Of a stretch of DNA of 60,191 bases, positions 1 through 60,191 are shown one piece after another (position 1 is the stretch's first letter; each line of letters starts with the position of its first letter). The stretch spans positions 1 through 60,191 of the forward strand of contig CALLQC010000003.1 of the NCBI GenBank assembly GCA_938015255.1, given 5' to 3'. The stretch is from an uncultured Erythrobacter sp. (GTDB lineage: Bacteria; Pseudomonadota; Alphaproteobacteria; Sphingomonadales; Sphingomonadaceae). Below the pieces are notes generated by a model. It was given only the letters and a program-made list of their open reading frames with translations. It did no database searches and was not told the DNA's origin. A program made the translations under genes and the position numbers.

Positions 1-1310
1 GCGCCGATGACCGCTGCATCCATCACCTTGTCATGCGTCACCAGAAGATTCTCTATCTCTTGCGGGTAAATGTTCACACCGCCCGAGATAATCATGTGGC
101 TCTTGCGATCAGTCAGATAAAGAAAGCCGTCTTCATCGACATGGCCAATATCGCCAAGGGTCATCCAACCCTTTGAATGCATCGCCTCTTTCGTCTTATC
201 GGGATCGTTGTGATAGGTAGGCAGCAGCGCATTCTCGAAATAGATCAAGCCGTCCTGACCGGCCGGCACCTCCTCGCCATCAGGGCCGCAAACATGAAGG
301 GTCCCGTAGATCGCCCTGCCAACCGTTCCGGGATGAGAAAGCCAGTCTTGTGACTTTACCATCGTCATGCCGATACTTTCGCTGCCTGCGTAGTATTCAT
401 TCACAATCGGCCCCCACCATTCGATCATCTCACGCTTGATCGGCACGGGGCAAGGCGCGGCGGCGTGGAGCGCACGCTGGTGACTGGACAGGTCATATCC
501 CGCGCGGGCCTCTTCATCCAGTTTTAGGAAGCGCACAAAATGGGTCGGGACCCACTGGCTATCTGTGACCTTGTAAGTCTCAATCGCCTTGAGCGCTGCT
601 TCGGGCTCGAACTTTTCCATCACCACAACCGTGCCGCCCAAACGGTGCGCGGTGGAGGCCCAGCCGATGGGTGCGGCGTGATAAAGCGGAGCGGGCGAAA
701 GATAGACCATCGATCCGTCTGCGGGCATCCCGGCGCCCATCATCGCCAGCGCCATCAGCGGATTGGGCGCCTGCGGATCGGGATCTTCTGGCGGCGCAGG
801 CTGAATGCCCTTGGGCCGCCCGGTCGTGCCCGAAGAATACAGCATCACCAGCCCGGCGGCCTGATCCCCAATCGGATCCGCCGATTGCGCAGCCAGGGCG
901 GCGGCGAAATCCTCTTCGCCTTCGCCATCCATCACCATTACGCAAAGGTCCGGGCATTCGGCACGGACGCCGTGCATCACATCGTCAAAAGCTCGCGATG
1001 TGATCAGGAACTTCGCTTCGCTGTCACGGATAATATAGGCGATTTCCGGAGCGGTCAGGCGGGTTGAGATCGGCACCAGCATCGTGCCAGCGCGCTGTGA
1101 CCCCCAAATCAGAGTGAAGAATTCAAGCCGGTTTTCAAGCAATACAGCAAAGGCATCGCCGGCACCCAGCCCGCGCGCGCGAAGCAACTGCGCAAAACGG
1201 TTCGATTCTGCATCCATTTCGCCAAAGGTCATCCGCGCCCCGCTTCCGGCCATGATGACAGCGGGGTGATCTGGGCGGTTTGCGGCATGCGCAATCGGGT
1301 GAAGGCTCAT
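1..1310 (-). CDS. AMP-binding acyl-CoA synthetase, partial (C-terminus beyond the window)
   Basis: This is an adenylate-forming enzyme that would activate a carboxylic acid, probably a fatty or aryl acid, to its CoA thioester in the cytoplasm. About 436 residues are visible. They include the P-loop motif YSSGTTGRPKG, the A5 motif YYAGSES, and the A7-A8 region TLGDIGHVDEDGFLYLTDR, followed by GGVNIYPQEIE. The C-terminal subdomain with the catalytic lysine is missing only because the window starts there. I chose the ATG at 1310 because GGAGAG lies just upstream; an in-frame ATG at 1325 would add five residues. The substrate cannot be told from sequence. The family call is firm; the choice between FadD-like, benzoate-like and bile-acid-like ligase is open. 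Confidence 0.9.
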   Translation of the reverse strand, partial: MSLHPIAHAANRPDHPAVIMAGSGARMTFGEMDAESNRFAQLLRARGLGAGDAFAVLLENRLEFFTLIWGSQRAGTMLVPISTRLTAPEIAYIIRDSEAKFLITSRAFDDVMHGVRAECPDLCVMVMDGEGEEDFAAALAAQSADPIGDQAAGLVMLYSSGTTGRPKGIQPAPPEDPDPQAPNPLMALAMMGAGMPADGSMVYLSPAPLYHAAPIGWASTAHRLGGTVVVMEKFEPEAALKAIETYKVTDSQWVPTHFVRFLKLDEEARAGYDLSSHQRALHAAAPCPVPIKREMIEWWGPIVNEYYAGSESIGMTMVKSQDWLSHPGTVGRAIYGTLHVCGPDGEEVPAGQDGLIYFENALLPTYHNDPDKTKEAMHSKGWMTLGDIGHVDEDGFLYLTDRKSHMIISGGVNIYPQEIENLLVTHDKVMDAAVIG

Positions 1311-1426
1311 CTCTTGTCTCTCCATTACGCCCGGCTGGGCGCGTATTTCACTCTCGAAATGAAACCTAACGGGGAGACCGCCGCACTCAAGCGAAATCGG
1401 CGAACACGCCTACGAGTGCTGCACAT

Positions 1427-1454
1427 AAAAAAGGCGGCGGGTAAACCCGCCGCC
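1427..1454 (-). terminator. Rho-independent terminator of the M23 peptidase gene
   Basis: A perfect 10-bp stem, GGCGGCGGGT (1433-1442) pairing with ACCCGCCGCC (1445-1454), is followed on the minus strand by six T. It lies 64 bases past the stop codon of the M23 gene. Two further hairpins, at 1461-1482 (CGGACA/TGTCCG) and 1483-1500 (ACCCGC/GCGGGT), sit between it and the gene. Confidence 0.8.
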
Positions 1455-1517
1455 TATACTCGGACACCCTCTCCAATGTCCGACCCGCTTCCAGGCGGGT
1501 AAACTGTTGCTTGGGGC

Positions 1518-2225
1518 TTACTCGCCGCCAGTGCCGTTCAGATCGCTTCCATCAGAAAGGGCGAGCTGGGCTTGCGTTTCCACCATATAGGGAATCGGAT
1601 CGACTGCAACCCCGTCAACGCGCACCTCGTAATGATGGTGCGGGCCGGTCGAGCGGCCTGTGGAACCGACATAGCCAATGACATCGCCCTTTTTGACGCT
1701 TTCACCGGCTGATACCGCAAGCTTCGACATGTGAGCGTAGCGTGTTTCAAGATCAGCGCCGTGGTCAATGCTGATGTAGAGGCCGTAACTGGAAAACCAG
1801 TCGGCACGCTCAATGATACCGTCAGCCGTTGCATAAATCGGGGTCCCTGTCGGCGCTGCGAGATCAACACCTTTATGGCGCGCACGCTTACGCAGAACAG
1901 GGTGATTGCGCATGCCATAAGAACTGGTGAGGCGCGCGCCGGCAAGCGGCATCAGCGAAGGAACAGAAACAACCGACTTTTCGACCGGAGCGCCTGGTCC
2001 TGATTCATCAAGCGCGGCCCAGCTCGCAAACAGCTGGCGAAAACGCGGATCGCCTGTTGTCAGGCTTTCCTGCTGCGCTTCTTCAACAGGAGCGGTAACA
2101 TCCGCCGCTGTTGTCGCCGTATTTGCCGCAGTGTTCGCCGCGACCGGCGAGGCTGCAATCAAAGAGGTGGCAGCAATCACTGCGCCTGCCGTCTTCGAAA
2201 ATTGACGCTTTACCAGCGTGAACAT
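1518..2225 (-). CDS. M23 family metallopeptidase (LytM-type, exported)
   Basis: This is a predicted periplasmic zinc endopeptidase or amidase-activator protein acting on peptidoglycan cross-bridges, 235 residues long. Residues 1-30 form a signal peptide ending near SPVAA. Residues 35-90 are low-complexity Ala/Thr/Glu-rich sequence, and the LytM/M23 domain fills about 95-212. The zinc ligands are complete: HKGVD (H117 and D121) and the HxH motif in GPHHHYEV (H198), with H165 in RYAHMS. Because all ligands are present it may be an active enzyme rather than a degenerate EnvC/NlpD-type activator. It is monocistronic, with its own terminator at 1427-1454. The ATG at 2225 places the signal peptide correctly. 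Confidence 0.9.
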   Translation of the reverse strand: MFTLVKRQFSKTAGAVIAATSLIAASPVAANTAANTATTAADVTAPVEEAQQESLTTGDPRFRQLFASWAALDESGPGAPVEKSVVSVPSLMPLAGARLTSSYGMRNHPVLRKRARHKGVDLAAPTGTPIYATADGIIERADWFSSYGLYISIDHGADLETRYAHMSKLAVSAGESVKKGDVIGYVGSTGRSTGPHHHYEVRVDGVAVDPIPYMVETQAQLALSDGSDLNGTGGE

Positions 2226-2324
2226 AACTGACCCGTCCTTTGTGCGGTTTTTTCCCGCTTTAAGAGGCGGTTGACCCGAAAAAATTTTCGAAACTCCGGG
2301 AACATCCCTATTCCCCGATCATTC

Positions 2325-2368
2325 AACCTGTATGCCGGAAAACAATTGTCATCCGGCGTGCACAGGTT
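2325..2368 (-). terminator. Nested stem-loop downstream of the DUF455 gene
   Basis: An outer inverted repeat AACCTG (2325-2330)/CAGGTT (2363-2368) encloses an inner one, GCCGGA (2334-2339)/TCCGGC (2352-2357). It lies just beyond the stop of the minus-strand DUF455 gene at 2386. No long T-run follows, so it may be a terminator, an mRNA 3'-end stabiliser, or part of the M23 gene's upstream region. Confidence 0.4.
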
Positions 2369-2385
2369 GTTATCTAACGTAAATC

Positions 2386-3177
2386 TTAAAGAGCAACTTC
2401 CGCGTAGAATTCCCGCGATAAACCGGCTGCAAGACGCGCTGAGTCGTTAAATGGCGGCTTTATGACGCCTCTGAAGTGGGTTTTGACGAGTGCTTGCCAC
2501 AGCGATTCTGGCCGATTTCCGCGCTTTTCTGCACAAATCTTAAAGTACTTGGCACCGAATCCGACATGCCGGATTTCGTCGTCAAGAATGCGCGATAGAA
2601 TTTTGCCGCCATTTTCGTCTCCCGCCGATCTGACCCGCTCAAGGGTAGCGGGGGTGACGTCAAGACCCCGCGCCTCGAGCACCATCGGAACAATCGCCAG
2701 GCGCGCGGCCACATCGTGCCGCGTCGAATGCGCCGCCTCCCACAGACCGGCATGGGCTGGCAGCGCCCCATAATGGCTACCCAGCGATTCGAGCTTTCGC
2801 GCAAGCAATGCAAAATGCATTGCTTCATCCGCAGCCACGTACAGAAAGTCGGAGACAAACTGCTCGCCCATCTGCTCGCCAAAACGGCCTGCCATGTCGA
2901 GCGCCAGATCGATCGCGACAAACTCTATATGCGCCAGCGAATGCCACAGCGCGATGCGCGCGCGCTGTGAACCGAACTTGCCACGCTTTGGCATCTTGTT
3001 GGGGGGTAACAGCTCCGGTTTGTGAGGCCAGGCGGGCTGATCGGGCATTGTGACGTCAAAGCGCCAGTCCAGATCACCCCGCTTCCATCGCCGCGCGACA
3101 TCGCGGGTGGCAAAGCATTTCGCACGCGGCTCTGCGGTCATTAGAGCTGCGTGTATAGCGGCGGCGACAGACGACAT
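2386..3177 (-). CDS. DUF455 family ferritin-like protein
   Basis: The 263-residue protein matches the DUF455 family, which has a ferritin-like helical bundle related to MiaE-type di-iron proteins. Candidate metal ligands are visible: E85 in AHIEF, the pair E118/H121 in ADEAMHF, and the pair E201/H204 in DDEIRHVGF. These ExxH motifs are typical of carboxylate-bridged di-iron sites. The biochemical role of the family is not established; tRNA hydroxylation or oxidative-stress functions are possible. The stop of the upstream bcp gene lies four bases before this start, so the two are likely co-transcribed, which fits a redox setting. No signal peptide is seen. Confidence 0.85.
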   Translation of the reverse strand: MSSVAAAIHAALMTAEPRAKCFATRDVARRWKRGDLDWRFDVTMPDQPAWPHKPELLPPNKMPKRGKFGSQRARIALWHSLAHIEFVAIDLALDMAGRFGEQMGEQFVSDFLYVAADEAMHFALLARKLESLGSHYGALPAHAGLWEAAHSTRHDVAARLAIVPMVLEARGLDVTPATLERVRSAGDENGGKILSRILDDEIRHVGFGAKYFKICAEKRGNRPESLWQALVKTHFRGVIKPPFNDSARLAAGLSREFYAEVAL

Positions 3178-3181
3178 TTGG

Positions 3182-3655
3182 CTATAGTCCTTTGGCTGCG
3201 GCCAGCACGTCTTCCGCGTGGCCTTTGACCTTCACCTTGTTCCAGACCTGCGCAATCACTCCAGCGTCATCGACGAGATATGTTGTGCGAACCATGCCCA
3301 TATAGGTCTTCCCGTACATCTGCTTCTGGGTCCAGATACCCAGAGCGTCAGACAATCCGTCTTCTTCCGCATCGGTCGCGAGCGGGGTTGTGAGTTCGTG
3401 TTTGGCGATGAAGTTTTGATGTTTCTTCGCGCTGTCCTTTGACACGCCGAGGAGTTCAACACCGGCCTTTTCGAATTCGCCCTTGAGCGCGGAAAAATCC
3501 TTTGCCTCTGTGGTGCACCCAGGTGTGTTGTCCTTGGGGTAAAAGAAGATCACCAGCTTCTTGCCCTTGAAGTCAGAAGGCTTGACCGTGCCGCCTTCGG
3601 GCGTGTCCATTTCGATGTCGGGCATAGCATCGCCCACTTCAGGAAAATCGCTCAT
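3182..3655 (-). CDS. bcp: Thioredoxin-dependent peroxiredoxin, BCP type
   Basis: This cytoplasmic peroxidase reduces hydrogen and organic peroxides at the expense of thioredoxin. It has 157 residues, the usual length. The peroxidatic cysteine is C47 in NTPGCTTEAKDF. The resolving cysteine found five residues later in E. coli BCP is absent, and there is no other Cys in the protein, so it would have to work as a 1-Cys enzyme. The gene sits between glnE and the DUF455 gene, all on the minus strand and closely spaced. Start at the ATG 3655. Confidence 0.93.
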   Translation of the reverse strand: MSDFPEVGDAMPDIEMDTPEGGTVKPSDFKGKKLVIFFYPKDNTPGCTTEAKDFSALKGEFEKAGVELLGVSKDSAKKHQNFIAKHELTTPLATDAEEDGLSDALGIWTQKQMYGKTYMGMVRTTYLVDDAGVIAQVWNKVKVKGHAEDVLAAAKGL

Positions 3656-3670
3656 AGTCGTACTCCATTT

Positions 3671-6400
3671 CTAGTCTGTTGCGCCATTTCTCGGGCCTAG
3701 GATTGAATTCCAGATGATCCGAACGCCCTGCCGCGCATTGGCAAACTGGTGCAAGAGGTCTTCGTAATTTTCGGCTCCGCACGCCTTGGCCAGAGCCTTT
3801 GCAGCTGATGCAGGCGGCTCTGCCCCGCCCGGCGCCAACAGCCGTCCTGCAACAAGCATCCGCGTCATCAGATTATGCGCCTCGGCAATTGCACCGGGCA
3901 TCAATCCGGCTTCCGCCAGTCCCGCAAGAGCATGGGCAAGGTCGGGATGAAGCGCTTGAGGGTGCGCGGAGGCGAGTTTTGCGCCTCCGCGCAATTGCAG
4001 AAAGTGAATGACGAATTCGAGATCGACCAGTCCGCCCGGCAACAGTTTGACATCAAGCGGCCCGCCAGGATGCTTATGCTTTTCCATTTCCGCACGCATC
4101 GTTGTGACCGCTTTGCGCAGCTCGTCTTCATCGCGGTTCTCTGCCACGACATCTCGGACAATCCGCGAGAGCGTTTCGCGAGCCGATGGCGAACCTGCAA
4201 GCACGCGCGAGCGGGCGAGGGCCATATGCTCCCATGTCCAGGCCGCTTCGCGCTGATATTTTTCGAATGCCTCGCAGCTTACCGCGAGCGGCCCCTGCGC
4301 GCCCTGCGGCCTCAGCCGCGTATCAACTTCGTAAAGCGCACCTTGCGCCGTCGGTACGGACAAGGCTGCACTCACACGGCTTGCCAAACGGTTGAAGTAA
4401 TGTGTTGCTCCGAGCGGCCGCGTCCCATCCGATTGCGCGGCAAAGTCGCCGGTAAACAGATAGACGATATCGAGATCTGAGGCATGGGTCAGCGTGCCGC
4501 CGCCGAGCCTGCCCAAACCCAGCACCAGCAATTCGCCTCCTTCGATGCGGCCATGCACCCGCGCAAATTCGGCTTCAGTCTCCCGCACGGCAATCTGCAG
4601 TGCGGCTTCTGCGGTGCGCGATAAAGCGGCGCCGATGTCGAGAGGGTCAGACATTCCCTCGATCAGTTGGACGCCAAGTACGAAGCGAATTTCTCCGGTC
4701 ACAACCCGAATTGAATCCAGCATCGCTTCGTAATCGGGGCGGGCTGCCGCTGTCTCGATCCGGTCGATAATCTGGTCCACGCTGCCGGGCAGCTCGAGCG
4801 CTTGCCGGTCTAACAGCGTATCGAGCAGGTCGGGGCGCCGTCCGATTTCATCAGACAATCGCGGCGTAAGCGTGAGGGCAGCCACAAGCCGATCGAGAAG
4901 GTTTGGCCGCGCGTCGAGCAGTCGAAACAGGGTGATGGCCGAGGGCGCTTGCTCAAGAATGCCTTCCCACCGCGTCAGCGCCTTCTCCGGATCATCACTA
5001 GCCGCAAATGCAGATAGAAGCGCGGGCAACAGCCTGTTGAAAGCAGTTATCGCCTGTTCGGACCGCAGCGATTGAAACCGGCCATCGCGCCAGCCGTCTA
5101 TGCGTGCGGCAAGTTTTTCGGGTTCGGCAAACCCCTTTACCGTCAGATCACGCGCAAGCTCGCTGGGCTCGGACAGCGCAACGGGGGCGGGTTTCGCCTG
5201 GCCGACCAGTGTTTCGTAAATCGCCCCCACAGCTTCCGTAACCTCGGCCAGATCTGCTAGCAGCGCTGCGCCATCAGCCAGTCCATCAAGCTGCGCAACA
5301 GCATCCAGCGCGGCCCCATCGGGGAGGGTATGGGTCTGGCGGTCATTTACCATCTGCAGACGGTGCTCGACGGTTCGCAAACGTTCATAGGATTCACAAA
5401 GCACGCTCGCATTCTCAGGCTCGATCCGCCCGGCCTGGGCAAGCGCGTTCAGAGCTGCGCGTGTGTCCCTCACTCGCAAAGACGGGTCACGTCCGCCGTG
5501 GATCAACTGGTGTGTCTGGGCGTAGAATTCGACTTCACGAATGCCTCCCCGCCCTCGCTTGACGTCAAAGCCAGGTCCGGGCGCAACTGGCCCCTGATAG
5601 GTCTCGCGTATGCGGCGCGTTAGATCGCGAATTTCCTCAATCGCCCCAAAATCGAGCGCGCTGCGCCAGATGAACGGGCGGATAGCGGACAGAAACCGTT
5701 CACCCGCCGCGACATCTCCCGCCGCGCTGCGGGCCCGCGTAAACGCCGCGCGTTCCCATGCCAGCGCTTCGCCCTGATAATGCGCGATGGCCGTGGCGTA
5801 GAGGACCGCCATCGGGCTGATCTCGCTGGCAGGGCGCAGGCGCAGATCGACGCGCAAAACATAGCCCTCAGCCGTCGTCTCGCTCAGCAACTTTACGATG
5901 CGGCGTGCGTAGCGCTGTGCAACCTCGCCCGGATCATCGCCGTCCCGTCTGCGCAACGATTCAGGATCATAAAGCAGAATGGGGTCGATATCGGACGAGT
6001 AGTTAAGCTCGCCTGCGCCTTGTTTGCCCAGCGCCAGCGCAATCAGGCCATCAGGCGTGCCCGGCCCGGCCCGCTCATCGATTGCAGCCACAATTGCACG
6101 GTGCAGCGCACGATCGGCAAAATCGCTAAGCGCGTCTGTGACATCGGCGAGTGAATAAGATCCAGAAAGGTCGGCAATCGCAACGCTTGTTGCCAGCGCC
6201 AAACGTTCGCGCCTCAGACCGACGCCCGTGTCGTCATCCTGGCCACGGTCGCGCGACCATTCGAGCGCACTCTCAATGTCGCCGGCCAGCAGAATCTCGC
6301 GCAGTTCTCTTTGCTTGCGCAGCGCGCGGGCAAGGAACGGCGCATGGGCTTCGGCACGCTCAATCGCGCCACTCCAATCGCCATTTGTCCTGCTCTCCAT
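3671..6400 (-). CDS. glnE: Bifunctional glutamine synthetase adenylyltransferase/deadenylase
   Basis: GlnE adenylylates and deadenylylates glutamine synthetase in response to PII signalling, tuning ammonia assimilation. Two nucleotidyltransferase modules are visible: an N-terminal one with GELNYSSDIDPILLYD and GRGGIREVEFYAQ, and a C-terminal one with THASDLDIVYLF and LLPGGLVDLEFVIHF. Both Asp-x-Asp pairs are intact. The open frame extends to an ATG at 6472, but that would leave only five bases to the divergent M28 gene. The ATG at 6400 is preceded by GAGAGG at good spacing and begins MESRTNGDW, giving 909 residues, so I prefer it. Length fits the family, which is usually 900-1000 residues. 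Confidence 0.93.
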   Translation of the reverse strand: MESRTNGDWSGAIERAEAHAPFLARALRKQRELREILLAGDIESALEWSRDRGQDDDTGVGLRRERLALATSVAIADLSGSYSLADVTDALSDFADRALHRAIVAAIDERAGPGTPDGLIALALGKQGAGELNYSSDIDPILLYDPESLRRRDGDDPGEVAQRYARRIVKLLSETTAEGYVLRVDLRLRPASEISPMAVLYATAIAHYQGEALAWERAAFTRARSAAGDVAAGERFLSAIRPFIWRSALDFGAIEEIRDLTRRIRETYQGPVAPGPGFDVKRGRGGIREVEFYAQTHQLIHGGRDPSLRVRDTRAALNALAQAGRIEPENASVLCESYERLRTVEHRLQMVNDRQTHTLPDGAALDAVAQLDGLADGAALLADLAEVTEAVGAIYETLVGQAKPAPVALSEPSELARDLTVKGFAEPEKLAARIDGWRDGRFQSLRSEQAITAFNRLLPALLSAFAASDDPEKALTRWEGILEQAPSAITLFRLLDARPNLLDRLVAALTLTPRLSDEIGRRPDLLDTLLDRQALELPGSVDQIIDRIETAAARPDYEAMLDSIRVVTGEIRFVLGVQLIEGMSDPLDIGAALSRTAEAALQIAVRETEAEFARVHGRIEGGELLVLGLGRLGGGTLTHASDLDIVYLFTGDFAAQSDGTRPLGATHYFNRLASRVSAALSVPTAQGALYEVDTRLRPQGAQGPLAVSCEAFEKYQREAAWTWEHMALARSRVLAGSPSARETLSRIVRDVVAENRDEDELRKAVTTMRAEMEKHKHPGGPLDVKLLPGGLVDLEFVIHFLQLRGGAKLASAHPQALHPDLAHALAGLAEAGLMPGAIAEAHNLMTRMLVAGRLLAPGGAEPPASAAKALAKACGAENYEDLLHQFANARQGVRIIWNSILGPRNGATD

Positions 6401-6477
6401 CCCAGCCTCTCTTGCAGCGCCCTCCCCGCTCTGCAAGAGAGATGCAAATCGAATTCTTGGATGAGAGGACACTTCCG

Positions 6478-8181
6478 ATGATTAAACGCGCACTGGCCTT
6501 TGGCGGCCTCGTCGCAGGAGCGCTCGCGCTCACTGCATGCGATGGCATGATGCCGGGCGGGGAAATGGAGCCTTCGCTCGATATACCCGAGGTCGAAGCA
6601 GGCGAACTTTCAGAAGCGACCATGATTGACATCACGCGTGAGCTTTCCAGCGACGAATTTGAAGGTCGTATGCCGGGTACGAAAGGCGAGGAGCTGACCG
6701 TCGCTCTGCTCACCGAGCGTTTCGAAGCCGCCGGCCTGCAGCCGGGCAATGGCGATAGCTGGGTTCAGGAAGTTCCGTTGGTCGAGATTACCGGCAAGAA
6801 TTTCGCTCCTCTGACAATCACCAATGGCGAGACAGATCTTGTCTACGATTTCGGCAGCGAATGGGTTGGCGTGACCTATAAGGAAGAGGAGCGTGTTCAG
6901 CTTGCCAATAGCGATATGGTTTTCGTCGGCTACGGGATCAATGCCCCTGAGCGCGGCTGGAACGATTACGAAGGGGTCGATGTAACGGGCAAAACGGTTG
7001 TTATCCTCGTGAACGATCCCGATTACGAGACCGAAGGCCTTGACGGCACCTTCAACGGCAAGGCGATGACGTTTTACGGTCGCTGGACCTACAAGTACGA
7101 AGAAGCCGCCCGGCAAGGTGCAGCAGCAGCAATCATCGTTCACGACACAGCGCCGGCAAGTTATGGCTGGAATGTCGTTGAAAGCTCGTGGTCGGGACCA
7201 CAAGCCTATGCTGCGCGCGGAGACAATCCACCGCCGCTGACCACTATGAATGGTTGGGTCCAGAAAGAGGTCGCCCGCGAAATTCTGGCTGCAGCCGGAC
7301 AGGATCTGGACACGCTGACAGCTGCGGCAAAGCAAGAAGGTTTTCAAGCGGTTGAGCTGGGCATGACCGCATCGACCAGCTTCGAAAACGATATGCGCAC
7401 ATTCGCCTCCCAGAATGTGATCGGTATTCTTCCGGGCAGCGAGGCACCCGACGAATACATTCTCCACACCGCGCACTGGGATCATCTGGGGCGCTGCAAG
7501 GCGGCGGATGATGGCGACGATATCTGCAACGGTGCAGTCGACAACGCCACCGGCACAGCCGCGCTTGTCGCACTTGCCGAGGCGCATGCTAAAGCGGGCG
7601 CGCCGCGTCGCAGCCTGGTATTCCTTGCGGTGACGGCCGAAGAATCGGGGCTTCTCGGCGCGTATTATTACGCCTCCAACCCGATCTTCCCGTTGGATCA
7701 GACCGTGGGCGGCATCAATATGGACGCATTCCAGGTCGCTGGACCGGCGAAGGACGTGACCGTCGTTGGTCCGGGTAAATCGCAGCTCGATATGTTCATG
7801 AACGCAGCGTTGGAAGCCGACGGCCGCGTGGCGACGCCGAACCCGAAACCTGAGGCCGGCTATTACTACCGGTCAGACCACTTTGCCTTTGCAAAGCAGG
7901 GCGTACCGATGCTCTATATCGATGGCGGTGAAGACCTGGTCGATGGCGGTACCGAAGCCGGCGCAGCCGTGGCAGCGGACTACACCGAAAACCGCTATCA
8001 CGGGCCGAAGGATGAGTTCAACGAAGAGTGGGACTGGTCCGGCGTGATGGGCGATCTTCAGTTGTTTTACCGCATCGGCCGGATGATGGCGATGAGCACG
8101 AGCTGGCCGAACTGGAATGAGGGCGACGAATTCCGCGCCACTCGTGACGAAAGCTGCGCCAGCTCGGAGGCCGGTTGCTAA
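6478..8181 (+). CDS. M28 family zinc metallopeptidase, lipoprotein
   Basis: This exported aminopeptidase-type enzyme is predicted to be anchored by lipid at C21: signal peptide MIKRALAFGGL, lipobox LTAC. It has 567 residues. A PA (protease-associated) insert probably occupies about 140-300. The M28 co-catalytic zinc site is complete: H333 in HTAHWDH, D355 in GAVDNATG, the catalytic pair E388-E389 in TAEESG, D416 in GINMDAF and H468 in YRSDHFAF. The ATG at 6478 has GAGAGGAC upstream and starts exactly at the signal peptide; the same frame is open for more than 300 bases further upstream, through glnE antisense, and that part is not coding. The role is likely peptide scavenging in the periplasm or outer membrane. 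Confidence 0.93.
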   Translation: MIKRALAFGGLVAGALALTACDGMMPGGEMEPSLDIPEVEAGELSEATMIDITRELSSDEFEGRMPGTKGEELTVALLTERFEAAGLQPGNGDSWVQEVPLVEITGKNFAPLTITNGETDLVYDFGSEWVGVTYKEEERVQLANSDMVFVGYGINAPERGWNDYEGVDVTGKTVVILVNDPDYETEGLDGTFNGKAMTFYGRWTYKYEEAARQGAAAAIIVHDTAPASYGWNVVESSWSGPQAYAARGDNPPPLTTMNGWVQKEVAREILAAAGQDLDTLTAAAKQEGFQAVELGMTASTSFENDMRTFASQNVIGILPGSEAPDEYILHTAHWDHLGRCKAADDGDDICNGAVDNATGTAALVALAEAHAKAGAPRRSLVFLAVTAEESGLLGAYYYASNPIFPLDQTVGGINMDAFQVAGPAKDVTVVGPGKSQLDMFMNAALEADGRVATPNPKPEAGYYYRSDHFAFAKQGVPMLYIDGGEDLVDGGTEAGAAVAADYTENRYHGPKDEFNEEWDWSGVMGDLQLFYRIGRMMAMSTSWPNWNEGDEFRATRDESCASSEAGC

Positions 8182-8231
8182 GCTGCATTGAAGGCAGCCT
8201 AAAAGCAGCTAAGAGCGACACAGACCGATCC

Positions 8232-9221
8232 ATGCCAGTCCTGATGCCACCAGAATGGGCGCCGCAAGACTGGCTGTGGATCGGCTTCCCCCATCTGGCC
8301 GAGGAATGGCCCGGTTTCCTTGAACCAGCCCAGAAACAGATCGCCGATTTCGCCAGCGCTGTTGCGGAGAGTGGTCAGCAGGTTCGACTGCTGGTCCGCG
8401 ATGAGTCCAATGAAGCGCGCGCCCGCTCGCTTGTCAGTGACAAGGTCGTGTTGGAACGGCGGGCTTACGGCGATATCTGGTTGCGAGACACTGGGCCGCT
8501 TATTGTCTCCGGCACTTCGGGCCGCGAAGCGCGGCGTTTCGCCTTCAACGGGTGGGGCGGCAAATACGAAATGCCAGGCGATGAAACCATCGGCGCCGCG
8601 CTGGCGCGGGATGCCGGTTTGCCACTCGAGACATCGCCAATGACACTCGAGGGCGGGGCGATTGACGGAGACGGAACCGGTCTTGTCGCCACCACCGAAC
8701 AATGCCTGCTCAATCCCAACCGCAACCCGGATATGGATCGCGACCGGATCGAAGCAGACCTTCATGCGCAGCTCGGCTTTGACAGGTTCCTGTGGCTTGG
8801 TGACGGATTGATAAACGATCACACAGATGGCCATGTCGATAATCTGGCCCGGTTTGCGGCGCCAAACCGATTGGTCCTGCCCGAGGCGACGGGTCGTGAT
8901 GATCCCAACGCCGCGATTTACGCCGATGCCGCCGCGCGCGCGCATTCATTTGGTGTTGACGTGGTCCGCATTCCGTCCCCCGGACGGATAGAGCGCGGCG
9001 GAAGCATAGAGCCGGCAAGCTACGTCAATTTTGCGATTACGACGCATCTTGTCGTGGTGCCGACCTTTGCTTCGCCCCATGACGCTGCCGGAGTGGCCGC
9101 AATTGCCGCCCTGTTTCCCGATCGCGAAACCATCGGCCTGCCCGCAAATGCCGTGCTTGCAGGCGGCGGCGGGTTTCACTGCGCGAGCCAGCAAATGCCC
9201 GCCGCCCCTGACAAGCCTTAA
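8232..9221 (+). CDS. Agmatine deiminase family protein (PAD_porph)
   Basis: This guanidine-modifying enzyme of the agmatine deiminase/Porphyromonas-type peptidylarginine deiminase family probably converts agmatine to N-carbamoylputrescine and ammonia in the cytoplasm. With the start at 8232 it has 329 residues. Family motifs are present: DIWLRDTGP, LEGGAIDGDG, HTDGHVDN and the C-terminal GGGGFHCASQQ with the nucleophile at C317. The second motif has Ala where many homologues have Ser. The open frame begins at 8175, overlapping the M28 stop, but residues before MPVLMPPEW look unlike the family; an ATG at 8244 is also possible. Co-transcription with the M28 gene is likely. Confidence 0.88.
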   Translation: MPVLMPPEWAPQDWLWIGFPHLAEEWPGFLEPAQKQIADFASAVAESGQQVRLLVRDESNEARARSLVSDKVVLERRAYGDIWLRDTGPLIVSGTSGREARRFAFNGWGGKYEMPGDETIGAALARDAGLPLETSPMTLEGGAIDGDGTGLVATTEQCLLNPNRNPDMDRDRIEADLHAQLGFDRFLWLGDGLINDHTDGHVDNLARFAAPNRLVLPEATGRDDPNAAIYADAAARAHSFGVDVVRIPSPGRIERGGSIEPASYVNFAITTHLVVVPTFASPHDAAGVAAIAALFPDRETIGLPANAVLAGGGGFHCASQQMPAAPDKP

Positions 9222-9256
9222 CGCCTCGTTAGCATTTTGCCGCGAGAATAGCGGGT

Positions 9257-9391
9257 ATGACAAAGGCATTGGCCCTCTCAAAATCCGCACTCAACGCTGC
9301 GCGTATGCGCCGGTTGGAGATTGCGCGCGGTGTGATCGTGTTGGGCTGCGGCGCGGCACTTATCCTCGCGGGGCAGCCCCTGCCGCTGTAA
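9257..9391 (+). CDS. Possible small membrane protein, 44 residues
   Basis: A short frame starts with MTKALALSKSALNAARMRR and continues into a hydrophobic stretch with GVIVLGCGAALILAG, ending in PLPL. This gives a basic amphipathic N-terminus followed by one possible transmembrane helix. It lies in the gap between the agmatine-deiminase-like gene and the DUF1223 gene, on the same strand. The ribosome binding site is weak. I do not recognise a family. It could be a real small protein or chance. Confidence 0.3.
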   Translation: MTKALALSKSALNAARMRRLEIARGVIVLGCGAALILAGQPLPL

Positions 9392-9472
9392 CTGCCTGAT
9401 CGAAGCAGTCGTAACTTTCCAAAAGCAGGTGACGAACATCTCATCAAGCCGAAGGTTTGAAAGAGGTTCACC

Positions 9473-10225
9473 ATGCGCACCGCGATATACTCCCTGGCAG
9501 TGATGGCCGCGAGCATTGCGGCCGTATTGGCCGCTTTGCCAAGCTTTGGACGCGCGCAGATCGACCGGACCCCGCATACCGGCGAACCGGTCCTCATCGA
9601 ACTTTTCACCAGTCAGGGTTGCTCCTCATGCCCCCCTGCTGATCGGCTGGCGCAGCGACTCTCCAAGGAACCCGGCCTTGTCGTTATCTCAAGGCCGGTT
9701 GATTACTGGGACAGGCTCGGCTGGAAAGACACCCTCGCCAGCCCCGAAAACACCGCGCTCCAACGGGCTTATGCTGCACGCGGACTTGCCGGTTACAACG
9801 GGGTCTACACACCGCAATCTGTCGTAGCCGGGCGCTTTGGTGAAGTGGGATCGGATGAAAGAAAAATTCGCCAGTTCGTGAAACGCTCCGCTGCTGAGAA
9901 TGATGCCGTATTGCGGATCCGAGGGTCAGCAGAGCGCGGCTACGGAGCGGGTATCAGCGGAACGATATCCGGCACTGCGCAGCTGATCCTTGTGGGCGTC
10001 TCCAGCCGCGAGAATATTGATATCAGACGCGGAGAAAATCGCGGGCGGCAAATCTCTTATACCAATGTGCTTGTCGGCGAGCGTAAGCTTACGACGTGGC
10101 GCGGCAGCACCCAGGGTGAAGGTATCCGGCTGTCACAGCTCGATATGGAAGGGGCAGACAAATACGCGCTGATCCTGCGCCGGTCATCTGGCGGGGAGGT
10201 TCTGGCTGCAACCTGGATTGATTGA
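9473..10225 (+). CDS. DUF1223 domain-containing thioredoxin-like protein, exported
   Basis: The 250-residue protein belongs to DUF1223, a thioredoxin-fold family found mainly in alphaproteobacteria. Residues 1-28 form a signal peptide ending at GRAQ. The fold's active-site motif is C50-S-S-C53 within FTSQGCSSCPPAD, and DYWDRLGWKD follows, typical of the family. A periplasmic thiol-disulfide role is a reasonable inference, but no substrate is known. It has a convergent neighbour, the TSUP permease, only five bases after its stop. Confidence 0.88.
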   Translation: MRTAIYSLAVMAASIAAVLAALPSFGRAQIDRTPHTGEPVLIELFTSQGCSSCPPADRLAQRLSKEPGLVVISRPVDYWDRLGWKDTLASPENTALQRAYAARGLAGYNGVYTPQSVVAGRFGEVGSDERKIRQFVKRSAAENDAVLRIRGSAERGYGAGISGTISGTAQLILVGVSSRENIDIRRGENRGRQISYTNVLVGERKLTTWRGSTQGEGIRLSQLDMEGADKYALILRRSSGGEVLAATWID

Positions 10226-10230
10226 GGCGC

Positions 10231-10917
10231 CTAAAGCAGCTTCGCCAATGCTCCCAAAGCCGCAGCTCCCAATACGCTCGCCGTTGCAACCTGCCACTGC
10301 ATCGCGGTGACCCGGCCGAATGCGCGGTGGCCGAACCAGTCACCAATCAATACGAACGGGAACAGGGCAAGCGCCAGAGCCGCTTCGCGCCAGCTGCCCA
10401 CACCCAGCGTGATAAAGAACAGCGCCGATAGCGGTGTGACGATCACAAAAATTGCCATCATCGAAGCACGCGCCGCCTTCGGTTCCAATTTCCCGCGCAG
10501 ATAGAACGGCGCCATACCCGGCCCCGGCATTCCGGCAAATCCGCCGAAAAAGCCGGTCGCGAATCCCGAAACCATCAGCGCAGGCCGGCGCGAAAGCGTG
10601 ACTTTGCCCAGCGGTACGACCACCAGAACAAACGCTCCCAAGGAAACCAGCGCGATCAGAATTCGCGCCCAGTCAACGGGCAGCGCGACCAAAGCCCACA
10701 GGCCCAGCGGCATGCATAACAGCGCGATTGCGGTCAAAGGCATAACACTCTTGTCTGCATCGCGCCGGATGCGACCGATATCAGTCAGCCCGATCAGAAA
10801 CAGCGATACAATACCCACCAAAACCGCGGCCGCCGGTTCGATTGCCAACTGGAGCACTGGAACCAGCACAACCGAGAGGCCAAAACCCGCAAGCCCGCGG
10901 ACAAAACCGGCTGCCAA
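10231..10917 (-). CDS. TSUP (TauE/SafE) family membrane permease
   Basis: This is a sulfite/organosulfur-exporter-type permease with about seven hydrophobic segments. The family signature is near the start, AGFVRGLAGFG, and recurs in the second half as ATGFFGGFAGMPGPG. As called from the TTG at 10917 it has 228 residues. That start cuts into the first helix: the frame stays open and clearly hydrophobic upstream to about 10983 (encoding FGFAIEAVLIAALTA), bounded by an in-frame TGA at 10986-10984. No ATG, GTG or TTG lies in that stretch. An ATC at 10965 follows AAAAGG at good spacing and may be an unusual start. The gene follows thrS with almost no gap, so it is probably translated from the thrS message. 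Confidence 0.82.
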   Translation of the reverse strand: MAAGFVRGLAGFGLSVVLVPVLQLAIEPAAAVLVGIVSLFLIGLTDIGRIRRDADKSVMPLTAIALLCMPLGLWALVALPVDWARILIALVSLGAFVLVVVPLGKVTLSRRPALMVSGFATGFFGGFAGMPGPGMAPFYLRGKLEPKAARASMMAIFVIVTPLSALFFITLGVGSWREAALALALFPFVLIGDWFGHRAFGRVTAMQWQVATASVLGAAALGALAKLL

Positions 10918-10978
10918 AGCCGTGAGTGCAGCGATCAGAACCGCTTCGATTGCGAACCCGAAGATGGCGGAGACCTTT

Positions 10979-12979
10979 TCAAATCAAAAGATCGGGCGGA
11001 GTTGCCGCCTTGATCAACATCGCCATCGCCTCGTCGAGGGTGAGGACCTGCTGATCCTTTTCACCCAGCGTTCGCATAGTGACTTTGCCTTCTTCCGCCT
11101 CGCGTTTCCCGACCACCAGAATATGCGGAACCTTGGCCAGCGAATGCTCGCGGACTTTGTAGTTGATCTTCTCGTTGCGCAGGTCGGCATTCACGCGGAT
11201 GCCGGCAGCCTCCAGTTTCGCTCTCACTTCTTCGGCATAGCCATCAATGTCGGACACGATCGGCGCCACAACAGCCTGAACCGGTGCGAGCCAGACCGGC
11301 ACCTTGCCCGCGAAGTGCTCGATAAGGATGCCGATGAAGCGCTCATAGGAACCAAAGATCGCACGGTGCAGCATGACCGGGCGATGTTTGTCGCCATCCT
11401 CGCCGATATAGGTCGCATCGAGCCGTTCGGGCAGCACCCGGTCGGACTGGATCGTGCCCACCTGCCAGGTACGGCCGATTGCGTCGGTCAGATGCCATTC
11501 GAGCTTGGGCGCATAAAACGCGCCCTCGCCCGGCAGCTCTTCCCAGCCGAATTCTTCGGTGGCCATGCCAGCCTCGACCACGGCATCACGCAGTTCCTGT
11601 TCCGCCTTGTCCCAATCCTCGTCAGAGCCAAAACGTTGCTCTGGACGGGTCGCCAGCTTGATTTCGTATTTGAAGCCGAAATCCTTGTAGACGCCGTCGG
11701 CCAGCTCGCAGAATTTGCGCACTTCCTCGACCACCTGCGCCTCGGTACAGAATATGTGCGCATCGTCTTGCGTGAACTGGCGCACGCGCATCAGACCGTG
11801 CAGCGCGCCATGCGGTTCGTTGCGGTGGCAGCAGCCCATCTCGCCCAGCCGGATCGGCAGATCGCGATAGGATGTGATGCCCTGTTTGAAGACGAGGACA
11901 TGCGCGGGGCAGTTCATCGGCTTCAACGCCATCCAGTCCGCTTCGCCGCTGATGACAGGGCCGTCATCTTCGGTATTGGGAACCTCGTCCGGGATCACGA
12001 ACATGTTCTCGCGGTATTTGCCCCAGTGTCCCGATTGCTCCCACTGGCGCGCATCCATGACCTGCGGCGTCTTGATCTCGCGGTATCCGCCGCCGTCCAT
12101 CTTGCGGCGCATGTAGCTCTCGAGTTCACGCCAGATCCGGTAGCCCTTGGGATGCCAGAACACGCTGCCATGCGCGACATCGGAAAGGTGGAACAGGTCC
12201 ATCTCCCGGCCAAGCTTGCGGTGATCGCGCTTGGCAGCTTCCTCCAGATTATGCAGATGCTGCTTCAGCTGTTTCTTGTTAAGCCACCCAGTGCCGTAAA
12301 TGCGGGTCAGCTGGGCGTTGCGTTGATCGCCGCGCCAGTACGCACCGGCGACGCGCATCAGTTTGAACGCATCGGGATCAAGCTTTCCGGTTGAGGCAAG
12401 GTGCGGACCGCGGCACATATCGAGCCAGTCATCGCCGGACCAATAAACCGTCAGCTCCTCGTTTTCAGGCAATTCCTTGGCCCATTCGGCCTTGAACGTT
12501 TCGCCTTCGGATTCCCACTTGTCGATCAATTGCTGGCGGGACCAGACCTCGCGGCGCAGCGGTTTGTCCGCCTTGATGATCTCACGCATCTTCGCCTCGA
12601 TATCAGGCAGGTCTTCGCTGCTGAACGGTTCGCGGCTGGCCGGTGCCATCACGTCGTAGTAAAATCCATCACCGGTCGCCGGGCCAAAGGTGATCTGCGT
12701 GCCTGGATAAAGCGCCTGAACCGCTTCGGCGAGAACGTGCGCGTAGTCATGCCGGGCGAGTTCGAGCGCGTCTGCCTCGTCTCTTGAAGTGATCAGGGCA
12801 AGCTCGGCGTCGCCTTCGAACGGGCGATTGAGGTCGCGCACTTCGCCATCCACCCGCGCTGCGAGCGCGGCCTTGGCAAGGCCCGGCCCAATCGCGGCGG
12901 CGATATCGGCCGGGGTAGAACCCGCCTCCACTTCGCGGACTGAGCCATCGGGCAGGCTGATCTTGAGCAGTTCGGTCAT
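10979..12979 (-). CDS. thrS: Threonine--tRNA ligase
   Basis: The enzyme charges tRNA-Thr in the cytoplasm and edits mischarged Ser-tRNA. It has 666 residues with the canonical order: N-terminal TGS domain ([20 protein letters not shown]), editing domain with the [10 protein letters not shown] motif, class II catalytic core with [11 protein letters not shown] (zinc Cys) and [11 protein letters not shown], and a C-terminal anticodon-binding domain around [12 protein letters not shown]. The frame is open to 13018, but the ATG at 12979 (MTELLKISL) has GGAAC upstream and matches the usual N-terminus. The TSUP permease follows directly. Confidence 0.97.
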
Positions 12980-13107
12980 TATTTCGTTCCAAATCTCATA
13001 TGCCGCGCGCCCTGCCACAAGCGGGCGCGCACCGAAAGAGCGGTGTGTCGTTTTGCCGATTTCAGGAGGCCACCGCGCCGCCCGAAACCGGGCGGCACTG
13101 GCTGCGA

Positions 13108-13251
13108 TTAAACCGCGACCAACCGCCCCCGGACATCCGAGGTGGTAGTTGTCGCCGTCATCGTGATCAGCAGCTTGGCCATGGGCAGCAAATAGGACGA
13201 CACACGCAGTTTGTCACCCGACAAGTGCCAATAGGAAAGCGTGCGCTCCAT
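13108..13251 (-). CDS. Doubtful small ORF, 47 residues
   Basis: A minus-strand frame starts [14 protein letters not shown] and ends in GRLVAV. It is divergent from the XRE/membrane-protein operon and its start codon overlaps the operator-like repeat there. No Shine-Dalgarno sequence, signal peptide or known motif is visible. I list it only because it would account for a divergently used promoter region. Confidence 0.15.
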
Positions 13252-13305
13252 TATGGAAAGCCTACTTGACAATTGCGCGAGTCAATGACAAGTATCCTTT
13301 CCATA
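13252..13305 (+). promoter_or_regulatory. Promoter and candidate operator of the XRE operon
   Basis: A sigma70-like promoter has TTGACA (13266-13271), an 18-bp spacer and AAGTAT (13290-13295). It is flanked by a perfect 9-bp inverted repeat, TATGGAAAG (13252-13260) and CTTTCCATA (13297-13305). A second inverted repeat, TTGAC/GTCAA (13266-13270 and 13281-13285), covers the -35 box. The last gene of the operon encodes an XRE-type DNA-binding protein, so autorepression from these sites is likely. RBS AAGGGAG (13310-13316) follows. Confidence 0.6.
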
Positions 13306-13325
13306 GTTGAAAGGGAGCTTTCCTT

Positions 13326-13502
13326 ATGAGCAAGAATTTCCAAGCCCTTCTGTGGGCCAGCATTATCATCACCGCCGCCATCATCATGAATCTGCAAGGG
13401 GTTAGCGACAATGCCAGCATAGGCGTCGTCCTGGGTCTCAGCGGAGCCGCCTGGGGGTCGCTGCAAACCGATGCCGGATGCGGGCGCGGGTGCCTGTCAT
13501 GA
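13326..13502 (+). CDS. Small membrane protein, first gene of the XRE operon
   Basis: The 58-residue product begins MSKNFQALLWASIIITAAI and has two short hydrophobic stretches, about residues 8-22 and 31-46, ending in a Gly/Cys-rich tail (CGRGC). RBS AAGGGAG lies nine bases upstream. Its stop overlaps the next gene's start as ATGA, which strongly supports translation. No family recognised. It starts a four-gene overlapping operon that ends in an XRE regulator. Confidence 0.6.
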   Translation: MSKNFQALLWASIIITAAIIMNLQGVSDNASIGVVLGLSGAAWGSLQTDAGCGRGCLS

Positions 13503-14098
13503 CCGTGCGGCCTTTTAATCCGGACAAACTGGCGCTTTCACTCGCCGGTTCATCCGTTCTGAGCGCGCTGGGCGTGATGTTCCTGTGGAAGTCCGGCGCA
13601 TTTGAAACCGAGCCCGCCTATCTGCTGACGCTGCTTCCGGTGGCGCTGGTCGTCACCTCCATAGCGACGAGCTTCCGCAAGCGCGAAAAGCCCGCCTCCG
13701 CCTCGCACCGTTATTTGGGCCGCATGGCGATTGTGATGGCGTTCTATCTCGTCACATTGTTTCTGGCCGAGCACTGGATCGACAATGAAGGGCTGACCGG
13801 GCCGCTCGCAGTTATCCTCGCGCTGCTGCCCGGCCTGTCTTTTGCGGGCGTGGTCTGGATATTCGGCGGGCTGATCGTCGAGGAGAAGGACGAGTTTTAC
13901 CGCATGCTGTTTGTCCGGCAGGGCCTGATCGCCACTGCCATTTCCTTCACGCTCGCCGCGGTCTGGGGCTTTCTGGAAACCTACGGCCAGGTCGATCCCG
14001 TCGCCGCGTTCTGGTGGCCTACGATCTGGTGCTTCGGCCTCGGCATCGGTGCGGTTTTCAACAAGGTTAAATTCGGCACCTACGGAGAGATCAGATGA
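13499..14098 (+). CDS. Polytopic membrane protein of unknown function
   Basis: The 199-residue protein has about six predicted helices and no signal-peptidase site. Its central-to-C-terminal part contains EEKDEFYRMLFVRQGLIAT and AAVWGFLETY, which align with EYQRMLFVKQ and VWSFLKTY of the next gene, so the two are diverged paralogues. The acidic patch followed by YRMLFVRQ looks like a cytoplasmic loop motif of the family. The ATG at 13499 overlaps the previous stop by four bases; the frame is open a little further upstream but the overlap and operon logic favour this start. I cannot name a function; similar membrane proteins are commonly paired with short XRE regulators. Confidence 0.75.
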   Translation: MTVRPFNPDKLALSLAGSSVLSALGVMFLWKSGAFETEPAYLLTLLPVALVVTSIATSFRKREKPASASHRYLGRMAIVMAFYLVTLFLAEHWIDNEGLTGPLAVILALLPGLSFAGVVWIFGGLIVEEKDEFYRMLFVRQGLIATAISFTLAAVWGFLETYGQVDPVAAFWWPTIWCFGLGIGAVFNKVKFGTYGEIR

Positions 14099-14484
14099 GC
14101 ATGGCCCCGTACATGAAGAGCTATACCAAACGGCTCGCATTTTTCATGTTTGCCTATGTTGTGATCCTGATCGGCGGTTTGAGTTACCACCGCGCGAGCG
14201 AACCGCCCGAATTAGTCTCAACCGGCCTGGCGCTTCTCACTGCTCTCCCGATCTGCGGGGTATTCTGGACGATCTATCGTTTGCTGATCGAGTGCGATGA
14301 CGAATATCAGCGCATGCTTTTCGTGAAGCAGGTGATAGGCGCCACCGGAGCCACCTTGGTGATAACGACGGTGTGGAGCTTTCTCAAAACCTATGACGTG
14401 CTGGCATTCGGTCCTCAATGGGTGGCTGTGATTTGGTTCGCGATGCTTGGCTTTGCTGGGCCGATTGTGCGGTGGCGCGCATGA
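14095..14484 (+). CDS. Membrane protein paralogous to its upstream neighbour
   Basis: The 129-residue protein has four predicted helices and repeats the loop motif of the previous gene: IECDDEYQRMLFVKQ followed by VWSFLKTY. It lacks the N-terminal helix pair of the longer paralogue. Both ends overlap neighbours by the four-base ATGA (14095-14098 and 14481-14484), showing tight translational coupling across the operon. Function unknown; a hetero-oligomer with the upstream product is a natural guess. Confidence 0.78.
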   Translation: MSMAPYMKSYTKRLAFFMFAYVVILIGGLSYHRASEPPELVSTGLALLTALPICGVFWTIYRLLIECDDEYQRMLFVKQVIGATGATLVITTVWSFLKTYDVLAFGPQWVAVIWFAMLGFAGPIVRWRA

Positions 14485-14672
14485 ACAATCGCCTTAAAGT
14501 GCTGCGTGCCGAGCGTGACTGGTCACAGCAAGACCTGGCTGAACGGCTTGAAGTGAGCCGCCAGAGCGTGAATGCCATCGAAAAAGGGCGGTATGATCCC
14601 TCACTTCCGCTGGCTTTCAAGATCGCCGATGTCTTCGAGCTGACCATCGAGGAGATTTTCAGCCGCAGGTGA
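14481..14672 (+). CDS. XRE-family helix-turn-helix transcriptional regulator
   Basis: This 63-residue repressor consists only of a Cro/C1-type HTH: LKVLRAERDWSQQDLAERL, then VSRQSVNAIEKGRYDPSLP as turn and recognition helix, and a short C-terminal helix ending in SRR. It belongs to the small single-domain class often linked to membrane-protein genes. It overlaps the preceding gene by ATGA; the longer open frame upstream is not coding. It probably controls its own operon through the repeats at 13252-13305. Confidence 0.88.
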   Translation: MNNRLKVLRAERDWSQQDLAERLEVSRQSVNAIEKGRYDPSLPLAFKIADVFELTIEEIFSRR

Positions 14673-14693
14673 AAGCGATTGGCACACGTGAAA

Positions 14694-14727
14694 ACGGGGC
14701 TGGCGCATCATTGTGCACCAGCCCCGT
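14694..14727. terminator. Bidirectional terminator between convergent genes
   Basis: A perfect 10-bp stem, ACGGGGCTGG (14694-14703) with CCAGCCCCGT (14718-14727) and a 14-base loop, lies between the XRE gene (ending 14672) and the convergent small membrane gene (ending 14750). Only a short A-rich run precedes it and no clear T-run follows on plus, so it may serve both strands weakly. Confidence 0.6.
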
Positions 14728-14749
14728 ATTGTCACAATTCAGTCGCGCC

Positions 14750-15010
14750 TTAGGCAGTTGCTGGCTGCGGAACGCTTGCCACCGGTGCCGTTTCCGGATT
14801 GGTCGGTTCGGGTTGGCTGTCATCCTTCTTGTCGAGGTATTTCTTCGCCAGATAGCCGCCTGCGCCAATCGCCAGCATGGCTGGCAGGCTGATGCGGCTC
14901 AAAACAAACGGGGCGGCTGCACCGAGCATCGCGCCGGTTGTACCGCCAACCGATTTGGTTTGTTGCGCGATCTTTCCGCCGAGTGCGGCTCCAATAATTT
15001 TACCAAGCAT
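14750..15010 (-). CDS. Small membrane protein with a glycine-zipper-like N-terminus
   Basis: The 86-residue protein begins MLGKIIGAALGGKIAQQ, has a glycine/alanine-rich hydrophobic segment (about residues 20-35), a second helix near LPAMLAIGAGGYLAKKYL, and a Pro/Glu/Thr-rich tail. The start at 15010 has AAAAGGAG directly upstream; the frame is open to 15034. No named family is certain. It is convergent with the XRE operon and follows the PhoD gene on the same strand. Confidence 0.7.
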   Translation of the reverse strand: MLGKIIGAALGGKIAQQTKSVGGTTGAMLGAAAPFVLSRISLPAMLAIGAGGYLAKKYLDKKDDSQPEPTNPETAPVASVPQPATA

Positions 15011-15097
15011 TTCAATCTCCTTTTGCCTAACCAACGCAGGAGAAGGGCCTGAGGTTCCGAGATTTCACCGGACTCACGGCCCGGCCTGCCGCGCGGA

Positions 15098-16762
15098 TCA
15101 CACCTCTAGCGCACCCGATTTTGCATCGCTCGATACCCGCTTCGTGGAGGCAAGCGTGGTTGATCGCCGCTTGATCGATTGGACAAACCTGTATTCGGTC
15201 GTTGCGCGCGCCGGGGTCAGCTCAACAGCCATATAGCCGCGCTGCGAGGTGTCGGCCCATTTCAGCTGACGGTTCGCCGCGACCGCAGAGCGGGCAAAAT
15301 CGGCCGGAGGGATGGCAGAAAGCGAAAATTCAAGACCGGGTGACGAAACGCCCGGAACTCCAAATTCCACCCCCGCTTTTGCCCCGCCATAATCAAGCTC
15401 GAATGCCCAGCCATTATGGGTATCGCCGGTCAGCACCAACAGGTTCGCATCCGCTTCCAGAACATGGCTCAACAATCGCTCGCGCGCTGCAGGATAACCA
15501 TCCCACGCATCCATGTTGGCAGGCAGACCAGCGTGCCCGGCCAGCCCTGCAGCCTGCAATCTGCGGCGGAGCCAGGCAGGCATATCGTCTGTGAGCGCAT
15601 CGAGCACACTTGCAGGCGTCATCAACTCGCCCATCAGCACCTGTTGTACCAGCACCTGCCACGTTGTCCCGCGCGCGGTCGAGGCGGCAAGAGCCGCCGC
15701 GAGCCACTGTTCCTGCGCCTCGCCCAGCAATTGCCGGTCCGGGTCCGCCCATTCGCCATTTTTGAAAGCCTGCAAAGCGGCAAGCGCCGAGGCAGGATCA
15801 GTCTTGCCCTCCAGCACGCGCCCGAGGTCAAATTGTTCTTCTCGCCCCTCCAGCCTTGTGTCGAGCCGGAAGAGTGTGGCCAAATCGCCAACCTGATAGG
15901 CAGCATAGGGCTCGTCCGACACTGGCATCCATTCGCGGTATGCGCGTTTGGCCGCTGTCTTTCGTACATTCCAATCGCCTTCGGTTTCGCTCTGGTGGTT
16001 TTGGGCGCCTCCTTCCCAACTGTCATTTGTGCTTTCGTGATCGTCCCATACAGCGATCATCGGCAGCACCTGATGCAGGCGCCTCAAATCGGGGTCGGAG
16101 CGGTAGGTTGCGTAACGCAGCCGGTAATCTGCGAGCGCAACAATCTCGCTTTCGGGGCTAAGCACACGGTCGGGGTTCGCATCGTCAGGCCCGGGATAGG
16201 TTCCAGCGCCATACTCGTAAATGTAATCGCCCAGATGCACGGCGAGATCGCAATCGTTTACCTCTGCAGCGTGGCTATAGGCGTTGAAATAACCAAAGCC
16301 GAAATTGGAGCAGGAGAAAACCGCGAGCTTGAAGTGTTGCGCTGGCCCCTTTGGCAATGTGCGTGTGCGACCGATGTCGGAGACCGAGCCATCGGGTGCG
16401 ACAAAACGGAAGTAATACCAGCTGTCAGGAGCAAGAGTGCTGGCAGTCGCCTTCACGCACCAATCCCGGTCTGGCGAGGCTATGGCTGTGCCTTCCGCGA
16501 CCACGCGCGAAAAATCGCTGTCTTCGCTGATCTGCCATTCGATCGGCGTTTCGGCATCTGCGACAAACCGGGTCCACAGCAGCACGCTGTCCGCGTGCGG
16601 CTCGCCGCTCGCGACCCCGTGGGTGAAACCACCGCCAAAACCGCGCGCTATCGCAGGGCTGGCTGCGAGCGCTGCCGATGCTCCTGCAAGACTGAATAGA
16701 CCTCGGCGCGAGATAGCCGCTTTCGGTTTGACGGGCGGCGCAGCCGGTTCATTCTTCATCAT
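15098..16762 (-). CDS. phoD: Alkaline phosphatase D family protein, Tat-exported
   Basis: This is a PhoD-type phosphodiesterase/phosphatase that would release phosphate from esters in the periplasm. With the start at 16762 it has 554 residues. The N-terminus carries a Tat signal, ISRRGLFSLAG, followed by an Ala-rich hydrophobic core to AIARG. The metal-binding motifs of the family are present: FKLAVFSCSNFGFGYFNAY, AVHLGDYIYEYG, AVWDDHES and, near the C-terminus, VLTGDTHNGWAFEL. GGAGAG lies six bases before the ATG at 16762 (a second ATG follows at 16759). The frame is open to 16864, but that part would overlap the divergent hydrolase gene. No Pho box was identified. Confidence 0.92.
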   Translation of the reverse strand: MMKNEPAAPPVKPKAAISRRGLFSLAGASAALAASPAIARGFGGGFTHGVASGEPHADSVLLWTRFVADAETPIEWQISEDSDFSRVVAEGTAIASPDRDWCVKATASTLAPDSWYYFRFVAPDGSVSDIGRTRTLPKGPAQHFKLAVFSCSNFGFGYFNAYSHAAEVNDCDLAVHLGDYIYEYGAGTYPGPDDANPDRVLSPESEIVALADYRLRYATYRSDPDLRRLHQVLPMIAVWDDHESTNDSWEGGAQNHQSETEGDWNVRKTAAKRAYREWMPVSDEPYAAYQVGDLATLFRLDTRLEGREEQFDLGRVLEGKTDPASALAALQAFKNGEWADPDRQLLGEAQEQWLAAALAASTARGTTWQVLVQQVLMGELMTPASVLDALTDDMPAWLRRRLQAAGLAGHAGLPANMDAWDGYPAARERLLSHVLEADANLLVLTGDTHNGWAFELDYGGAKAGVEFGVPGVSSPGLEFSLSAIPPADFARSAVAANRQLKWADTSQRGYMAVELTPARATTEYRFVQSIKRRSTTLASTKRVSSDAKSGALEV

Positions 16763-16834
16763 CACATTCTCTCCAAGCCAAACCCCGATCTGCGATGTGA
16801 CAAGACTTGCCTCATTGCGCAAGAAGCGGGCACA

Positions 16835-17575
16835 ATGCCTTGCATGACTGCATTGCAATTTCACGAAATGGCTGATGGCCGCCGCATCGCGTTTCGCTGC
16901 GCACAGGGCACCGGGCCCACGCTGGTATTCCTGCCCGGCTACATGTCCGACATGGCTGGGGGAAAAGCGACAGCACTGCTTGCCGAGGCCAAGGCACAGG
17001 GGCGCGCATGTCTGCTGATGGATTATTCAGGCTGCGGCGAAAGCTCGGGCGACTTTGCGGATGGCACTCTTTCACGTTGGCGTGACGAGGCGCTCGCGCT
17101 GATTGATGCCTATACCGATGGACCGGTGCTCATTGTCGGATCATCAATGGGCGGCTGGCTGATGCTGCTCGTTGCAGAGAAACTCGGCCCCCGCCTGACC
17201 GGAATGATAGGCATTGCCTCTGCACCCGACTTTACCGAATGGGGGCGCTCATCAGAAGACAAGCAGAGGCTCTATGCCGGCGAAATTGTGCTGGACGACA
17301 ATCCTTACGGACCTGAACCTACACCGATGCACCCGGGATTTTTCGCCGATGGGCAAAGCCTGCTGCGGCTTGATGGAGACATCGCAATTGAATGCCCGGT
17401 CCACCTCCTGCACGGCCAGCGCGATGCCGATGTTCCATGGGAAATCAGCATGCGCCTTGCGCGCGCGCTGCGTTCGGACGCGGTACAGGTGACGCTGGTA
17501 AAGGACGGCGATCACCGCTTGTCGCGAGAGCCGGATATCGCTCTGCTGAAGCGAACTGTCGCCAGCTTTTATTGA
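16835..17575 (+). CDS. Alpha/beta hydrolase
   Basis: This cytoplasmic serine hydrolase of the alpha/beta fold has about 246 residues. The nucleophile elbow is GSSMGG, the acid is probably in GQRDADVPW, and the catalytic His is in DGDHRLS, so the triad looks complete. The N-terminal LPGYMSDMAGGKA gives the oxyanion turn. It resembles the short-chain thioesterase/palmitoyl-protein-thioesterase ABHD10-like group, but the substrate is unknown. The start may be 16835 or 16844; neither has a strong ribosome site. It is divergent from phoD and leads a run with the TPR and monooxygenase genes. Confidence 0.85.
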   Translation: MPCMTALQFHEMADGRRIAFRCAQGTGPTLVFLPGYMSDMAGGKATALLAEAKAQGRACLLMDYSGCGESSGDFADGTLSRWRDEALALIDAYTDGPVLIVGSSMGGWLMLLVAEKLGPRLTGMIGIASAPDFTEWGRSSEDKQRLYAGEIVLDDNPYGPEPTPMHPGFFADGQSLLRLDGDIAIECPVHLLHGQRDADVPWEISMRLARALRSDAVQVTLVKDGDHRLSREPDIALLKRTVASFY

Positions 17576-17589
17576 CGGAAAGACCAAAC

Positions 17590-18426
17590 GTGTCCCTCAT
17601 CCTTTCGCTTTTCCTGCTGCAAGTCGGCCCCAATTCGGCGGCGGACACCTCGCTTCGTCTCCCTGAAGAACTCGTCAACCGGCCAGAGCGCCCTGGAGGC
17701 ACAAACAATCCGGCGAGCGAATGGTTCGAGACATGTCTGGATCAGCTGCAATCCGATGCTGCGCGCGCGCACTCGCAGGCGCAGATCCGCTTGCTTGAGG
17801 TCAGCGGGCCAGAGCGCATCATCACCAATCATTGCCTCGGCCTTGCCGCGACGGAGCTGGGCCTGTGGGACGACGCCCGCGCTGCCTTTATCGAAGCGCG
17901 CGATGAAACACCCGAAACGGAGCCCCGCACCCGTGCCCGCTTTGGCCTGATGGCAGGCAATGCCGCCTTGATCGGCGGCGATCCCGCAACCGCGATCGAC
18001 TTGCTAGCGGCGGCACGAGTCGAGGCCCAGACAGCAGCCTCTGCCACGCTGGAGGCGCTCGCAGCTATGGATAGCGCCCGCGCCCTTGTTTTGCTGGACC
18101 GCCCGAATGAGGCGATCACGGCGCTGGCGACGGCCACACGGCTTGAACCGGAAAAAGCCGAAGGCTGGCTGCTGACCGCCACGCTGTTTCGCCGGCTCGA
18201 AAGGCTGGACGATGCACAGCAGGCGATTGAGCAAGCTGCCCGCCTTTCGCCAACAGAGGCTCAGATCGGTCTTGAAGCCGGTGTCATCGCCGTGCTTTCG
18301 GGCCGGGATGACGCGGCCCGGCAAAGCTGGGAATCGGTGATCTCAACCCAGCCTGACAGTCTCGCTGCGCAAACAGCTCGGGGCTATCTCGATCAGCTGG
18401 GACCGGCAGCGGAGGACACACCCTGA
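17590..18426 (+). CDS. TPR-repeat protein, probably exported
   Basis: The 278-residue protein starts at a GTG with GGAAAG seven bases upstream. Its N-terminus SLILSLFLLQVGPN is a short hydrophobic signal-like segment. The remainder is alpha-helical with degenerate tetratricopeptide repeats; the clearest are in DEAITALATATRLEPEKAEG-like and QQAIEQAARLSPTEAQ segments in the second half. TPRs mediate protein contacts; no catalytic motif is present. The frame is also open far upstream inside the hydrolase gene but that part is not coding. Its stop overlaps the next start (TGATG). Confidence 0.78.
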   Translation: MSLILSLFLLQVGPNSAADTSLRLPEELVNRPERPGGTNNPASEWFETCLDQLQSDAARAHSQAQIRLLEVSGPERIITNHCLGLAATELGLWDDARAAFIEARDETPETEPRTRARFGLMAGNAALIGGDPATAIDLLAAARVEAQTAASATLEALAAMDSARALVLLDRPNEAITALATATRLEPEKAEGWLLTATLFRRLERLDDAQQAIEQAARLSPTEAQIGLEAGVIAVLSGRDDAARQSWESVISTQPDSLAAQTARGYLDQLGPAAEDTP

Positions 18427-19418
18427 TGCGGTTTTCGGTCCTTGATCTGGTGCCTGTGCGTGAGGAAGGAACGCTGAGCGAAGCCTTCGCCGCAAGCGTC
18501 GAGCTCGCGAAGGCGGCAGAGCGGCTTGGATGCAAACGCTTCTGGGTTGCGGAACATCACGCGATGGAGGGTATCGCCGGAGGCGCTGCGTCGGTTGTGC
18601 TGGCGCATATCGGCAATGCAACCAGCACGATACGCATCGGCTCAGGCGGGATCATGCTGCCCAACCACACCCCGTTCCAGATCGCCGAGCAATTCGGCAC
18701 ACTGGATGCGTTGTTCCCCGGCCGGATCGATCTTGGCCTTGGCCGCGCACCGGGTGCGGGCCCCGAATTGCAGCGGGCGCTGCGCAAGAACTTGCACCAG
18801 GCATCGGAGTACTTCCCTCAGGATGTGGTGGAACTTCGCGCATTGCTCACAGGCGATGTCGATCTGCCGATCCAGGCGACGCCGGGCCTGGGTGCCAAGG
18901 TCGATCTGTGGATGCTGGGATCGAGCCTTTTTGGTGCACAGCTCGCGGCAAAGCTCGGCATGCCCTATGCTTTTGCCGCGCATTTTGCCCCCGATCATCT
19001 CGACGCCGCGCTGGAGCTGTATCGCCGCGATTTCCAGCCGTCTGAGGCGCTTGAGAGGCCGTATGTTGCGGTCGCCATGAATGTGTTCGCTGCGCAAAGT
19101 GATGCGGAGGCACAAACACTGGCATCCAGTCAGCAGCAAGCCTTTGTCGCGCTGCGCACCGGCACACCGGGCAAACTTCAGCGTCCTGTCGAAGGTTACA
19201 CCGAAGCTCTTCCCGCACCCCAGCGTGCAATGCTCGATCACCTCGGTCAGGCAGCGGCGGTCGGCGCACCTGTTACGGTTCGTGCAGCGATTGAAGCTTT
19301 TGCGCGCAGGACTGGCGCAGACGAGATCATTCTTTGCGGATCGACATATGATCCCGAGGCCCGCATCCGCTCGCTGGAACTGACAATCGAGGCCGCAAAC
19401 AACCTAGCGGCGACGTAA
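18426..19418 (+). CDS. LLM class flavin-dependent oxidoreductase (MsnO8-like)
   Basis: This luciferase-like monooxygenase family enzyme uses reduced FMN or F420; here FMN is more likely for a proteobacterium. It has 330 residues. Family motifs are RFWVAEHHAMEGIAGGA near the N-terminus, SGGIMLPNHTPFQIAEQFG, and PGRIDLGLGRAPG. The C-terminus includes GADEIILCGSTYD. It is coupled to the TPR gene by a one-base overlap. Substrate unknown. Confidence 0.9.
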   Translation: MRFSVLDLVPVREEGTLSEAFAASVELAKAAERLGCKRFWVAEHHAMEGIAGGAASVVLAHIGNATSTIRIGSGGIMLPNHTPFQIAEQFGTLDALFPGRIDLGLGRAPGAGPELQRALRKNLHQASEYFPQDVVELRALLTGDVDLPIQATPGLGAKVDLWMLGSSLFGAQLAAKLGMPYAFAAHFAPDHLDAALELYRRDFQPSEALERPYVAVAMNVFAAQSDAEAQTLASSQQQAFVALRTGTPGKLQRPVEGYTEALPAPQRAMLDHLGQAAAVGAPVTVRAAIEAFARRTGADEIILCGSTYDPEARIRSLELTIEAANNLAAT

Positions 19419-19532
19419 GGGAAAAATAGTCCTTTCGGAGGCTACAATCCTGCTTGCGCCGCTCCTGAAAGAGCGGGTATGGACGGCACGATAAATATAT
19501 GCCGGCATAATAATATTACCCGGAGCAGGAAC

Positions 19533-22500
19533 ATGGCCGAAAAGGCAAGATCAAAGGCGGGGGCGAAGCCGCAGTCCAGGCAGACATCGGCGCTCCATAA
19601 ATCCCTGGAAAAACGTCTTAAGGCAGCGATCCTGCCCGGCGAGGAGCCACTGGAGGGTGACGCGCTTTCTGATACCGCTGCTTTCCTGCTGGAGGCGGCA
19701 TCATCGCGCGATGTCGCCCGCTCTGCGCTAAAGTTGGAATCCGCCACCGGACAGCGGCGCAAATTGCGTATTGCCATCGTCAATGACGACATGCCGTTTC
19801 TGGTCGATTCGATCGCTGCGACGGTCGCCGCTCAGGGCTTGAGCATCGACAGGCTTGTCCATCCCGTCATTGGCGTTGAGCGCGATGAGGGTGGTGCGCT
19901 GGTGCGGTTTACAGACGCAGCCGCCGCTGCAAGCGAATCGATGATTTATATCGAGACACCGCGCGTTGATGCCCGTCAGCGCCGCGAACTCGTGAGCCAG
20001 TTGCGCATCACTTTGGGAGATGTGCGTGCCGCAGTGAATGACTGGCCCAAGATCCGGAAAGCCTGCCGCAGCGATGCAGATGCGATCCGCAGCACCGATG
20101 GCGAAGGGGCTGCGCTGCTCGATTGGCTCAATTCAGGGATGCTGACTCAGCTTGGCCATGTGACCCGTCACCGCGATGGACGCGAGACCGCCATACTTGG
20201 TGTTTGTCGCAAGAGCGCGCGCACGGTTTTGGCCGAAGCGTCCTATGAACGCGCCTTCGCCTGGTTTGACGAGACCGGCGGCGACCTTCTGGTCATGAAA
20301 TCCAACCGGATTTCAACCGTGCACAGGCGTGTCCCGCTCGACCTTTTTGTGGTTCCGGTGCGTGATGATAGAGGCAGTGTTGCGGCCCTTTCGGTCCATG
20401 CAGGAGTATGGACAAGCGCCGCGCTCGCATCACCGCCAGCCGATGTGCCGGTGCTGCGCGCAGCGCTTAAGTCGATCAATGAAGAGTTCGGCTTTGATCC
20501 TTCCGGCCATGCCGGCAAGGCATTGGTCCACGCATTCACGGCCCTGCCGCACGATTTGCTGGTTGCATTCAGTCCGGAAGACATTCGCCGTTTGTCGACC
20601 GCGATGATGAGCCTGGTTGACCGGCCACGCCCCAAACTGGTGCACATCCAATCGCCGCTTAAGCGCCATGTCTTTGCGTTTGTCTGGCTGCCCCGCGATA
20701 TGCTCTCAACCGATGTGCGCCTCCAGATCCAGTCGCTTCACACCACAGTGCCCGGTACCGAAGTGCTCGACTGGACACTCGAAGTGGAAGGCGGGGCACT
20801 GGCCATGCTGCAATATCTGCTCGATGTCCGCAGCGCCGATGCATTTCCCGACGCAGCCGCGATCGAAGCACGCCTCGAAGATTTGCTGCGAGGCTGGAAC
20901 GAGGCGGTCGAAACCCGCCTCTCCGATATCGACGATGCCTCCCGTTCGGCCGCGATTGCTGCGCGATATGCCGGGGCGTTTCCGCCCGCTTATCGCACCC
21001 AGTACGGCCCGGGCGAAGCAGCAATGGACATAGTGCGCCTGCGTGCCTTGAGCGATGAAACCCGCGATGCGCGCCTCTACCGCCTGCCTGCCGATGCACC
21101 GGACAAGCTGCGTCTTAAAGTCTATCACACGCACGGCGAGCTTGCCCTGTCAGACACCGTTCCCGCGCTTGAGAACTTCGGATTCCGGGTCATCGGGGAA
21201 ACTGCGACCCGGCTCGAAGGGGGCGCGCTAGGCACGATTCACGATTTCACACTGGGCCTTCAAACGGGTGACGATGCGGACGCCATCATCGCCAGGTCCG
21301 AAGCGATCGAGACAGCCATCGCCGAAGTTCTGAACGGCGGCGCGGAAGACGACGCGTTCAACCGGCTCGTTGTTGGCACCGGCTTGGCGGCGCAGGAAAC
21401 CAATTGGCTGCGTGCGATCTATCGCTATCTGCGCCAGACCGGCATGGGTTTTACGATTTACACTGTCGTCGATGCACTGGGGCGCGCGCCGAGTGTAACG
21501 CGCGCGATGATCGATCTGTTTGTCGCACGCCATCACCCGGGCTTCGATGGCAACCGCGCAGAGGCGGTCAATGGAGCTCTCGGCGCTTTCAGCCGCGGCC
21601 TTGCGAAGGTTTCAGCGATCAATGACGACCGTCTGCTGCGCCTTTACCGTGCGGTGATCGATGCGGTTCTGCGCACCAATGCTTTTGCTCCGGCAGCTGC
21701 AGAGGCGCTGGCGTTCAAGATCGATTCCAGCCTCGTTCCGAATCTGCCAAAGCCGGTGCCATGGCGCGAGATCTTCGTCTATTCGCGCCGGGTCGAAGGC
21801 ATCCACTTGCGCTCAGGCGCTGTGGCGCGCGGAGGCCTTCGCTGGTCTGATCGGCGTGATGACTTCCGCACGGAAATTCTTGGCCTGATGAAAGCACAAA
21901 AGGTCAAGAACGCGGTGATTGTACCCAGCGGCGCGAAAGGCGGATTCTACCCCAAGCAGCTGCCCTCGCCAGCGCTCGACCGCGAAGGCTGGGCGGCAGA
22001 AGGGCAGGCTAGCTACGAAGTGTTCATTCGCACCCTGCTTTCGGTGACTGACAACATCGTCGATGGGGATGTCATTCATCCGCAGGGCGTCACGATCCAT
22101 GACGGGGAAGACCCGTATTTTGTGGTCGCCGCGGACAAAGGCACTGCGCGGTTTTCCGATGTTGCGAACGCAATCGCGGAAAGCCGCGATTTCTGGCTGG
22201 ACGATGCGTTCGCCAGCGGCGGCTCGAACGGGTACGACCACAAGGCGATGGGCATCACCGCGCGCGGCGCGTGGGTCAGCGTGCAGCGCCACTTCCTTGA
22301 AATGGGCGTAGACGTACAGAAGGATAGCGTGCGGGTCGCGGGCTGCGGTGACATGTCAGGCGACGTGTTCGGCAACGGAATGCTGCTGTCGAAAGCGATA
22401 AAGCTGGTCGCAGCATTCGATCACCGTCATATCTTTATCGACCCGGATCCCGATCCCGCCGCCAGCTGGAAGGAGCGCAAGCGGATATTCGATCTCCCCC

Positions 22501-24221
22501 GCTCAAGCTGGGAGGATTACAATCCGGCCCTCATATCCAAGGGCGGCGGTGTCTACGGCCGCGACCTCAAACGCATCAAGCTTTCAAAAAAGGCGCGAAC
22601 GATGCTCGGCATTGAGGATAAGGAGATTGAGCCCGATGCGCTGATCTCGGCAATCCTCAAGGCGGATCTCGACCTGCTTTGGTTCGGCGGGATCGGAACC
22701 TACATCAAGGCCGAACAGGAAAGCCATCTCGCCGTGGGCGACCCAGGCAACGATGCGCTGCGCGTAGACGCGCGCGAAGTCGGCGCCAAGGTAATCGGCG
22801 AGGGTGCAAATCTTGGCATCACACAGGCGGGACGCATTGCGTTTTCGCTGAATGGCGGCCGCATCAACACCGATTTCATCGACAATTCGGCAGGCGTCGA
22901 TTGTTCGGACAATGAGGTCAACATCAAGATCGCATTGGCCGCTGCATTGCGAGAAGGCGCGCTGACCGAGAAAAAGCGCAACAATCTGCTTGCCAAAATG
23001 ACGGACGAAGTCGCCGAAATCGTGCTTGAGGATAACCGGTTGCAGGCTCTCGCGCTTTCCATTGCCGAGGCCGCCGGACCGGAAGCGACTGCGTCTTATG
23101 CTAGGCTGATCGAACAGCTCGAACATTCGGGCGATCTGGATCGCCGGACCGAAGGCCTGGCTGACAGCGATAGCTTCACGCGGCGGGCGGCAGACGGGCG
23201 CGGCCTGACACGGCCTGAACTCGCAGTGCTGCTGTCTTCGGCCAAGCTTGCCCTCCAGGATGCGATCGAAGCGAGCGGACTTCCTGATGATCCGATGCTG
23301 GAGGATTCGCTCGTCGAGCTTTTCCCGGAACCGATGCGCAGGCCGTATCTCAAACAAATCACCGAGCATCGCCTGCGCCGCGAGCTGATCGCAACCGACC
23401 TATCAAACCGTATCGTCAACCGGCTGGGGCTGGTGCACGCATTCGAACTGGCGGAAGAAGAGGGCGTTGGCCTGTCCGATGTCGCTGCCGCTTTCGTAGT
23501 CGTGGAACGCCTGTTCGACCTTGGCGCCCTGTGGAACGATCTCGACACGGCCAGAATGCCGGAGACGGCAAGGCTAGCCCTGTTTGACAGGCTCGGTGCG
23601 GCGGTGGGCAACCTGATGTCCGACGTCCTGCGCACAGCCGCTGGACAGGTGGAAGCCGGCGCACTGGTCGGGACACTTCAAGCCAATGTTGCAACTCTCA
23701 GCGGCAGCCGTGATGAGCTGGTATCCGGCGAGATACGTGATCGCTCCACAGCACTGCGAGCGCATTTCACCGAACTTGGCGCGCCTGACGCATTGGGCGA
23801 CCGGGTCGCGCGTCTGTTTGACTTTGACGGCTCTGTTGGTCTCGCGCAGCTGGCGCTCAAAACCGAGATTGATCCAAAGCAGCTTACCCATGCCTTTACC
23901 GACATCGGCGAACGCATCGGGCTCGACTGGGCACAAAGCACTGCTGCACACATGTCTCCGTCTGACATATGGGAGCGGCTGCTTGTCGATGGCCTCGCGC
24001 GCGATTTCCAGCATATGCGGCTTGAATTTCTGCGCAGGCTCATGCGCCGGAAAACCGGCAAGGATGATCCGAAGCGCGCTATCGCTGAATGGGCTGAGAA
24101 AAACGCCGCCGCAGTGGCGCAGTTCCGCGCCATGGTTGCCCGTGCACAGTCTCGCCCACCCGTGGCACCAGCGGTTCTGGCACAAATCGCCAGTCAGGCA
24201 CGCAATCTGCTTGAACGCTGA
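19533..24221 (+). CDS. gdhB: NAD-specific glutamate dehydrogenase, large (GDH180) type
   Basis: This giant enzyme oxidises glutamate to 2-oxoglutarate with NAD, a catabolic route linking amino-acid use to the TCA cycle. With the start at 19533 it has 1562 residues, normal for the L-GDH/GDH180 class. N-terminal ACT-like regulatory sequence precedes the catalytic core, which contains GGLRWSDRRDDFRTEILG, the substrate-lysine motif VPSGAKGGFYPKQ and VAGCGDMSGDVFGNGM. The NAD domain includes VIGEGANLGITQAGR. The ATG at 19533 is preceded by GGAGCAGGA; the frame is open to 19479. A small hairpin (CCGCTC/GAGCGG, 19459-19476) lies upstream. The symbol gdhB follows Pseudomonas usage and is tentative. 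Confidence 0.95.
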   Translation: MAEKARSKAGAKPQSRQTSALHKSLEKRLKAAILPGEEPLEGDALSDTAAFLLEAASSRDVARSALKLESATGQRRKLRIAIVNDDMPFLVDSIAATVAAQGLSIDRLVHPVIGVERDEGGALVRFTDAAAAASESMIYIETPRVDARQRRELVSQLRITLGDVRAAVNDWPKIRKACRSDADAIRSTDGEGAALLDWLNSGMLTQLGHVTRHRDGRETAILGVCRKSARTVLAEASYERAFAWFDETGGDLLVMKSNRISTVHRRVPLDLFVVPVRDDRGSVAALSVHAGVWTSAALASPPADVPVLRAALKSINEEFGFDPSGHAGKALVHAFTALPHDLLVAFSPEDIRRLSTAMMSLVDRPRPKLVHIQSPLKRHVFAFVWLPRDMLSTDVRLQIQSLHTTVPGTEVLDWTLEVEGGALAMLQYLLDVRSADAFPDAAAIEARLEDLLRGWNEAVETRLSDIDDASRSAAIAARYAGAFPPAYRTQYGPGEAAMDIVRLRALSDETRDARLYRLPADAPDKLRLKVYHTHGELALSDTVPALENFGFRVIGETATRLEGGALGTIHDFTLGLQTGDDADAIIARSEAIETAIAEVLNGGAEDDAFNRLVVGTGLAAQETNWLRAIYRYLRQTGMGFTIYTVVDALGRAPSVTRAMIDLFVARHHPGFDGNRAEAVNGALGAFSRGLAKVSAINDDRLLRLYRAVIDAVLRTNAFAPAAAEALAFKIDSSLVPNLPKPVPWREIFVYSRRVEGIHLRSGAVARGGLRWSDRRDDFRTEILGLMKAQKVKNAVIVPSGAKGGFYPKQLPSPALDREGWAAEGQASYEVFIRTLLSVTDNIVDGDVIHPQGVTIHDGEDPYFVVAADKGTARFSDVANAIAESRDFWLDDAFASGGSNGYDHKAMGITARGAWVSVQRHFLEMGVDVQKDSVRVAGCGDMSGDVFGNGMLLSKAIKLVAAFDHRHIFIDPDPDPAASWKERKRIFDLPRSSWEDYNPALISKGGGVYGRDLKRIKLSKKARTMLGIEDKEIEPDALISAILKADLDLLWFGGIGTYIKAEQESHLAVGDPGNDALRVDAREVGAKVIGEGANLGITQAGRIAFSLNGGRINTDFIDNSAGVDCSDNEVNIKIALAAALREGALTEKKRNNLLAKMTDEVAEIVLEDNRLQALALSIAEAAGPEATASYARLIEQLEHSGDLDRRTEGLADSDSFTRRAADGRGLTRPELAVLLSSAKLALQDAIEASGLPDDPMLEDSLVELFPEPMRRPYLKQITEHRLRRELIATDLSNRIVNRLGLVHAFELAEEEGVGLSDVAAAFVVVERLFDLGALWNDLDTARMPETARLALFDRLGAAVGNLMSDVLRTAAGQVEAGALVGTLQANVATLSGSRDELVSGEIRDRSTALRAHFTELGAPDALGDRVARLFDFDGSVGLAQLALKTEIDPKQLTHAFTDIGERIGLDWAQSTAAHMSPSDIWERLLVDGLARDFQHMRLEFLRRLMRRKTGKDDPKRAIAEWAEKNAAAVAQFRAMVARAQSRPPVAPAVLAQIASQARNLLER

Positions 24222-24262
24222 CGGCTTGACCTGACAGCATTTTGCGGCGACCCAGACCCTCT

Positions 24263-25513
24263 ATGGAGCGACACACAATCACCCCAAAACACGCTGACGT
24301 CGTTATAGTCGGTACGGGTCATGGCGGCGCGCAGGCAGCAATCGCACTGCGCCAGCAGGGCCACGAAGAATCGATCCTGATGATCGGGCGTGACAGCGCG
24401 CCGCCTTATGAAAGACCGCCGCTGTCCAAGGAATATCTGGCCGGTGACAAGGGGTTTGAACGGATCATGATCCGTCCTGAAAAGTTCTGGGCGGACAAAA
24501 ACATCGATCTCAAGCTCGGCAGTGCTGTGACAGACATTGACTGGATGGCGCACACCGTAACGCTCTCCGATGGCAGCACTGTTGGCTACCGTAAGCTGAT
24601 TTGGTCGGGCGGAGGCGATCCGCGTCGGCTGAGCTGTCCGGGGGCCAATCAGAAAGGCGTATTCTGCGTCCGTGACAAGCGCGATGCCGATGCAATGATG
24701 GCAGCGCTTGAGGGAGGCGCCAAGCGCGCAGTGGTGATTGGCGGCGGCTATATCGGGCTTGAAGCGGCCGCAGTGCTGCGCAAGCTGGGGTGCGAAGTCA
24801 CGCTTCTGGAAATGCTCGACCGCGTTCTCGCGCGCGTCGCAGGTGAGGCGCTGTCCCGCTTTTACGAGGATGAACACCGTCGCCAGGGTGTTGATGTGAG
24901 GCTCGGCACAGGGGTCGAGGCGATTCTGGGCGATGGGGCGAATGTTACCGGCGTAAAGCTCGATAGCGGTGAAGAATTGCCTTGCGATATGGTCGTGGTC
25001 GGGATTGGGATTGTCCCTGCCGTCGGCCCGCTGATCGCAGCCGGCGCTGCCGGATCCAACGGCGTTGACGTAGATTTCTGCTGCCGCACAACTCTCGATG
25101 ATATCTTCGCGATCGGTGACTGCGCGGCGCATGCCAACCCCTATGCTGACAATGCCGTAATCCGCCTGGAATCGGTCCAGAACGCGCATGATATGGCGAA
25201 CACAGTGGCAAAGGCGATCATGGGCGACAAACCGCCCTATCACGCGCTGCCGTGGTTCTGGTCAAACCAGTATGACCTCAAATTACAGACCGCCGGACTG
25301 AGTCTGGATTTTGATGAAACTGTCGTGCGCGGGGATCCTGATACGCGCAAATTCACAGTCGTTTATCTTAAGGAAGGCAAACCAATCGCGTTCGATTGCG
25401 TGGGGACGATGAAGGATTACGTGCAGGGCCGTAAAATGCTCGAAGCCGGTCCGGAAAAGGTGGACCGTGACTTGCTAAGCGATCCGGAAGTGCCGATCAA
25501 AGAGCTGCTTTGA
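24263..25513 (+). CDS. FAD-dependent NAD(P)H oxidoreductase, ferredoxin-reductase type
   Basis: The 416-residue protein matches the rhodocoxin/putidaredoxin-reductase class, which passes electrons from NAD(P)H to a [2Fe-2S] ferredoxin. It has the FAD-binding motif [14 protein letters not shown] near residue 15, the NAD-binding motif [17 protein letters not shown] near 160, and the second FAD motif [11 protein letters not shown] near 285. The FAD-linked segment [14 protein letters not shown] is characteristic. The start ATG 24263 has no clear ribosome site. Its natural clients include P450s; a CYP153-like gene lies 3.5 kb downstream, but no ferredoxin gene is in the window. The 3' end overlaps convergent queG by 17 bases. 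Confidence 0.88.
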
Positions 25514-26558
25514 GGCGCTCAGCCGCCCATTGCGCTGCATCGGCTACAACCGGGTCAGGATCGCTGCTCAGGCCAACGCATTGCGCGTGCAGAGAGGGAT
25601 CACCGCTATTGCCGGCGGCATAAAGGCAGTTTCGCACAAATCGGTCGCGCCCGATCCTTTTGATGGGCGACCCTGAAAAGAACGACCGAAATCCTGCATC
25701 ATCAAGAGCGAGCAGTTCCGAAAGGCGCGGCGCGGCAAGCTCTGCGCGCGGCAGGAACTCGCGCATCGCGTGCGCGCTTTGGGCAAACTTGTTCCACGGA
25801 CAGACAGCCAAGCAATCATCGCAACCATAAATACGGTTGCCCAGCGCTTCGCGGACTTCCTCCGCCACCGCTCCCTTGTGCTCAATCGTCAGGTACGAAA
25901 TGCAGCGCCGGGCATCAATTTGATAAGGGGCGGGGAAAGCCTCGGTAGGGCACGCATCAAGACAAGCGCGGCACGATCCGCACTGGTCGCGGTGCGGCGT
26001 ACTGAGCGGCAGATCCAGCGTGGTATAAATCGCACCGAGAAACAGCCAGCTGCCATGCTCGTCGCTCACGAGATTGGTGTGCTTGCCCTGCCAGCCAAGG
26101 CCTGCCGCTTCGCCCAGCGGCTTTTCCATAACCGGCGCGGTATCGACAAACACCTTTACCTCAGCGTCCGGCTCTTGCGCGACCAGCCACCGGGCGAGCG
26201 CTTTCAGGCGTTTTTTGACGACATCGTGGTAATCCTTGCCCTGCGCGTAGACTGAAATCCGGGCGCGGTCCGGATGCTCTTCCAGCGCAAGCGGATCGAC
26301 GGCGGGCGCGTAGCTCATGCCGAGCGCAATCACCCGCTGTGCCCGTGGCCACAATCCCTGGGGTGAACGGCGATGATGAAGCCTGGTCTCCATCCATTCC
26401 ATGCTGCCGTGATGGCCTTCACCCAGCCACTGCTCGAGCCGCTCGGCGCGCAACACATCCCCACCCGCGCTGGCCACCCCGAACGCAGCAAACCCAAGCG
26501 CACGCGCTTCGCTTTCAAGCCTCTGGGTGAGGTTAAGCGTTTCTGCACCGTTAACCAC
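25497..26558 (-). CDS. queG: Epoxyqueuosine reductase
   Basis: QueG performs the last step of queuosine tRNA modification, reducing epoxyqueuosine with a cobalamin cofactor and two [4Fe-4S] clusters. The 353-residue protein has both cluster motifs: [16 protein letters not shown] and [14 protein letters not shown]. The N-terminal half carries the DUF1730 region (FGVASA, MSYAPA) and [18 protein letters not shown]. The C-terminus ends in a HEAT-like helical segment. The GTG at 26558 is the only reasonable start. It is convergent with the FAD oxidoreductase and divergent from the ABC transporter. Confidence 0.95.
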
Positions 26559-26628
26559 GCTTGGGGTTGCTCCCGTTCAGTTTCGCGCGTTAATCCCCGC
26601 GCTCATGCATATGCAGGTAGGCGAACAC

Positions 26629-27615
26629 ATGAGCGCGGGCAACGCCGCTTCTATTCATAAAGACATCGAGGGACGCGGGCGTCCGCTCGCAATCGAAGCG
26701 CGCGGCCTTGTTAAGAGCTTCGACGGTACGATGGCGGTGAAGGGCGTGGATATCTCCGTGCCCGAGGGCGCCATTTACGGTATTCTTGGCCCGAACGGTG
26801 CGGGCAAGACCACGACCCTCAGGATGCTGCTCGGCATTATTGACCCCGACGAAGGCGTGCGCCGGGTGTTCGGACATGACCGCCCGCATGATATCGGCCG
26901 CCTGATCGGCTATCTACCCGAAGAACGCGGACTTTATCCCGCGATGAAAGCGATCGAGGCCATTGCCTTTATGGGGGCGCTTCGCGGCCTGCCACTTGCC
27001 GAAGGGCGCACGCGCGGTCTGGAATTGCTGGAACGGCACAGCCTCGCGCACGCAGCCGAGCGGCAGATTCGCCAACTGTCGAAAGGCATGGCACAGACGG
27101 TCCAGCTGCTCGGCACGCTGGTGCACCGACCCAAGCTTGTCGTGCTTGACGAGCCGTTTTCCGGTCTCGACGCGATCAATCAGGGCAAGCTCGAAGGGAT
27201 GATCCGAAACCTCGCTGAAGAGGGCGTAACAGTAATCTTCTCGACCCACGTGATCCACCACGCCGAGCGCCTTTGCGAAGGGGTTGCGATCATTGCCGGG
27301 GGCAAGGTGCCGTACGCAGGAAGCGTCGAGGCGGCGCGCGACCGTATCCCCGCGCAAGTGCGCCTTGAGACGCGAGCCCGCGAGGGTGCCTGGACAGCTG
27401 CGCTGCCGGAAGACACGCGGCGCGAAGGCGATTTTTTCTATTTCCCACTGCCCGAAAGCGGCGTCGAACCACTGCTGAAACAGTTGATTGACGGCGAGGC
27501 AGGTATCCTCTCGCTGTCCATTGAGCGCGCCGGCCTGCACGATGCGTTCGTGGCGATTGCAGGGGAAGCTGCTGCCAAACAGCTCGAAGCGGATCAGGTC
27601 GGAGGCGCAGCATGA
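26629..27615 (+). CDS. ABC transporter ATP-binding protein (NatA-like)
   Basis: This 328-residue nucleotide-binding subunit drives an ABC-2 type exporter. Walker A is GPNGAGKTT, the signature is LSKGMAQ (a variant of LSGGQ), Walker B is LVVLDEPFSG, and the H-loop is in IFSTHVIHHAE. The C-terminal 90 residues follow the DUF4162 pattern of NatA/CcmA-like subunits. The frame is open from 26527; the ATG at 26629 follows a purine-rich AGGTAGGCG and the preceding part overlaps the queG promoter region. It overlaps the permease gene by ATGA. The substrate may be sodium, as in NatAB, but sequence alone does not tell. Confidence 0.9.
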   Translation: MSAGNAASIHKDIEGRGRPLAIEARGLVKSFDGTMAVKGVDISVPEGAIYGILGPNGAGKTTTLRMLLGIIDPDEGVRRVFGHDRPHDIGRLIGYLPEERGLYPAMKAIEAIAFMGALRGLPLAEGRTRGLELLERHSLAHAAERQIRQLSKGMAQTVQLLGTLVHRPKLVVLDEPFSGLDAINQGKLEGMIRNLAEEGVTVIFSTHVIHHAERLCEGVAIIAGGKVPYAGSVEAARDRIPAQVRLETRAREGAWTAALPEDTRREGDFFYFPLPESGVEPLLKQLIDGEAGILSLSIERAGLHDAFVAIAGEAAAKQLEADQVGGAA

Positions 27616-28901
27616 GCGAACTTGATGTAAAACCGCGGCTGTCGCGGCTCGAAGCAGCATGGGTCATCGCACGGCGCGATTTCATCGCTGTTCTGTTCAG
27701 CCGTGCCTTTCTGTTCTTTCTGATCGGTCCGCTTTTCCCGGTGCTTGTCGGCGGTCTCGCCGGGAGCATAGGTGGAGAGGTGTCCCGCGCCGCTGTCAGT
27801 ACGGAAATCGGCCTCGCGATGAGCGCCAGCGATAATGCGGCGATGAAAGCCGCATCCGAGAAGCTCCGGCCGCAACTGCGCGGTGTCGTGCCTGAGTTCG
27901 CGGAAATAGCTGAAGCACGCGCCAATCCGGACTTTAATGCGAGAACCTTCCTGGAAGAGAAGAAGGGCAACTATGCGGTGATCCTCTCAGGCTCGCTTGC
28001 TGCGCCTAAAGTTGTCGGGACACGGGGGCAGATCGACCGCTGGCAAGGGCCGGTAGAACTTATTGCGGCGACCGCCATGGGCGCTTCTCCAACCGCTTTT
28101 CCCGAAAGCTCCAGCTCTGTCGTCGCCTCAAGTGCGGCGTCCGAACGCTCCAATCGGGTGCGCACCGCTCAGGCTGCGCAGATGGTACTGTTCCTATTGA
28201 CAATGCTGCTTGCGGGCATGGTTCTCTCCAATCTTGCAGAGGAGAAGGGCAACAAGATTATCGAGATCCTCGCCGCCGCTTTGCCAATGGACGCCGTATT
28301 CATGGGAAAGCTTTTTGCGATGCTTGGCGTATCCTTTGTCGGAATTGCCGTGTGGGGAACAGTCGGTTGGGGATTCTGGGCAATTGCCGAGGACGCAATC
28401 GTAACCGTGACGCAAACCGATTATCGCAACCTGCCCGGTCCGGCTGTGGGCTGGCCCATGTTTATTGCACTGGGCGTTATCTATTTCTCGATGGCCTATC
28501 TGCTGCTCGGATCACTGTTTTTGACCATCGGAGCGATGGCCAACACAGTGCGCGAAGTTCAGACCATGTCGATGCCGGTCACGATGATGCAGCTGATGGT
28601 CTTCTTCCTCGCCGCCTACACCATCACCATGCCCGGATCGAACCTTGAGACGTTCGCTATCGTCTTCCCGCTTTCCTCGCCGTTTGCGATGCTGGCTCGG
28701 GCTGCGCTGGAAGAGACGATGTGGATCCACGCAGTCGCGCTGGTTTGGCAGACGATCTCGGTCGCACTGCTTGTCAAAGGCGGGTCAATCCTCTTCCGCA
28801 AGCGCGTGATGAAATCGGGCAGCGCCGGGCGGGTGAAAAGAAAGCGCGCATGGTTCGCCGGTCGGAAAGCTGCGGATGCGCTGGTGGAACCGGCAGAATA
28901 G
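27612..28901 (+). CDS. ABC-2 type transporter permease (NatB-like)
   Basis: The 429-residue membrane subunit has one N-terminal helix (FLFFLIGPLFPVLVGG), a periplasmic domain of about 140 residues, then about five more helices beginning with MVLFLLTMLLAGMVLSNL. The motif EEKGNKIIEILAAALPMDA after the second helix is characteristic of NatB/YhaP-type ABC2 permeases. A basic cytoplasmic tail ends the protein. It is translationally coupled to the ATPase gene (ATGA overlap) and forms a two-gene exporter operon. Confidence 0.9.
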   Translation: MSELDVKPRLSRLEAAWVIARRDFIAVLFSRAFLFFLIGPLFPVLVGGLAGSIGGEVSRAAVSTEIGLAMSASDNAAMKAASEKLRPQLRGVVPEFAEIAEARANPDFNARTFLEEKKGNYAVILSGSLAAPKVVGTRGQIDRWQGPVELIAATAMGASPTAFPESSSSVVASSAASERSNRVRTAQAAQMVLFLLTMLLAGMVLSNLAEEKGNKIIEILAAALPMDAVFMGKLFAMLGVSFVGIAVWGTVGWGFWAIAEDAIVTVTQTDYRNLPGPAVGWPMFIALGVIYFSMAYLLLGSLFLTIGAMANTVREVQTMSMPVTMMQLMVFFLAAYTITMPGSNLETFAIVFPLSSPFAMLARAALEETMWIHAVALVWQTISVALLVKGGSILFRKRVMKSGSAGRVKRKRAWFAGRKAADALVEPAE

Positions 28902-28922
28902 GTCGCAAAACGCAACCGACTA

Positions 28923-28950
28923 TTGACACCTGTGTCAGTTAGGGCAGGAT
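28923..28950 (+). promoter_or_regulatory. P450 promoter with a palindromic operator
   Basis: A sigma70-like promoter has TTGACA (28923-28928), 16 bp, and CAGGAT (28945-28950). A perfect 6-bp inverted repeat TGACAC-CT-GTGTCA (28924-28937) covers the -35 box and part of the spacer. This geometry is typical of TetR-type repression. No regulator gene lies next to it, so control would come from elsewhere. Confidence 0.55.
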
Positions 28951-29003
28951 GCGACTCGACAGAGCAGCGACCGAAGAGAGTTGTTGCCTGACGGGAGAGA
29001 GAC

Positions 29004-30341
29004 ATGGCTACCACCGCCCCCCCGGCACGTCCGCAAGTGCGCACTTCGCCGACCGCTTATGAAGCGCTAAAGGCGCATTACGACGAGCATCCAGAGGAAC
29101 GTCCGGCGCACCCGCACAAATGGGATGTCAGCCGGTCTGACATATACTTTGAGGACAGGTGGCAGCCGATCTTTGCCGAGATGCAGGAGGCTGGCCCGCT
29201 GCATTACATCCCGGAAAGCCCATACGGTCCCTATTGGGCAGTGGTAGGCCACAAGGCGATCCAGCATATCGAGGCCCAGCCCGAACTGTTTTCGTCAAGC
29301 TGGGAATATGGCGGCATCACCATTCTTGAGCGGCGCGAAAACGAGCAGGTGGGTGAAACCGGTGCCGCACGCGAATTGCCAATGTTCATCGCCATGGACC
29401 GGCCGCAGCATACCGGCCAGCGCCGCACGGTCGCACCAAAGTTCACGCCGTCAGCGATGGCCGACATGGAAACCGAAATCCGCGCGCGCACAGGGGAGTT
29501 GCTTGATACGCTCCCTCGCGGCGAGGTGTTCGACTGGGTCGATACCGTGTCGATTGAACTTACAACCGGCATGCTTGCGATCCTGTTCGGTTTCCCGTGG
29601 GAGGACCGCCGTCATCTCACCTTCTGGTCAGACTGGTCAGGCGATACCGAGCTCGCTGGTGTGCCCGAGCTAGACGATATGCGCTGGGGATTCCTTCATG
29701 AAATGGCGGCCTATTTCCAGTCGATCTGGATTGAGCGCACGCATGACAAAGAGCCCGGCAATGATCTCATCTCGATGATGGTTCATTCCGAAGCGATGAA
29801 CCAGATGCGCCCGGAGGAGTTCATCGGCAATCTCGTTCTTCTGATCGTGGGCGGCAACGATACGACCCGCAACTCGATGAGCGGCTTTGTCCATGCGCTC
29901 GACAAATTCCCCGACCAGCGCAAGCTGTTCGAAGAAAATCCTGATGTTATCCCGAATGCCGTCCAGGAAATGCTGCGCGTGCAGACCCCGCTTGCGCACA
30001 TGCGCCGCACCTGCACCGAAGACACGGAGGTGTTCGGTCAGACGATCAAGAAGGGCGACAAGGTGGTGCTGTGGTATCTCGCGGCGAACCACGAAGAGAG
30101 CGTCTTTCCCGACCCGCACAAGCTTGATTTGCAGCGCGACAATGCCCGCCGCCACATTGCCTTTGGCTACGGCATCCACCGCTGTGTCGGCGCTCGTCTG
30201 GCCGAGCTGCAATTGCGCATCCTGCTCGAAGAGATGCACAAGCGCCGGATGCGCGTGCATGTCGCAGGGGATGTGGAGCGTGTGCGCGCCAATTTCGTTC
30301 ATGGTTTCCGCAAGCTGGAAGTCGAAATAACCGAGTTTTGA
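29004..30341 (+). CDS. Cytochrome P450, CYP153-like
   Basis: This soluble class I P450 is likely a terminal hydroxylase of medium-chain alkanes or fatty acids. It has 445 residues. The I-helix oxygen-binding motif is GGNDTTRNSMSG, the ExxR motif is in VQEMLRVQTP, and the heme loop is FGYGIHRCVGARLAELQ with the ligand C394. The N-terminal part has LFSSS and GGITI and the segment MFIAMDRPQHTGQR, which fit CYP153. A GGGAGAGAG ribosome site precedes the ATG. It needs a ferredoxin and reductase; a reductase-like gene is at 24263 but no ferredoxin is in the window. Subfamily and substrate are inferred. Confidence 0.88.
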   Translation: MATTAPPARPQVRTSPTAYEALKAHYDEHPEERPAHPHKWDVSRSDIYFEDRWQPIFAEMQEAGPLHYIPESPYGPYWAVVGHKAIQHIEAQPELFSSSWEYGGITILERRENEQVGETGAARELPMFIAMDRPQHTGQRRTVAPKFTPSAMADMETEIRARTGELLDTLPRGEVFDWVDTVSIELTTGMLAILFGFPWEDRRHLTFWSDWSGDTELAGVPELDDMRWGFLHEMAAYFQSIWIERTHDKEPGNDLISMMVHSEAMNQMRPEEFIGNLVLLIVGGNDTTRNSMSGFVHALDKFPDQRKLFEENPDVIPNAVQEMLRVQTPLAHMRRTCTEDTEVFGQTIKKGDKVVLWYLAANHEESVFPDPHKLDLQRDNARRHIAFGYGIHRCVGARLAELQLRILLEEMHKRRMRVHVAGDVERVRANFVHGFRKLEVEITEF

Positions 30342-30405
30342 TTGAAACCTTTCGCACTTTTCCAGCGTAAACAGATATGAGAACCCAGTTTTCGCGGAGG
30401 AAAAT

Positions 30406-30909
30406 GTGAAGCAACTTTTGAAGCCAACCCGCCGCAGCTTTGTTGCCGCAGCGCTTGCGGCTGCATCGCTGCCCATGCTTGCGGCTTGCGGGTCAGCACC
30501 GGCAAGCGCCAAAGGCAATTTCAGAATCCGCAAAACCGAAGCGCAGTGGCGGCGTGAATTAACCCGCGGTCAATTCCAGATCCTGCGCGAAGCCGGTACC
30601 GAGCGGGCGTTCTCCCATCCCCTCAACAAAGAAAAGCGCAAGGGCGTGTACTCTTGTGCGGGCTGCAGCAACCGATTGTATTCCTCGGCCCATAAATATG
30701 AGAGCGGAACCGGCTGGCCCGCATTCTACAAGGCAATCGATTCAGGTGCCGTGGGAACGTCAGTCGATTATAAGATCGGTTATCCCCGTACCGAAGTCCA
30801 CTGTGCCGATTGCGGCGGGCATTTGGGCCATATCTTCGGCGATGGTCCCAAACCGACTGGCAAACGTCACTGCATCAATGGATTGGCGATGGACTTTACG
30901 CCTGCCTGA
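30406..30909 (+). CDS. msrB: Peptide-methionine (R)-S-oxide reductase, exported lipoprotein form
   Basis: MsrB repairs the R epimer of oxidised methionine in proteins. The 167-residue product has an N-terminal extension TRRSFVAAALAAASLPMLAAC that combines a twin-arginine-like motif with a lipobox (C28), so it is probably a periplasmic lipoprotein. The MsrB domain covers about 40-165: zinc ligands C84/C87 and C133/C136, and the catalytic Cys is C156 in GKRHCINGLAM. The GTG start at 30406 follows GCGGAGGAAAA. A companion exported MsrA is at 45245. Confidence 0.93.
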   Translation: MKQLLKPTRRSFVAAALAAASLPMLAACGSAPASAKGNFRIRKTEAQWRRELTRGQFQILREAGTERAFSHPLNKEKRKGVYSCAGCSNRLYSSAHKYESGTGWPAFYKAIDSGAVGTSVDYKIGYPRTEVHCADCGGHLGHIFGDGPKPTGKRHCINGLAMDFTPA

Positions 30910-30935
30910 AAAAGATCAGAGCGGCGATTGAGTGA

Positions 30936-31565
30936 TCAGTCGTTCAGCAGAAGCGGGCATTGAAGCTGGGCGGCCAGACGCGCGAACTCACCCAGGGTCA
31001 TTGTATCGTCAAATACGACGCCGCAATGGCGATCTCTCCGCCAGCGAACCTTGGCGCGGATCTCTCCCAACGCATCGCCGCAGTTCAATGTGACGGTCTG
31101 ATTGATCGCAAACAGGCCATCGGATTCGATCCGGGCACCCTGCTGTGAGAGGTTTTCAATCACCCCGTCCACGCGTTCTGTCAGCGTATTGACTGTTACC
31201 GGCAGATGTATGCCAAGGCGCAAGCCGCGCTTGGGATACTCGCCTGCCTCATTGATCAGCTGGGCGACATCGACCGGTTGCGTAAATTCAAAACCCGCCT
31301 CGTTGTTGCGCTCCCAAACAGGTTTCAGCTCATACACAGAGCCGCAGGGCATATGGAGTTCAATCGGGTCCCCTTTGGGAAGGCGATGAAACAGGCGGAC
31401 GCTAACACCGGTGTCAGAAACATCGCGTACCACGCATACGAACTCGCCTTCGTGAGCGACGATGCTCGCGGCACGGATGAGCAAAGTGAAACGCGGTGCA
31501 GCCCGCATTTCCTCGTTTTCATCTGTACCAGTGCCCCCGAGCACAGCAGCCATCAGATTGTCCAT
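30936..31565 (-). CDS. PilZ domain protein with two PilZ-like modules
   Basis: PilZ domains bind cyclic di-GMP and control motility, polysaccharide or other outputs. In this 209-residue protein, RAAPRF with DVSDTGVSV (about residues 21-55) gives the RxxxR and DxSxxG motifs of a complete N-terminal module. A second, weaker module has NLSQQGARI (about 138-146) with the Asp replaced by Asn and no clear RxxxR. One domain may bind the ligand and the other be structural. No output domain is present, so it likely acts through a protein partner. It is convergent with msrB. Confidence 0.85.
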   Translation of the reverse strand: MDNLMAAVLGGTGTDENEEMRAAPRFTLLIRAASIVAHEGEFVCVVRDVSDTGVSVRLFHRLPKGDPIELHMPCGSVYELKPVWERNNEAGFEFTQPVDVAQLINEAGEYPKRGLRLGIHLPVTVNTLTERVDGVIENLSQQGARIESDGLFAINQTVTLNCGDALGEIRAKVRWRRDRHCGVVFDDTMTLGEFARLAAQLQCPLLLND

Positions 31566-31724
31566 AAACCCGCCTTTTTACCCCGACTCCCATGGAAGAG
31601 CGCGAGGCATTCTATGTGTATCCGAATCTTGATGCTCTGCTTTATGCTGTGCGGGTTAAGAGTGGGATAACGGCCAGGTATCGCAAACATACGGTCGGAT
31701 GCGGCGAGCTTTGAGCCGATTTCA

Positions 31725-31811
31725 TGGTGCGGGTGGTGGGACTCGAACCCACACGATCTATAGGATCAGGGGATTTTAAGTCCCCGGCGTCTACCATTCC
31801 GCCACACCCGC
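31725..31811 (-). tRNA. tRNA-Leu (anticodon UAA)
   Basis: On the minus strand the acceptor stem GCGGGTG pairs with CACCCGC, followed by discriminator A and an encoded CCA (31725-31727). The anticodon arm GGGGACTTAAAATCCCC places TAA in the loop. The T arm GTGGGTTCGAGTCCCAC is canonical, and a long variable arm lies between, as expected for a class II leucine tRNA. Total length is 87 nt with CCA. Confidence 0.97.
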
Positions 31812-31962
31812 CGCGCGCGCCGCTTCCAATACGGAAACCGTGCTGCTCATTGACGCGCGATAGCCAGCGACATCCATTCGGGCAACACCGCACAACGCCG
31901 CGCTTGTCAGAAAGCTTGCCAACGCCCATTTGTGGACATTGGAATACGAAGCGGGGTGGACA

Positions 31963-33645
31963 ATGGCGGGCGAAGTGCATGATGCGCATTCGGTGGTTGC
32001 GACTATCCAGCCAGCGATTACGCTGCTCGGACTGGGCATAGGCGCGGCTCTTGTCTCGCGGGCATGCCGGCTGAACCCTATCGTCGGCTATCTGGGTCTT
32101 GGCCTTGCGATCGGTACCCTTGGCTATGCTGACGATTTCAGCGGCCCAGTCGTTGCGGCGCTCGCCGAAGCTGGCGTGATGTTCTTGCTGTTTAACCTTG
32201 GCCTGCATTTTTCCCTCGGCCGGATAAGGGAAGAGGCTGCCAACATATTTGGGTTTGGCAGTCTTCAGATGCTGATCGCGGGCGGCGCGTTTGCCGCACT
32301 GTTCTGGGCCATTGGATTGCCGGTTGAATTTGCACTTATTGGCGGCTTTGCCATGGGTCTTTCGTCTACCGCTGTGGTCATTGGACTGGTGCGAGAACGC
32401 GATCAGGAAGATTGCCCGGTTGGCCGCGCTTCTCAATCGATCCTGATATTCCAGGACATCGCCGCGATTCTTCTGCTGGTGGCAGCAGGCGCTCTTGGCA
32501 GCGGGGGTGACATGGCGCCTGCGCTCGGATTGGCCGGATTAAAGGCCCTGGCGGCGTTTGGCATCGCTGTGCTGTTCGCCAAATATCTCACCGAACCTGT
32601 GTTTCAGCTGATTGCGCGAGCCGGCAGTAGCGAGGTTTATACCGCGACTGCGTTGTTCATCGCCTTGGCAGCGGGCTGGGCGACAGGAATCGCCGGCCTT
32701 TCTCTTACGCTGGGCGCGTTTCTTGGGGGTATGGCTGTGGCGGATTCTCGCTATCGGATCATGGTCCAGACAGAGATCGACGCGTTCCGCGGCCTATTCC
32801 TCAGCTTCTTTTTCATATCGGTTGGTCTTGGGATCGATTCAGGTGTCATCGCTGCGAACTGGCCCACTGTCATTTTGGCGGCTGTCGGAATGATCACTCT
32901 GAAATGTCTGTTGAATGTACTGGCCGGGCTTGCCAATCGCTGGTCGGTTCCGGGATCGATACAGCTCGGCTTCCTTTTGGGACAAGGCAGTGAGTTTGCG
33001 TTGGTTCTGTTCGCAATTCCGGCAGTGGCCGGACTGGTGGAAAGCGACTTTCTCGCGATTCTTGTCACGGCAATAGCAATCAGCCTTGCTGTGACACCGC
33101 TCATTTCGAACATTGGTCGCAGGCTGGCGGGCAAGCTGCGCGCGGGTCCGCCCGACCAAAAGCTGGAAGGCGACGATGCTCAGGTCGTCATTATCGGGTT
33201 GGGCCCCGTGGGGCGTGCCGTGGCCGATGCACTGCGATTCAACGCAGTCAGCTATCTCGCGGTCGAACCCAATGTCGAGCGTTTTGAAACTGCTGTGGCC
33301 GATGGTTATGAAGTGCATCAGGTTAATCCGGGCGATCCGCGCAGTTGGGAGCCGCTTGGGATGGCCAAGCGTGATGTCGTGGTCATTGCGACAGGCAACG
33401 TCTCGATCTCGCGCGAGCTAACCCCACTCATTGATGAGCGAATGCCCGATATCGATCGGATCATTGCCGTCCCGAGCGCGGATTATCTCGATGAGTTCAG
33501 CAAGCTCGGACTGCTGCCGGTCGACATGTCGGCATCAGGATCGACCGAACGGATTGTCGAACTGGTGTTCGCCAAGCTTGGAGTAGAGCGCAAACTTCCG
33601 ATTTCAGAGGCAATCTCTAACGATACAGGCCGGCAGGCGGCATGA
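31963..33645 (+). CDS. Cation:proton antiporter with RCK (TrkA-N) domain, CPA2/Kef type
   Basis: The 560-residue inner-membrane protein has about twelve helices forming a Na+/H+ exchanger-type fold (for example ITLLGLGIGAALVSR and GLALGLSSTAVVIGLVRE-like segments), then a cytoplasmic NAD-binding RCK domain starting AQVVIIGLGPVGRAVADAL around residue 405. This resembles KefB/KefC-type potassium/proton systems, often gated by nucleotides or thiols. The ATG at 31963 follows GGGGTGGA; the frame is open to 31930. The ion is not certain. It stands alone between tRNA-Leu and the ihfB gene. Confidence 0.9.
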   Translation: MAGEVHDAHSVVATIQPAITLLGLGIGAALVSRACRLNPIVGYLGLGLAIGTLGYADDFSGPVVAALAEAGVMFLLFNLGLHFSLGRIREEAANIFGFGSLQMLIAGGAFAALFWAIGLPVEFALIGGFAMGLSSTAVVIGLVRERDQEDCPVGRASQSILIFQDIAAILLLVAAGALGSGGDMAPALGLAGLKALAAFGIAVLFAKYLTEPVFQLIARAGSSEVYTATALFIALAAGWATGIAGLSLTLGAFLGGMAVADSRYRIMVQTEIDAFRGLFLSFFFISVGLGIDSGVIAANWPTVILAAVGMITLKCLLNVLAGLANRWSVPGSIQLGFLLGQGSEFALVLFAIPAVAGLVESDFLAILVTAIAISLAVTPLISNIGRRLAGKLRAGPPDQKLEGDDAQVVIIGLGPVGRAVADALRFNAVSYLAVEPNVERFETAVADGYEVHQVNPGDPRSWEPLGMAKRDVVVIATGNVSISRELTPLIDERMPDIDRIIAVPSADYLDEFSKLGLLPVDMSASGSTERIVELVFAKLGVERKLPISEAISNDTGRQAA

Positions 33646-33664
33646 TAGCCTAAGTTCGCGCCGG

Positions 33665-33946
33665 TCATTTGCCTTCGTTGAGGCGCTGCCGGATTTCCTT
33701 GCCGGGTTTGAAATAGGGAACCCGCTTGGCCGGCACCTCGACAGATTCGCCGGTTCGGGGATTGCGCCCGACCCGAGCTTCGCGTTCGCGCGTCGAGAAC
33801 GCGCCGAAGCCGCGCAATTCAACCCGGCCGCCCTCACTCAAGCGCTGAGCAATTTCGTCGAAGAAGATATCGACCACCTGTTCGATCTCTTCGGTGCGAA
33901 GCTCCGGATTATCCTTGTGTAGTTCCTGCAGCAATTCGGATCTGAT
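33665..33946 (-). CDS. ihfB: Integration host factor subunit beta
   Basis: IHF-beta heterodimerises with IHF-alpha to bend DNA in replication, recombination and transcription. The 93-residue protein begins MIRSELLQELHKDNP and has the beta-arm RNPRTGESVEVPAK and the C-terminal PYFKPGKEIRQRL, all typical. The start at 33946 has CAGGAG six bases upstream; the frame is open to 33979. It is monocistronic and convergent with the antiporter gene. Confidence 0.93.
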   Translation of the reverse strand: MRSELLQELHKDNPELRTEEIEQVVDIFFDEIAQRLSEGGRVELRGFGAFSTREREARVGRNPRTGESVEVPAKRVPYFKPGKEIRQRLNEGK

Positions 33947-34131
33947 CATATTGAACTCCTGACGATTCCGGCATCCCACTTTGCCAAACCATCATATGCG
34001 GGAATGCCCGCGCCCTCACCAAACGACACCCGGACCCGACGGATATCAGTTACAAACATAACAGTGCCAGACGAGCGCGTTTCCCGCAAGCGACACACCC
34101 AAATAACTTAAGGCAGAATTGACGATGCCGT

Positions 34132-34470
34132 CTAAGTGCACTCCACCAGATCGGCAGGATCCAGACCAAGCCGATCCATCCGCGCGCGGATTTCGGGCCA
34201 TTCTTCTTTCAGAAACTGATGCTTCTCACGCTCGCGCAGCCGCTCTGCCGCGCCATTCACGACATACATGCCGACGCCGCGTTGCACCTCGACAAGCCCG
34301 TCATTCTGAAACTGCTGGTAGGCTTTCGCAACGGTCAGCGGGTTGGCGCCCTGCTCCGCAGCAAGAGCGCGCACCGATGGCAACATCTTGCCCTCCGGAT
34401 ACTCGCCCTGAATGATGGCAGCTGCGATCTGATCGCGCAGTTTCAGGTAGACTGGTCGTGATTGGGTCAT
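34132..34470 (-). CDS. GntR family transcriptional regulator (short, YtrA type)
   Basis: The 112-residue regulator contains a winged helix (PVYLKLRDQIAAAI, then LPSVRALAAEQGANPLTVAKAYQ as recognition region) with a short C-terminal helical tail instead of a large ligand domain, as in the YtrA subfamily. The start at 34470 has GAGGAA upstream; the frame is open to 34560. It is divergent from the peptide transporter operon, so local control of that operon is plausible; a candidate operator is at 34528-34553. Confidence 0.88.
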   Translation of the reverse strand: MTQSRPVYLKLRDQIAAAIIQGEYPEGKMLPSVRALAAEQGANPLTVAKAYQQFQNDGLVEVQRGVGMYVVNGAAERLREREKHQFLKEEWPEIRARMDRLGLDPADLVECT

Positions 34471-34527
34471 GAGTTCCTCGCTGAGTGCATCAGTGCCATA
34501 ATACAGCGATGCGCGCAAGGTTCCCAT

Positions 34528-34553
34528 ATTTGTTGCGCGCGCCTGAAACAAAT
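34528..34553. promoter_or_regulatory. Candidate operator between gntR and the peptide transporter operon
   Basis: A perfect 7-bp inverted repeat, ATTTGTT (34528-34534) and AACAAAT (34547-34553) with a 12-bp GC-rich spacer, stands in the 173-bp divergent region. Its location suits binding by the adjacent GntR protein. No clear -35/-10 pair was assigned. Confidence 0.35.
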
Positions 34554-34643
34554 GCTTCACAGCCGGTAAACTTGCGCTAGGGTGCGCCCTTTCAACGGCC
34601 TGTTGGGGTAGGCCGAAACGATAAAGACGGGGATCGAAATCAC

Positions 34644-36218
34644 ATGGGTGAGCTCAAAGATATTGCGATGTGGGCGGAAGCAGACTGGATTGCCGCCATC
34701 GCGACTTTAGTTTTGGGAGCATTTCTGATCGCGGGGGCCTACGCGGTCACACGTAAGGAACCCGAAGTCGGAGGGCACCCAAAAGGGCTGTATATGCTCT
34801 TCTTTGCCGAAATGTGGGAGCGCTTTTCCTATTACGGCATGCGGGCCCTACTGATTTTCTATCTCACCCAGCATTGGCTGTTCAACGACAGCGCCTCGAA
34901 TGTGATTTATGGGGCATATATCAGCCTCGTCTACATCACTCCCGTGCTTGGTGGATGGCTTGCTGACAACTACATCGGGCAACGAAAAGCCGTTTTGTTC
35001 GGCGCGATCCTTTTGACTTTCGGTCACTTCCTGATGGCGTTCGAAGGCACTGGTGGCCAGAATGACCCTACGATCAACATCTTCTGGCTGGCACTGGCGT
35101 TCATCATAGTCGGCTCAGGTTTCCTCAAAGCCAACATCTCGGTCTTGGTCGGCCAGCTTTACCCGCGTACCGACGTTAGGCGGGACGGCGCCTACACCAT
35201 CTTCTACATGGGCATTAATGTTGGCGCGGCGGTCGGTGCTATCCTAGCGGGTTATCTCGGCTTTGAATTGGGTTGGGAATACGGTTTCGGCGCGGCAGGC
35301 ATCGGCATGCTGCTCGGCCTCGTCGTATTCGTGATCGGGAAACCTCTGCTTATGGGCCAAGGGGAACCAGCTAAGCCACTCGCCAAGAATACAGAGATAA
35401 TCGTTTACGGCATCGGCATCCTGGGTGTGGGCGTTATGTGGCTGCTCATCCAGTATCAGTCGCTTGTCGGCGGGCTAATGTTGATCGCTGGTGCTGTGCT
35501 GCTCGGATACGTGTTTTTGCAAGCTTCCAAGCTGGAGAAAGAACCTCGCGAGCGGATTTTTGCTGCGCTGTTTCTCATCGCGTTGCAGCCGCTGTTCTGG
35601 GGGCTGTTCGAACAGGGCGGCGGTTCGCTCAACCTTTTCACCAAGGAATATATCGATTTGCAGGGTGTTCCCGCGCCAATCTTCCAGTCGATCAATCCGA
35701 TTTATATCATCTTGCTTGCTCCCGTGTTTGCGGGACTATGGACCTGGCTTGGCCGCAAAGGGCTTGAGCCTTCCACCCCAGCAAAGTTCGGGCTCGGTCT
35801 TGTTCAGCTGGGTTTCGGCTTTCTGGTTCTGGTGTGGGGTGCCGCAACAGTCGGTATCGATGCCAAGATACCCGTTATCTTCCTATTCGGCATCTATCTG
35901 TTCCACACCACTGGCGAGCTGTGCCTGAGCCCGGTCGGACTGTCAGCGATGAACCGCCTGTCACCCAAACATCTCGCCAGCCTCATGATGGGCGCGTGGT
36001 TCTTCGCGACTGCAGGTGGCGGCTTTGTAGCGGGCGTGATCGGCTCTTACACTGGAGGCGAGGACGGCGAAATGACGCGCGGAGCCGCGCTTGACGTTTA
36101 TTGGTCCATCGGTCTGATATCGATAGTTGTGGGCATTTTCGTGGTGCTCATCGCACGAATTGTCGCCAAATACATGCATCTCGACACGCTCAGGGATGAT
36201 GATCAATCTGCCGCCTGA
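34644..36218 (+). CDS. POT family peptide:proton symporter
   Basis: This proton-coupled di/tripeptide importer (PTR2/MFS) has 524 residues and about fourteen helices. The family hallmark is in the first helices: EMWERFSYYGMRALLIFYL (ExxERFxYYG). Further POT motifs are VYITPVLGGWLADNYIGQR and FYMGINVGAAVGAILAGYL. It leads a run of plus-strand genes with amidohydrolases and an FKBP isomerase, so imported peptides may come from periplasmic hydrolysis. Likely regulated by the divergent GntR gene. Confidence 0.93.
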   Translation: MGELKDIAMWAEADWIAAIATLVLGAFLIAGAYAVTRKEPEVGGHPKGLYMLFFAEMWERFSYYGMRALLIFYLTQHWLFNDSASNVIYGAYISLVYITPVLGGWLADNYIGQRKAVLFGAILLTFGHFLMAFEGTGGQNDPTINIFWLALAFIIVGSGFLKANISVLVGQLYPRTDVRRDGAYTIFYMGINVGAAVGAILAGYLGFELGWEYGFGAAGIGMLLGLVVFVIGKPLLMGQGEPAKPLAKNTEIIVYGIGILGVGVMWLLIQYQSLVGGLMLIAGAVLLGYVFLQASKLEKEPRERIFAALFLIALQPLFWGLFEQGGGSLNLFTKEYIDLQGVPAPIFQSINPIYIILLAPVFAGLWTWLGRKGLEPSTPAKFGLGLVQLGFGFLVLVWGAATVGIDAKIPVIFLFGIYLFHTTGELCLSPVGLSAMNRLSPKHLASLMMGAWFFATAGGGFVAGVIGSYTGGEDGEMTRGAALDVYWSIGLISIVVGIFVVLIARIVAKYMHLDTLRDDDQSAA

Positions 36219-36246
36219 CGCCGGGCATCAACAGGGGAACGGAAAC

Positions 36247-37644
36247 GTGAGAAACAAGGTCTGGATTGTGGCGGCCAGCGCGCTTGCGCTGGGTGCCTGC
36301 GCAGCGACTGGCACTGCCAGTGCAGCCAAAGACGATCGCGGGAAGAGTAAGGCTACGCGCTTCGCTGCCAAGACCGAAGCCGAAGGGCCGTTCCCCTCAA
36401 CCTACAGGCCCTATCCGGGTGTGCCGACCGCATTGGTTGGTGCGACCGTATTCGATGGAGCAGGCAACCGGATAGACAATGGCGTGGTGCTGCTACGAGA
36501 AGGCAAGATCGTTGCGGCAGGCGACAGCGAGCTTTCAACCGATGGCTACACCGTTATCGATGCTTCGGGTAAATTCGTAACGCCGGGCATTATCGACATT
36601 CATTCGCACCTTGGCGACTATCCGACGCCGAGCGTGCAGGCGCATAGCGACGGTAACGAGGCGACCGCACCGACCACGCCCGATGTCTGGGCGGAGCATT
36701 CTGTCTGGCCGCAGGACCCCGGTTTCAGCCGCGCGATGGCGAATGGCGGGATCACCTCGCTGCAAATCCTGCCAGGTTCGGCCAATCTCATGGGCGGCCG
36801 GTCAGTGACATTGAAAAACGTGCCGGCGCGCACCGTGCAAGGCATGAAGTTCCCTGGTGCGCCCTATGGTTTCAAGATGGCCTGCGGTGAAAATCCCAAG
36901 CGTGTCTATGGCGGACGCGGTCGCAAGCCCTCGACCCGGATGGGCAATTTCGCAGTCAATCGCCAGACGTGGTACGACGCGATCAACTACGCGAACGAGA
37001 AAAACCCCAAACGTGACCTTGGCAAGGAAACGCTGAAAGGGGTGCTCGAAGGCGAAATCCTGGTTCACAATCACTGCTACCGCGCGGATGAGATGGCGCT
37101 GGTGATGGATATGGCCAAGGAGATTGGCTACAAAGTCACCGCCTTTCACCACGCGGTGGAAAGCTACAAGATCGGCGATCTGCTGCGCGAAAACGGTGTA
37201 TGCAGCGCGATCTGGGCAGACTGGTACGGCTTCAAGATGGAAGCCTATGACGGGATCATGGAAAACGCTGCTTTGCTGCAACAGGCGGGCGCATGTGTCG
37301 TGATCCACTCTGACAGCGCAAACGATATCCAGCGACTAAATCAGGAAGCCTCGAAAGCGCAGGCCGCCGGTGCGCGCATGGGGATCGAGATATCCGATGG
37401 CACCGCAATCCAGTGGATCACGCTTAACGCGGCCAAGGCAATGGGTATCGACGATATGACCGGCAGCCTGGAAGCGGGCAAGATGGCGGATATTGTGTTG
37501 TGGAACGGCGATCCACTGAGTGTTTATTCACGGCCCGAAAAGGTCTGGATTGACGGGGCGCTGATGTATGACGCGATGGATCGCAAACGGCGTCCGGTCA
37601 GCGATTTCGAGCTTGGCCAGCCGGGTGAAGGAGATGTGAAATGA
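36247..37644 (+). CDS. Amidohydrolase family protein, lipoprotein, metal site intact
   Basis: The 465-residue exported amidohydrolase has a signal peptide with lipobox LGAC near residue 18. The TIM-barrel metal ligands are present: DIHSHLGD (HxH), VHNHCYRADEM, AFHHAVESYK and the distal Asp in VIHSDSAND. A C-terminal beta-sandwich carries GSLEAGKMADIVLWNGDPL. The GTG at 36247 is preceded by GGGGAACGG; the frame is open to 36127 inside the transporter gene. The enzyme probably cuts an amide, dipeptide or imide outside the cytoplasm. It overlaps the next amidohydrolase gene by ATGA. Confidence 0.9.
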   Translation: MRNKVWIVAASALALGACAATGTASAAKDDRGKSKATRFAAKTEAEGPFPSTYRPYPGVPTALVGATVFDGAGNRIDNGVVLLREGKIVAAGDSELSTDGYTVIDASGKFVTPGIIDIHSHLGDYPTPSVQAHSDGNEATAPTTPDVWAEHSVWPQDPGFSRAMANGGITSLQILPGSANLMGGRSVTLKNVPARTVQGMKFPGAPYGFKMACGENPKRVYGGRGRKPSTRMGNFAVNRQTWYDAINYANEKNPKRDLGKETLKGVLEGEILVHNHCYRADEMALVMDMAKEIGYKVTAFHHAVESYKIGDLLRENGVCSAIWADWYGFKMEAYDGIMENAALLQQAGACVVIHSDSANDIQRLNQEASKAQAAGARMGIEISDGTAIQWITLNAAKAMGIDDMTGSLEAGKMADIVLWNGDPLSVYSRPEKVWIDGALMYDAMDRKRRPVSDFELGQPGEGDVK

Positions 37645-38951
37645 AATGTCTCCTCACTTTGGCCGCATCTGCACTCGCACTTTCCACCACTTCTGCGATG
37701 GCGCAGGATATCGTCATAACAAACGCTACGGTCGTAACCGGCGATGGTTCGGAACCTGTCAAAGGCGGCACCATTGTCGTGCGCAGCGGGCAGATTGTCG
37801 CGGCAGGAGCGGATGTGACCGCTCCCGCAGACATACGAACCGTGGACGCGGGCGGCGCTTGGGTAACACCCGGCATCTTTGCGAGCGTTACGACACTTGG
37901 CATCTGGGATGTCGGCGCCGTTAGCGAATCGAACGATAGCCGCGCGGGAGGATCACCGTTCAGCGCGGCGCTGGATGTGGAGCTCGCAGTCAATCCGAAC
38001 AACCAGCATGTGATGATTCACCGCGCCGCCGGAATTACTCGTGCGGCGACGGCAACCATGCCTTCCGGATCAATATTCGCAGGCCAGGGTGCAATCATCG
38101 ATCTTGATGCGGATGGCAATCCGATCACCAAGGCTCGTGCTTTCCAGATGGTCGATCTGGGCCAGGGCGGCGCAGCGCGGGCGGGCGGCAGCCGCGCGTC
38201 GACCTACACTCTGTTTCGCGCGGCCCTGCGCGAGGCGCAGGCACTCGCCGGAAAAACAGGCACACCCCAGACAACCGAGATCACCAAGGATGACGAGGTG
38301 ATGCTCAGCCGGTTCGATGCCGAAGCGCTCAAACCTGTGGTGGCGGGCAACCAGAAGCTTTATGTCTCAGTCGAGCGAGCGCAGGACATTCGCGCCGCAA
38401 TCGCTCTGGGAAAGGAATTTCCGAAGCTCGACATGGTTCTGGTGGGTGCAAGCGAAGGCTGGATGGTCGCGAGTGAGATAGCCGCAGCCGGTTTGCCTGT
38501 GCTGGCCGATCCGCTTGATGCACTGCCCTATGGTTTCGATCAGCTCGGCTCCACACAAAGCAATATTGGCCGAATGAAAGCCGCCGGTGTGCAGGTGGGT
38601 ATCAACGCTGCCGGAATGGAAAATCCGCGCCGTCTTGCACAGCAGGCAGGCAATCTCGTCGGCCTTGCCAAGCTCCCGGGAGCCACCGGGCTTAGCTGGG
38701 GCGAAGCCTTTGCCTCGATCAGTTCCATCCCAGCCGAAATTGCGGGCATGGGCGGCAAGGCCGGTGTACTCAAATCCGGTGCGGTCGGTGATGTGGTGAT
38801 TTGGGACGGCGATCCCCTTGAGGTCACGTCGGTACCCACAAAGGTATATATCGGAGGAGTGGAGCAACCACTGGGCAACCACCAGACGCGCCTTCGGGAA
38901 AGGTATCGCGACCTCGATGAAAGCACCTTGCCGAAGGCTTACGATTGGTGA
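37641..38951 (+). CDS. Amidohydrolase-like paralogue lacking the metal-binding HxH
   Basis: The 436-residue exported protein (signal peptide to SAMAQD) has the amidohydrolase fold edges, IVITNATVVTGDGS and a C-terminal SGAVGDVVIWDGDPLEV, but at the position of the HxH motif it reads VTPGIFASVTTLG, with no histidine. At a second ligand region it reads VLVGASEGW, where active relatives have His. It is therefore likely catalytically inactive or uses another mechanism. It is coupled by overlap to the intact amidohydrolase, suggesting a heteromeric pair. The next gene overlaps its stop by GTGA. Confidence 0.85.
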   Translation: MKCLLTLAASALALSTTSAMAQDIVITNATVVTGDGSEPVKGGTIVVRSGQIVAAGADVTAPADIRTVDAGGAWVTPGIFASVTTLGIWDVGAVSESNDSRAGGSPFSAALDVELAVNPNNQHVMIHRAAGITRAATATMPSGSIFAGQGAIIDLDADGNPITKARAFQMVDLGQGGAARAGGSRASTYTLFRAALREAQALAGKTGTPQTTEITKDDEVMLSRFDAEALKPVVAGNQKLYVSVERAQDIRAAIALGKEFPKLDMVLVGASEGWMVASEIAAAGLPVLADPLDALPYGFDQLGSTQSNIGRMKAAGVQVGINAAGMENPRRLAQQAGNLVGLAKLPGATGLSWGEAFASISSIPAEIAGMGGKAGVLKSGAVGDVVIWDGDPLEVTSVPTKVYIGGVEQPLGNHQTRLRERYRDLDESTLPKAYDW

Positions 38952-39463
38952 GGCTTGTTTTCACGAAACCATTGGTCACGTCGCTGGCCGCGTTGGCCTT
39001 TGCCATCCCGGTAGCTGCTTTCGCTCAGGACGAAGAGCCAGAGCAGCGAGCGGATGCAAGAGCGCAGGACCCCGCATGGCATTACAAACAGCAGGCCTAT
39101 CTGTTCGAATTGAAAGCGGAAGATGGCTGGCATTACGAAGACGGCGGCGTTCGCTGGCGATGGCTCGAATACCGGGCGTCCGAAGCCAGGCCGACGGTCG
39201 CCGACACAGTGTCTGTGCATTACGAGGGCAAGCTGCTTGACGGGACCGTCTTCGACAGCTCGTTTGAACGCGGAGAGCCCGCGACCTTTCCATTGGGCCG
39301 ACTGATCAAGGGGTGGCAGATCGCCATCCCCAAAATGGGTGTCGGCGAAACAATCGAAGTCGCAATTCCTTCTGATCTCGCCTATGGTCCGGAGGGGCGT
39401 GGTCCGATCCCGCCCAATGCCACATTGATGTTCAAAGTAGAGCTTGTCGGCATCGAGGAGTAA
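38948..39463 (+). CDS. FKBP-type peptidyl-prolyl cis-trans isomerase, exported
   Basis: The 171-residue protein has a signal peptide ending AAFAQDEE, a linker of about 65 residues, and an FKBP domain from about residue 78: VSVHYEGKLLDGTVFDSS, LGRLIKGWQIAIPKMGVGE and IPSDLAYGPEGRG. Active-site aromatic residues are conserved. It is a periplasmic folding helper. The GTG at 38948 overlaps the amidohydrolase stop by four bases, so it belongs to the same operon. Confidence 0.92.
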   Translation: MRLVFTKPLVTSLAALAFAIPVAAFAQDEEPEQRADARAQDPAWHYKQQAYLFELKAEDGWHYEDGGVRWRWLEYRASEARPTVADTVSVHYEGKLLDGTVFDSSFERGEPATFPLGRLIKGWQIAIPKMGVGETIEVAIPSDLAYGPEGRGPIPPNATLMFKVELVGIEE

Positions 39464-39496
39464 GGCGGCGCAAACTTGGTTTTGGGAGGGCCGAGG

Positions 39497-40171
39497 ATGA
39501 ACGAAGCACTGCTCAATCTAATTGCTGCAAATGCCGCTTTTGTTGGAACCCATTTTGCGATGTCTCACCCCTTGCGCGGGCCGATGGCAAAGGCAATGGG
39601 AGCGGCGGGTTTCCAGATTGTCTACTCGGTCATAAGCTTGGCGACGCTCGCATGGGTGTATTTCGCTTTCAAAGCGGCTCCGCCTGCCGATCTTCCTGGC
39701 AGCGGGGATATCGGCTGGGTTGCCGCCACCATTCTCACGCTGCCGGCGATGGTTCTGCTGGCAGGATCTTATGTCGGCAATCCCGCCATGCCGATGCCGG
39801 GCGCGGCGGAGGCCGCCCGCGCTGCACCGAAAGGCGTTTTCAAAGTCACCCGGCACCCGATGATGTGGGGGTTTGCGCTTTGGGCATTGTCACACATATT
39901 GATCCATTACAGCCTGCGCACCACCATCACCGCTTTTGCGATGGGTTTTCTGGCACTCGCGGGTGCCCGGATGCAGGATCGCAAAAAGCAACTCCAGATG
40001 GGAGAAGCTTGGGCGCAATGGGAGAGCAATACCAGCTATTGGCCCAGGTGGGGCGCTCTGATCAGCGCCGGCGCAATGCCATGGTCTGTGGGCCTTATTT
40101 TCTTTGTATTTTTCAGCTGGCTGCACATGCCTCTGGGCGATGTGGCCGCCGGTATCTGGCGCTGGTTCTGA
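39497..40171 (+). CDS. NnrU family membrane protein
   Basis: The 224-residue protein has about six helices and the family motif VTRHPMMWGFALWALSHI, with a conserved His-Pro. NnrU-type proteins are related to isoprenylcysteine-methyltransferase-like and MAPEG-like membrane folds, and some are linked to denitrification; no denitrification genes are nearby here. The start at 39497 has GGGAGG seven bases upstream. It closes the peptide operon. Confidence 0.88.
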   Translation: MNEALLNLIAANAAFVGTHFAMSHPLRGPMAKAMGAAGFQIVYSVISLATLAWVYFAFKAAPPADLPGSGDIGWVAATILTLPAMVLLAGSYVGNPAMPMPGAAEAARAAPKGVFKVTRHPMMWGFALWALSHILIHYSLRTTITAFAMGFLALAGARMQDRKKQLQMGEAWAQWESNTSYWPRWGALISAGAMPWSVGLIFFVFFSWLHMPLGDVAAGIWRWF

Positions 40172-40286
40172 TCGACTAAAAGGGCACTTAACTCGCTGAA
40201 ATAGCGTTTGCGATAAACTTTTGTTTGTCTTGAACTGTTATCGATGCAACATGATGTCTGCGGGGCAACATAGGTGAAATGGATTC

Positions 40287-41303
40287 ATGTCGCTCTCATC
40301 AGCTCTACTTATAGCCACCGGGACGCCGCTAGCGGCTCCGCTCACGCACCCGACGCTCGTCGTCGCTGTTCAGGCCTCAACGCAGGTGGAGGAAAGCCCT
40401 CCAGCCGAGCAAGCGGAAGATCCGGCCGAGACAAGCAACGTCATTGTTGTGACTGGCGAAGGCAATCAGCCTCTCAAGGATCCGCTGGTAGAGATGAATG
40501 AGGCAGCGTTCAAGGTAACGCAGGAAGTCGACGCGGCACTCGTGGAGCCGCTCGCGGACGTGTATGAAAACGACGTGCCAGGGCCAATCCGACGAGGCCT
40601 GCGCAATTTCTTGCGCAACCTGCTCGAGCCGGTGAACGCACTCAATTATTTCCTTCAGCTCAAGCCCGCGAAAGCTTTTGAAACCCTCGGGCGGTTTACG
40701 GTCAACTCGACCGTGGGCATCGGCGGCCTGATCGATGTAGTCGAAAAAAAGCCGTTCGAGGTGCCTTTCAAGTATAACGGGCTTGGCAATACGCTGGGCT
40801 ATTACGGTGTGGGACCGGGCCCATTTCTGGTTCTGCCGCTCGTCGGTGCAACATCACTTCGCGATCTGCTGGGAAACACGATCGACCAGGCGATTGTACC
40901 ATTCGCGGTGGGTGCGCCGTTCAACACGCCCTATTATGCGATACCGGCATACACTGTGAATTCGCTGGAATTCCGGATCCAGTTCGGCGAACGCATAGGC
41001 AAGATCAACGACAGCGATGATCCCTACTATGCGCTGAGAGAGAGTTATCTGTGCAATCGCGAGGCCGATATCGCAGCGTTGAAAAACCGGCCTCCACCGC
41101 GCGATTGCAGTATCGAGGCGATCATGCTCGGACCCGAACCGGTCGCCGTTGCCACCAGCGGGTCATCCGTGGCGCCAGAGCCTGCCAGGGAGGTAACACT
41201 GACCCAGCAGGCAGAGCCTGAGCCACCGGCGATTGTCTATGTCAGCAGAGAAGTCGTGCAGCCGCTCCCTGACGGTTATGCGCCGCCGGTTACTCGCCCT
41301 TGA
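40287..41303 (+). CDS. mlaA: MlaA (VacJ) family outer-membrane lipid asymmetry protein
   Basis: MlaA removes misplaced phospholipids from the outer leaflet of the outer membrane and passes them to MlaC. The 338-residue product has the MlaA core at about 65-250: DPLVEMNEAAFKVTQEVD, FLRNLLEPVNALNYFLQL and FTVNSTVGIGGLIDV. A long Pro/Glu-rich tail follows. Unlike the E. coli protein, the N-terminal signal region (ALLIATGTPLAAPL) has no lipobox cysteine, so lipid anchoring is doubtful. The 3' end overlaps the convergent crotonase gene by 14 bases. No other mla genes are in the window. Confidence 0.9.
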   Translation: MSLSSALLIATGTPLAAPLTHPTLVVAVQASTQVEESPPAEQAEDPAETSNVIVVTGEGNQPLKDPLVEMNEAAFKVTQEVDAALVEPLADVYENDVPGPIRRGLRNFLRNLLEPVNALNYFLQLKPAKAFETLGRFTVNSTVGIGGLIDVVEKKPFEVPFKYNGLGNTLGYYGVGPGPFLVLPLVGATSLRDLLGNTIDQAIVPFAVGAPFNTPYYAIPAYTVNSLEFRIQFGERIGKINDSDDPYYALRESYLCNREADIAALKNRPPPRDCSIEAIMLGPEPVAVATSGSSVAPEPAREVTLTQQAEPEPPAIVYVSREVVQPLPDGYAPPVTRP

Positions 41304-42087
41304 ACACTGCCGCGCGCTTCTCAAGCAGCGCGGTCACCCCTTCAGCGTGATCCTCAGTGTGATGCATCATCGCCTGAGTGTTAGCTGCCATTTCAAGCGC
41401 GGTGTCGTAGGTGATCTGTTGGCCCTGTCGCAGCAGCATCTTGGACTGGCGCAGCGAATGGGGAGGCATTTCCGCAATCCTTGTCGCCAAAGCCATTGTC
41501 TCGTCCACTAATGCGTCGTGGTCGACTACGCGGCTCACCAGTCCCCATTCACGTGCAGTGCCGGCGTCAATCACATCTCCTGTGTAAAACAATTCTGCAG
41601 CGCGGCTCATGCCGATGACGCGAGGCAATATCCACGTCCCGCCATCGCCAGGAATAATCCCGAGCTTCAAGAATGTGACGCCAAATTTGGCCTTGTCACT
41701 GGCAATGCGGATATCAGCGAGACAGGCGACATCACAGCCAAGGCCAATGGCTGGACCGTTCACCGCCGCGATGACCGGAACACGGATCCCGTGGAGAGCG
41801 TGCAGCATCATATGAATGTTGTCGCGATAACCGTCCGATATCGCTGGCGGCGTGCCGCCAAACGTGCCGGTCTTGTCCCGCATCGCCTTGATATCGCCGC
41901 CAGCGGAAAAGGCACGCCCTGCACCGGTCAAGACAACGCATCGTGTTTCCAGATCCTGATTAATGGCGTCGCACGCGGCACGAAAAGCTTCGCCATCGCC
42001 CGGCGCACCCAAAGGGTTCATCGATTCCGCCCGGTCGAAGGTAAGCGTCGTTACCGGGCCATTTCGGGAAATTGCTAAGAATGACAT
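41290..42087 (-). CDS. Enoyl-CoA hydratase/isomerase family (crotonase) protein
   Basis: The 265-residue crotonase-fold enzyme acts on acyl-CoA, with the oxyanion loop GRAFSAGGDIKAM and GPAIGLGCDVACLADIRIA. At the usual first catalytic Glu the sequence reads VTFLKLG, and the second acidic position is in IPGDGGTW (Asp). It may therefore be an isomerase or a specialised hydratase rather than a standard FadB-type hydratase. The start at 42087 (MSFLAISRNG) is preceded by AAAGG; an ATG at 42111 is in frame. Together with the acyl-CoA synthetase at 1 and the P450 it hints at fatty acid or alkane use. Confidence 0.88.
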   Translation of the reverse strand: MSFLAISRNGPVTTLTFDRAESMNPLGAPGDGEAFRAACDAINQDLETRCVVLTGAGRAFSAGGDIKAMRDKTGTFGGTPPAISDGYRDNIHMMLHALHGIRVPVIAAVNGPAIGLGCDVACLADIRIASDKAKFGVTFLKLGIIPGDGGTWILPRVIGMSRAAELFYTGDVIDAGTAREWGLVSRVVDHDALVDETMALATRIAEMPPHSLRQSKMLLRQGQQITYDTALEMAANTQAMMHHTEDHAEGVTALLEKRAAVFKGE

Positions 42088-42318
42088 AGCGGGCAACCTT
42101 TCAGGAACCATGGTTTAGTATTCGCATTCGGAGTTTCGACTGACTTGACCTTTAGCAGCGTGGCAAAGTCATTTCAGTCAAAGCGTTGAAACAAGTTTAT
42201 TTTTCAATTCGTCTTGTATGGTAAACGCTTGAGCGCTAATGGCGCGCATATGTTTAGCTTTCTTCAGCACTTTCTGGTGTGGGAGGCGAGAACGTAATTT
42301 TAAAGTGGAGAATAACGA

Positions 42319-42534
42319 ATGAAAAAAGTTGCACTTGCAATCGGCGCAGTCGCGCTGGCTGGTGCTCCGGTGGTCGCTCAGTCGCTCCCGACTGTCGCTC
42401 CCGTAGCAGATGAAAGCGAACTCGAAGGCGGAAACGGCATCGTGATCGCTGCTCTCGGTCTTGGTATCGCAGCACTTGTCGTTCTTGGCCTGTCCGACGA
42501 CGACAACCGCGACGAGCTGCCCGTCAGCTCGTAA
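42319..42534 (+). CDS. Small exported or membrane protein, 71 residues
   Basis: The product has a signal peptide (MKKVALAIGAVALAGAPVVAQ), a Glu-rich linker, one hydrophobic helix (GIVIAALGLGIAALVVLGLS) and an acidic tail rich in Asp. RBS GTGGAG lies eight bases upstream and a strong terminator follows, so it is a monocistronic, likely well-expressed gene. I do not recognise a characterised family. The helix may be a membrane anchor with a short cytoplasmic or periplasmic acidic tail. Confidence 0.75.
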   Translation: MKKVALAIGAVALAGAPVVAQSLPTVAPVADESELEGGNGIVIAALGLGIAALVVLGLSDDDNRDELPVSS

Positions 42535-42553
42535 AACAGCCTGAATTAAATGG

Positions 42554-42597
42554 ATCGGCCCGCGAGTGCATAAGCATTCGCGGGCCGATTTGTATTT
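42554..42597 (+). terminator. Strong rho-independent terminator
   Basis: A 16-bp stem with one G-T pair (42554-42569 with 42574-42589), a four-base loop and the tail TTGTATTTT follow the small exported protein gene by 19 bases. The GC-rich stem also could act on the convergent dxs transcript from the other side. Confidence 0.85.
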
Positions 42598-42658
42598 TGC
42601 ATTACCGGTTTGGGCTCAACCGAATGAGGCGTCTAGGCCACTTCGATCAAGCCGAAAA

Positions 42659-44596
42659 TCAGGCGCGCGCGCCCTCGGCATCGGCATCTTCCACCCCGGC
42701 GGAGTTGTGTTTCAGGGCTTTCAGAACAGTATCAACGATCTGCGGTGCATTAAGGCCCGCCTCGTCATACTGCTTATCGGGCGAATCCTGATCCTGGAAT
42801 ATGTCCGGCAGTCGCATGGTCCGGACCTTTAAGCCATTATCAGTCAGCCCTTCGTCAGATGCGTAGGTGAGAACATGCGCGCCCAGGCCTCCTATCGCGC
42901 CCTCTTCTACAGTTACCACAACTTCGTGCGTCCGCATCAATCGGGCGATAAGATCCTCATCGAGAGGTTTGGCGAAGCGCATGTCTGCGACTGTGGTTGA
43001 AAGTCCCTTCGCCTCCAGCGTGTCTGCCGCCTTCTTGGCTTCCTCAAGACGTGCACCGAGCGAGAGGATGGCGACCTTGCTGCCATCGCGCACAATCCTG
43101 CCTTTGCCGATGTCAAGTTTCTGCGGGACATCAGGCAACGGAACGCCGACCCCGTTTCCGCGCGGATAGCGGAATGCGATCGGCCCATCGTCATATTCGA
43201 CGGCCGTATAGGTCATATGGACCAGCTCGGCCTCGTCAGCGGCAGCCATAACAACCATATTCGGCAAGGTCGCAAGGTATGTGATGTCGAACGATCCGGC
43301 GTGGGTGCAACCGTCTGCGCCCACGAGTCCAGCCCGGTCGATCGCAAAGCGCACTGGCAGGTTCTGGATGGCGACATCATGGACGACCTGATCATACGCG
43401 CGCTGAAGGAAGGTCGAATAGATGGCTGCGAAAGGGCGCATACCCTGCGCGGCTAAACCGGCAGCGAATGTCACGCCGTGCTGTTCTGCGATACCCACAT
43501 CAAAGCTGCGGTCAGGATGCGCTTTGGCGAACCGATCAACACCTGTACCGGATGGCATTGCCGCGGTGATCGCGCAGATACGGCTATCTGTTTCGGCCAG
43601 TTTCGCGAGCGTATCTCCGAACACGTTCTGATAAGCGGGCGGGCCTGCTGCGCCTTTTTGTTTCTCGCCGGTCACAACATTGAATTTGGGGACCCCGTGA
43701 TACTTGTCGGCGCTGTCTTCAGCAGGCTGATAGCCTTTACCCTTGGTCGTCACGACATGGATCAACACCGGACCTTCGGAGGTGTCTCGAACATTCTCCA
43801 AAACCGGGATCAGATGATCGAGGTTGTGGCCGTCAATCGGACCGACATAATAAAAGCCCAGCTCTTCAAACAGGGTTCCCCCCGTCACCATTCCGCGGGT
43901 ATATTCTTCAGCCTTGCCGATGGCGTCATGCAGGCGGCGGCTCATCTTCTGGACCGCCCGGCTCGCAAGACTGCGAAGACCGAGATATTCCGATGACGAA
44001 ACCATACGGGCGAGATAGGCGGAAAGACCGCCCACTGGAGGCGCAATGGACATGTCGTTATCGTTGAGGATCACGACCAGGCGATTGCCTGCCTGGGCCG
44101 CGTTGTTCATCGCCTCATAGGCCATGCCGGCGCTCATCGCGCCATCGCCGATCACCGCGATGCCGCGGCCAGGTTTGTCATTCAGCTTGTTCGCCATCGC
44201 GAAGCCAAGTGCGGCCGAAATGGACGTGGATGAATGCGCCGCGCCAAACGGATCATATTCGCTTTCGGCCCGCTTGGTGAAACCAGACAGCCCGCCGCCC
44301 TGGCGCAAAGTGCGGATCCGGTCGCGGCGCCCGGTTAGGATCTTATGCGGATAGCATTGATGGCCGACATCCCACACAAGCTTGTCGTCAGGTGTGTTGA
44401 ACACGTAATGGATGGCCACCGTCAGCTCGACCACGCCAAGCCCGGATCCCAGATGCCCGCCAGATGTACTGACCGCGTCAATCATTTCTGCGCGCAGCTC
44501 GTCGGAAAGCTGGCGCAATTGTTCGGGTTTTAGCTGGCGAAGCTCGTCGGGTGTAGGAACCGTATCAAGCAGCGGAGTTTCAGGGCCTGAAGTCAT
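42659..44596 (-). CDS. dxs: 1-deoxy-D-xylulose-5-phosphate synthase
   Basis: DXS condenses pyruvate and glyceraldehyde 3-phosphate, using thiamine diphosphate, in the first step of the MEP isoprenoid pathway, feeding carotenoids, quinones and hopanoids. The 645-residue protein has the TPP motif [17 protein letters not shown], the catalytic Glu region [17 protein letters not shown], and the segment FMHHD-like HVLTY in the C-terminal domain. The ATG at 44596 follows TAGAGGGA. It stands apart from crt genes, which are not in the window. Confidence 0.96.
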
Positions 44597-44671
44597 AGCG
44601 AATCCCTCTACACCGTAGAAACCGAACTGTCGATGAACGCTTTACCGCTCAAAAAGCACGGCTTGTCGGCT

Positions 44672-44720
44672 GATTGTCAACATTTGGTGATGGTAGATGC
44701 GTCAAACGCGCCTGACAATC
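44672..44720. repeat. Inverted repeat between dxs and zur
   Basis: GATTGTCA (44672-44679) and TGACAATC (44713-44720) form a perfect 8-bp inverted repeat with a 33-base spacer in the 140-bp gap after the Zur-like gene and before dxs. It could be a weak stem-loop or paired operator half-sites. No function is assigned. Confidence 0.3.
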
Positions 44721-44736
44721 GGTGCCGGCACGAACC

Positions 44737-45198
44737 TTACGCGCATGCGCGGCAAAGCCCTCTGATTTCGAGCACCGGGCGCTCCGCCTTGAACTGCCTG
44801 CCAGCCGCAAGCGCGCGGACCGTCCGGCTGACTTCCTCGTCGTCAATATGGGTTGCATCACCGCATTCGTCACAGACAAGGAAAATGCAATCATGCTCGC
44901 AGCCCGGATGGGTGTTCGCGAGATAGGCGTTCGAACTTTCGACCCGCAGGGCGAGGTTGTTCGTCACGAACAAGTCAAGGATGCGATAGACGCTGTTCGG
45001 TGCAACCCGCTTTCCGCGTGCGGCGGAAAGGTTATCGGCGATATCATATGCCGAAACTGGCCGTTCGTGTTTTGCCAGCTCCGTAAACACCGCTTCGCGC
45101 ATTCCGGTCCATTGCTCGCCGGAATTGGTAAGCGCCGAGCGCGCGGCTTCTACCAATGTTTCTCCGCTGTGTTCGTGATGCGCATGATCGTGTGTCAT
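44737..45198 (-). CDS. zur: Fur family transcriptional regulator, Zur-like
   Basis: The 153-residue metalloregulator has a winged-helix DNA-binding half (PVSAYDIADNL, NSVYRILDLF) and a dimerisation half with two structural zinc pairs, C109xxC112 and C149xxC152. Sensory ligand candidates include H97, C100 and C104 in THPGCEHDC and the N-terminal His-rich stretch (MTHDHAHHEH). This pattern fits zinc-sensing Zur more than iron-sensing Fur. No zinc transporter is adjacent in the window; msrA lies 47 bases upstream on the same strand. Confidence 0.85.
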   Translation of the reverse strand: MTHDHAHHEHSGETLVEAARSALTNSGEQWTGMREAVFTELAKHERPVSAYDIADNLSAARGKRVAPNSVYRILDLFVTNNLALRVESSNAYLANTHPGCEHDCIFLVCDECGDATHIDDEEVSRTVRALAAGRQFKAERPVLEIRGLCRACA

Positions 45199-45244
45199 GC
45201 CATCTATATAAGCGCCGAGCGCCCATCAGCCAAGCACTTGACGG

Positions 45245-45931
45245 TCAGCTGTCATCGCGAAGAAATTTTGTTCGGTAATCCGATGCGAACATGCTTTTGA
45301 GCGCTTTCACTTTCGGAGCATCCCAGCGAACGATATATCCGTGGCGGGGGTTCTTTGCCATGAAGTCCTGGTGGTATTTTTCTGCGGCGTAGAACTTACG
45401 GTGCTGCTCCACCTTGGTGACGATCGGCCGGCGCCAGATGCCGGATGAGCCCATCTGCTTCAGATATGCGCGAGCGACCGCTTCCTGCTCCTTGTTCATT
45501 GGCACCAATGCGCTGCGATAATGCGAGCCGACATCTGGGCCCTGGCGATTGAGCAATGTGGGGTCAGCGACCACAGAAAAGAAAATCCGCAGCAATTCGT
45601 CATAGCGTACGACATAGGGGTCGTAGGTGATCTTCACCGCCTCGGCATGATTCGTGCCGCCAGCGATAATACGGTTGTAACTCGCGGTGCCCGCCGATCC
45701 GCCGTGGAAGCCGGAGACAGCAGATTTGACACCCTTGACGTGACTGAAGACGCCTTCCACACCCCAGAAGCATCCCCCCGCAAAGATCGCGGTTTTCAGG
45801 CCGGCGCCTTCTTTGGCGATGCGCTTGGGCGCGGGAGCGTTGACCGGCTCCTCAAGCGCAAGCGCAGGCTGGGCGCATCCGGTGAGGCCGATTGAGGCTG
45901 CCGCAATTGCTATTGTCAGTGCGCGTTTCAT
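45245..45931 (-). CDS. msrA: Peptide-methionine (S)-S-oxide reductase, lipoprotein form
   Basis: MsrA reduces the S epimer of methionine sulfoxide in proteins. The 228-residue product has a lipoprotein signal with lipobox LTGC (C19), so it acts in the periplasm. The catalytic motif is AGGCFWGVEG with C54. Downstream YHQDFMAKNP and the Tyr/Asp residues of the family are present. It overlaps by ATGA with the upstream tiny gene at 45928. Paired in function with the exported MsrB at 30406. Confidence 0.94.
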   Translation of the reverse strand: MKRALTIAIAAASIGLTGCAQPALALEEPVNAPAPKRIAKEGAGLKTAIFAGGCFWGVEGVFSHVKGVKSAVSGFHGGSAGTASYNRIIAGGTNHAEAVKITYDPYVVRYDELLRIFFSVVADPTLLNRQGPDVGSHYRSALVPMNKEQEAVARAYLKQMGSSGIWRRPIVTKVEQHRKFYAAEKYHQDFMAKNPRHGYIVRWDAPKVKALKSMFASDYRTKFLRDDS

Positions 45932-46107
45932 GGTTCGAGACTCCAGAAATCGTCGGAAGGTTGCGGCGTCTCAAATGTTTCAGCGGCCTGCGCGGGAGGT
46001 GAGATTGCTTCTGACCATTCACCAATCGTCGCAGCACCGACAATTGCCGTGCCAAGGACGAAACCAATTCCGAAATTGCGGTACAGATCGGGGCTGAAGA
46101 GGGTCAT
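45928..46107 (-). CDS. Tiny single-pass membrane protein upstream of msrA
   Basis: The 59-residue product begins MTLFSPDLYRNFGIGFVLG, has one predicted helix ending near TIGEW, and an acidic Pro-rich tail ending DDFWSLEP. Its stop overlaps the msrA start (ATGA), so co-translation is likely. The frame is open to 46173; the ATG at 46107 fits the helix position. No family recognised; an accessory to exported MsrA is possible. Confidence 0.65.
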   Translation of the reverse strand: MTLFSPDLYRNFGIGFVLGTAIVGAATIGEWSEAISPPAQAAETFETPQPSDDFWSLEP

Positions 46108-46335
46108 TTTGATTCTCGGCTTCTCACTAACTCGCGGCATTTGACTCAGGCGCACTTGCTCCAAAATGAACACTGCGATCAGCTGGTGTTCGCTGGAAGG
46201 CCCGGATTAGTTACGCATCTTAGCGAGAAAAGGATGACTATCGGTTAACCATGTCTGCTTTTCGCACACGATGATGAAGCGCGTTGGCACGCGAAAAACC
46301 ACATCATCCTATTTCTCAAAGCAGCCGGTTCGGGG

Positions 46336-47958
46336 TCAATGCCTGAAGTGCCGCATCCCGGTGAAGACCATTGCCAGTCCAGCCTCATCAGCTGCAGCGA
46401 TCACTTCCTCATCGCGGATCGAACCGCCTGGCTGGATCACCGCCGTGGCACCTGCCTCCGCCGCCGAGATCAGACCATCGGCAAACGGGAAGAACGCGTC
46501 AGAGGCGACCGCACTGCCGACAGTCTTTGGCGCTGCCCATTCATAAGTCTCTGCAGCCTCTTTCGCCTTGATGGCGGCAATGCGGGCCGAATCGCGCCGG
46601 TTCATTTGACCGGCACCGATGCCCGCCGTGGCACCGTCCTTGGCATAGACGATTGCGTTCGATTTTACGTGACGCGCAACTGTCCAGGCAAACAGGCAGT
46701 CCTTAAGCTCCTGCGATGAAGGCTCGCGCTGCGTCACGACCTTGAGATCATCGAGCGTGACCGCACCATTGTCGCGCCCCTGGATCAACATGCCGCCTGC
46801 AATCGTCTTCATTGCAAACCCGCCGCGGCGCGGATCGGGCAAAGTCCCGCATTCGAGCAGTCGCAAATTCTTTTTTCTGGCGAAGATCTCGCGCGCCTCG
46901 GCGCTGACTTTCGGTGCAATGACGACTTCGGTGAAGATACTGGCAATCGCTGCCGCCGTTGCCCCGTCAAGTTCGGTGTTTACCGCAACAATCCCGCCAA
47001 ATGCCGAAACGCTGTCGCATTGCAGAGCGTCATTCCATGCGTCGAGCAGACTGCCCGCCTGCGCAACCCCGCAAGGGTTGGCGTGCTTGACGATCACGAC
47101 AGCAGGATCCTGCCCCGCAAATTCTGACACCAGTTCAAGCGCTGCGTCGGCATCGTTGAGGTTGTTGTAACTGAGCGCCTTACCCTGAATTTGCTCGGCC
47201 TGCGGAACGCCGCTGGTGCCGGTGACCTGGGGCACGTAGATTGCCGCCGACTGGTGCGGATTCTCGCCGTAACGCAGCACGTCCTCTCGCTTGAATGCCA
47301 GTGGCATCGTGTCGGTGAAGGGCGTCGCTTTCAAAGCCTCAGTGCCAAGCGGGTTTGTGAACGCATCTCCGAAAGCAAACCAGTTGGCAATCGCGCTGTC
47401 ATATGCAGCGGTTCGTGCGTAGGCTTTACCCGCCATCCGGATCCGAAATGCCTCGGAGGTGGCGCCATTCTTTGCGTCCAGCTCATCCAGCAACTCTGCG
47501 TAATCGCTGGCGTCGGTCAGGATGGTCACAAAACCGTGGTTCTTGGCAGCCGATCGCACCATGGACGGGCCGCCAATATCGATGTTCTCGATGATCTCTG
47601 CCCGCTCTGCGCCTTTGGCAACGGTCGCTTCAAAGGGATAGAGGTTGACCACGACCAGATCGATGGCACCAATGCCATGCTCATTCATCGACGCTACGTG
47701 ATCGTCATTGTCCCTGAGGGCGAGCAGGCCGCCATGCACTTTCGGGTGCAGGGTCTTCACTCGGCCATCCATCATTTCCGGAAAGCCCGTGAGGTCAGAG
47801 ACGTCTTTGACGTCAAGGCCCACCTCGCGCAGGGCGCGGGCCGTTCCGCCTGTGCTGACCAGCTCCACACCGCGTTCCGACAGCGCTTTGCCAAGCTGCG
47901 CCAAACCAGTTTTGTCGGACACCGAGAGCAGCGCCCGCTTGATTGTCAAATCGCTCAC
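46336..47958 (-). CDS. purH: Bifunctional AICAR transformylase/IMP cyclohydrolase
   Basis: PurH makes the last two steps to IMP in purine synthesis: formyl transfer to AICAR and ring closure. The 540-residue protein has the N-terminal MGS/IMP cyclohydrolase domain ([30 protein letters not shown]) and the C-terminal transformylase with [13 protein letters not shown] and the terminal [11 protein letters not shown]. Upstream on the strand the heparinase-like gene ends seven bases before its start, so they probably form one operon with rpe. Confidence 0.96.
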
Positions 47959-47965
47959 GTTTGAT

Positions 47966-49855
47966 CTATCCCATTTTCTTGAGCAGCCAAGAGAATTGAC
48001 CCCCGCCGCGTGATGTCATGCCCTCAATCACAAGCTGTTCGGTCGGGTGTGGGCGGCCCTCACCATCAACCCACAGGCTGTCTTCACAATGCAGTGCGAC
48101 ATCGCTGGCGCCGGCGGCATCCCCGCGCAGTCGGAACTGCCACAATTTGCCATCCGGCATAAGCAGGCTTGCGCCGCGGCCATCCTCGGACATGTGCGCC
48201 TCTACGCCCCGGCCAAGATGGAATCGGATCGCAAAGCCGATCTTGCCGCGTTTGCCCTTGCGCGAAGCCGGCACCAATACATCTTCGCCCGCCAGCTCGG
48301 TACCGTCGCCGCGCAAAGTGAGAATGCGCTGATGGGTCAGGCCAAAGCGTGTTGCATAGCCATCATGGCTTGCCTCAACCCGCGCCGCCTCGCCGCCTCG
48401 GCCCTTCACCTGCTTGCGCTCTACATCGACCGTTTCCGCACCTTTGCCGAGCTTTCCGTGCAGCAACACAGCCGTGGAATTTGCATTGTCGAGGACCAAG
48501 GTCGAATGCGCGGCGGTGGCGCGCAATCCCTGCCCGATCCGCGCAGGAACCTGACCACCTGCAAGCGATGCTCCGCCGCAGTTGACGATCAATCGCGATG
48601 GCCCCTCAGACAGTTCGAAGGCCAGCGTTGAGGCACAGCCGGTCCTTGCGTTGCGCGTGCGCGGCGGCGGAGCAGCATCAAATTGCACAATCGTTTTACC
48701 GCCGCGCAAACGCTGAAAACCCCAATGCTGAACGTCCTTAAGCGGCCGCGTGCGAACGCCGGCTGCAGCGATCAGCGCCGCTACCCGGTCAGCCGAAATC
48801 GCACCTTGGCCCTGCCAATTGCCCAGCGCTCCATCGCCATGTCGCAGCGAGAGCAGGGGCGGGACCAGCAATTCGCGCATCACAAACAGCGCATCAGGCG
48901 CGTCCCTCTCAGCTGCTTCGTAGCATGCGATCAAATCGGTAAGGACGGCAATCGACTGCATCTGTGCCTCGGGACAGCGCGACAGGACGCCCCCATCCTC
49001 GCCGACAAGCTCGCCAAGAGCGCGGATCAGGGCGGCCTCACCAAACAGCCGCCGAGGTTTTCCTTCGGGTAATAAGAGCCCGGCCGCTGTAACAGCGGCA
49101 AGGCCTGTTATCTGCCCTATGCCCGCACCGGTGCGCGGGGCCCGTTTGTCCAGCCACGCAGCCGTTTCTGATATAGAGGCAAGCACTTGCGGCTTAAGTG
49201 CGCCATCCTGTCCGCTCAGAACCAGCGGCGCGTGGACAAGCCAGGCCATCAGGCGAAGACCGGCATGCTCGACCTCCCACGCTGGCCCTTTCCCGGGCTC
49301 CCCATTGGCCTTGATCCAATTGGACGTGATCCGCTCAGCAACGCTGACACAATCTTCACGCGGAGCACTGGCTGCAAGATCATAAAGCCATGAGAAGGAG
49401 TGCAGAACGCGTTCGACACCCGGCGCAAGCCGGGCAGAGCTATCGAAGTCGACCTGACCGATCGGCAGCTTCACCCCATTTATATGAAAATGTCCCGCAC
49501 GCAGAGCAGTGCCCGCCGCACGGTCGCCGGCATTGGGCGTCGCCACCGTTGCCAAGAGCCGCGTGGCTGCCGGACGCCTGAATGGTGCAGCCAGCACATG
49601 GCCCGGTACACCCAGCCGATACGCCATGCGGATGAATGCCTCGCCCGCACCTGACCGGGGCGCAATTACATCAGTCAGCGCGAGCGCACGGCCTGCAGGT
49701 TCCAGCGCGCCGGTATTGTCATTGGCCTCGCCAGTTTCATCGCCGGTGCGCAGCGGCTCGTCGCCGTCCCCAAGCGGCAAGGCCGATTGACCGGCAGAGC
49801 TATCGTCTAGCGCTTCAGTCCGCTCGTCTTCGGCATCGCGGAACAGGCTCGCCAT
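47966..49855 (-). CDS. Heparinase II/III family protein
   Basis: The 629-residue protein fits the heparinase II/III family: an alpha/alpha toroid (for example [11 protein letters not shown] and [19 protein letters not shown]) followed by a beta-sheet domain ([18 protein letters not shown] and [15 protein letters not shown]). Such enzymes cleave acidic polysaccharides by elimination. No signal peptide precedes it; the first 60 residues are acidic and probably disordered, which is odd for a polysaccharide lyase. The start at 49855 has GGGGGGAG upstream and overlaps the rpe stop by one base. A role in cytoplasmic or envelope glycan turnover is possible. Confidence 0.87.
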
Positions 49856-50517
49856 CAACTCCCCCCTTTGAGTGCAGTGATATTGGCGGCATATTGCGAT
49901 GGACCACCCTTGAACGTCGCCGAGCCCGCGACGAGCACGTCGGCCCCCGCCTCCACGCACAGTCTCGCTGTTTCGGGATTCACGCCGCCATCCACTTCCA
50001 GATGAATCGGCCGGTTCTCCCGCTCGATCATCGCACGGATACGTCTGACCTTATCGAGCTGCGACGGGATAAAGCTTTGCCCGCCAAACCCGGGATTGAC
50101 GCTCATCACCAGCACCAGATCGACCAGGTCCATCAGATTGTCGAGAACCTCGACCGGTGTGCCGGGGTTGAGCACCACGCCCGCCTTTTTCCCAAGCGAA
50201 CGGATTGCCTGCAGCGTGCGGTGCACATGCGGGCCTGCCTCAGGGTGGACTGTGATGATATCCGCGCCCGCTTCGGCGAAAGCCTCCAGATATGGATCAA
50301 CAGGGGCGATCATCAGATGCACATCAAAAGTCTTGTCGGTGTGCGGGCGCAACGACTTCACCACATCGGGCCCAATGGTGATGTTGGGCACATAATGGCC
50401 GTCCATTACGTCAACATGGATCCAGTCACAGCCCGCCGCATCGATCGCGCGCACCTCTTCGCCCAACTTCGAAAAGTCGGCTGACAGGATGGAAGGAGAG
50501 ATCAACGGTGCTGGCAT
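49855..50517 (-). CDS. rpe: Ribulose-phosphate 3-epimerase
   Basis: Rpe interconverts ribulose and xylulose 5-phosphates in the pentose phosphate pathway. The 220-residue TIM-barrel enzyme has the metal and catalytic motifs [39 protein letters not shown] and EVDGGVN. It is coupled to the heparinase-like gene by a one-base overlap and leads the rpe-heparinase-purH run. Confidence 0.96.
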
Positions 50518-50757
50518 GACTGCTTCGTGCCCCTAATTGCGCGCCACTCCCAATACCTGAGCCACGAATCACCCCACAAGCGCACCGTTAACCTTTTCCA
50601 CGCTCAAGCAGCGCAAATCCGGGCAAATATTAGTTTACAAGGCAATTCAGCTGCAATTCAGCGGGTTTCGGGCAGAACATTGGCAAGATTTGCGGTCAAT
50701 GGTCGCCGCCCGGGCTTTTGCCCCACCATCAGTTCTAAGATTTTGGAAACAAGAAAA

Positions 50758-51276
50758 ATGAAAACATTGGCTGCAGGAATGGGCGCAATTGCGCTGCTGG
50801 CGACTGGCGCAGGCCTTGCCTCTGCGCCCGCCTTCGCGCAGGCAAGCAGCACGAGCGATTATCGCAACGTGATCAGCAACAACATGCGCTCATGCGCCCC
50901 CGGCGGCGGTCCGGCGGTGCGGGTGACAGTCAACGGCGTAAAGAGCGCCAGCGGCAAGGTCCGCGTGCAGGTGTACCGCGGCACAAAAGCTGATTGGCTG
51001 GAAAAAGGACGCTGGCTCAACCGCATCGAGATGCCAGCACGCAAAGGCACTATGACATTTTGCGTTCCGGTGCCGGCAAGCGGCAATTACGCAATCGCCG
51101 CGCGCCACGATGCGAATGGCAACGGATCAACCGACATCCGCGAAGATGGCGGGGCAATGTCGAACAATCCATCGATCAGTATCTTCAATCTGGGCAAGCC
51201 GGGCGTCGATAAAACGCGCTTCAGCGTAGGCTCAGGGGTAACTTCGATGTCGATTGTGATGAAGTATTTCGGCTGA
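50758..51276 (+). CDS. DUF2141 domain-containing exported protein
   Basis: The 172-residue protein has a signal peptide (MKTLAAGMGAIALLATG to APAFAQA) and a beta-rich DUF2141 domain with VRVTVNGVKSASGKVRVQVY, FCVPVPASGNYAIAARHD and NGNGSTDIREDG, where Asp/Asn-rich turns may bind calcium. Function unknown. The frame is open from 50527, but the ATG at 50758 starts the signal peptide and follows a GGAAACAAGA purine stretch. It is convergent with the nucleotidyltransferase-like gene. Confidence 0.88.
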   Translation: MKTLAAGMGAIALLATGAGLASAPAFAQASSTSDYRNVISNNMRSCAPGGGPAVRVTVNGVKSASGKVRVQVYRGTKADWLEKGRWLNRIEMPARKGTMTFCVPVPASGNYAIAARHDANGNGSTDIREDGGAMSNNPSISIFNLGKPGVDKTRFSVGSGVTSMSIVMKYFG

Positions 51277-51282
51277 GAAGGA

Positions 51283-52176
51283 CTACCGTTTGCGGCGGTG
51301 CCTCCACAGCGAGAACAGGACGCCCGGCGCTGCGAGAATGGGATATTTTTCGCGGAAAGGCGTCACTTCCACAGGCATGCCTGTGTGTCGTTCAACCTTC
51401 CATGCAGCGTAGCGCGCCGCGCCTTCAAAGGTCGTGCTCGCTTTGACCAGGCGCACAAGGTTCAGCGGTTTGCCCAGACGCTGGCGCTGTCTCCACCAGG
51501 ACAAAATTTCGGTGCGCTCGGCCGCGCCGAGTTCCGGCGCAATCTGGCCTGCTTTCTGATTGAAGGTGATCCCCTGCGCCTCCAGAGCTGCGGGAAGCAG
51601 ACCATCGAAATGCGCAGCGTTCACGCTCAGAATGTCATTTTCGCGCCCCGGCTTTTCCACCCGGAATTCCGCCTTGTACGTCGCCTGGAATAGCGCCCGC
51701 CAATAGTCATCTGCCGTCCCGCGCACAGGCCCCAGTGCAACGGCCAGTTTCGCCGCCGTTTGCGCAGCGGCGCTGATTGCCTGAATGACATCGCGGCGCG
51801 CCGCATCATCCGCCGCCCAGATCAAGGCACATGGCTGCACAAAGCGCGCCCAGATCGTCGTATCGCGAAGCCTGCCTGAGGCTGCCTCTCCAAACGTCGC
51901 CAGGGTCATGACGGCGACTTTGGCGCGCAGCGTCTGCCCCTCATGCTCGCGCTCATGGTAGCTCACCGTCGGCCAGATGGCAGGCTCATCGGTACCGGGC
52001 AACAAAATGTAGAAATCAAGCACGCCTTCGAGAGAGCGCGTTCTGAGATTGGAGCCGTAGAACAAAACGGCCTGTGCATCCATCTTCGCGGCAAGCGAAC
52101 GCGCGAAATCGGCGACCGCTGTTTCGATCGGGGCGTCAAGCTGTGCAGCGATTCTGTTGGCGAGCGCTTCAGTCAC
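51283..52176 (-). CDS. Nucleotidyltransferase-like protein, possibly Tam41-type CDP-DAG synthase
   Basis: The 297-residue cytoplasmic protein has a motif resembling the nucleotidyltransferase GS...D signature: LFYGSNLRTRSLEGVLDFYI near residue 38. This pattern resembles Tam41, which makes CDP-diacylglycerol from phosphatidic acid. The next gene on the strand is a diacylglycerol kinase-like enzyme that would produce phosphatidic acid, which supports a lipid role. The C-terminus is basic (WRHRRKR). The family assignment is my inference from the motif and context and is not firm; it may instead be an uncharacterised protein. Confidence 0.6.
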   Translation of the reverse strand: MTEALANRIAAQLDAPIETAVADFARSLAAKMDAQAVLFYGSNLRTRSLEGVLDFYILLPGTDEPAIWPTVSYHEREHEGQTLRAKVAVMTLATFGEAASGRLRDTTIWARFVQPCALIWAADDAARRDVIQAISAAAQTAAKLAVALGPVRGTADDYWRALFQATYKAEFRVEKPGRENDILSVNAAHFDGLLPAALEAQGITFNQKAGQIAPELGAAERTEILSWWRQRQRLGKPLNLVRLVKASTTFEGAARYAAWKVERHTGMPVEVTPFREKYPILAAPGVLFSLWRHRRKR

Positions 52177-52201
52177 AATCGGGCGCCCTAAAGCAGCAAT
52201 C

Positions 52202-53236
52202 TCAGGGTGTCACGAACCGCATTTCCGGTCCCTGCCCGATGCGGTATTTCCCGGCGGGAAAGGCCTCTCCGTCGAGGATGAACTGATCGTCTATATCTAG
52301 TGTGAATTCCGGCGTGCTAAGCTGATGAATGCCGCGTTCCCGCAGCTTCCCGGTCATGTGGCCGCCGATGATAAACGGCAGCAACGCAACAGTGCGGCGC
52401 GACAGATGGTCAAGAGCCACGAGTTTCAGGCCGCTCTTGAGCTTGCCAAACGGCTTCATGCCGGCTGGCAATTGTTCAAGTGTAGACGCGAACAGCAATT
52501 GCCGAAACTCGGGATCGCCCCGTTCGCTGTGCGCCAAAGGAGAACCGGACGCACCCAGCCGGATGGCCATGCGCGCGCCCTTGCGCCAGGGATTTTCGGC
52601 GCTGCCAAACATGGCCTGCACTATCGACCATGCCGTTGTAACGCCCACTGCGAGACTGTTAAACGCTCCCAGACGGTGTGCACTTTGCCCCGCCTGCGTT
52701 GCCATTGTGAACAGGCCTGCCCCCAGGATGAAGCCCAGCACTCCGGCACCTTGAGCGCTGCCATCACAAATCTCAAGCGGTCGGCGGCGCACAATCGAAC
52801 CGTTGCTTGCGGCGTCAATTGCATCCTGCAGCGTCCAGTTGTTCGGTACGCCCAGATCGCATGTCAGCGCATTGGTTTTGCCCTTGGGAAGCACAGCAAT
52901 CGCGGGCCAGTTATCACCAAAGATCCCCCGCCCGGATGTGATGACATCGCGCACCGTGCCGTCGCCGCCATTGATCACCAGCAGATCAATGCCCTGCGCG
53001 GCAAAATCGGCAAGCGCCTCTGGCAATTGCGAACGATCGCCTGGCTGAGCAATGTGAACCTGCGGAGAAACACCGCAATCGAAATCCGCACCCTGATTGC
53101 CATGGCTGCGTGGGTTGTAAATCACACCGACCCGCGGCTCCGCACCCGGCTCTTGCTCAGGCGTTTGCGCACGATCATCGCCCCCGCGCGCTGCCACGCG
53201 GGGCATTTGTGAAAATTCGTAGATCGGGGTCGCCAT
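52202..53236 (-). CDS. Diacylglycerol kinase-like lipid kinase
   Basis: The 344-residue protein matches the DAGK catalytic (DgkB/YegS/LCB5-like) family, which phosphorylates lipid acceptors such as diacylglycerol. The nucleotide-binding region has VGVIYNPRSHGNQG and LVINGGDGTVRDV, with VLPKGKTNALTCDLGVP. The C-terminal half forms the beta-sandwich lid. The ATG at 53236 has AGGAC upstream. It lies 25 bases upstream of the nucleotidyltransferase-like gene on the same strand, so the two may act in sequence. Confidence 0.88.
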   Translation of the reverse strand: MATPIYEFSQMPRVAARGGDDRAQTPEQEPGAEPRVGVIYNPRSHGNQGADFDCGVSPQVHIAQPGDRSQLPEALADFAAQGIDLLVINGGDGTVRDVITSGRGIFGDNWPAIAVLPKGKTNALTCDLGVPNNWTLQDAIDAASNGSIVRRRPLEICDGSAQGAGVLGFILGAGLFTMATQAGQSAHRLGAFNSLAVGVTTAWSIVQAMFGSAENPWRKGARMAIRLGASGSPLAHSERGDPEFRQLLFASTLEQLPAGMKPFGKLKSGLKLVALDHLSRRTVALLPFIIGGHMTGKLRERGIHQLSTPEFTLDIDDQFILDGEAFPAGKYRIGQGPEMRFVTP

Positions 53237-53406
53237 ATCTGTCCTGTGTGCCTGTGACGCGTGCGTTAACTGCCATAATTGCGCCTATTTGTCACATTCG
53301 TTCGCACCGCACGGAAGGTTACATCGGACCACGCGGCAATTTTGCAACCTTGTGCCCGTGTGAAATTCGTATGGCATCCAGCCTTTCACGCGGTATGGTC
53401 CGCGAT

Positions 53407-54612
53407 ATGCTGACCACATCCATTCTCGATTCCGCCCGCGCCATGGCTCCCGACATTGTTGCACTGCGCCGCGCTATCCATGCCGAGCCAGAGCTTGGCC
53501 TGCACACCCCGATGACGATGGCCAAAGTGCGCGAGGCGCTCGCCGATCTCCCGCTTGAATGGAAAGAGGGCCGGTCCACCACAGGCCAGGTTGCGACCCT
53601 GCGTGGAAACAAAGCGACCGAAGGTGCACCCCGCGTACTGCTTCGCGGAGACATGGATGCGTTGCCGATGGAGGAAAAGACCGGTCTGGAATTCGCCTCC
53701 ACGATACCTGGCCGTATGCACGCCTGCGGCCACGACACTCACACAGCCATGCTGGTCGGGGCGGCCCGGCTGCTGGCTGATCGCAAGGACGAGCTTACAG
53801 GAACGGTCGATTTCATGTTCCAGCCGGGTGAAGAAGGGCATCACGGCGCGCGCTACATGCTTGATGACGGGCAGATCAATCCGCTGCCCGATGCTGCCTT
53901 TGCGCTTCATATTATGCCTAACGCACCGTTTGGCGTGTTGGCAGGGCGGGCTGGGCCGCTTATGGCGGCGGCTGATCAATTCACCATCACCGTCAAAGGC
54001 CGAGGCGGTCATGCCTCAATGCCGCACGACTGTGCTGATCCAGTGCCCGCCGCAGCGGCTATTGTGGGTGCGATCCAGGCGATGGTGACCCGGCGTTTCA
54101 AGGCAACCAATGCTGTGGTGGTCACAGTGACGCAAATCCACGCAGGCACCGCGCACAATGTCATTCCTGACGAGGTGATGCTGGGCGGCACTATCCGCAC
54201 ACTTTCCGCAGACCATCGTGACAAGATCCACGGCCTGATCCGCGAAACCGCGAGCCAGACTGCAGCGGCATACGGTGTCGAAGCGGACTGCGAACTTGAA
54301 CTGGGTTTCCCAGTGACGGTGTGTGACGCGCGCGCTGTTGCGTTGGGACAAAAGGTCGCCATGCAGCTAGGCGGCGAGCAGGGCTGGCGCAATTTGACGG
54401 ACCCGATCATGGGCGCGGAGGATTTTTCCTACCTGCTGGAAAAGGTGCCAGGCGCGATGTTTTTCCTTGGTGTCGCGCCAGAGGGGGAAGACTGGACCCA
54501 ATGCTGCGCCATCCACTCCCCGCGCATGCATGTTGACGAAAGCGCGCTTCCCCATGGGGCAGCGATGCTCGCCGGCTGCGCGATCGAGTATTTCGAAAAC
54601 GGGTTTGCGTAG
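53407..54612 (+). CDS. M20 family metallopeptidase/amidohydrolase (hippuricase type)
   Basis: This cytoplasmic di-zinc amidohydrolase releases acyl groups from amino acids. With the start at 53407 it has 401 residues. Metal and catalytic motifs are present: LRGDMDALPMEEKTGLEF, MHACGHDTHTAMLVG, FQPGEEGHHGA and LHIMPNAPFG; a dimerisation insert follows (VKGRGGHASMPHD). ATGs at 53371 and 53394 are also in frame; none has a strong ribosome site, and 53407 best fits the family's N-terminus (LRRAIHAEPELG follows). It is the last housekeeping-like gene before the AT-rich gap. Confidence 0.9.
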   Translation: MLTTSILDSARAMAPDIVALRRAIHAEPELGLHTPMTMAKVREALADLPLEWKEGRSTTGQVATLRGNKATEGAPRVLLRGDMDALPMEEKTGLEFASTIPGRMHACGHDTHTAMLVGAARLLADRKDELTGTVDFMFQPGEEGHHGARYMLDDGQINPLPDAAFALHIMPNAPFGVLAGRAGPLMAAADQFTITVKGRGGHASMPHDCADPVPAAAAIVGAIQAMVTRRFKATNAVVVTVTQIHAGTAHNVIPDEVMLGGTIRTLSADHRDKIHGLIRETASQTAAAYGVEADCELELGFPVTVCDARAVALGQKVAMQLGGEQGWRNLTDPIMGAEDFSYLLEKVPGAMFFLGVAPEGEDWTQCCAIHSPRMHVDESALPHGAAMLAGCAIEYFENGFA

Positions 54613-54883
54613 AATCGCAAGGCCTCGGCCCGCCATCGCCCATCAGGTGTAAATCGGATTAGTTGAATTACTTATGCGCACAACCGCGCGTGATTTAAAT
54701 AGCGCATTATTTCAATGCTTTAACGAAATTTTCTTTTAATACTTTGGTCAGCAGTCCGACTAAAGCCATCATATTTACTGACGGATTCATACAATAAGAC
54801 CGCTTCTCTTGGGGTTAAGGTAAAATTTGTGTTAATTTAAGCGCTATTGATTTGGGACGCACGGAAATGGGGGGCCGTCGTCT
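54613..54883. other. AT-rich intergenic region before the CHAT gene
   Basis: This 271-bp stretch is visibly AT-rich compared with the surrounding GC-rich genes, with runs such as GAAATTTTCTTTTAAT and GGTAAAATTTGTGTTAATTTAAG. No gene or certain -35/-10 pair is seen. It is likely the promoter region of the CHAT-hydrolase unit and may mark the boundary of an acquired block. Confidence 0.5.
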
Positions 54884-57800
54884 ATGCCTTCGAACTGGAG
54901 AATCCGCATCGGGCCGGGAAAGGATCGGACGTTTGACGTCCACCTTGACTATCATGGCGCGCAAAAAGGCGGTCACGGATTTTCCAGGCATTTTCCCGAC
55001 CATCTTTCCGGTTTGGAGATCGACGGTGTCGGCGCAGGCAGGCGCAGGAGGAAACTTCCGCTCGCCGAAATCCCTGCCGCTGATGATGACACGCGCTCAA
55101 TTGATGAACAGCTGGCCGCTGCAGTCACGCTCGATGATGTCAGCAAAGTGGGAAAGGAGTTGTTCGAAAAGCTCTTCCACGGCGAAGACGATGTGTCGCC
55201 TCTCTCCTCTTTTAGAACGCTTTACAGCACACTTGAGCAGCAGCAGAACGGGGACGAAAACTGCATCATCCTTTGGATAGACAGCAGCGAGGCGGGCGAG
55301 CTCAGAGGTATCCCTTGGGAAGCGCTGTGGGACCCCGGCAAGAAAACGTTTCTGGCAACCGATGTAAACGCCAACATCGTTCGCGCGCTTGACCCTGCAT
55401 ATGAAGGGGCGCGGCTCGAAAACCCTATTCCCGGCAAGATCCGAATGCTCGTGGCGGTTGCCAATCCCACTGCGGATCTCGCGACCGGCACCGAAATAGC
55501 AAACATAAAGGGATTGCTCGAAAAGCTCAGGGCGCAAGGCGAGGAGCTGTTCGACCTCAGGGTTATCGAGCAGGCCACCAGGTCAAACCTTGGCGATGAA
55601 ATCGCCGACTGGGCACCGCATATCGTCCATTACATCGGTCATGGCGGCTTCGAAGATGAAGAGGGCTTGATCTACCTGCATGACGAAGACGATCCGGACC
55701 ACAAGGATGCCGTAAGCGCAGAGACATTGCGGCAGATGCTGCAGACAAATCGCCCCTGGATGGTGGTGCTCAACAGCTGTCTGGGCGGCACGTCTTCGCG
55801 GTTCGATCCATTTTCCGGCGCAGCACAGAACCTGCGTCTGCTCGACATCCCGTTCGTGATTGCGATGCAATATTCGATCTCGGACGATGCGGCGATCGCC
55901 TTTTCCCGGCGGCTCTATTCCCAGCTTGCAAAGGGCCGGCCGGTCGCACGCGCGGTCAGCGATGCACGCGGAGCTATCGCCACTCTTAAATATGAAGATG
56001 CGCGGATCGAGCTGGTCACGCCGGTTCTGTATGCGACTGACAAATATGATCGCCTTCCGCTCGCGCAGCTCGTCGTCCCGCCGCCTGTGGTCGACGATGC
56101 CGGAGCCGGCGGCGATAGCGAAAAAGAGGGGCGGGCTGATCGCTGGCTGGGTCGCACGGCAGCGATTGCGGGCATTCTTGGCCTCCCGATTGCGGCGATT
56201 GGCCTGTACCTTTCCATAGGAGCACTGGGAGAAGAGGCTGCAGATGACCCTGCTGCCGATGCAAATGCCGGGGAGAGTGCAACCAATGGCTCGCAAAACC
56301 CTGATGGCGGGCGCGGAAGCGCAGGCGATCGCGGCGATACAGCGACCTCCGGAGATACCAATTCCGGCGGCAGTCAGGCCGGATATGACCCTTACATAGG
56401 GGGCAGTTCCGGGGGTGGGGGCGGCCGCGGCCCCGCGTCGACTGGAGGAGGCGATCCGGAATTTTACGTGTGCCCTGACGGGACCGAAGTCGGGTGGGAC
56501 GAGGCATGTCCCGACATAAGCGGTGTCCCTGTCGTGATTGAGAGGGTCAGCGGCTATCAGCGCGATCCTCGCGCGGATGTAAACCCGAACTACACTCCGC
56601 CCGGCACAGCGGCGTACCCAGCCCCGCCTCCACCGCCCCCTCCGCCAACTCCGCCGCCTCCGCCACCTCCGCCGCCCTGCAATACGGGCCCGTTCATTCT
56701 GTTTTTCGATCACCAAAGCGCGCAGATCACACCTCAAGGCAGCGCCATTATCGACAATGCCTTGGCAGCGATTGGCAATTGCGGGCGCGCTTCAATCATG
56801 GTTGCCGGGCATGACGACGCCGATGGATCGATGCAGGAAAGCCTGCGGATCTCACAGGAACGCAGCGCCCGCGTTATCGAGGCTTTATCGAGGCGCGGCG
56901 TCGATCCCGCACGTGTTGCAAGCGAGGCATTCGGCGAGAGCATGCTGCGGGTTCCGACTGCAGACGGGGTTCGCGAAGCCCAGAACCGTCGGGTTGAAAT
57001 CACCTTCGGGCCTCCGCCCCCGCCAACCGAGGCTGAAATACTGGCACAAGCCGCAGAACGCCGCTGGTCGGCGATCCAAAGGCTCGGCGAGGCAATCGAA
57101 AGCCTGGGCGATGTGCGCCGCTCTGACCCGGGCAACACTCTTTTCCCTCTTACGGACGAGAACGCCGGCGAAAGCTACTGGGATGTCAGCAAACGGCTGG
57201 AGAATGAAGCCGAAACGCTATGGGATGCGGAATACGGCACGGTTTATGCTGACCGCGCCGCGTATGAGGCGAGCACCCGCGAGATCGAAGCCATGCGCGC
57301 CCGCATCATCCGCTACCGGACGGTGTATGAAAGGGCGGCACGTGAAAGGCGCAGCCGATTGGCTGAAGATTTCGGCTCCATCATCATTGCCATGCATGAT
57401 CGCAGAGATCTGGTGCTCGAAATCACTTCGCCATACGCACCGGGTCAGGATCGACTCCAGGCGCTTTGCGAAGGACTGAAACTTCGCGATGATTTGCTGA
57501 CCCGCATTGAAAGGGCAGCCTATCTTTTCTCCACCTTCGAAGTGCGCGAAGACACAGCAGCAGCGTGCGATCAATCGCCGAGTGAAGACGACGCAAGTGT
57601 CCAATGGCAGGATCCAGACTATTCTGCAGTCATCGCAGAGGGCGGCCATCCGATTACCGTGGAACGAATTGAAGTGCGCACAAGCGAGCGCATTTTTGCC
57701 GAGCCTGCCTATGCCGATATCCCCCTTGGCTCCCGGATCGAACTGCGCCTGAGGATCGAAGACGCAAAATTCGGCCACTTCGAACGCCGAACTGCATCAC

Positions 57801-58237
57801 TGAAACCGGAGGGCGAAACCATAGCAGCCCGTGTTTCAGACTGGCTTGATGAGGGGCAAACGCGCCATGCAGCGCGATTGGCCGAGAAGTGCCGTGCAAC
57901 CGGCCTGTTCTGCAATGATACAGACGCGAGATTGGCAAACACACTCGCGCTTGAAGCCCCGCCCAGTCCCGCAAATTCGGGCAGCCTGGAAATTCAGCTG
58001 GCGACCGCGCGGCTTGCGTCGACCGAACAGGCGATTGCAGCCAGCATGGACACGCGAGCACGGCTCACCGCGACACTGTGCCGTGCGCCCTGGATGCCGA
58101 TCGCCGCAGGTCAAGCCACCGCATCGCAAGGCACAGAGATCAGCGTGAAGCCAAATACGGTCACATTCTTCCTGGATCGATGCGTACCGCTGATGGAGCG
58201 GCAGACCACCATCACCGGTCAGGACAGAGAACCTTGA
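54884..58237 (+). CDS. CHAT protease fused to a transmembrane helix and OmpA-like domain
   Basis: The 1117-residue protein joins parts not usually seen together. About residues 80-390 form a CHAT domain, a clan CD cysteine protease related to caspases and separase, with the catalytic His in HYIGHGG (H253) and Cys in LNSCLGG (C299). A basic patch GRRRRKLP lies near residue 52. One helix (AIAGILGLPIAAIGLYLS, about 426-446) follows, then a Gly/Asn-rich stretch, a small Cys-containing segment (FYVCPDG), a polyproline linker (about 580-600) and an OmpA-like peptidoglycan-binding domain (about 603-709: FFDHQSAQITPQGSAIID and RISQERSARVIEALSRRGV). The last 400 residues are helical and unassigned. 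The expected topology is CHAT inside and OmpA in the periplasm. It is followed by a hydrolase gene in 46 bases. Known bacterial CHAT proteins act in defence and cell-death systems; a similar role here is inference. Confidence 0.85.
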   Translation: MPSNWRIRIGPGKDRTFDVHLDYHGAQKGGHGFSRHFPDHLSGLEIDGVGAGRRRRKLPLAEIPAADDDTRSIDEQLAAAVTLDDVSKVGKELFEKLFHGEDDVSPLSSFRTLYSTLEQQQNGDENCIILWIDSSEAGELRGIPWEALWDPGKKTFLATDVNANIVRALDPAYEGARLENPIPGKIRMLVAVANPTADLATGTEIANIKGLLEKLRAQGEELFDLRVIEQATRSNLGDEIADWAPHIVHYIGHGGFEDEEGLIYLHDEDDPDHKDAVSAETLRQMLQTNRPWMVVLNSCLGGTSSRFDPFSGAAQNLRLLDIPFVIAMQYSISDDAAIAFSRRLYSQLAKGRPVARAVSDARGAIATLKYEDARIELVTPVLYATDKYDRLPLAQLVVPPPVVDDAGAGGDSEKEGRADRWLGRTAAIAGILGLPIAAIGLYLSIGALGEEAADDPAADANAGESATNGSQNPDGGRGSAGDRGDTATSGDTNSGGSQAGYDPYIGGSSGGGGGRGPASTGGGDPEFYVCPDGTEVGWDEACPDISGVPVVIERVSGYQRDPRADVNPNYTPPGTAAYPAPPPPPPPPTPPPPPPPPPCNTGPFILFFDHQSAQITPQGSAIIDNALAAIGNCGRASIMVAGHDDADGSMQESLRISQERSARVIEALSRRGVDPARVASEAFGESMLRVPTADGVREAQNRRVEITFGPPPPPTEAEILAQAAERRWSAIQRLGEAIESLGDVRRSDPGNTLFPLTDENAGESYWDVSKRLENEAETLWDAEYGTVYADRAAYEASTREIEAMRARIIRYRTVYERAARERRSRLAEDFGSIIIAMHDRRDLVLEITSPYAPGQDRLQALCEGLKLRDDLLTRIERAAYLFSTFEVREDTAAACDQSPSEDDASVQWQDPDYSAVIAEGGHPITVERIEVRTSERIFAEPAYADIPLGSRIELRLRIEDAKFGHFERRTASLKPEGETIAARVSDWLDEGQTRHAARLAEKCRATGLFCNDTDARLANTLALEAPPSPANSGSLEIQLATARLASTEQAIAASMDTRARLTATLCRAPWMPIAAGQATASQGTEISVKPNTVTFFLDRCVPLMERQTTITGQDREP

Positions 58238-58283
58238 ACCCAGCGGCAATGCGCCGAGAATCCGCAAGGCAGGAGCACTGAAA

Positions 58284-60191
58284 ATGGCAATTGAAATCGG
58301 CAGAGGCGTCAGCTTTGAAGCTGGCGAGGATTTCACCATTGAAAATGCCGGTATAGGCGGGCGCCGAAGCAGGCGTTCTGCGCTCAACACCGGAAGCGAA
58401 GAGGCTGATGTCGATCTGGCCCTGCGCGATGCTGATTTCGAACTGGCTGCCGATATCAATGTCATTCCCGCCCGCTCACCCAGCAGGAGCCGGCGAAGCA
58501 CCGCAGATATCGCTTCGTCTCCACAACTCGAAGTCGACCTCCAGGAAGAGCAGGGCGCGGTCCTCCTAATCGAGCAACAGGGCGGCGTATTCCGCTGGAG
58601 CTGGCCGGAAGAATATCAGGAACCCCAGCGGGGTCGCCGCAGTACCGGGACCGCAAAAACTGCGGTGTTTGACCTTTCGCCCGGCGAACTTGCAAACGAT
58701 GATCCATCAGGAGAAAAGCCGCGCCAGCGCCGGGGCCTCTCGCTGGGCGGATGGATTGGCGACAAGCTGATCGAACCCATCCGGGTCCGCGTGCTTCGCT
58801 TCGTTGCCGAGAAAGCCATTGATAAGGCCATCGCGAAAATTGAAGGCGATCTGGTTGAGCAGCCACTGACGCTGAATGCTGATACGGGCGCCTGGGAGCC
58901 GGGCCTGCCGACCTTGCCGACAGAGCGCCGGAATAAGGTGCTGTTGATGGTTCACGGCACCTTTTCGACCACTGAGGGAAGCTTTGGCGGGATCGCTCAA
59001 ACCGAGCTTGGCCGATCCTTCCTTTCGCGCGCCTTGCAGGATTACGACGCGATCATTGGATTTGATCACAAAACGCTCGCCAAAACCCCAATGGAGAACG
59101 CGTCCGCGATCCTGCAGGAACTCGCCAAGCTGCCGGATGAGACCGAAATCGATGCTATCGCATTCAGTCGCGGGGGATTGGTGCTGCGCGCAGTCGAGCT
59201 GGCAGCGGGTGAAGACGGCAGACAACTGGACTTTGATCGCGCAGTGTTCGTTGGTTGCACCAATTCAGGCACCTTGCTCGCCAATCCGGAAAACTGGCAC
59301 GCGCTGGTCGATCTTTACACGACCATTGCTGTTGCGGCAGTGAAAGCGATTTCCAGCGCAGCAGGCTTTGGCGGCTTCAACCCTGCCAGTTTCGTGATCA
59401 AAACCATCGGGCGTTTCGTCAAGGTGCTGCCAGAGGTTGCGATTGATGACGGTAAAATTCCCGGCCTCCAAGCAATGCAGCCTGGCAGCGATCTGCTGGC
59501 AGAAATTGCAACGCCCGCCGCCTCGCTTGAGAGATATCGAGCCATCACATCTGATTTCCGCCCGGTCCTGGATGTCAAGCGCGGCCTTACTGCCGAAGTG
59601 GTGGAGTTCATCGGCAATCGGATCGGTGACCGGTTTTTCAACGAGGCGAATGATTTGGTCGTCAACACCGCATCCATGACCAGGTTCGGCCAAGCAGGCA
59701 CTCTGCCGAGCAGCCAGGTGAAAGTCTTGGAGCGTGGGACGCAGATCTATCATACGATCTATTTCACCGAGCCAAGCACTATTGAGGCGGCAGCCGGTTT
59801 TCTGTTTCCCGAAGATGAGGCCACTGCCGAGGCACCACTAGCATCTCCGCCGCCATCGCCGCCCCCGACCTCCCCGGCGCCGCGGCGTCGCCGGAGTCGG
59901 CGAAGCGCTAGCCCCCGGCCCGCTGCTCCCCCGCAGACGGTCGGCCACACTCCGTCAGCCTTGCCCGGTTTGCCAGAGGCGGATTTCGCGTCCGATGGTT
60001 CAGCGCAATGGGACGGCATGGAAGAAACGGCAGCGCCGGATGATGCAGCTGCGCCGGTGCAATGTCATTTTGCCGCCCAGATGGAGGCCGACCCGCCCGT
60101 TTCCCGCCCGGTGAAGTTGGGGGTGACGATTTCTCCCGAAACGATCGAACTGGTCGCTGGCCAGACGATGGATACGACATCCGCTCCTGCC
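58284..60191 (+). CDS. Large alpha/beta-hydrolase-like protein (partial), partner of the CHAT gene
   Basis: At least 636 residues are visible; the gene continues past the window. AGGAG lies nine bases before the ATG. The N-terminal 200 residues are charged and contain no clear fold. A hydrolase domain spans about 215-500: the oxyanion turn VHGTF (H224) and the nucleophile elbow AFSRGG (S295), a Ser-Arg-Gly-Gly form seen in DUF7379-type and PGAP1/lipase-like proteins. The acid and His are not assigned with confidence. A Pro/Ser/Arg-rich linker (about 510-560) and a beta-like C-terminal segment (KLGVTISPETIEL) follow. Arg-Arg-Ser motifs recur: RRSRRSA at 27-33 and 536-542, SRRST at 69-73, GRRST at 117-121. 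Co-transcription with the CHAT gene is likely; a lipase, esterase or thioesterase effector is plausible but not shown. Confidence 0.75.
   Translation, partial: MAIEIGRGVSFEAGEDFTIENAGIGGRRSRRSALNTGSEEADVDLALRDADFELAADINVIPARSPSRSRRSTADIASSPQLEVDLQEEQGAVLLIEQQGGVFRWSWPEEYQEPQRGRRSTGTAKTAVFDLSPGELANDDPSGEKPRQRRGLSLGGWIGDKLIEPIRVRVLRFVAEKAIDKAIAKIEGDLVEQPLTLNADTGAWEPGLPTLPTERRNKVLLMVHGTFSTTEGSFGGIAQTELGRSFLSRALQDYDAIIGFDHKTLAKTPMENASAILQELAKLPDETEIDAIAFSRGGLVLRAVELAAGEDGRQLDFDRAVFVGCTNSGTLLANPENWHALVDLYTTIAVAAVKAISSAAGFGGFNPASFVIKTIGRFVKVLPEVAIDDGKIPGLQAMQPGSDLLAEIATPAASLERYRAITSDFRPVLDVKRGLTAEVVEFIGNRIGDRFFNEANDLVVNTASMTRFGQAGTLPSSQVKVLERGTQIYHTIYFTEPSTIEAAAGFLFPEDEATAEAPLASPPPSPPPTSPAPRRRRSRRSASPRPAAPPQTVGHTPSALPGLPEADFASDGSAQWDGMEETAAPDDAAAPVQCHFAAQMEADPPVSRPVKLGVTISPETIELVAGQTMDTTSAPA

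Follow-up and report, generated by a model that had tools for sequence, protein, structure and literature searches.

To our knowledge, and as a matter of judgement, it is mostly open how bacteria sense a breach of the envelope, rather than the nucleic acid or protein of a phage that is already inside. This question is raised by two adjacent genes, A and B, at the end of a 60,191-base stretch of an uncultured Erythrobacter genome (the window, which is the whole of contig G000:C3 in an assembly of 185 contigs). An earlier note on this DNA had described a CHAT protease fused to an OmpA-like domain and followed by a hydrolase, and had proposed that the pair senses envelope damage and triggers a lethal lipase. 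That idea is plausible. In our main reading, to which we give a probability of about 0.42, A and B would be the two genes of an envelope-linked conflict module without an NTPase; a signal from the envelope would pass to A, from A to B and from B to lipase action. The parts of A are as follows.

54884..58237, + strand: gene A, 1117 aa (CHAT, transmembrane helix, low-complexity and polyproline linker, OmpA, 405-aa C-terminal region)
55217..55990, + strand: CHAT domain of A, residues 112-369 (Pfam PF12770, 1.4e-25, 90.7 bits, cut-off 24)
55640-55642 and 55778-55780, + strand: catalytic codons H253 and C299 of A (direct reading)
56162..56218, + strand: transmembrane helix of A, residues ~427-445 (hydropathy scan, one hydrophobic helix)
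56624..56677, + strand: polyproline linker of A, residues 581-598 (direct reading)
56702..56989, + strand: OmpA-like peptidoglycan-binding domain of A, residues 607-702 (Pfam PF00691, 3.1e-12, 47.1 bits, cut-off 27.2)
57020..58234, + strand: C-terminal region of A past OmpA, residues 713-1117, predicted periplasmic

Both the intact CHAT dyad and the fusion through a membrane helix and polyproline linker to OmpA were found as the earlier note had described them. H253 lies in IGHGG and C299 in NSCLG, the pair is invariant in all 11 A-like sequences aligned, and a caspase-type fold was found for the CHAT domain, which is a predicted protease. Four Lys or Arg residues occur in the 20 positions before the helix and none in the 20 after it, which by the positive-inside rule would place CHAT inside and OmpA outside; the structure model has a helix at residues 414-444, with low confidence. 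Going beyond hydropathy and charge, we infer a protein with its N-terminus in, a cytoplasmic CHAT domain and a periplasmic OmpA domain. A appears to cross the inner membrane and to hold the cell wall.

The OmpA domain has YiaD (8.8e-12) and PA0833 (2.5e-10) as relatives in the PDB. Alignment with YiaD demonstrated that the Asp and Arg at the peptide-binding positions, which presumably bind peptidoglycan, are kept, while the preceding Asn is Ser in A. Together with the polyproline stretch this domain is 52–60% identical to OmpA proteins of the family (15 best such rows), and with so close a likeness to resident proteins it might be a mere anchor, which counts against the main reading. For residues 713-1117 no relative was found among the 195 other genomes of the order that were searched, and model confidence is low over this region. 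PADLOC gave domain-level matches only for A, its ZorB models matching over OmpA alone.

The locus in the window is incomplete because the contig end cuts gene B, leaving 636 aa without a stop. Its frame continues in a second contig, G000:C95, for a further 1386 bases to a stop.

58284..60191, + strand: gene B up to the end of the contig (the first 636 of its 1097 aa), continuing in G000:C95:142-1527
58416..58745, + strand: DUF7362-like N-terminal domain of B, residues 45-154 (27.8 bits against a cut-off of 27.6, marginal)
58941..59507, + strand: DUF7379 (PF24096) alpha/beta-hydrolase of B, residues 220-408 (Pfam 5.1e-57, 193.4 bits, cut-off 33)
59166, 59652 and 59751, + strand: triad codons S295, D457 and H490 of B, the latter two downstream of the Pfam match
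59799..60074, + strand: Pro/Ser/Arg-rich linker that joins the hydrolase of B to DUF7363, a candidate cleavage region from sequence
60051..60191, + strand: assembly overlap, 141 bases, identical to G000:C95:1-141

We joined the two contigs because of this overlap, because the same domain order is found in intact relatives (L064, 1102 aa; L198, 1121 aa; L058, 1159 aa), and because the next gene, 19 bases past B on the other strand, is a tRNA-Arg (anticodon ccg), which in a sister genome adjoins the same M20-type peptidase gene that flanks A here. The C95 part adds the rest of DUF7363 (Pfam, 5.8e-17) and a second CHAT domain (9.1e-21; 75 bits, cut-off 24), so that full-length B (1097 aa) reads DUF7362, DUF7379 hydrolase, DUF7363, CHAT. 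The CHAT domains of A and of the C95 part of B both have the H/C catalytic pair. The protease and the hydrolase partner described earlier are thus both present, but there are two CHAT domains and not one, the second being on B. As had been noted, 46 bases separate the stop of A from the ATG of B on one strand. The earlier observation is confirmed, and A and B are not a chance pair of open reading frames.

S295 sits in SRGGL, the Ser-Arg-Gly-Gly elbow of the earlier description, and the triad is kept in the aligned relatives (S in 85/85, D in 85/85, H in 82/82 plus three gaps). The structure model of residues 188-513 has a lipase-type fold; lipases and a phospholipase stood in the top rows of a second look at PDB matches, where thioesterases and esterases were also present. 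By its modelled fold B would be a lipase-type enzyme, a shared fold that shows no substrate. B is predicted to be soluble. Dibasic runs occur in the B linkers of 29 of 33 rows against 20.0 in shuffles, an excess inflated by related rows (many come from actinobacteria that are related to one another and repeat Lys-rich stretches, and the layout differs in three of the 33). The runs have no fixed position, which counts against the main reading; judged from sequence, the dibasic-rich stretch might be a cleavable linker. A PADLOC scan that covered the window part of B matched no model.

Conserved adjacency of protease and hydrolase had been proposed as a check on the pair. The window part of B picked out 94 relatives, of which the best 80 were scored, with profiles that themselves drew in part on this set. 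In 62 of the 80 the hydrolase is either fused to a CHAT or caspase or lies next to one: CHAT is in the same protein in 31, a separate CHAT gene lies within 250 bases on the same strand in 27, and a caspase is in the same protein in four. A further seven have a weak CHAT-like neighbour, one has a CHAT 2.9 kb away, and ten, several of them partial or on short contigs, have no recognised protease partner, which counts against the main reading. A caspase gene is next door in 13 of the 31 fused hydrolase-CHAT relatives. Linkage in this general form stood, but the exact pair of CHAT-TM-OmpA and hydrolase-CHAT was seen in the window alone, the two nearest cases differing in architecture, and this too counts against the main reading. 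Relatives also adjoin Septu-like and STAND genes, and in Caulobacter (L067) a B homologue is joined with trypsin, AAA and TM-OmpA genes. In two split relatives that were scanned, the CHAT gene carries TCAD7.

CHATs that span the membrane and bear an outer domain of wall or glycan type recur among these loci. A further A-type CHAT is present in 13 of the 80, and in six of the 13 a membrane helix and an outer domain were found after CHAT.

L119: OmpA twice after the membrane CHAT
L116, L127 and L142, actinobacterial: PD40 outer domain (in L142 called from one of its two such CHATs)
L134 and L139, actinobacterial: CBM9_1 outer domain

In the five actinobacterial loci the membrane-CHAT gene and the CHAT-hydrolase pair are on opposite strands. 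CHAT-TM-OmpA accompanies a hydrolase in three loci, namely the window, L119 and G005; the last, from outside the 80, has genes for CHAT-TM-OmpA, caspase-hydrolase, CHAT and nSTAND1 in a row. In the other membrane CHATs the positive charges before the helix are at least as many as those after it. A profile of eight membrane CHATs matched 31 of 378 genomes of the phylum, G817 and G859 being the best matches besides self. G859 has three genes in a row, for an A-like CHAT, for a hydrophobic protein that Pfam does not match and for a fused B; G817 has the first two of these, with B absent in the stretch read, which counts against the main reading. In the loci read from 29 of the 30 other genomes, with a reach of at most ~1.5 kb on each side and many genes cut, OmpA was not seen, a further point against the main reading; the CHAT proteins encoded there mostly lack a membrane helix. 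It is possible, and we propose it tentatively, that there is a family of single-protein, membrane-spanning caspase-like receptors in which the outer domain (OmpA, CBM9 or PD40 propeller) is swapped and the inner CHAT kept, reading the state of the cell wall and signalling to a CHAT-controlled lipase with neither an NTPase nor a second messenger. If true, such a family would repeat in bacteria the layout of death receptor, caspase and executioner, and the exchange of outer domains would turn the wall-to-lipase layout into a general receptor plan.

The genomic site of the pair is variable. The pair lies between an M20-type peptidase gene and the tRNA-Arg.

53308..54612, + strand: M20-type peptidase gene, hotspot flank, outside the system (Pfam and sister-genome comparison)
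54613..54883, no strand: intergenic stretch of 271 bases before A, forming the left side of the insertion, GC 0.43 against 0.59 for the window

At the empty site of sister genome G695 only eight bases separate the M20 stop from the tRNA-Arg, the gap that A and B fill here. M20 was found in six of the 20 genus loci fetched, G695 included, and in none of the stretches read of the other 14; its distance from the tRNA is ~7.3 kb in G704, ~9.9 kb in G285, ~8.5 kb in G691, ~11.3 kb in G698 and 1.2 kb in G710. In this survey open reading frames were listed for nine of the 20 loci and PADLOC was run on the proteins of two. In G713 the tRNA end recurs 16 kb off as a copy of 51 bases at 98%, and Upx and a type II methyltransferase lie in the space between; an integrase-like gene was noticed at this locus by eye. 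In G714 BovA, a PADLOC name that we take to denote the Borvo system, lies ~11.5 kb from the tRNA, whose end recurs 24 kb off as a copy of 48 bases at 94%. G702, G705, G716 and G721 have similar short copies of this end, at distances of 5 to 34 kb. The A-B site is a variable tRNA hotspot, with defence-like genes at the same tRNA in two sister genomes. The dinucleotide bias of B (0.085) exceeds the maximum of 47 sliding flank windows (0.066), while A is ordinary in this measure (0.053) and in base composition.

The OmpA part of A matches all 119 family genomes, but CHAT-side matches to A, among those listed, are in G005, G003 and G057 besides self. B was matched in three of the 119 (self, G073 and G003) and the pair, among the matches listed, in one. 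DUF7379 exceeds its cut-off in 19 of 296 genomes of the order, self included; of these 296, G340 alone has B at a comparable score (186 bits), full-length. The first 419 residues of A matched self and G637 (E 1e-10) alone among 337 genomes of the class.

In the main reading, A would be an inner-membrane protease whose CHAT domain is cytoplasmic and whose OmpA domain and C-terminal region are periplasmic and tethered to peptidoglycan, and B a cytoplasmic, latent lipase-type hydrolase joined by a flexible Pro/Arg-rich linker to its own CHAT. If phage entry or lysis proteins, for instance, disturbed the wall or the inner membrane, A would change through tension or lost contact with peptidoglycan; the CHAT domain, now active, would cleave B or activate it allosterically, and the freed hydrolase would attack membrane lipids, causing death or a stop of growth before progeny are released. 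A wall-gripping protease acting in this way on a lipase across the membrane would be a short route from wall damage to cell death. The system-level role put forward earlier is supported in part. What the analysis shows is the anatomy, the folds, the linkage and the variable tRNA site; we infer the trigger, that A cleaves B, that the substrate is a lipid, that the cell dies and that this protects against phages, and with these every arrow from wall to A, B and membrane.

The same parts might serve the host without phages, A reporting wall damage and B remodelling or degrading membrane lipids in a general stress response. OmpA, CBM9 and PD40 would suit any envelope signal and nothing phage-specific was found in A or B, but we consider this rather unlikely for a pair so rare and patchy in the family, placed in a variable tRNA hotspot, with relatives that adjoin Septu-like and STAND genes. 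The signal might also start inside the cell, with the CHAT of B or a cytosolic factor sensing the threat, the hydrolase making or removing an acyl signal, and A as executioner with OmpA as its anchor only. The predicted solubility of B, its own CHAT, the many loci in which fused B occurs without a recognised membrane CHAT, and the closeness of the OmpA module of A to resident proteins all agree with such an order; membrane CHATs that recur with different outer domains, unneeded by a pure anchor, make it unlikely.

That A and B are independent cargo genes, neighbours by chance, we regard as improbable: fused B often occurs without A and the atypical dinucleotide bias is confined to B, yet the two are 46 bases apart on one strand, CHAT-TM-OmpA meets a hydrolase in three loci, and there are further loci with an A-like CHAT and a hydrolase-CHAT. 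We give very little credence to the B hydrolase being an acyl-protein thioesterase or peptidase-like regulator of A or of host proteins; the thioesterases and esterases among its PDB matches speak for this, the lipases and phospholipase in the top rows speak against it, and the fold alone does not decide.

Among known systems, SAVED-CHAT and the TPR-CHAT of Craspase have the CHAT protease fold and His/Cys pair in common with A (structures), and we know of no membrane or wall domain in SAVED-CHAT. Published CHAT proteases act as transducers that cleave a partner, as Craspase does Csx30 (PMC10028731); in Craspase the trigger for this cleavage is target RNA and, unlike in A, no membrane or wall domain is described. 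Caspase and alpha/beta-hydrolase are read as working together (Kaur et al. 2020, PMC7159879), and alpha/beta-hydrolases are counted as membrane-lipid effectors (Kaur et al. 2021, PMC8195603). The VMAP (MoxR-vWA) ternary systems likewise couple a caspase-superfamily peptidase to an alpha/beta-hydrolase gene (PMC7159879), whereas in our pair the peptidase of A is fused to a membrane helix and OmpA and a second CHAT to the hydrolase of B; a Pfam scan of the four proteins upstream of A found no MoxR or vWA. In a subset of the iSTAND ternary conflict systems OmpA comes after a TM segment, as it does in A, but in A it is CHAT and not STAND or vWA that precedes the helix (PMC7159879). The EACC1-caspase system also has two genes, the idea of a membrane sensor, and a caspase-clan peptidase with an effector (PMC7159879). 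Unlike there, sensor and peptidase are one protein in A, and the gene upstream is the M20 peptidase; A scored 17.7 bits against the EACC1-associated caspase model (cut-off 140). ZorB of Zorya sits in the inner membrane and has a peptidoglycan-binding domain in the periplasm, as predicted for A, and defence depends on this domain of ZorB, but ZorB forms an ion-motor complex with ZorA and is described without a protease domain (PMC11890865).

The components are of known kinds and the wiring appears new. As far as our searches show, what is new is a membrane CHAT with an exchangeable outer domain together with a CHAT-bearing lipase-type fold, without a recognised NTPase. BovA, at the same tRNA-Arg in G714, has a CHAT domain at residues 509-667 and, unlike A and B, neither OmpA nor hydrolase reported by Pfam.

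The outer part of gene A, the 1117-aa CHAT, membrane helix and OmpA protein, looks as if it were derived from a resident OmpA gene, judging by sequence. Its polyproline-OmpA stretch (window 56624-56989) shares 52-60% identity with the family's OmpA proteins in the 15 best matches listed. A row of four genes that begins with a CHAT-TM-OmpA gene was found in genome G005. The caspase-DUF7379, CHAT and nSTAND1 NTPase genes of this row are also present in G073 (locus L059) and G003 (L060), and no CHAT-OmpA gene was found within the stretch read of either locus. In five actinobacterial loci (L116, L127, L134, L139 and L142), the outer domain carried by CHAT-TM proteins is PD40 or CBM9_1, and the CHAT-TM genes lie on the opposite strand from the CHAT plus hydrolase genes. 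In L198 and L197, A-like CHATs of 431 and 609 aa adjoin proteins of 527-540 aa with a hydrophobic N-terminus, neither of which has a Pfam match.

Membrane CHATs and their neighbours
L057 (G005:C1:738000-757000) 6486-16202, CHAT-TM-OmpA(x2), caspase-DUF7379, CHAT, nSTAND1 NTPase with membrane helix
L198 7173-8795, minus strand, hydrophobic N-terminus
L197 6049-7632, minus strand, hydrophobic N-terminus

Homologues of gene B, the hydrolase-CHAT protein encoded downstream of A, have varied neighbours. The surroundings in Ruegeria pomeroyi DSS-3, where the SIR2/PtuA-like ATPase gene starts 36 bases after the hydrolase-CHAT gene, are Septu-like. Other homologues belong to larger gene sets; the trypsin match of the L066 NACHT gene falls slightly under the cut-off. 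Directly upstream of fused B (hydrolase and CHAT in one protein), three loci encode similar-looking proteins of 252-262 aa; for the one in L058, no Pfam family scored above the cut-off. The product of the 271-aa gene in L058 matches PF07737 at the cut-off (27.6 bits vs 27.4).

Neighbours of B homologues
L063 (NC_006569.1) 9336-16140, hydrolase-CHAT, SIR2/PtuA-like ATPase, then PtuB-like gene
L067 (Caulobacter) 9944-18941, B homologue with trypsin, AAA and TM-OmpA genes
L066 (Pseudomonas) 405-9217, B homologue with AAA and NACHT genes
L070 9755-18526, B homologue with similar-looking neighbours
L058 8221-8979; L068 9057-9818; L098 9101-9889, 252-262 aa protein
L058 12479-13294, 271-aa gene that shares bases with the end of a B homologue

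Elements also occupy the tRNA-Arg site in relatives. The element in G713 repeats the tRNA end over 51 bases and contains Upx, a type II methyltransferase and a gene that by eye is integrase-like; that in G714 includes a full-length match to BovA (2e-173).

Elements at tRNA-Arg
L165 (G713) 1160-17238, 16-kb element
L152 (G714) 12087-14219, BovA match; its element shares this tRNA-Arg site
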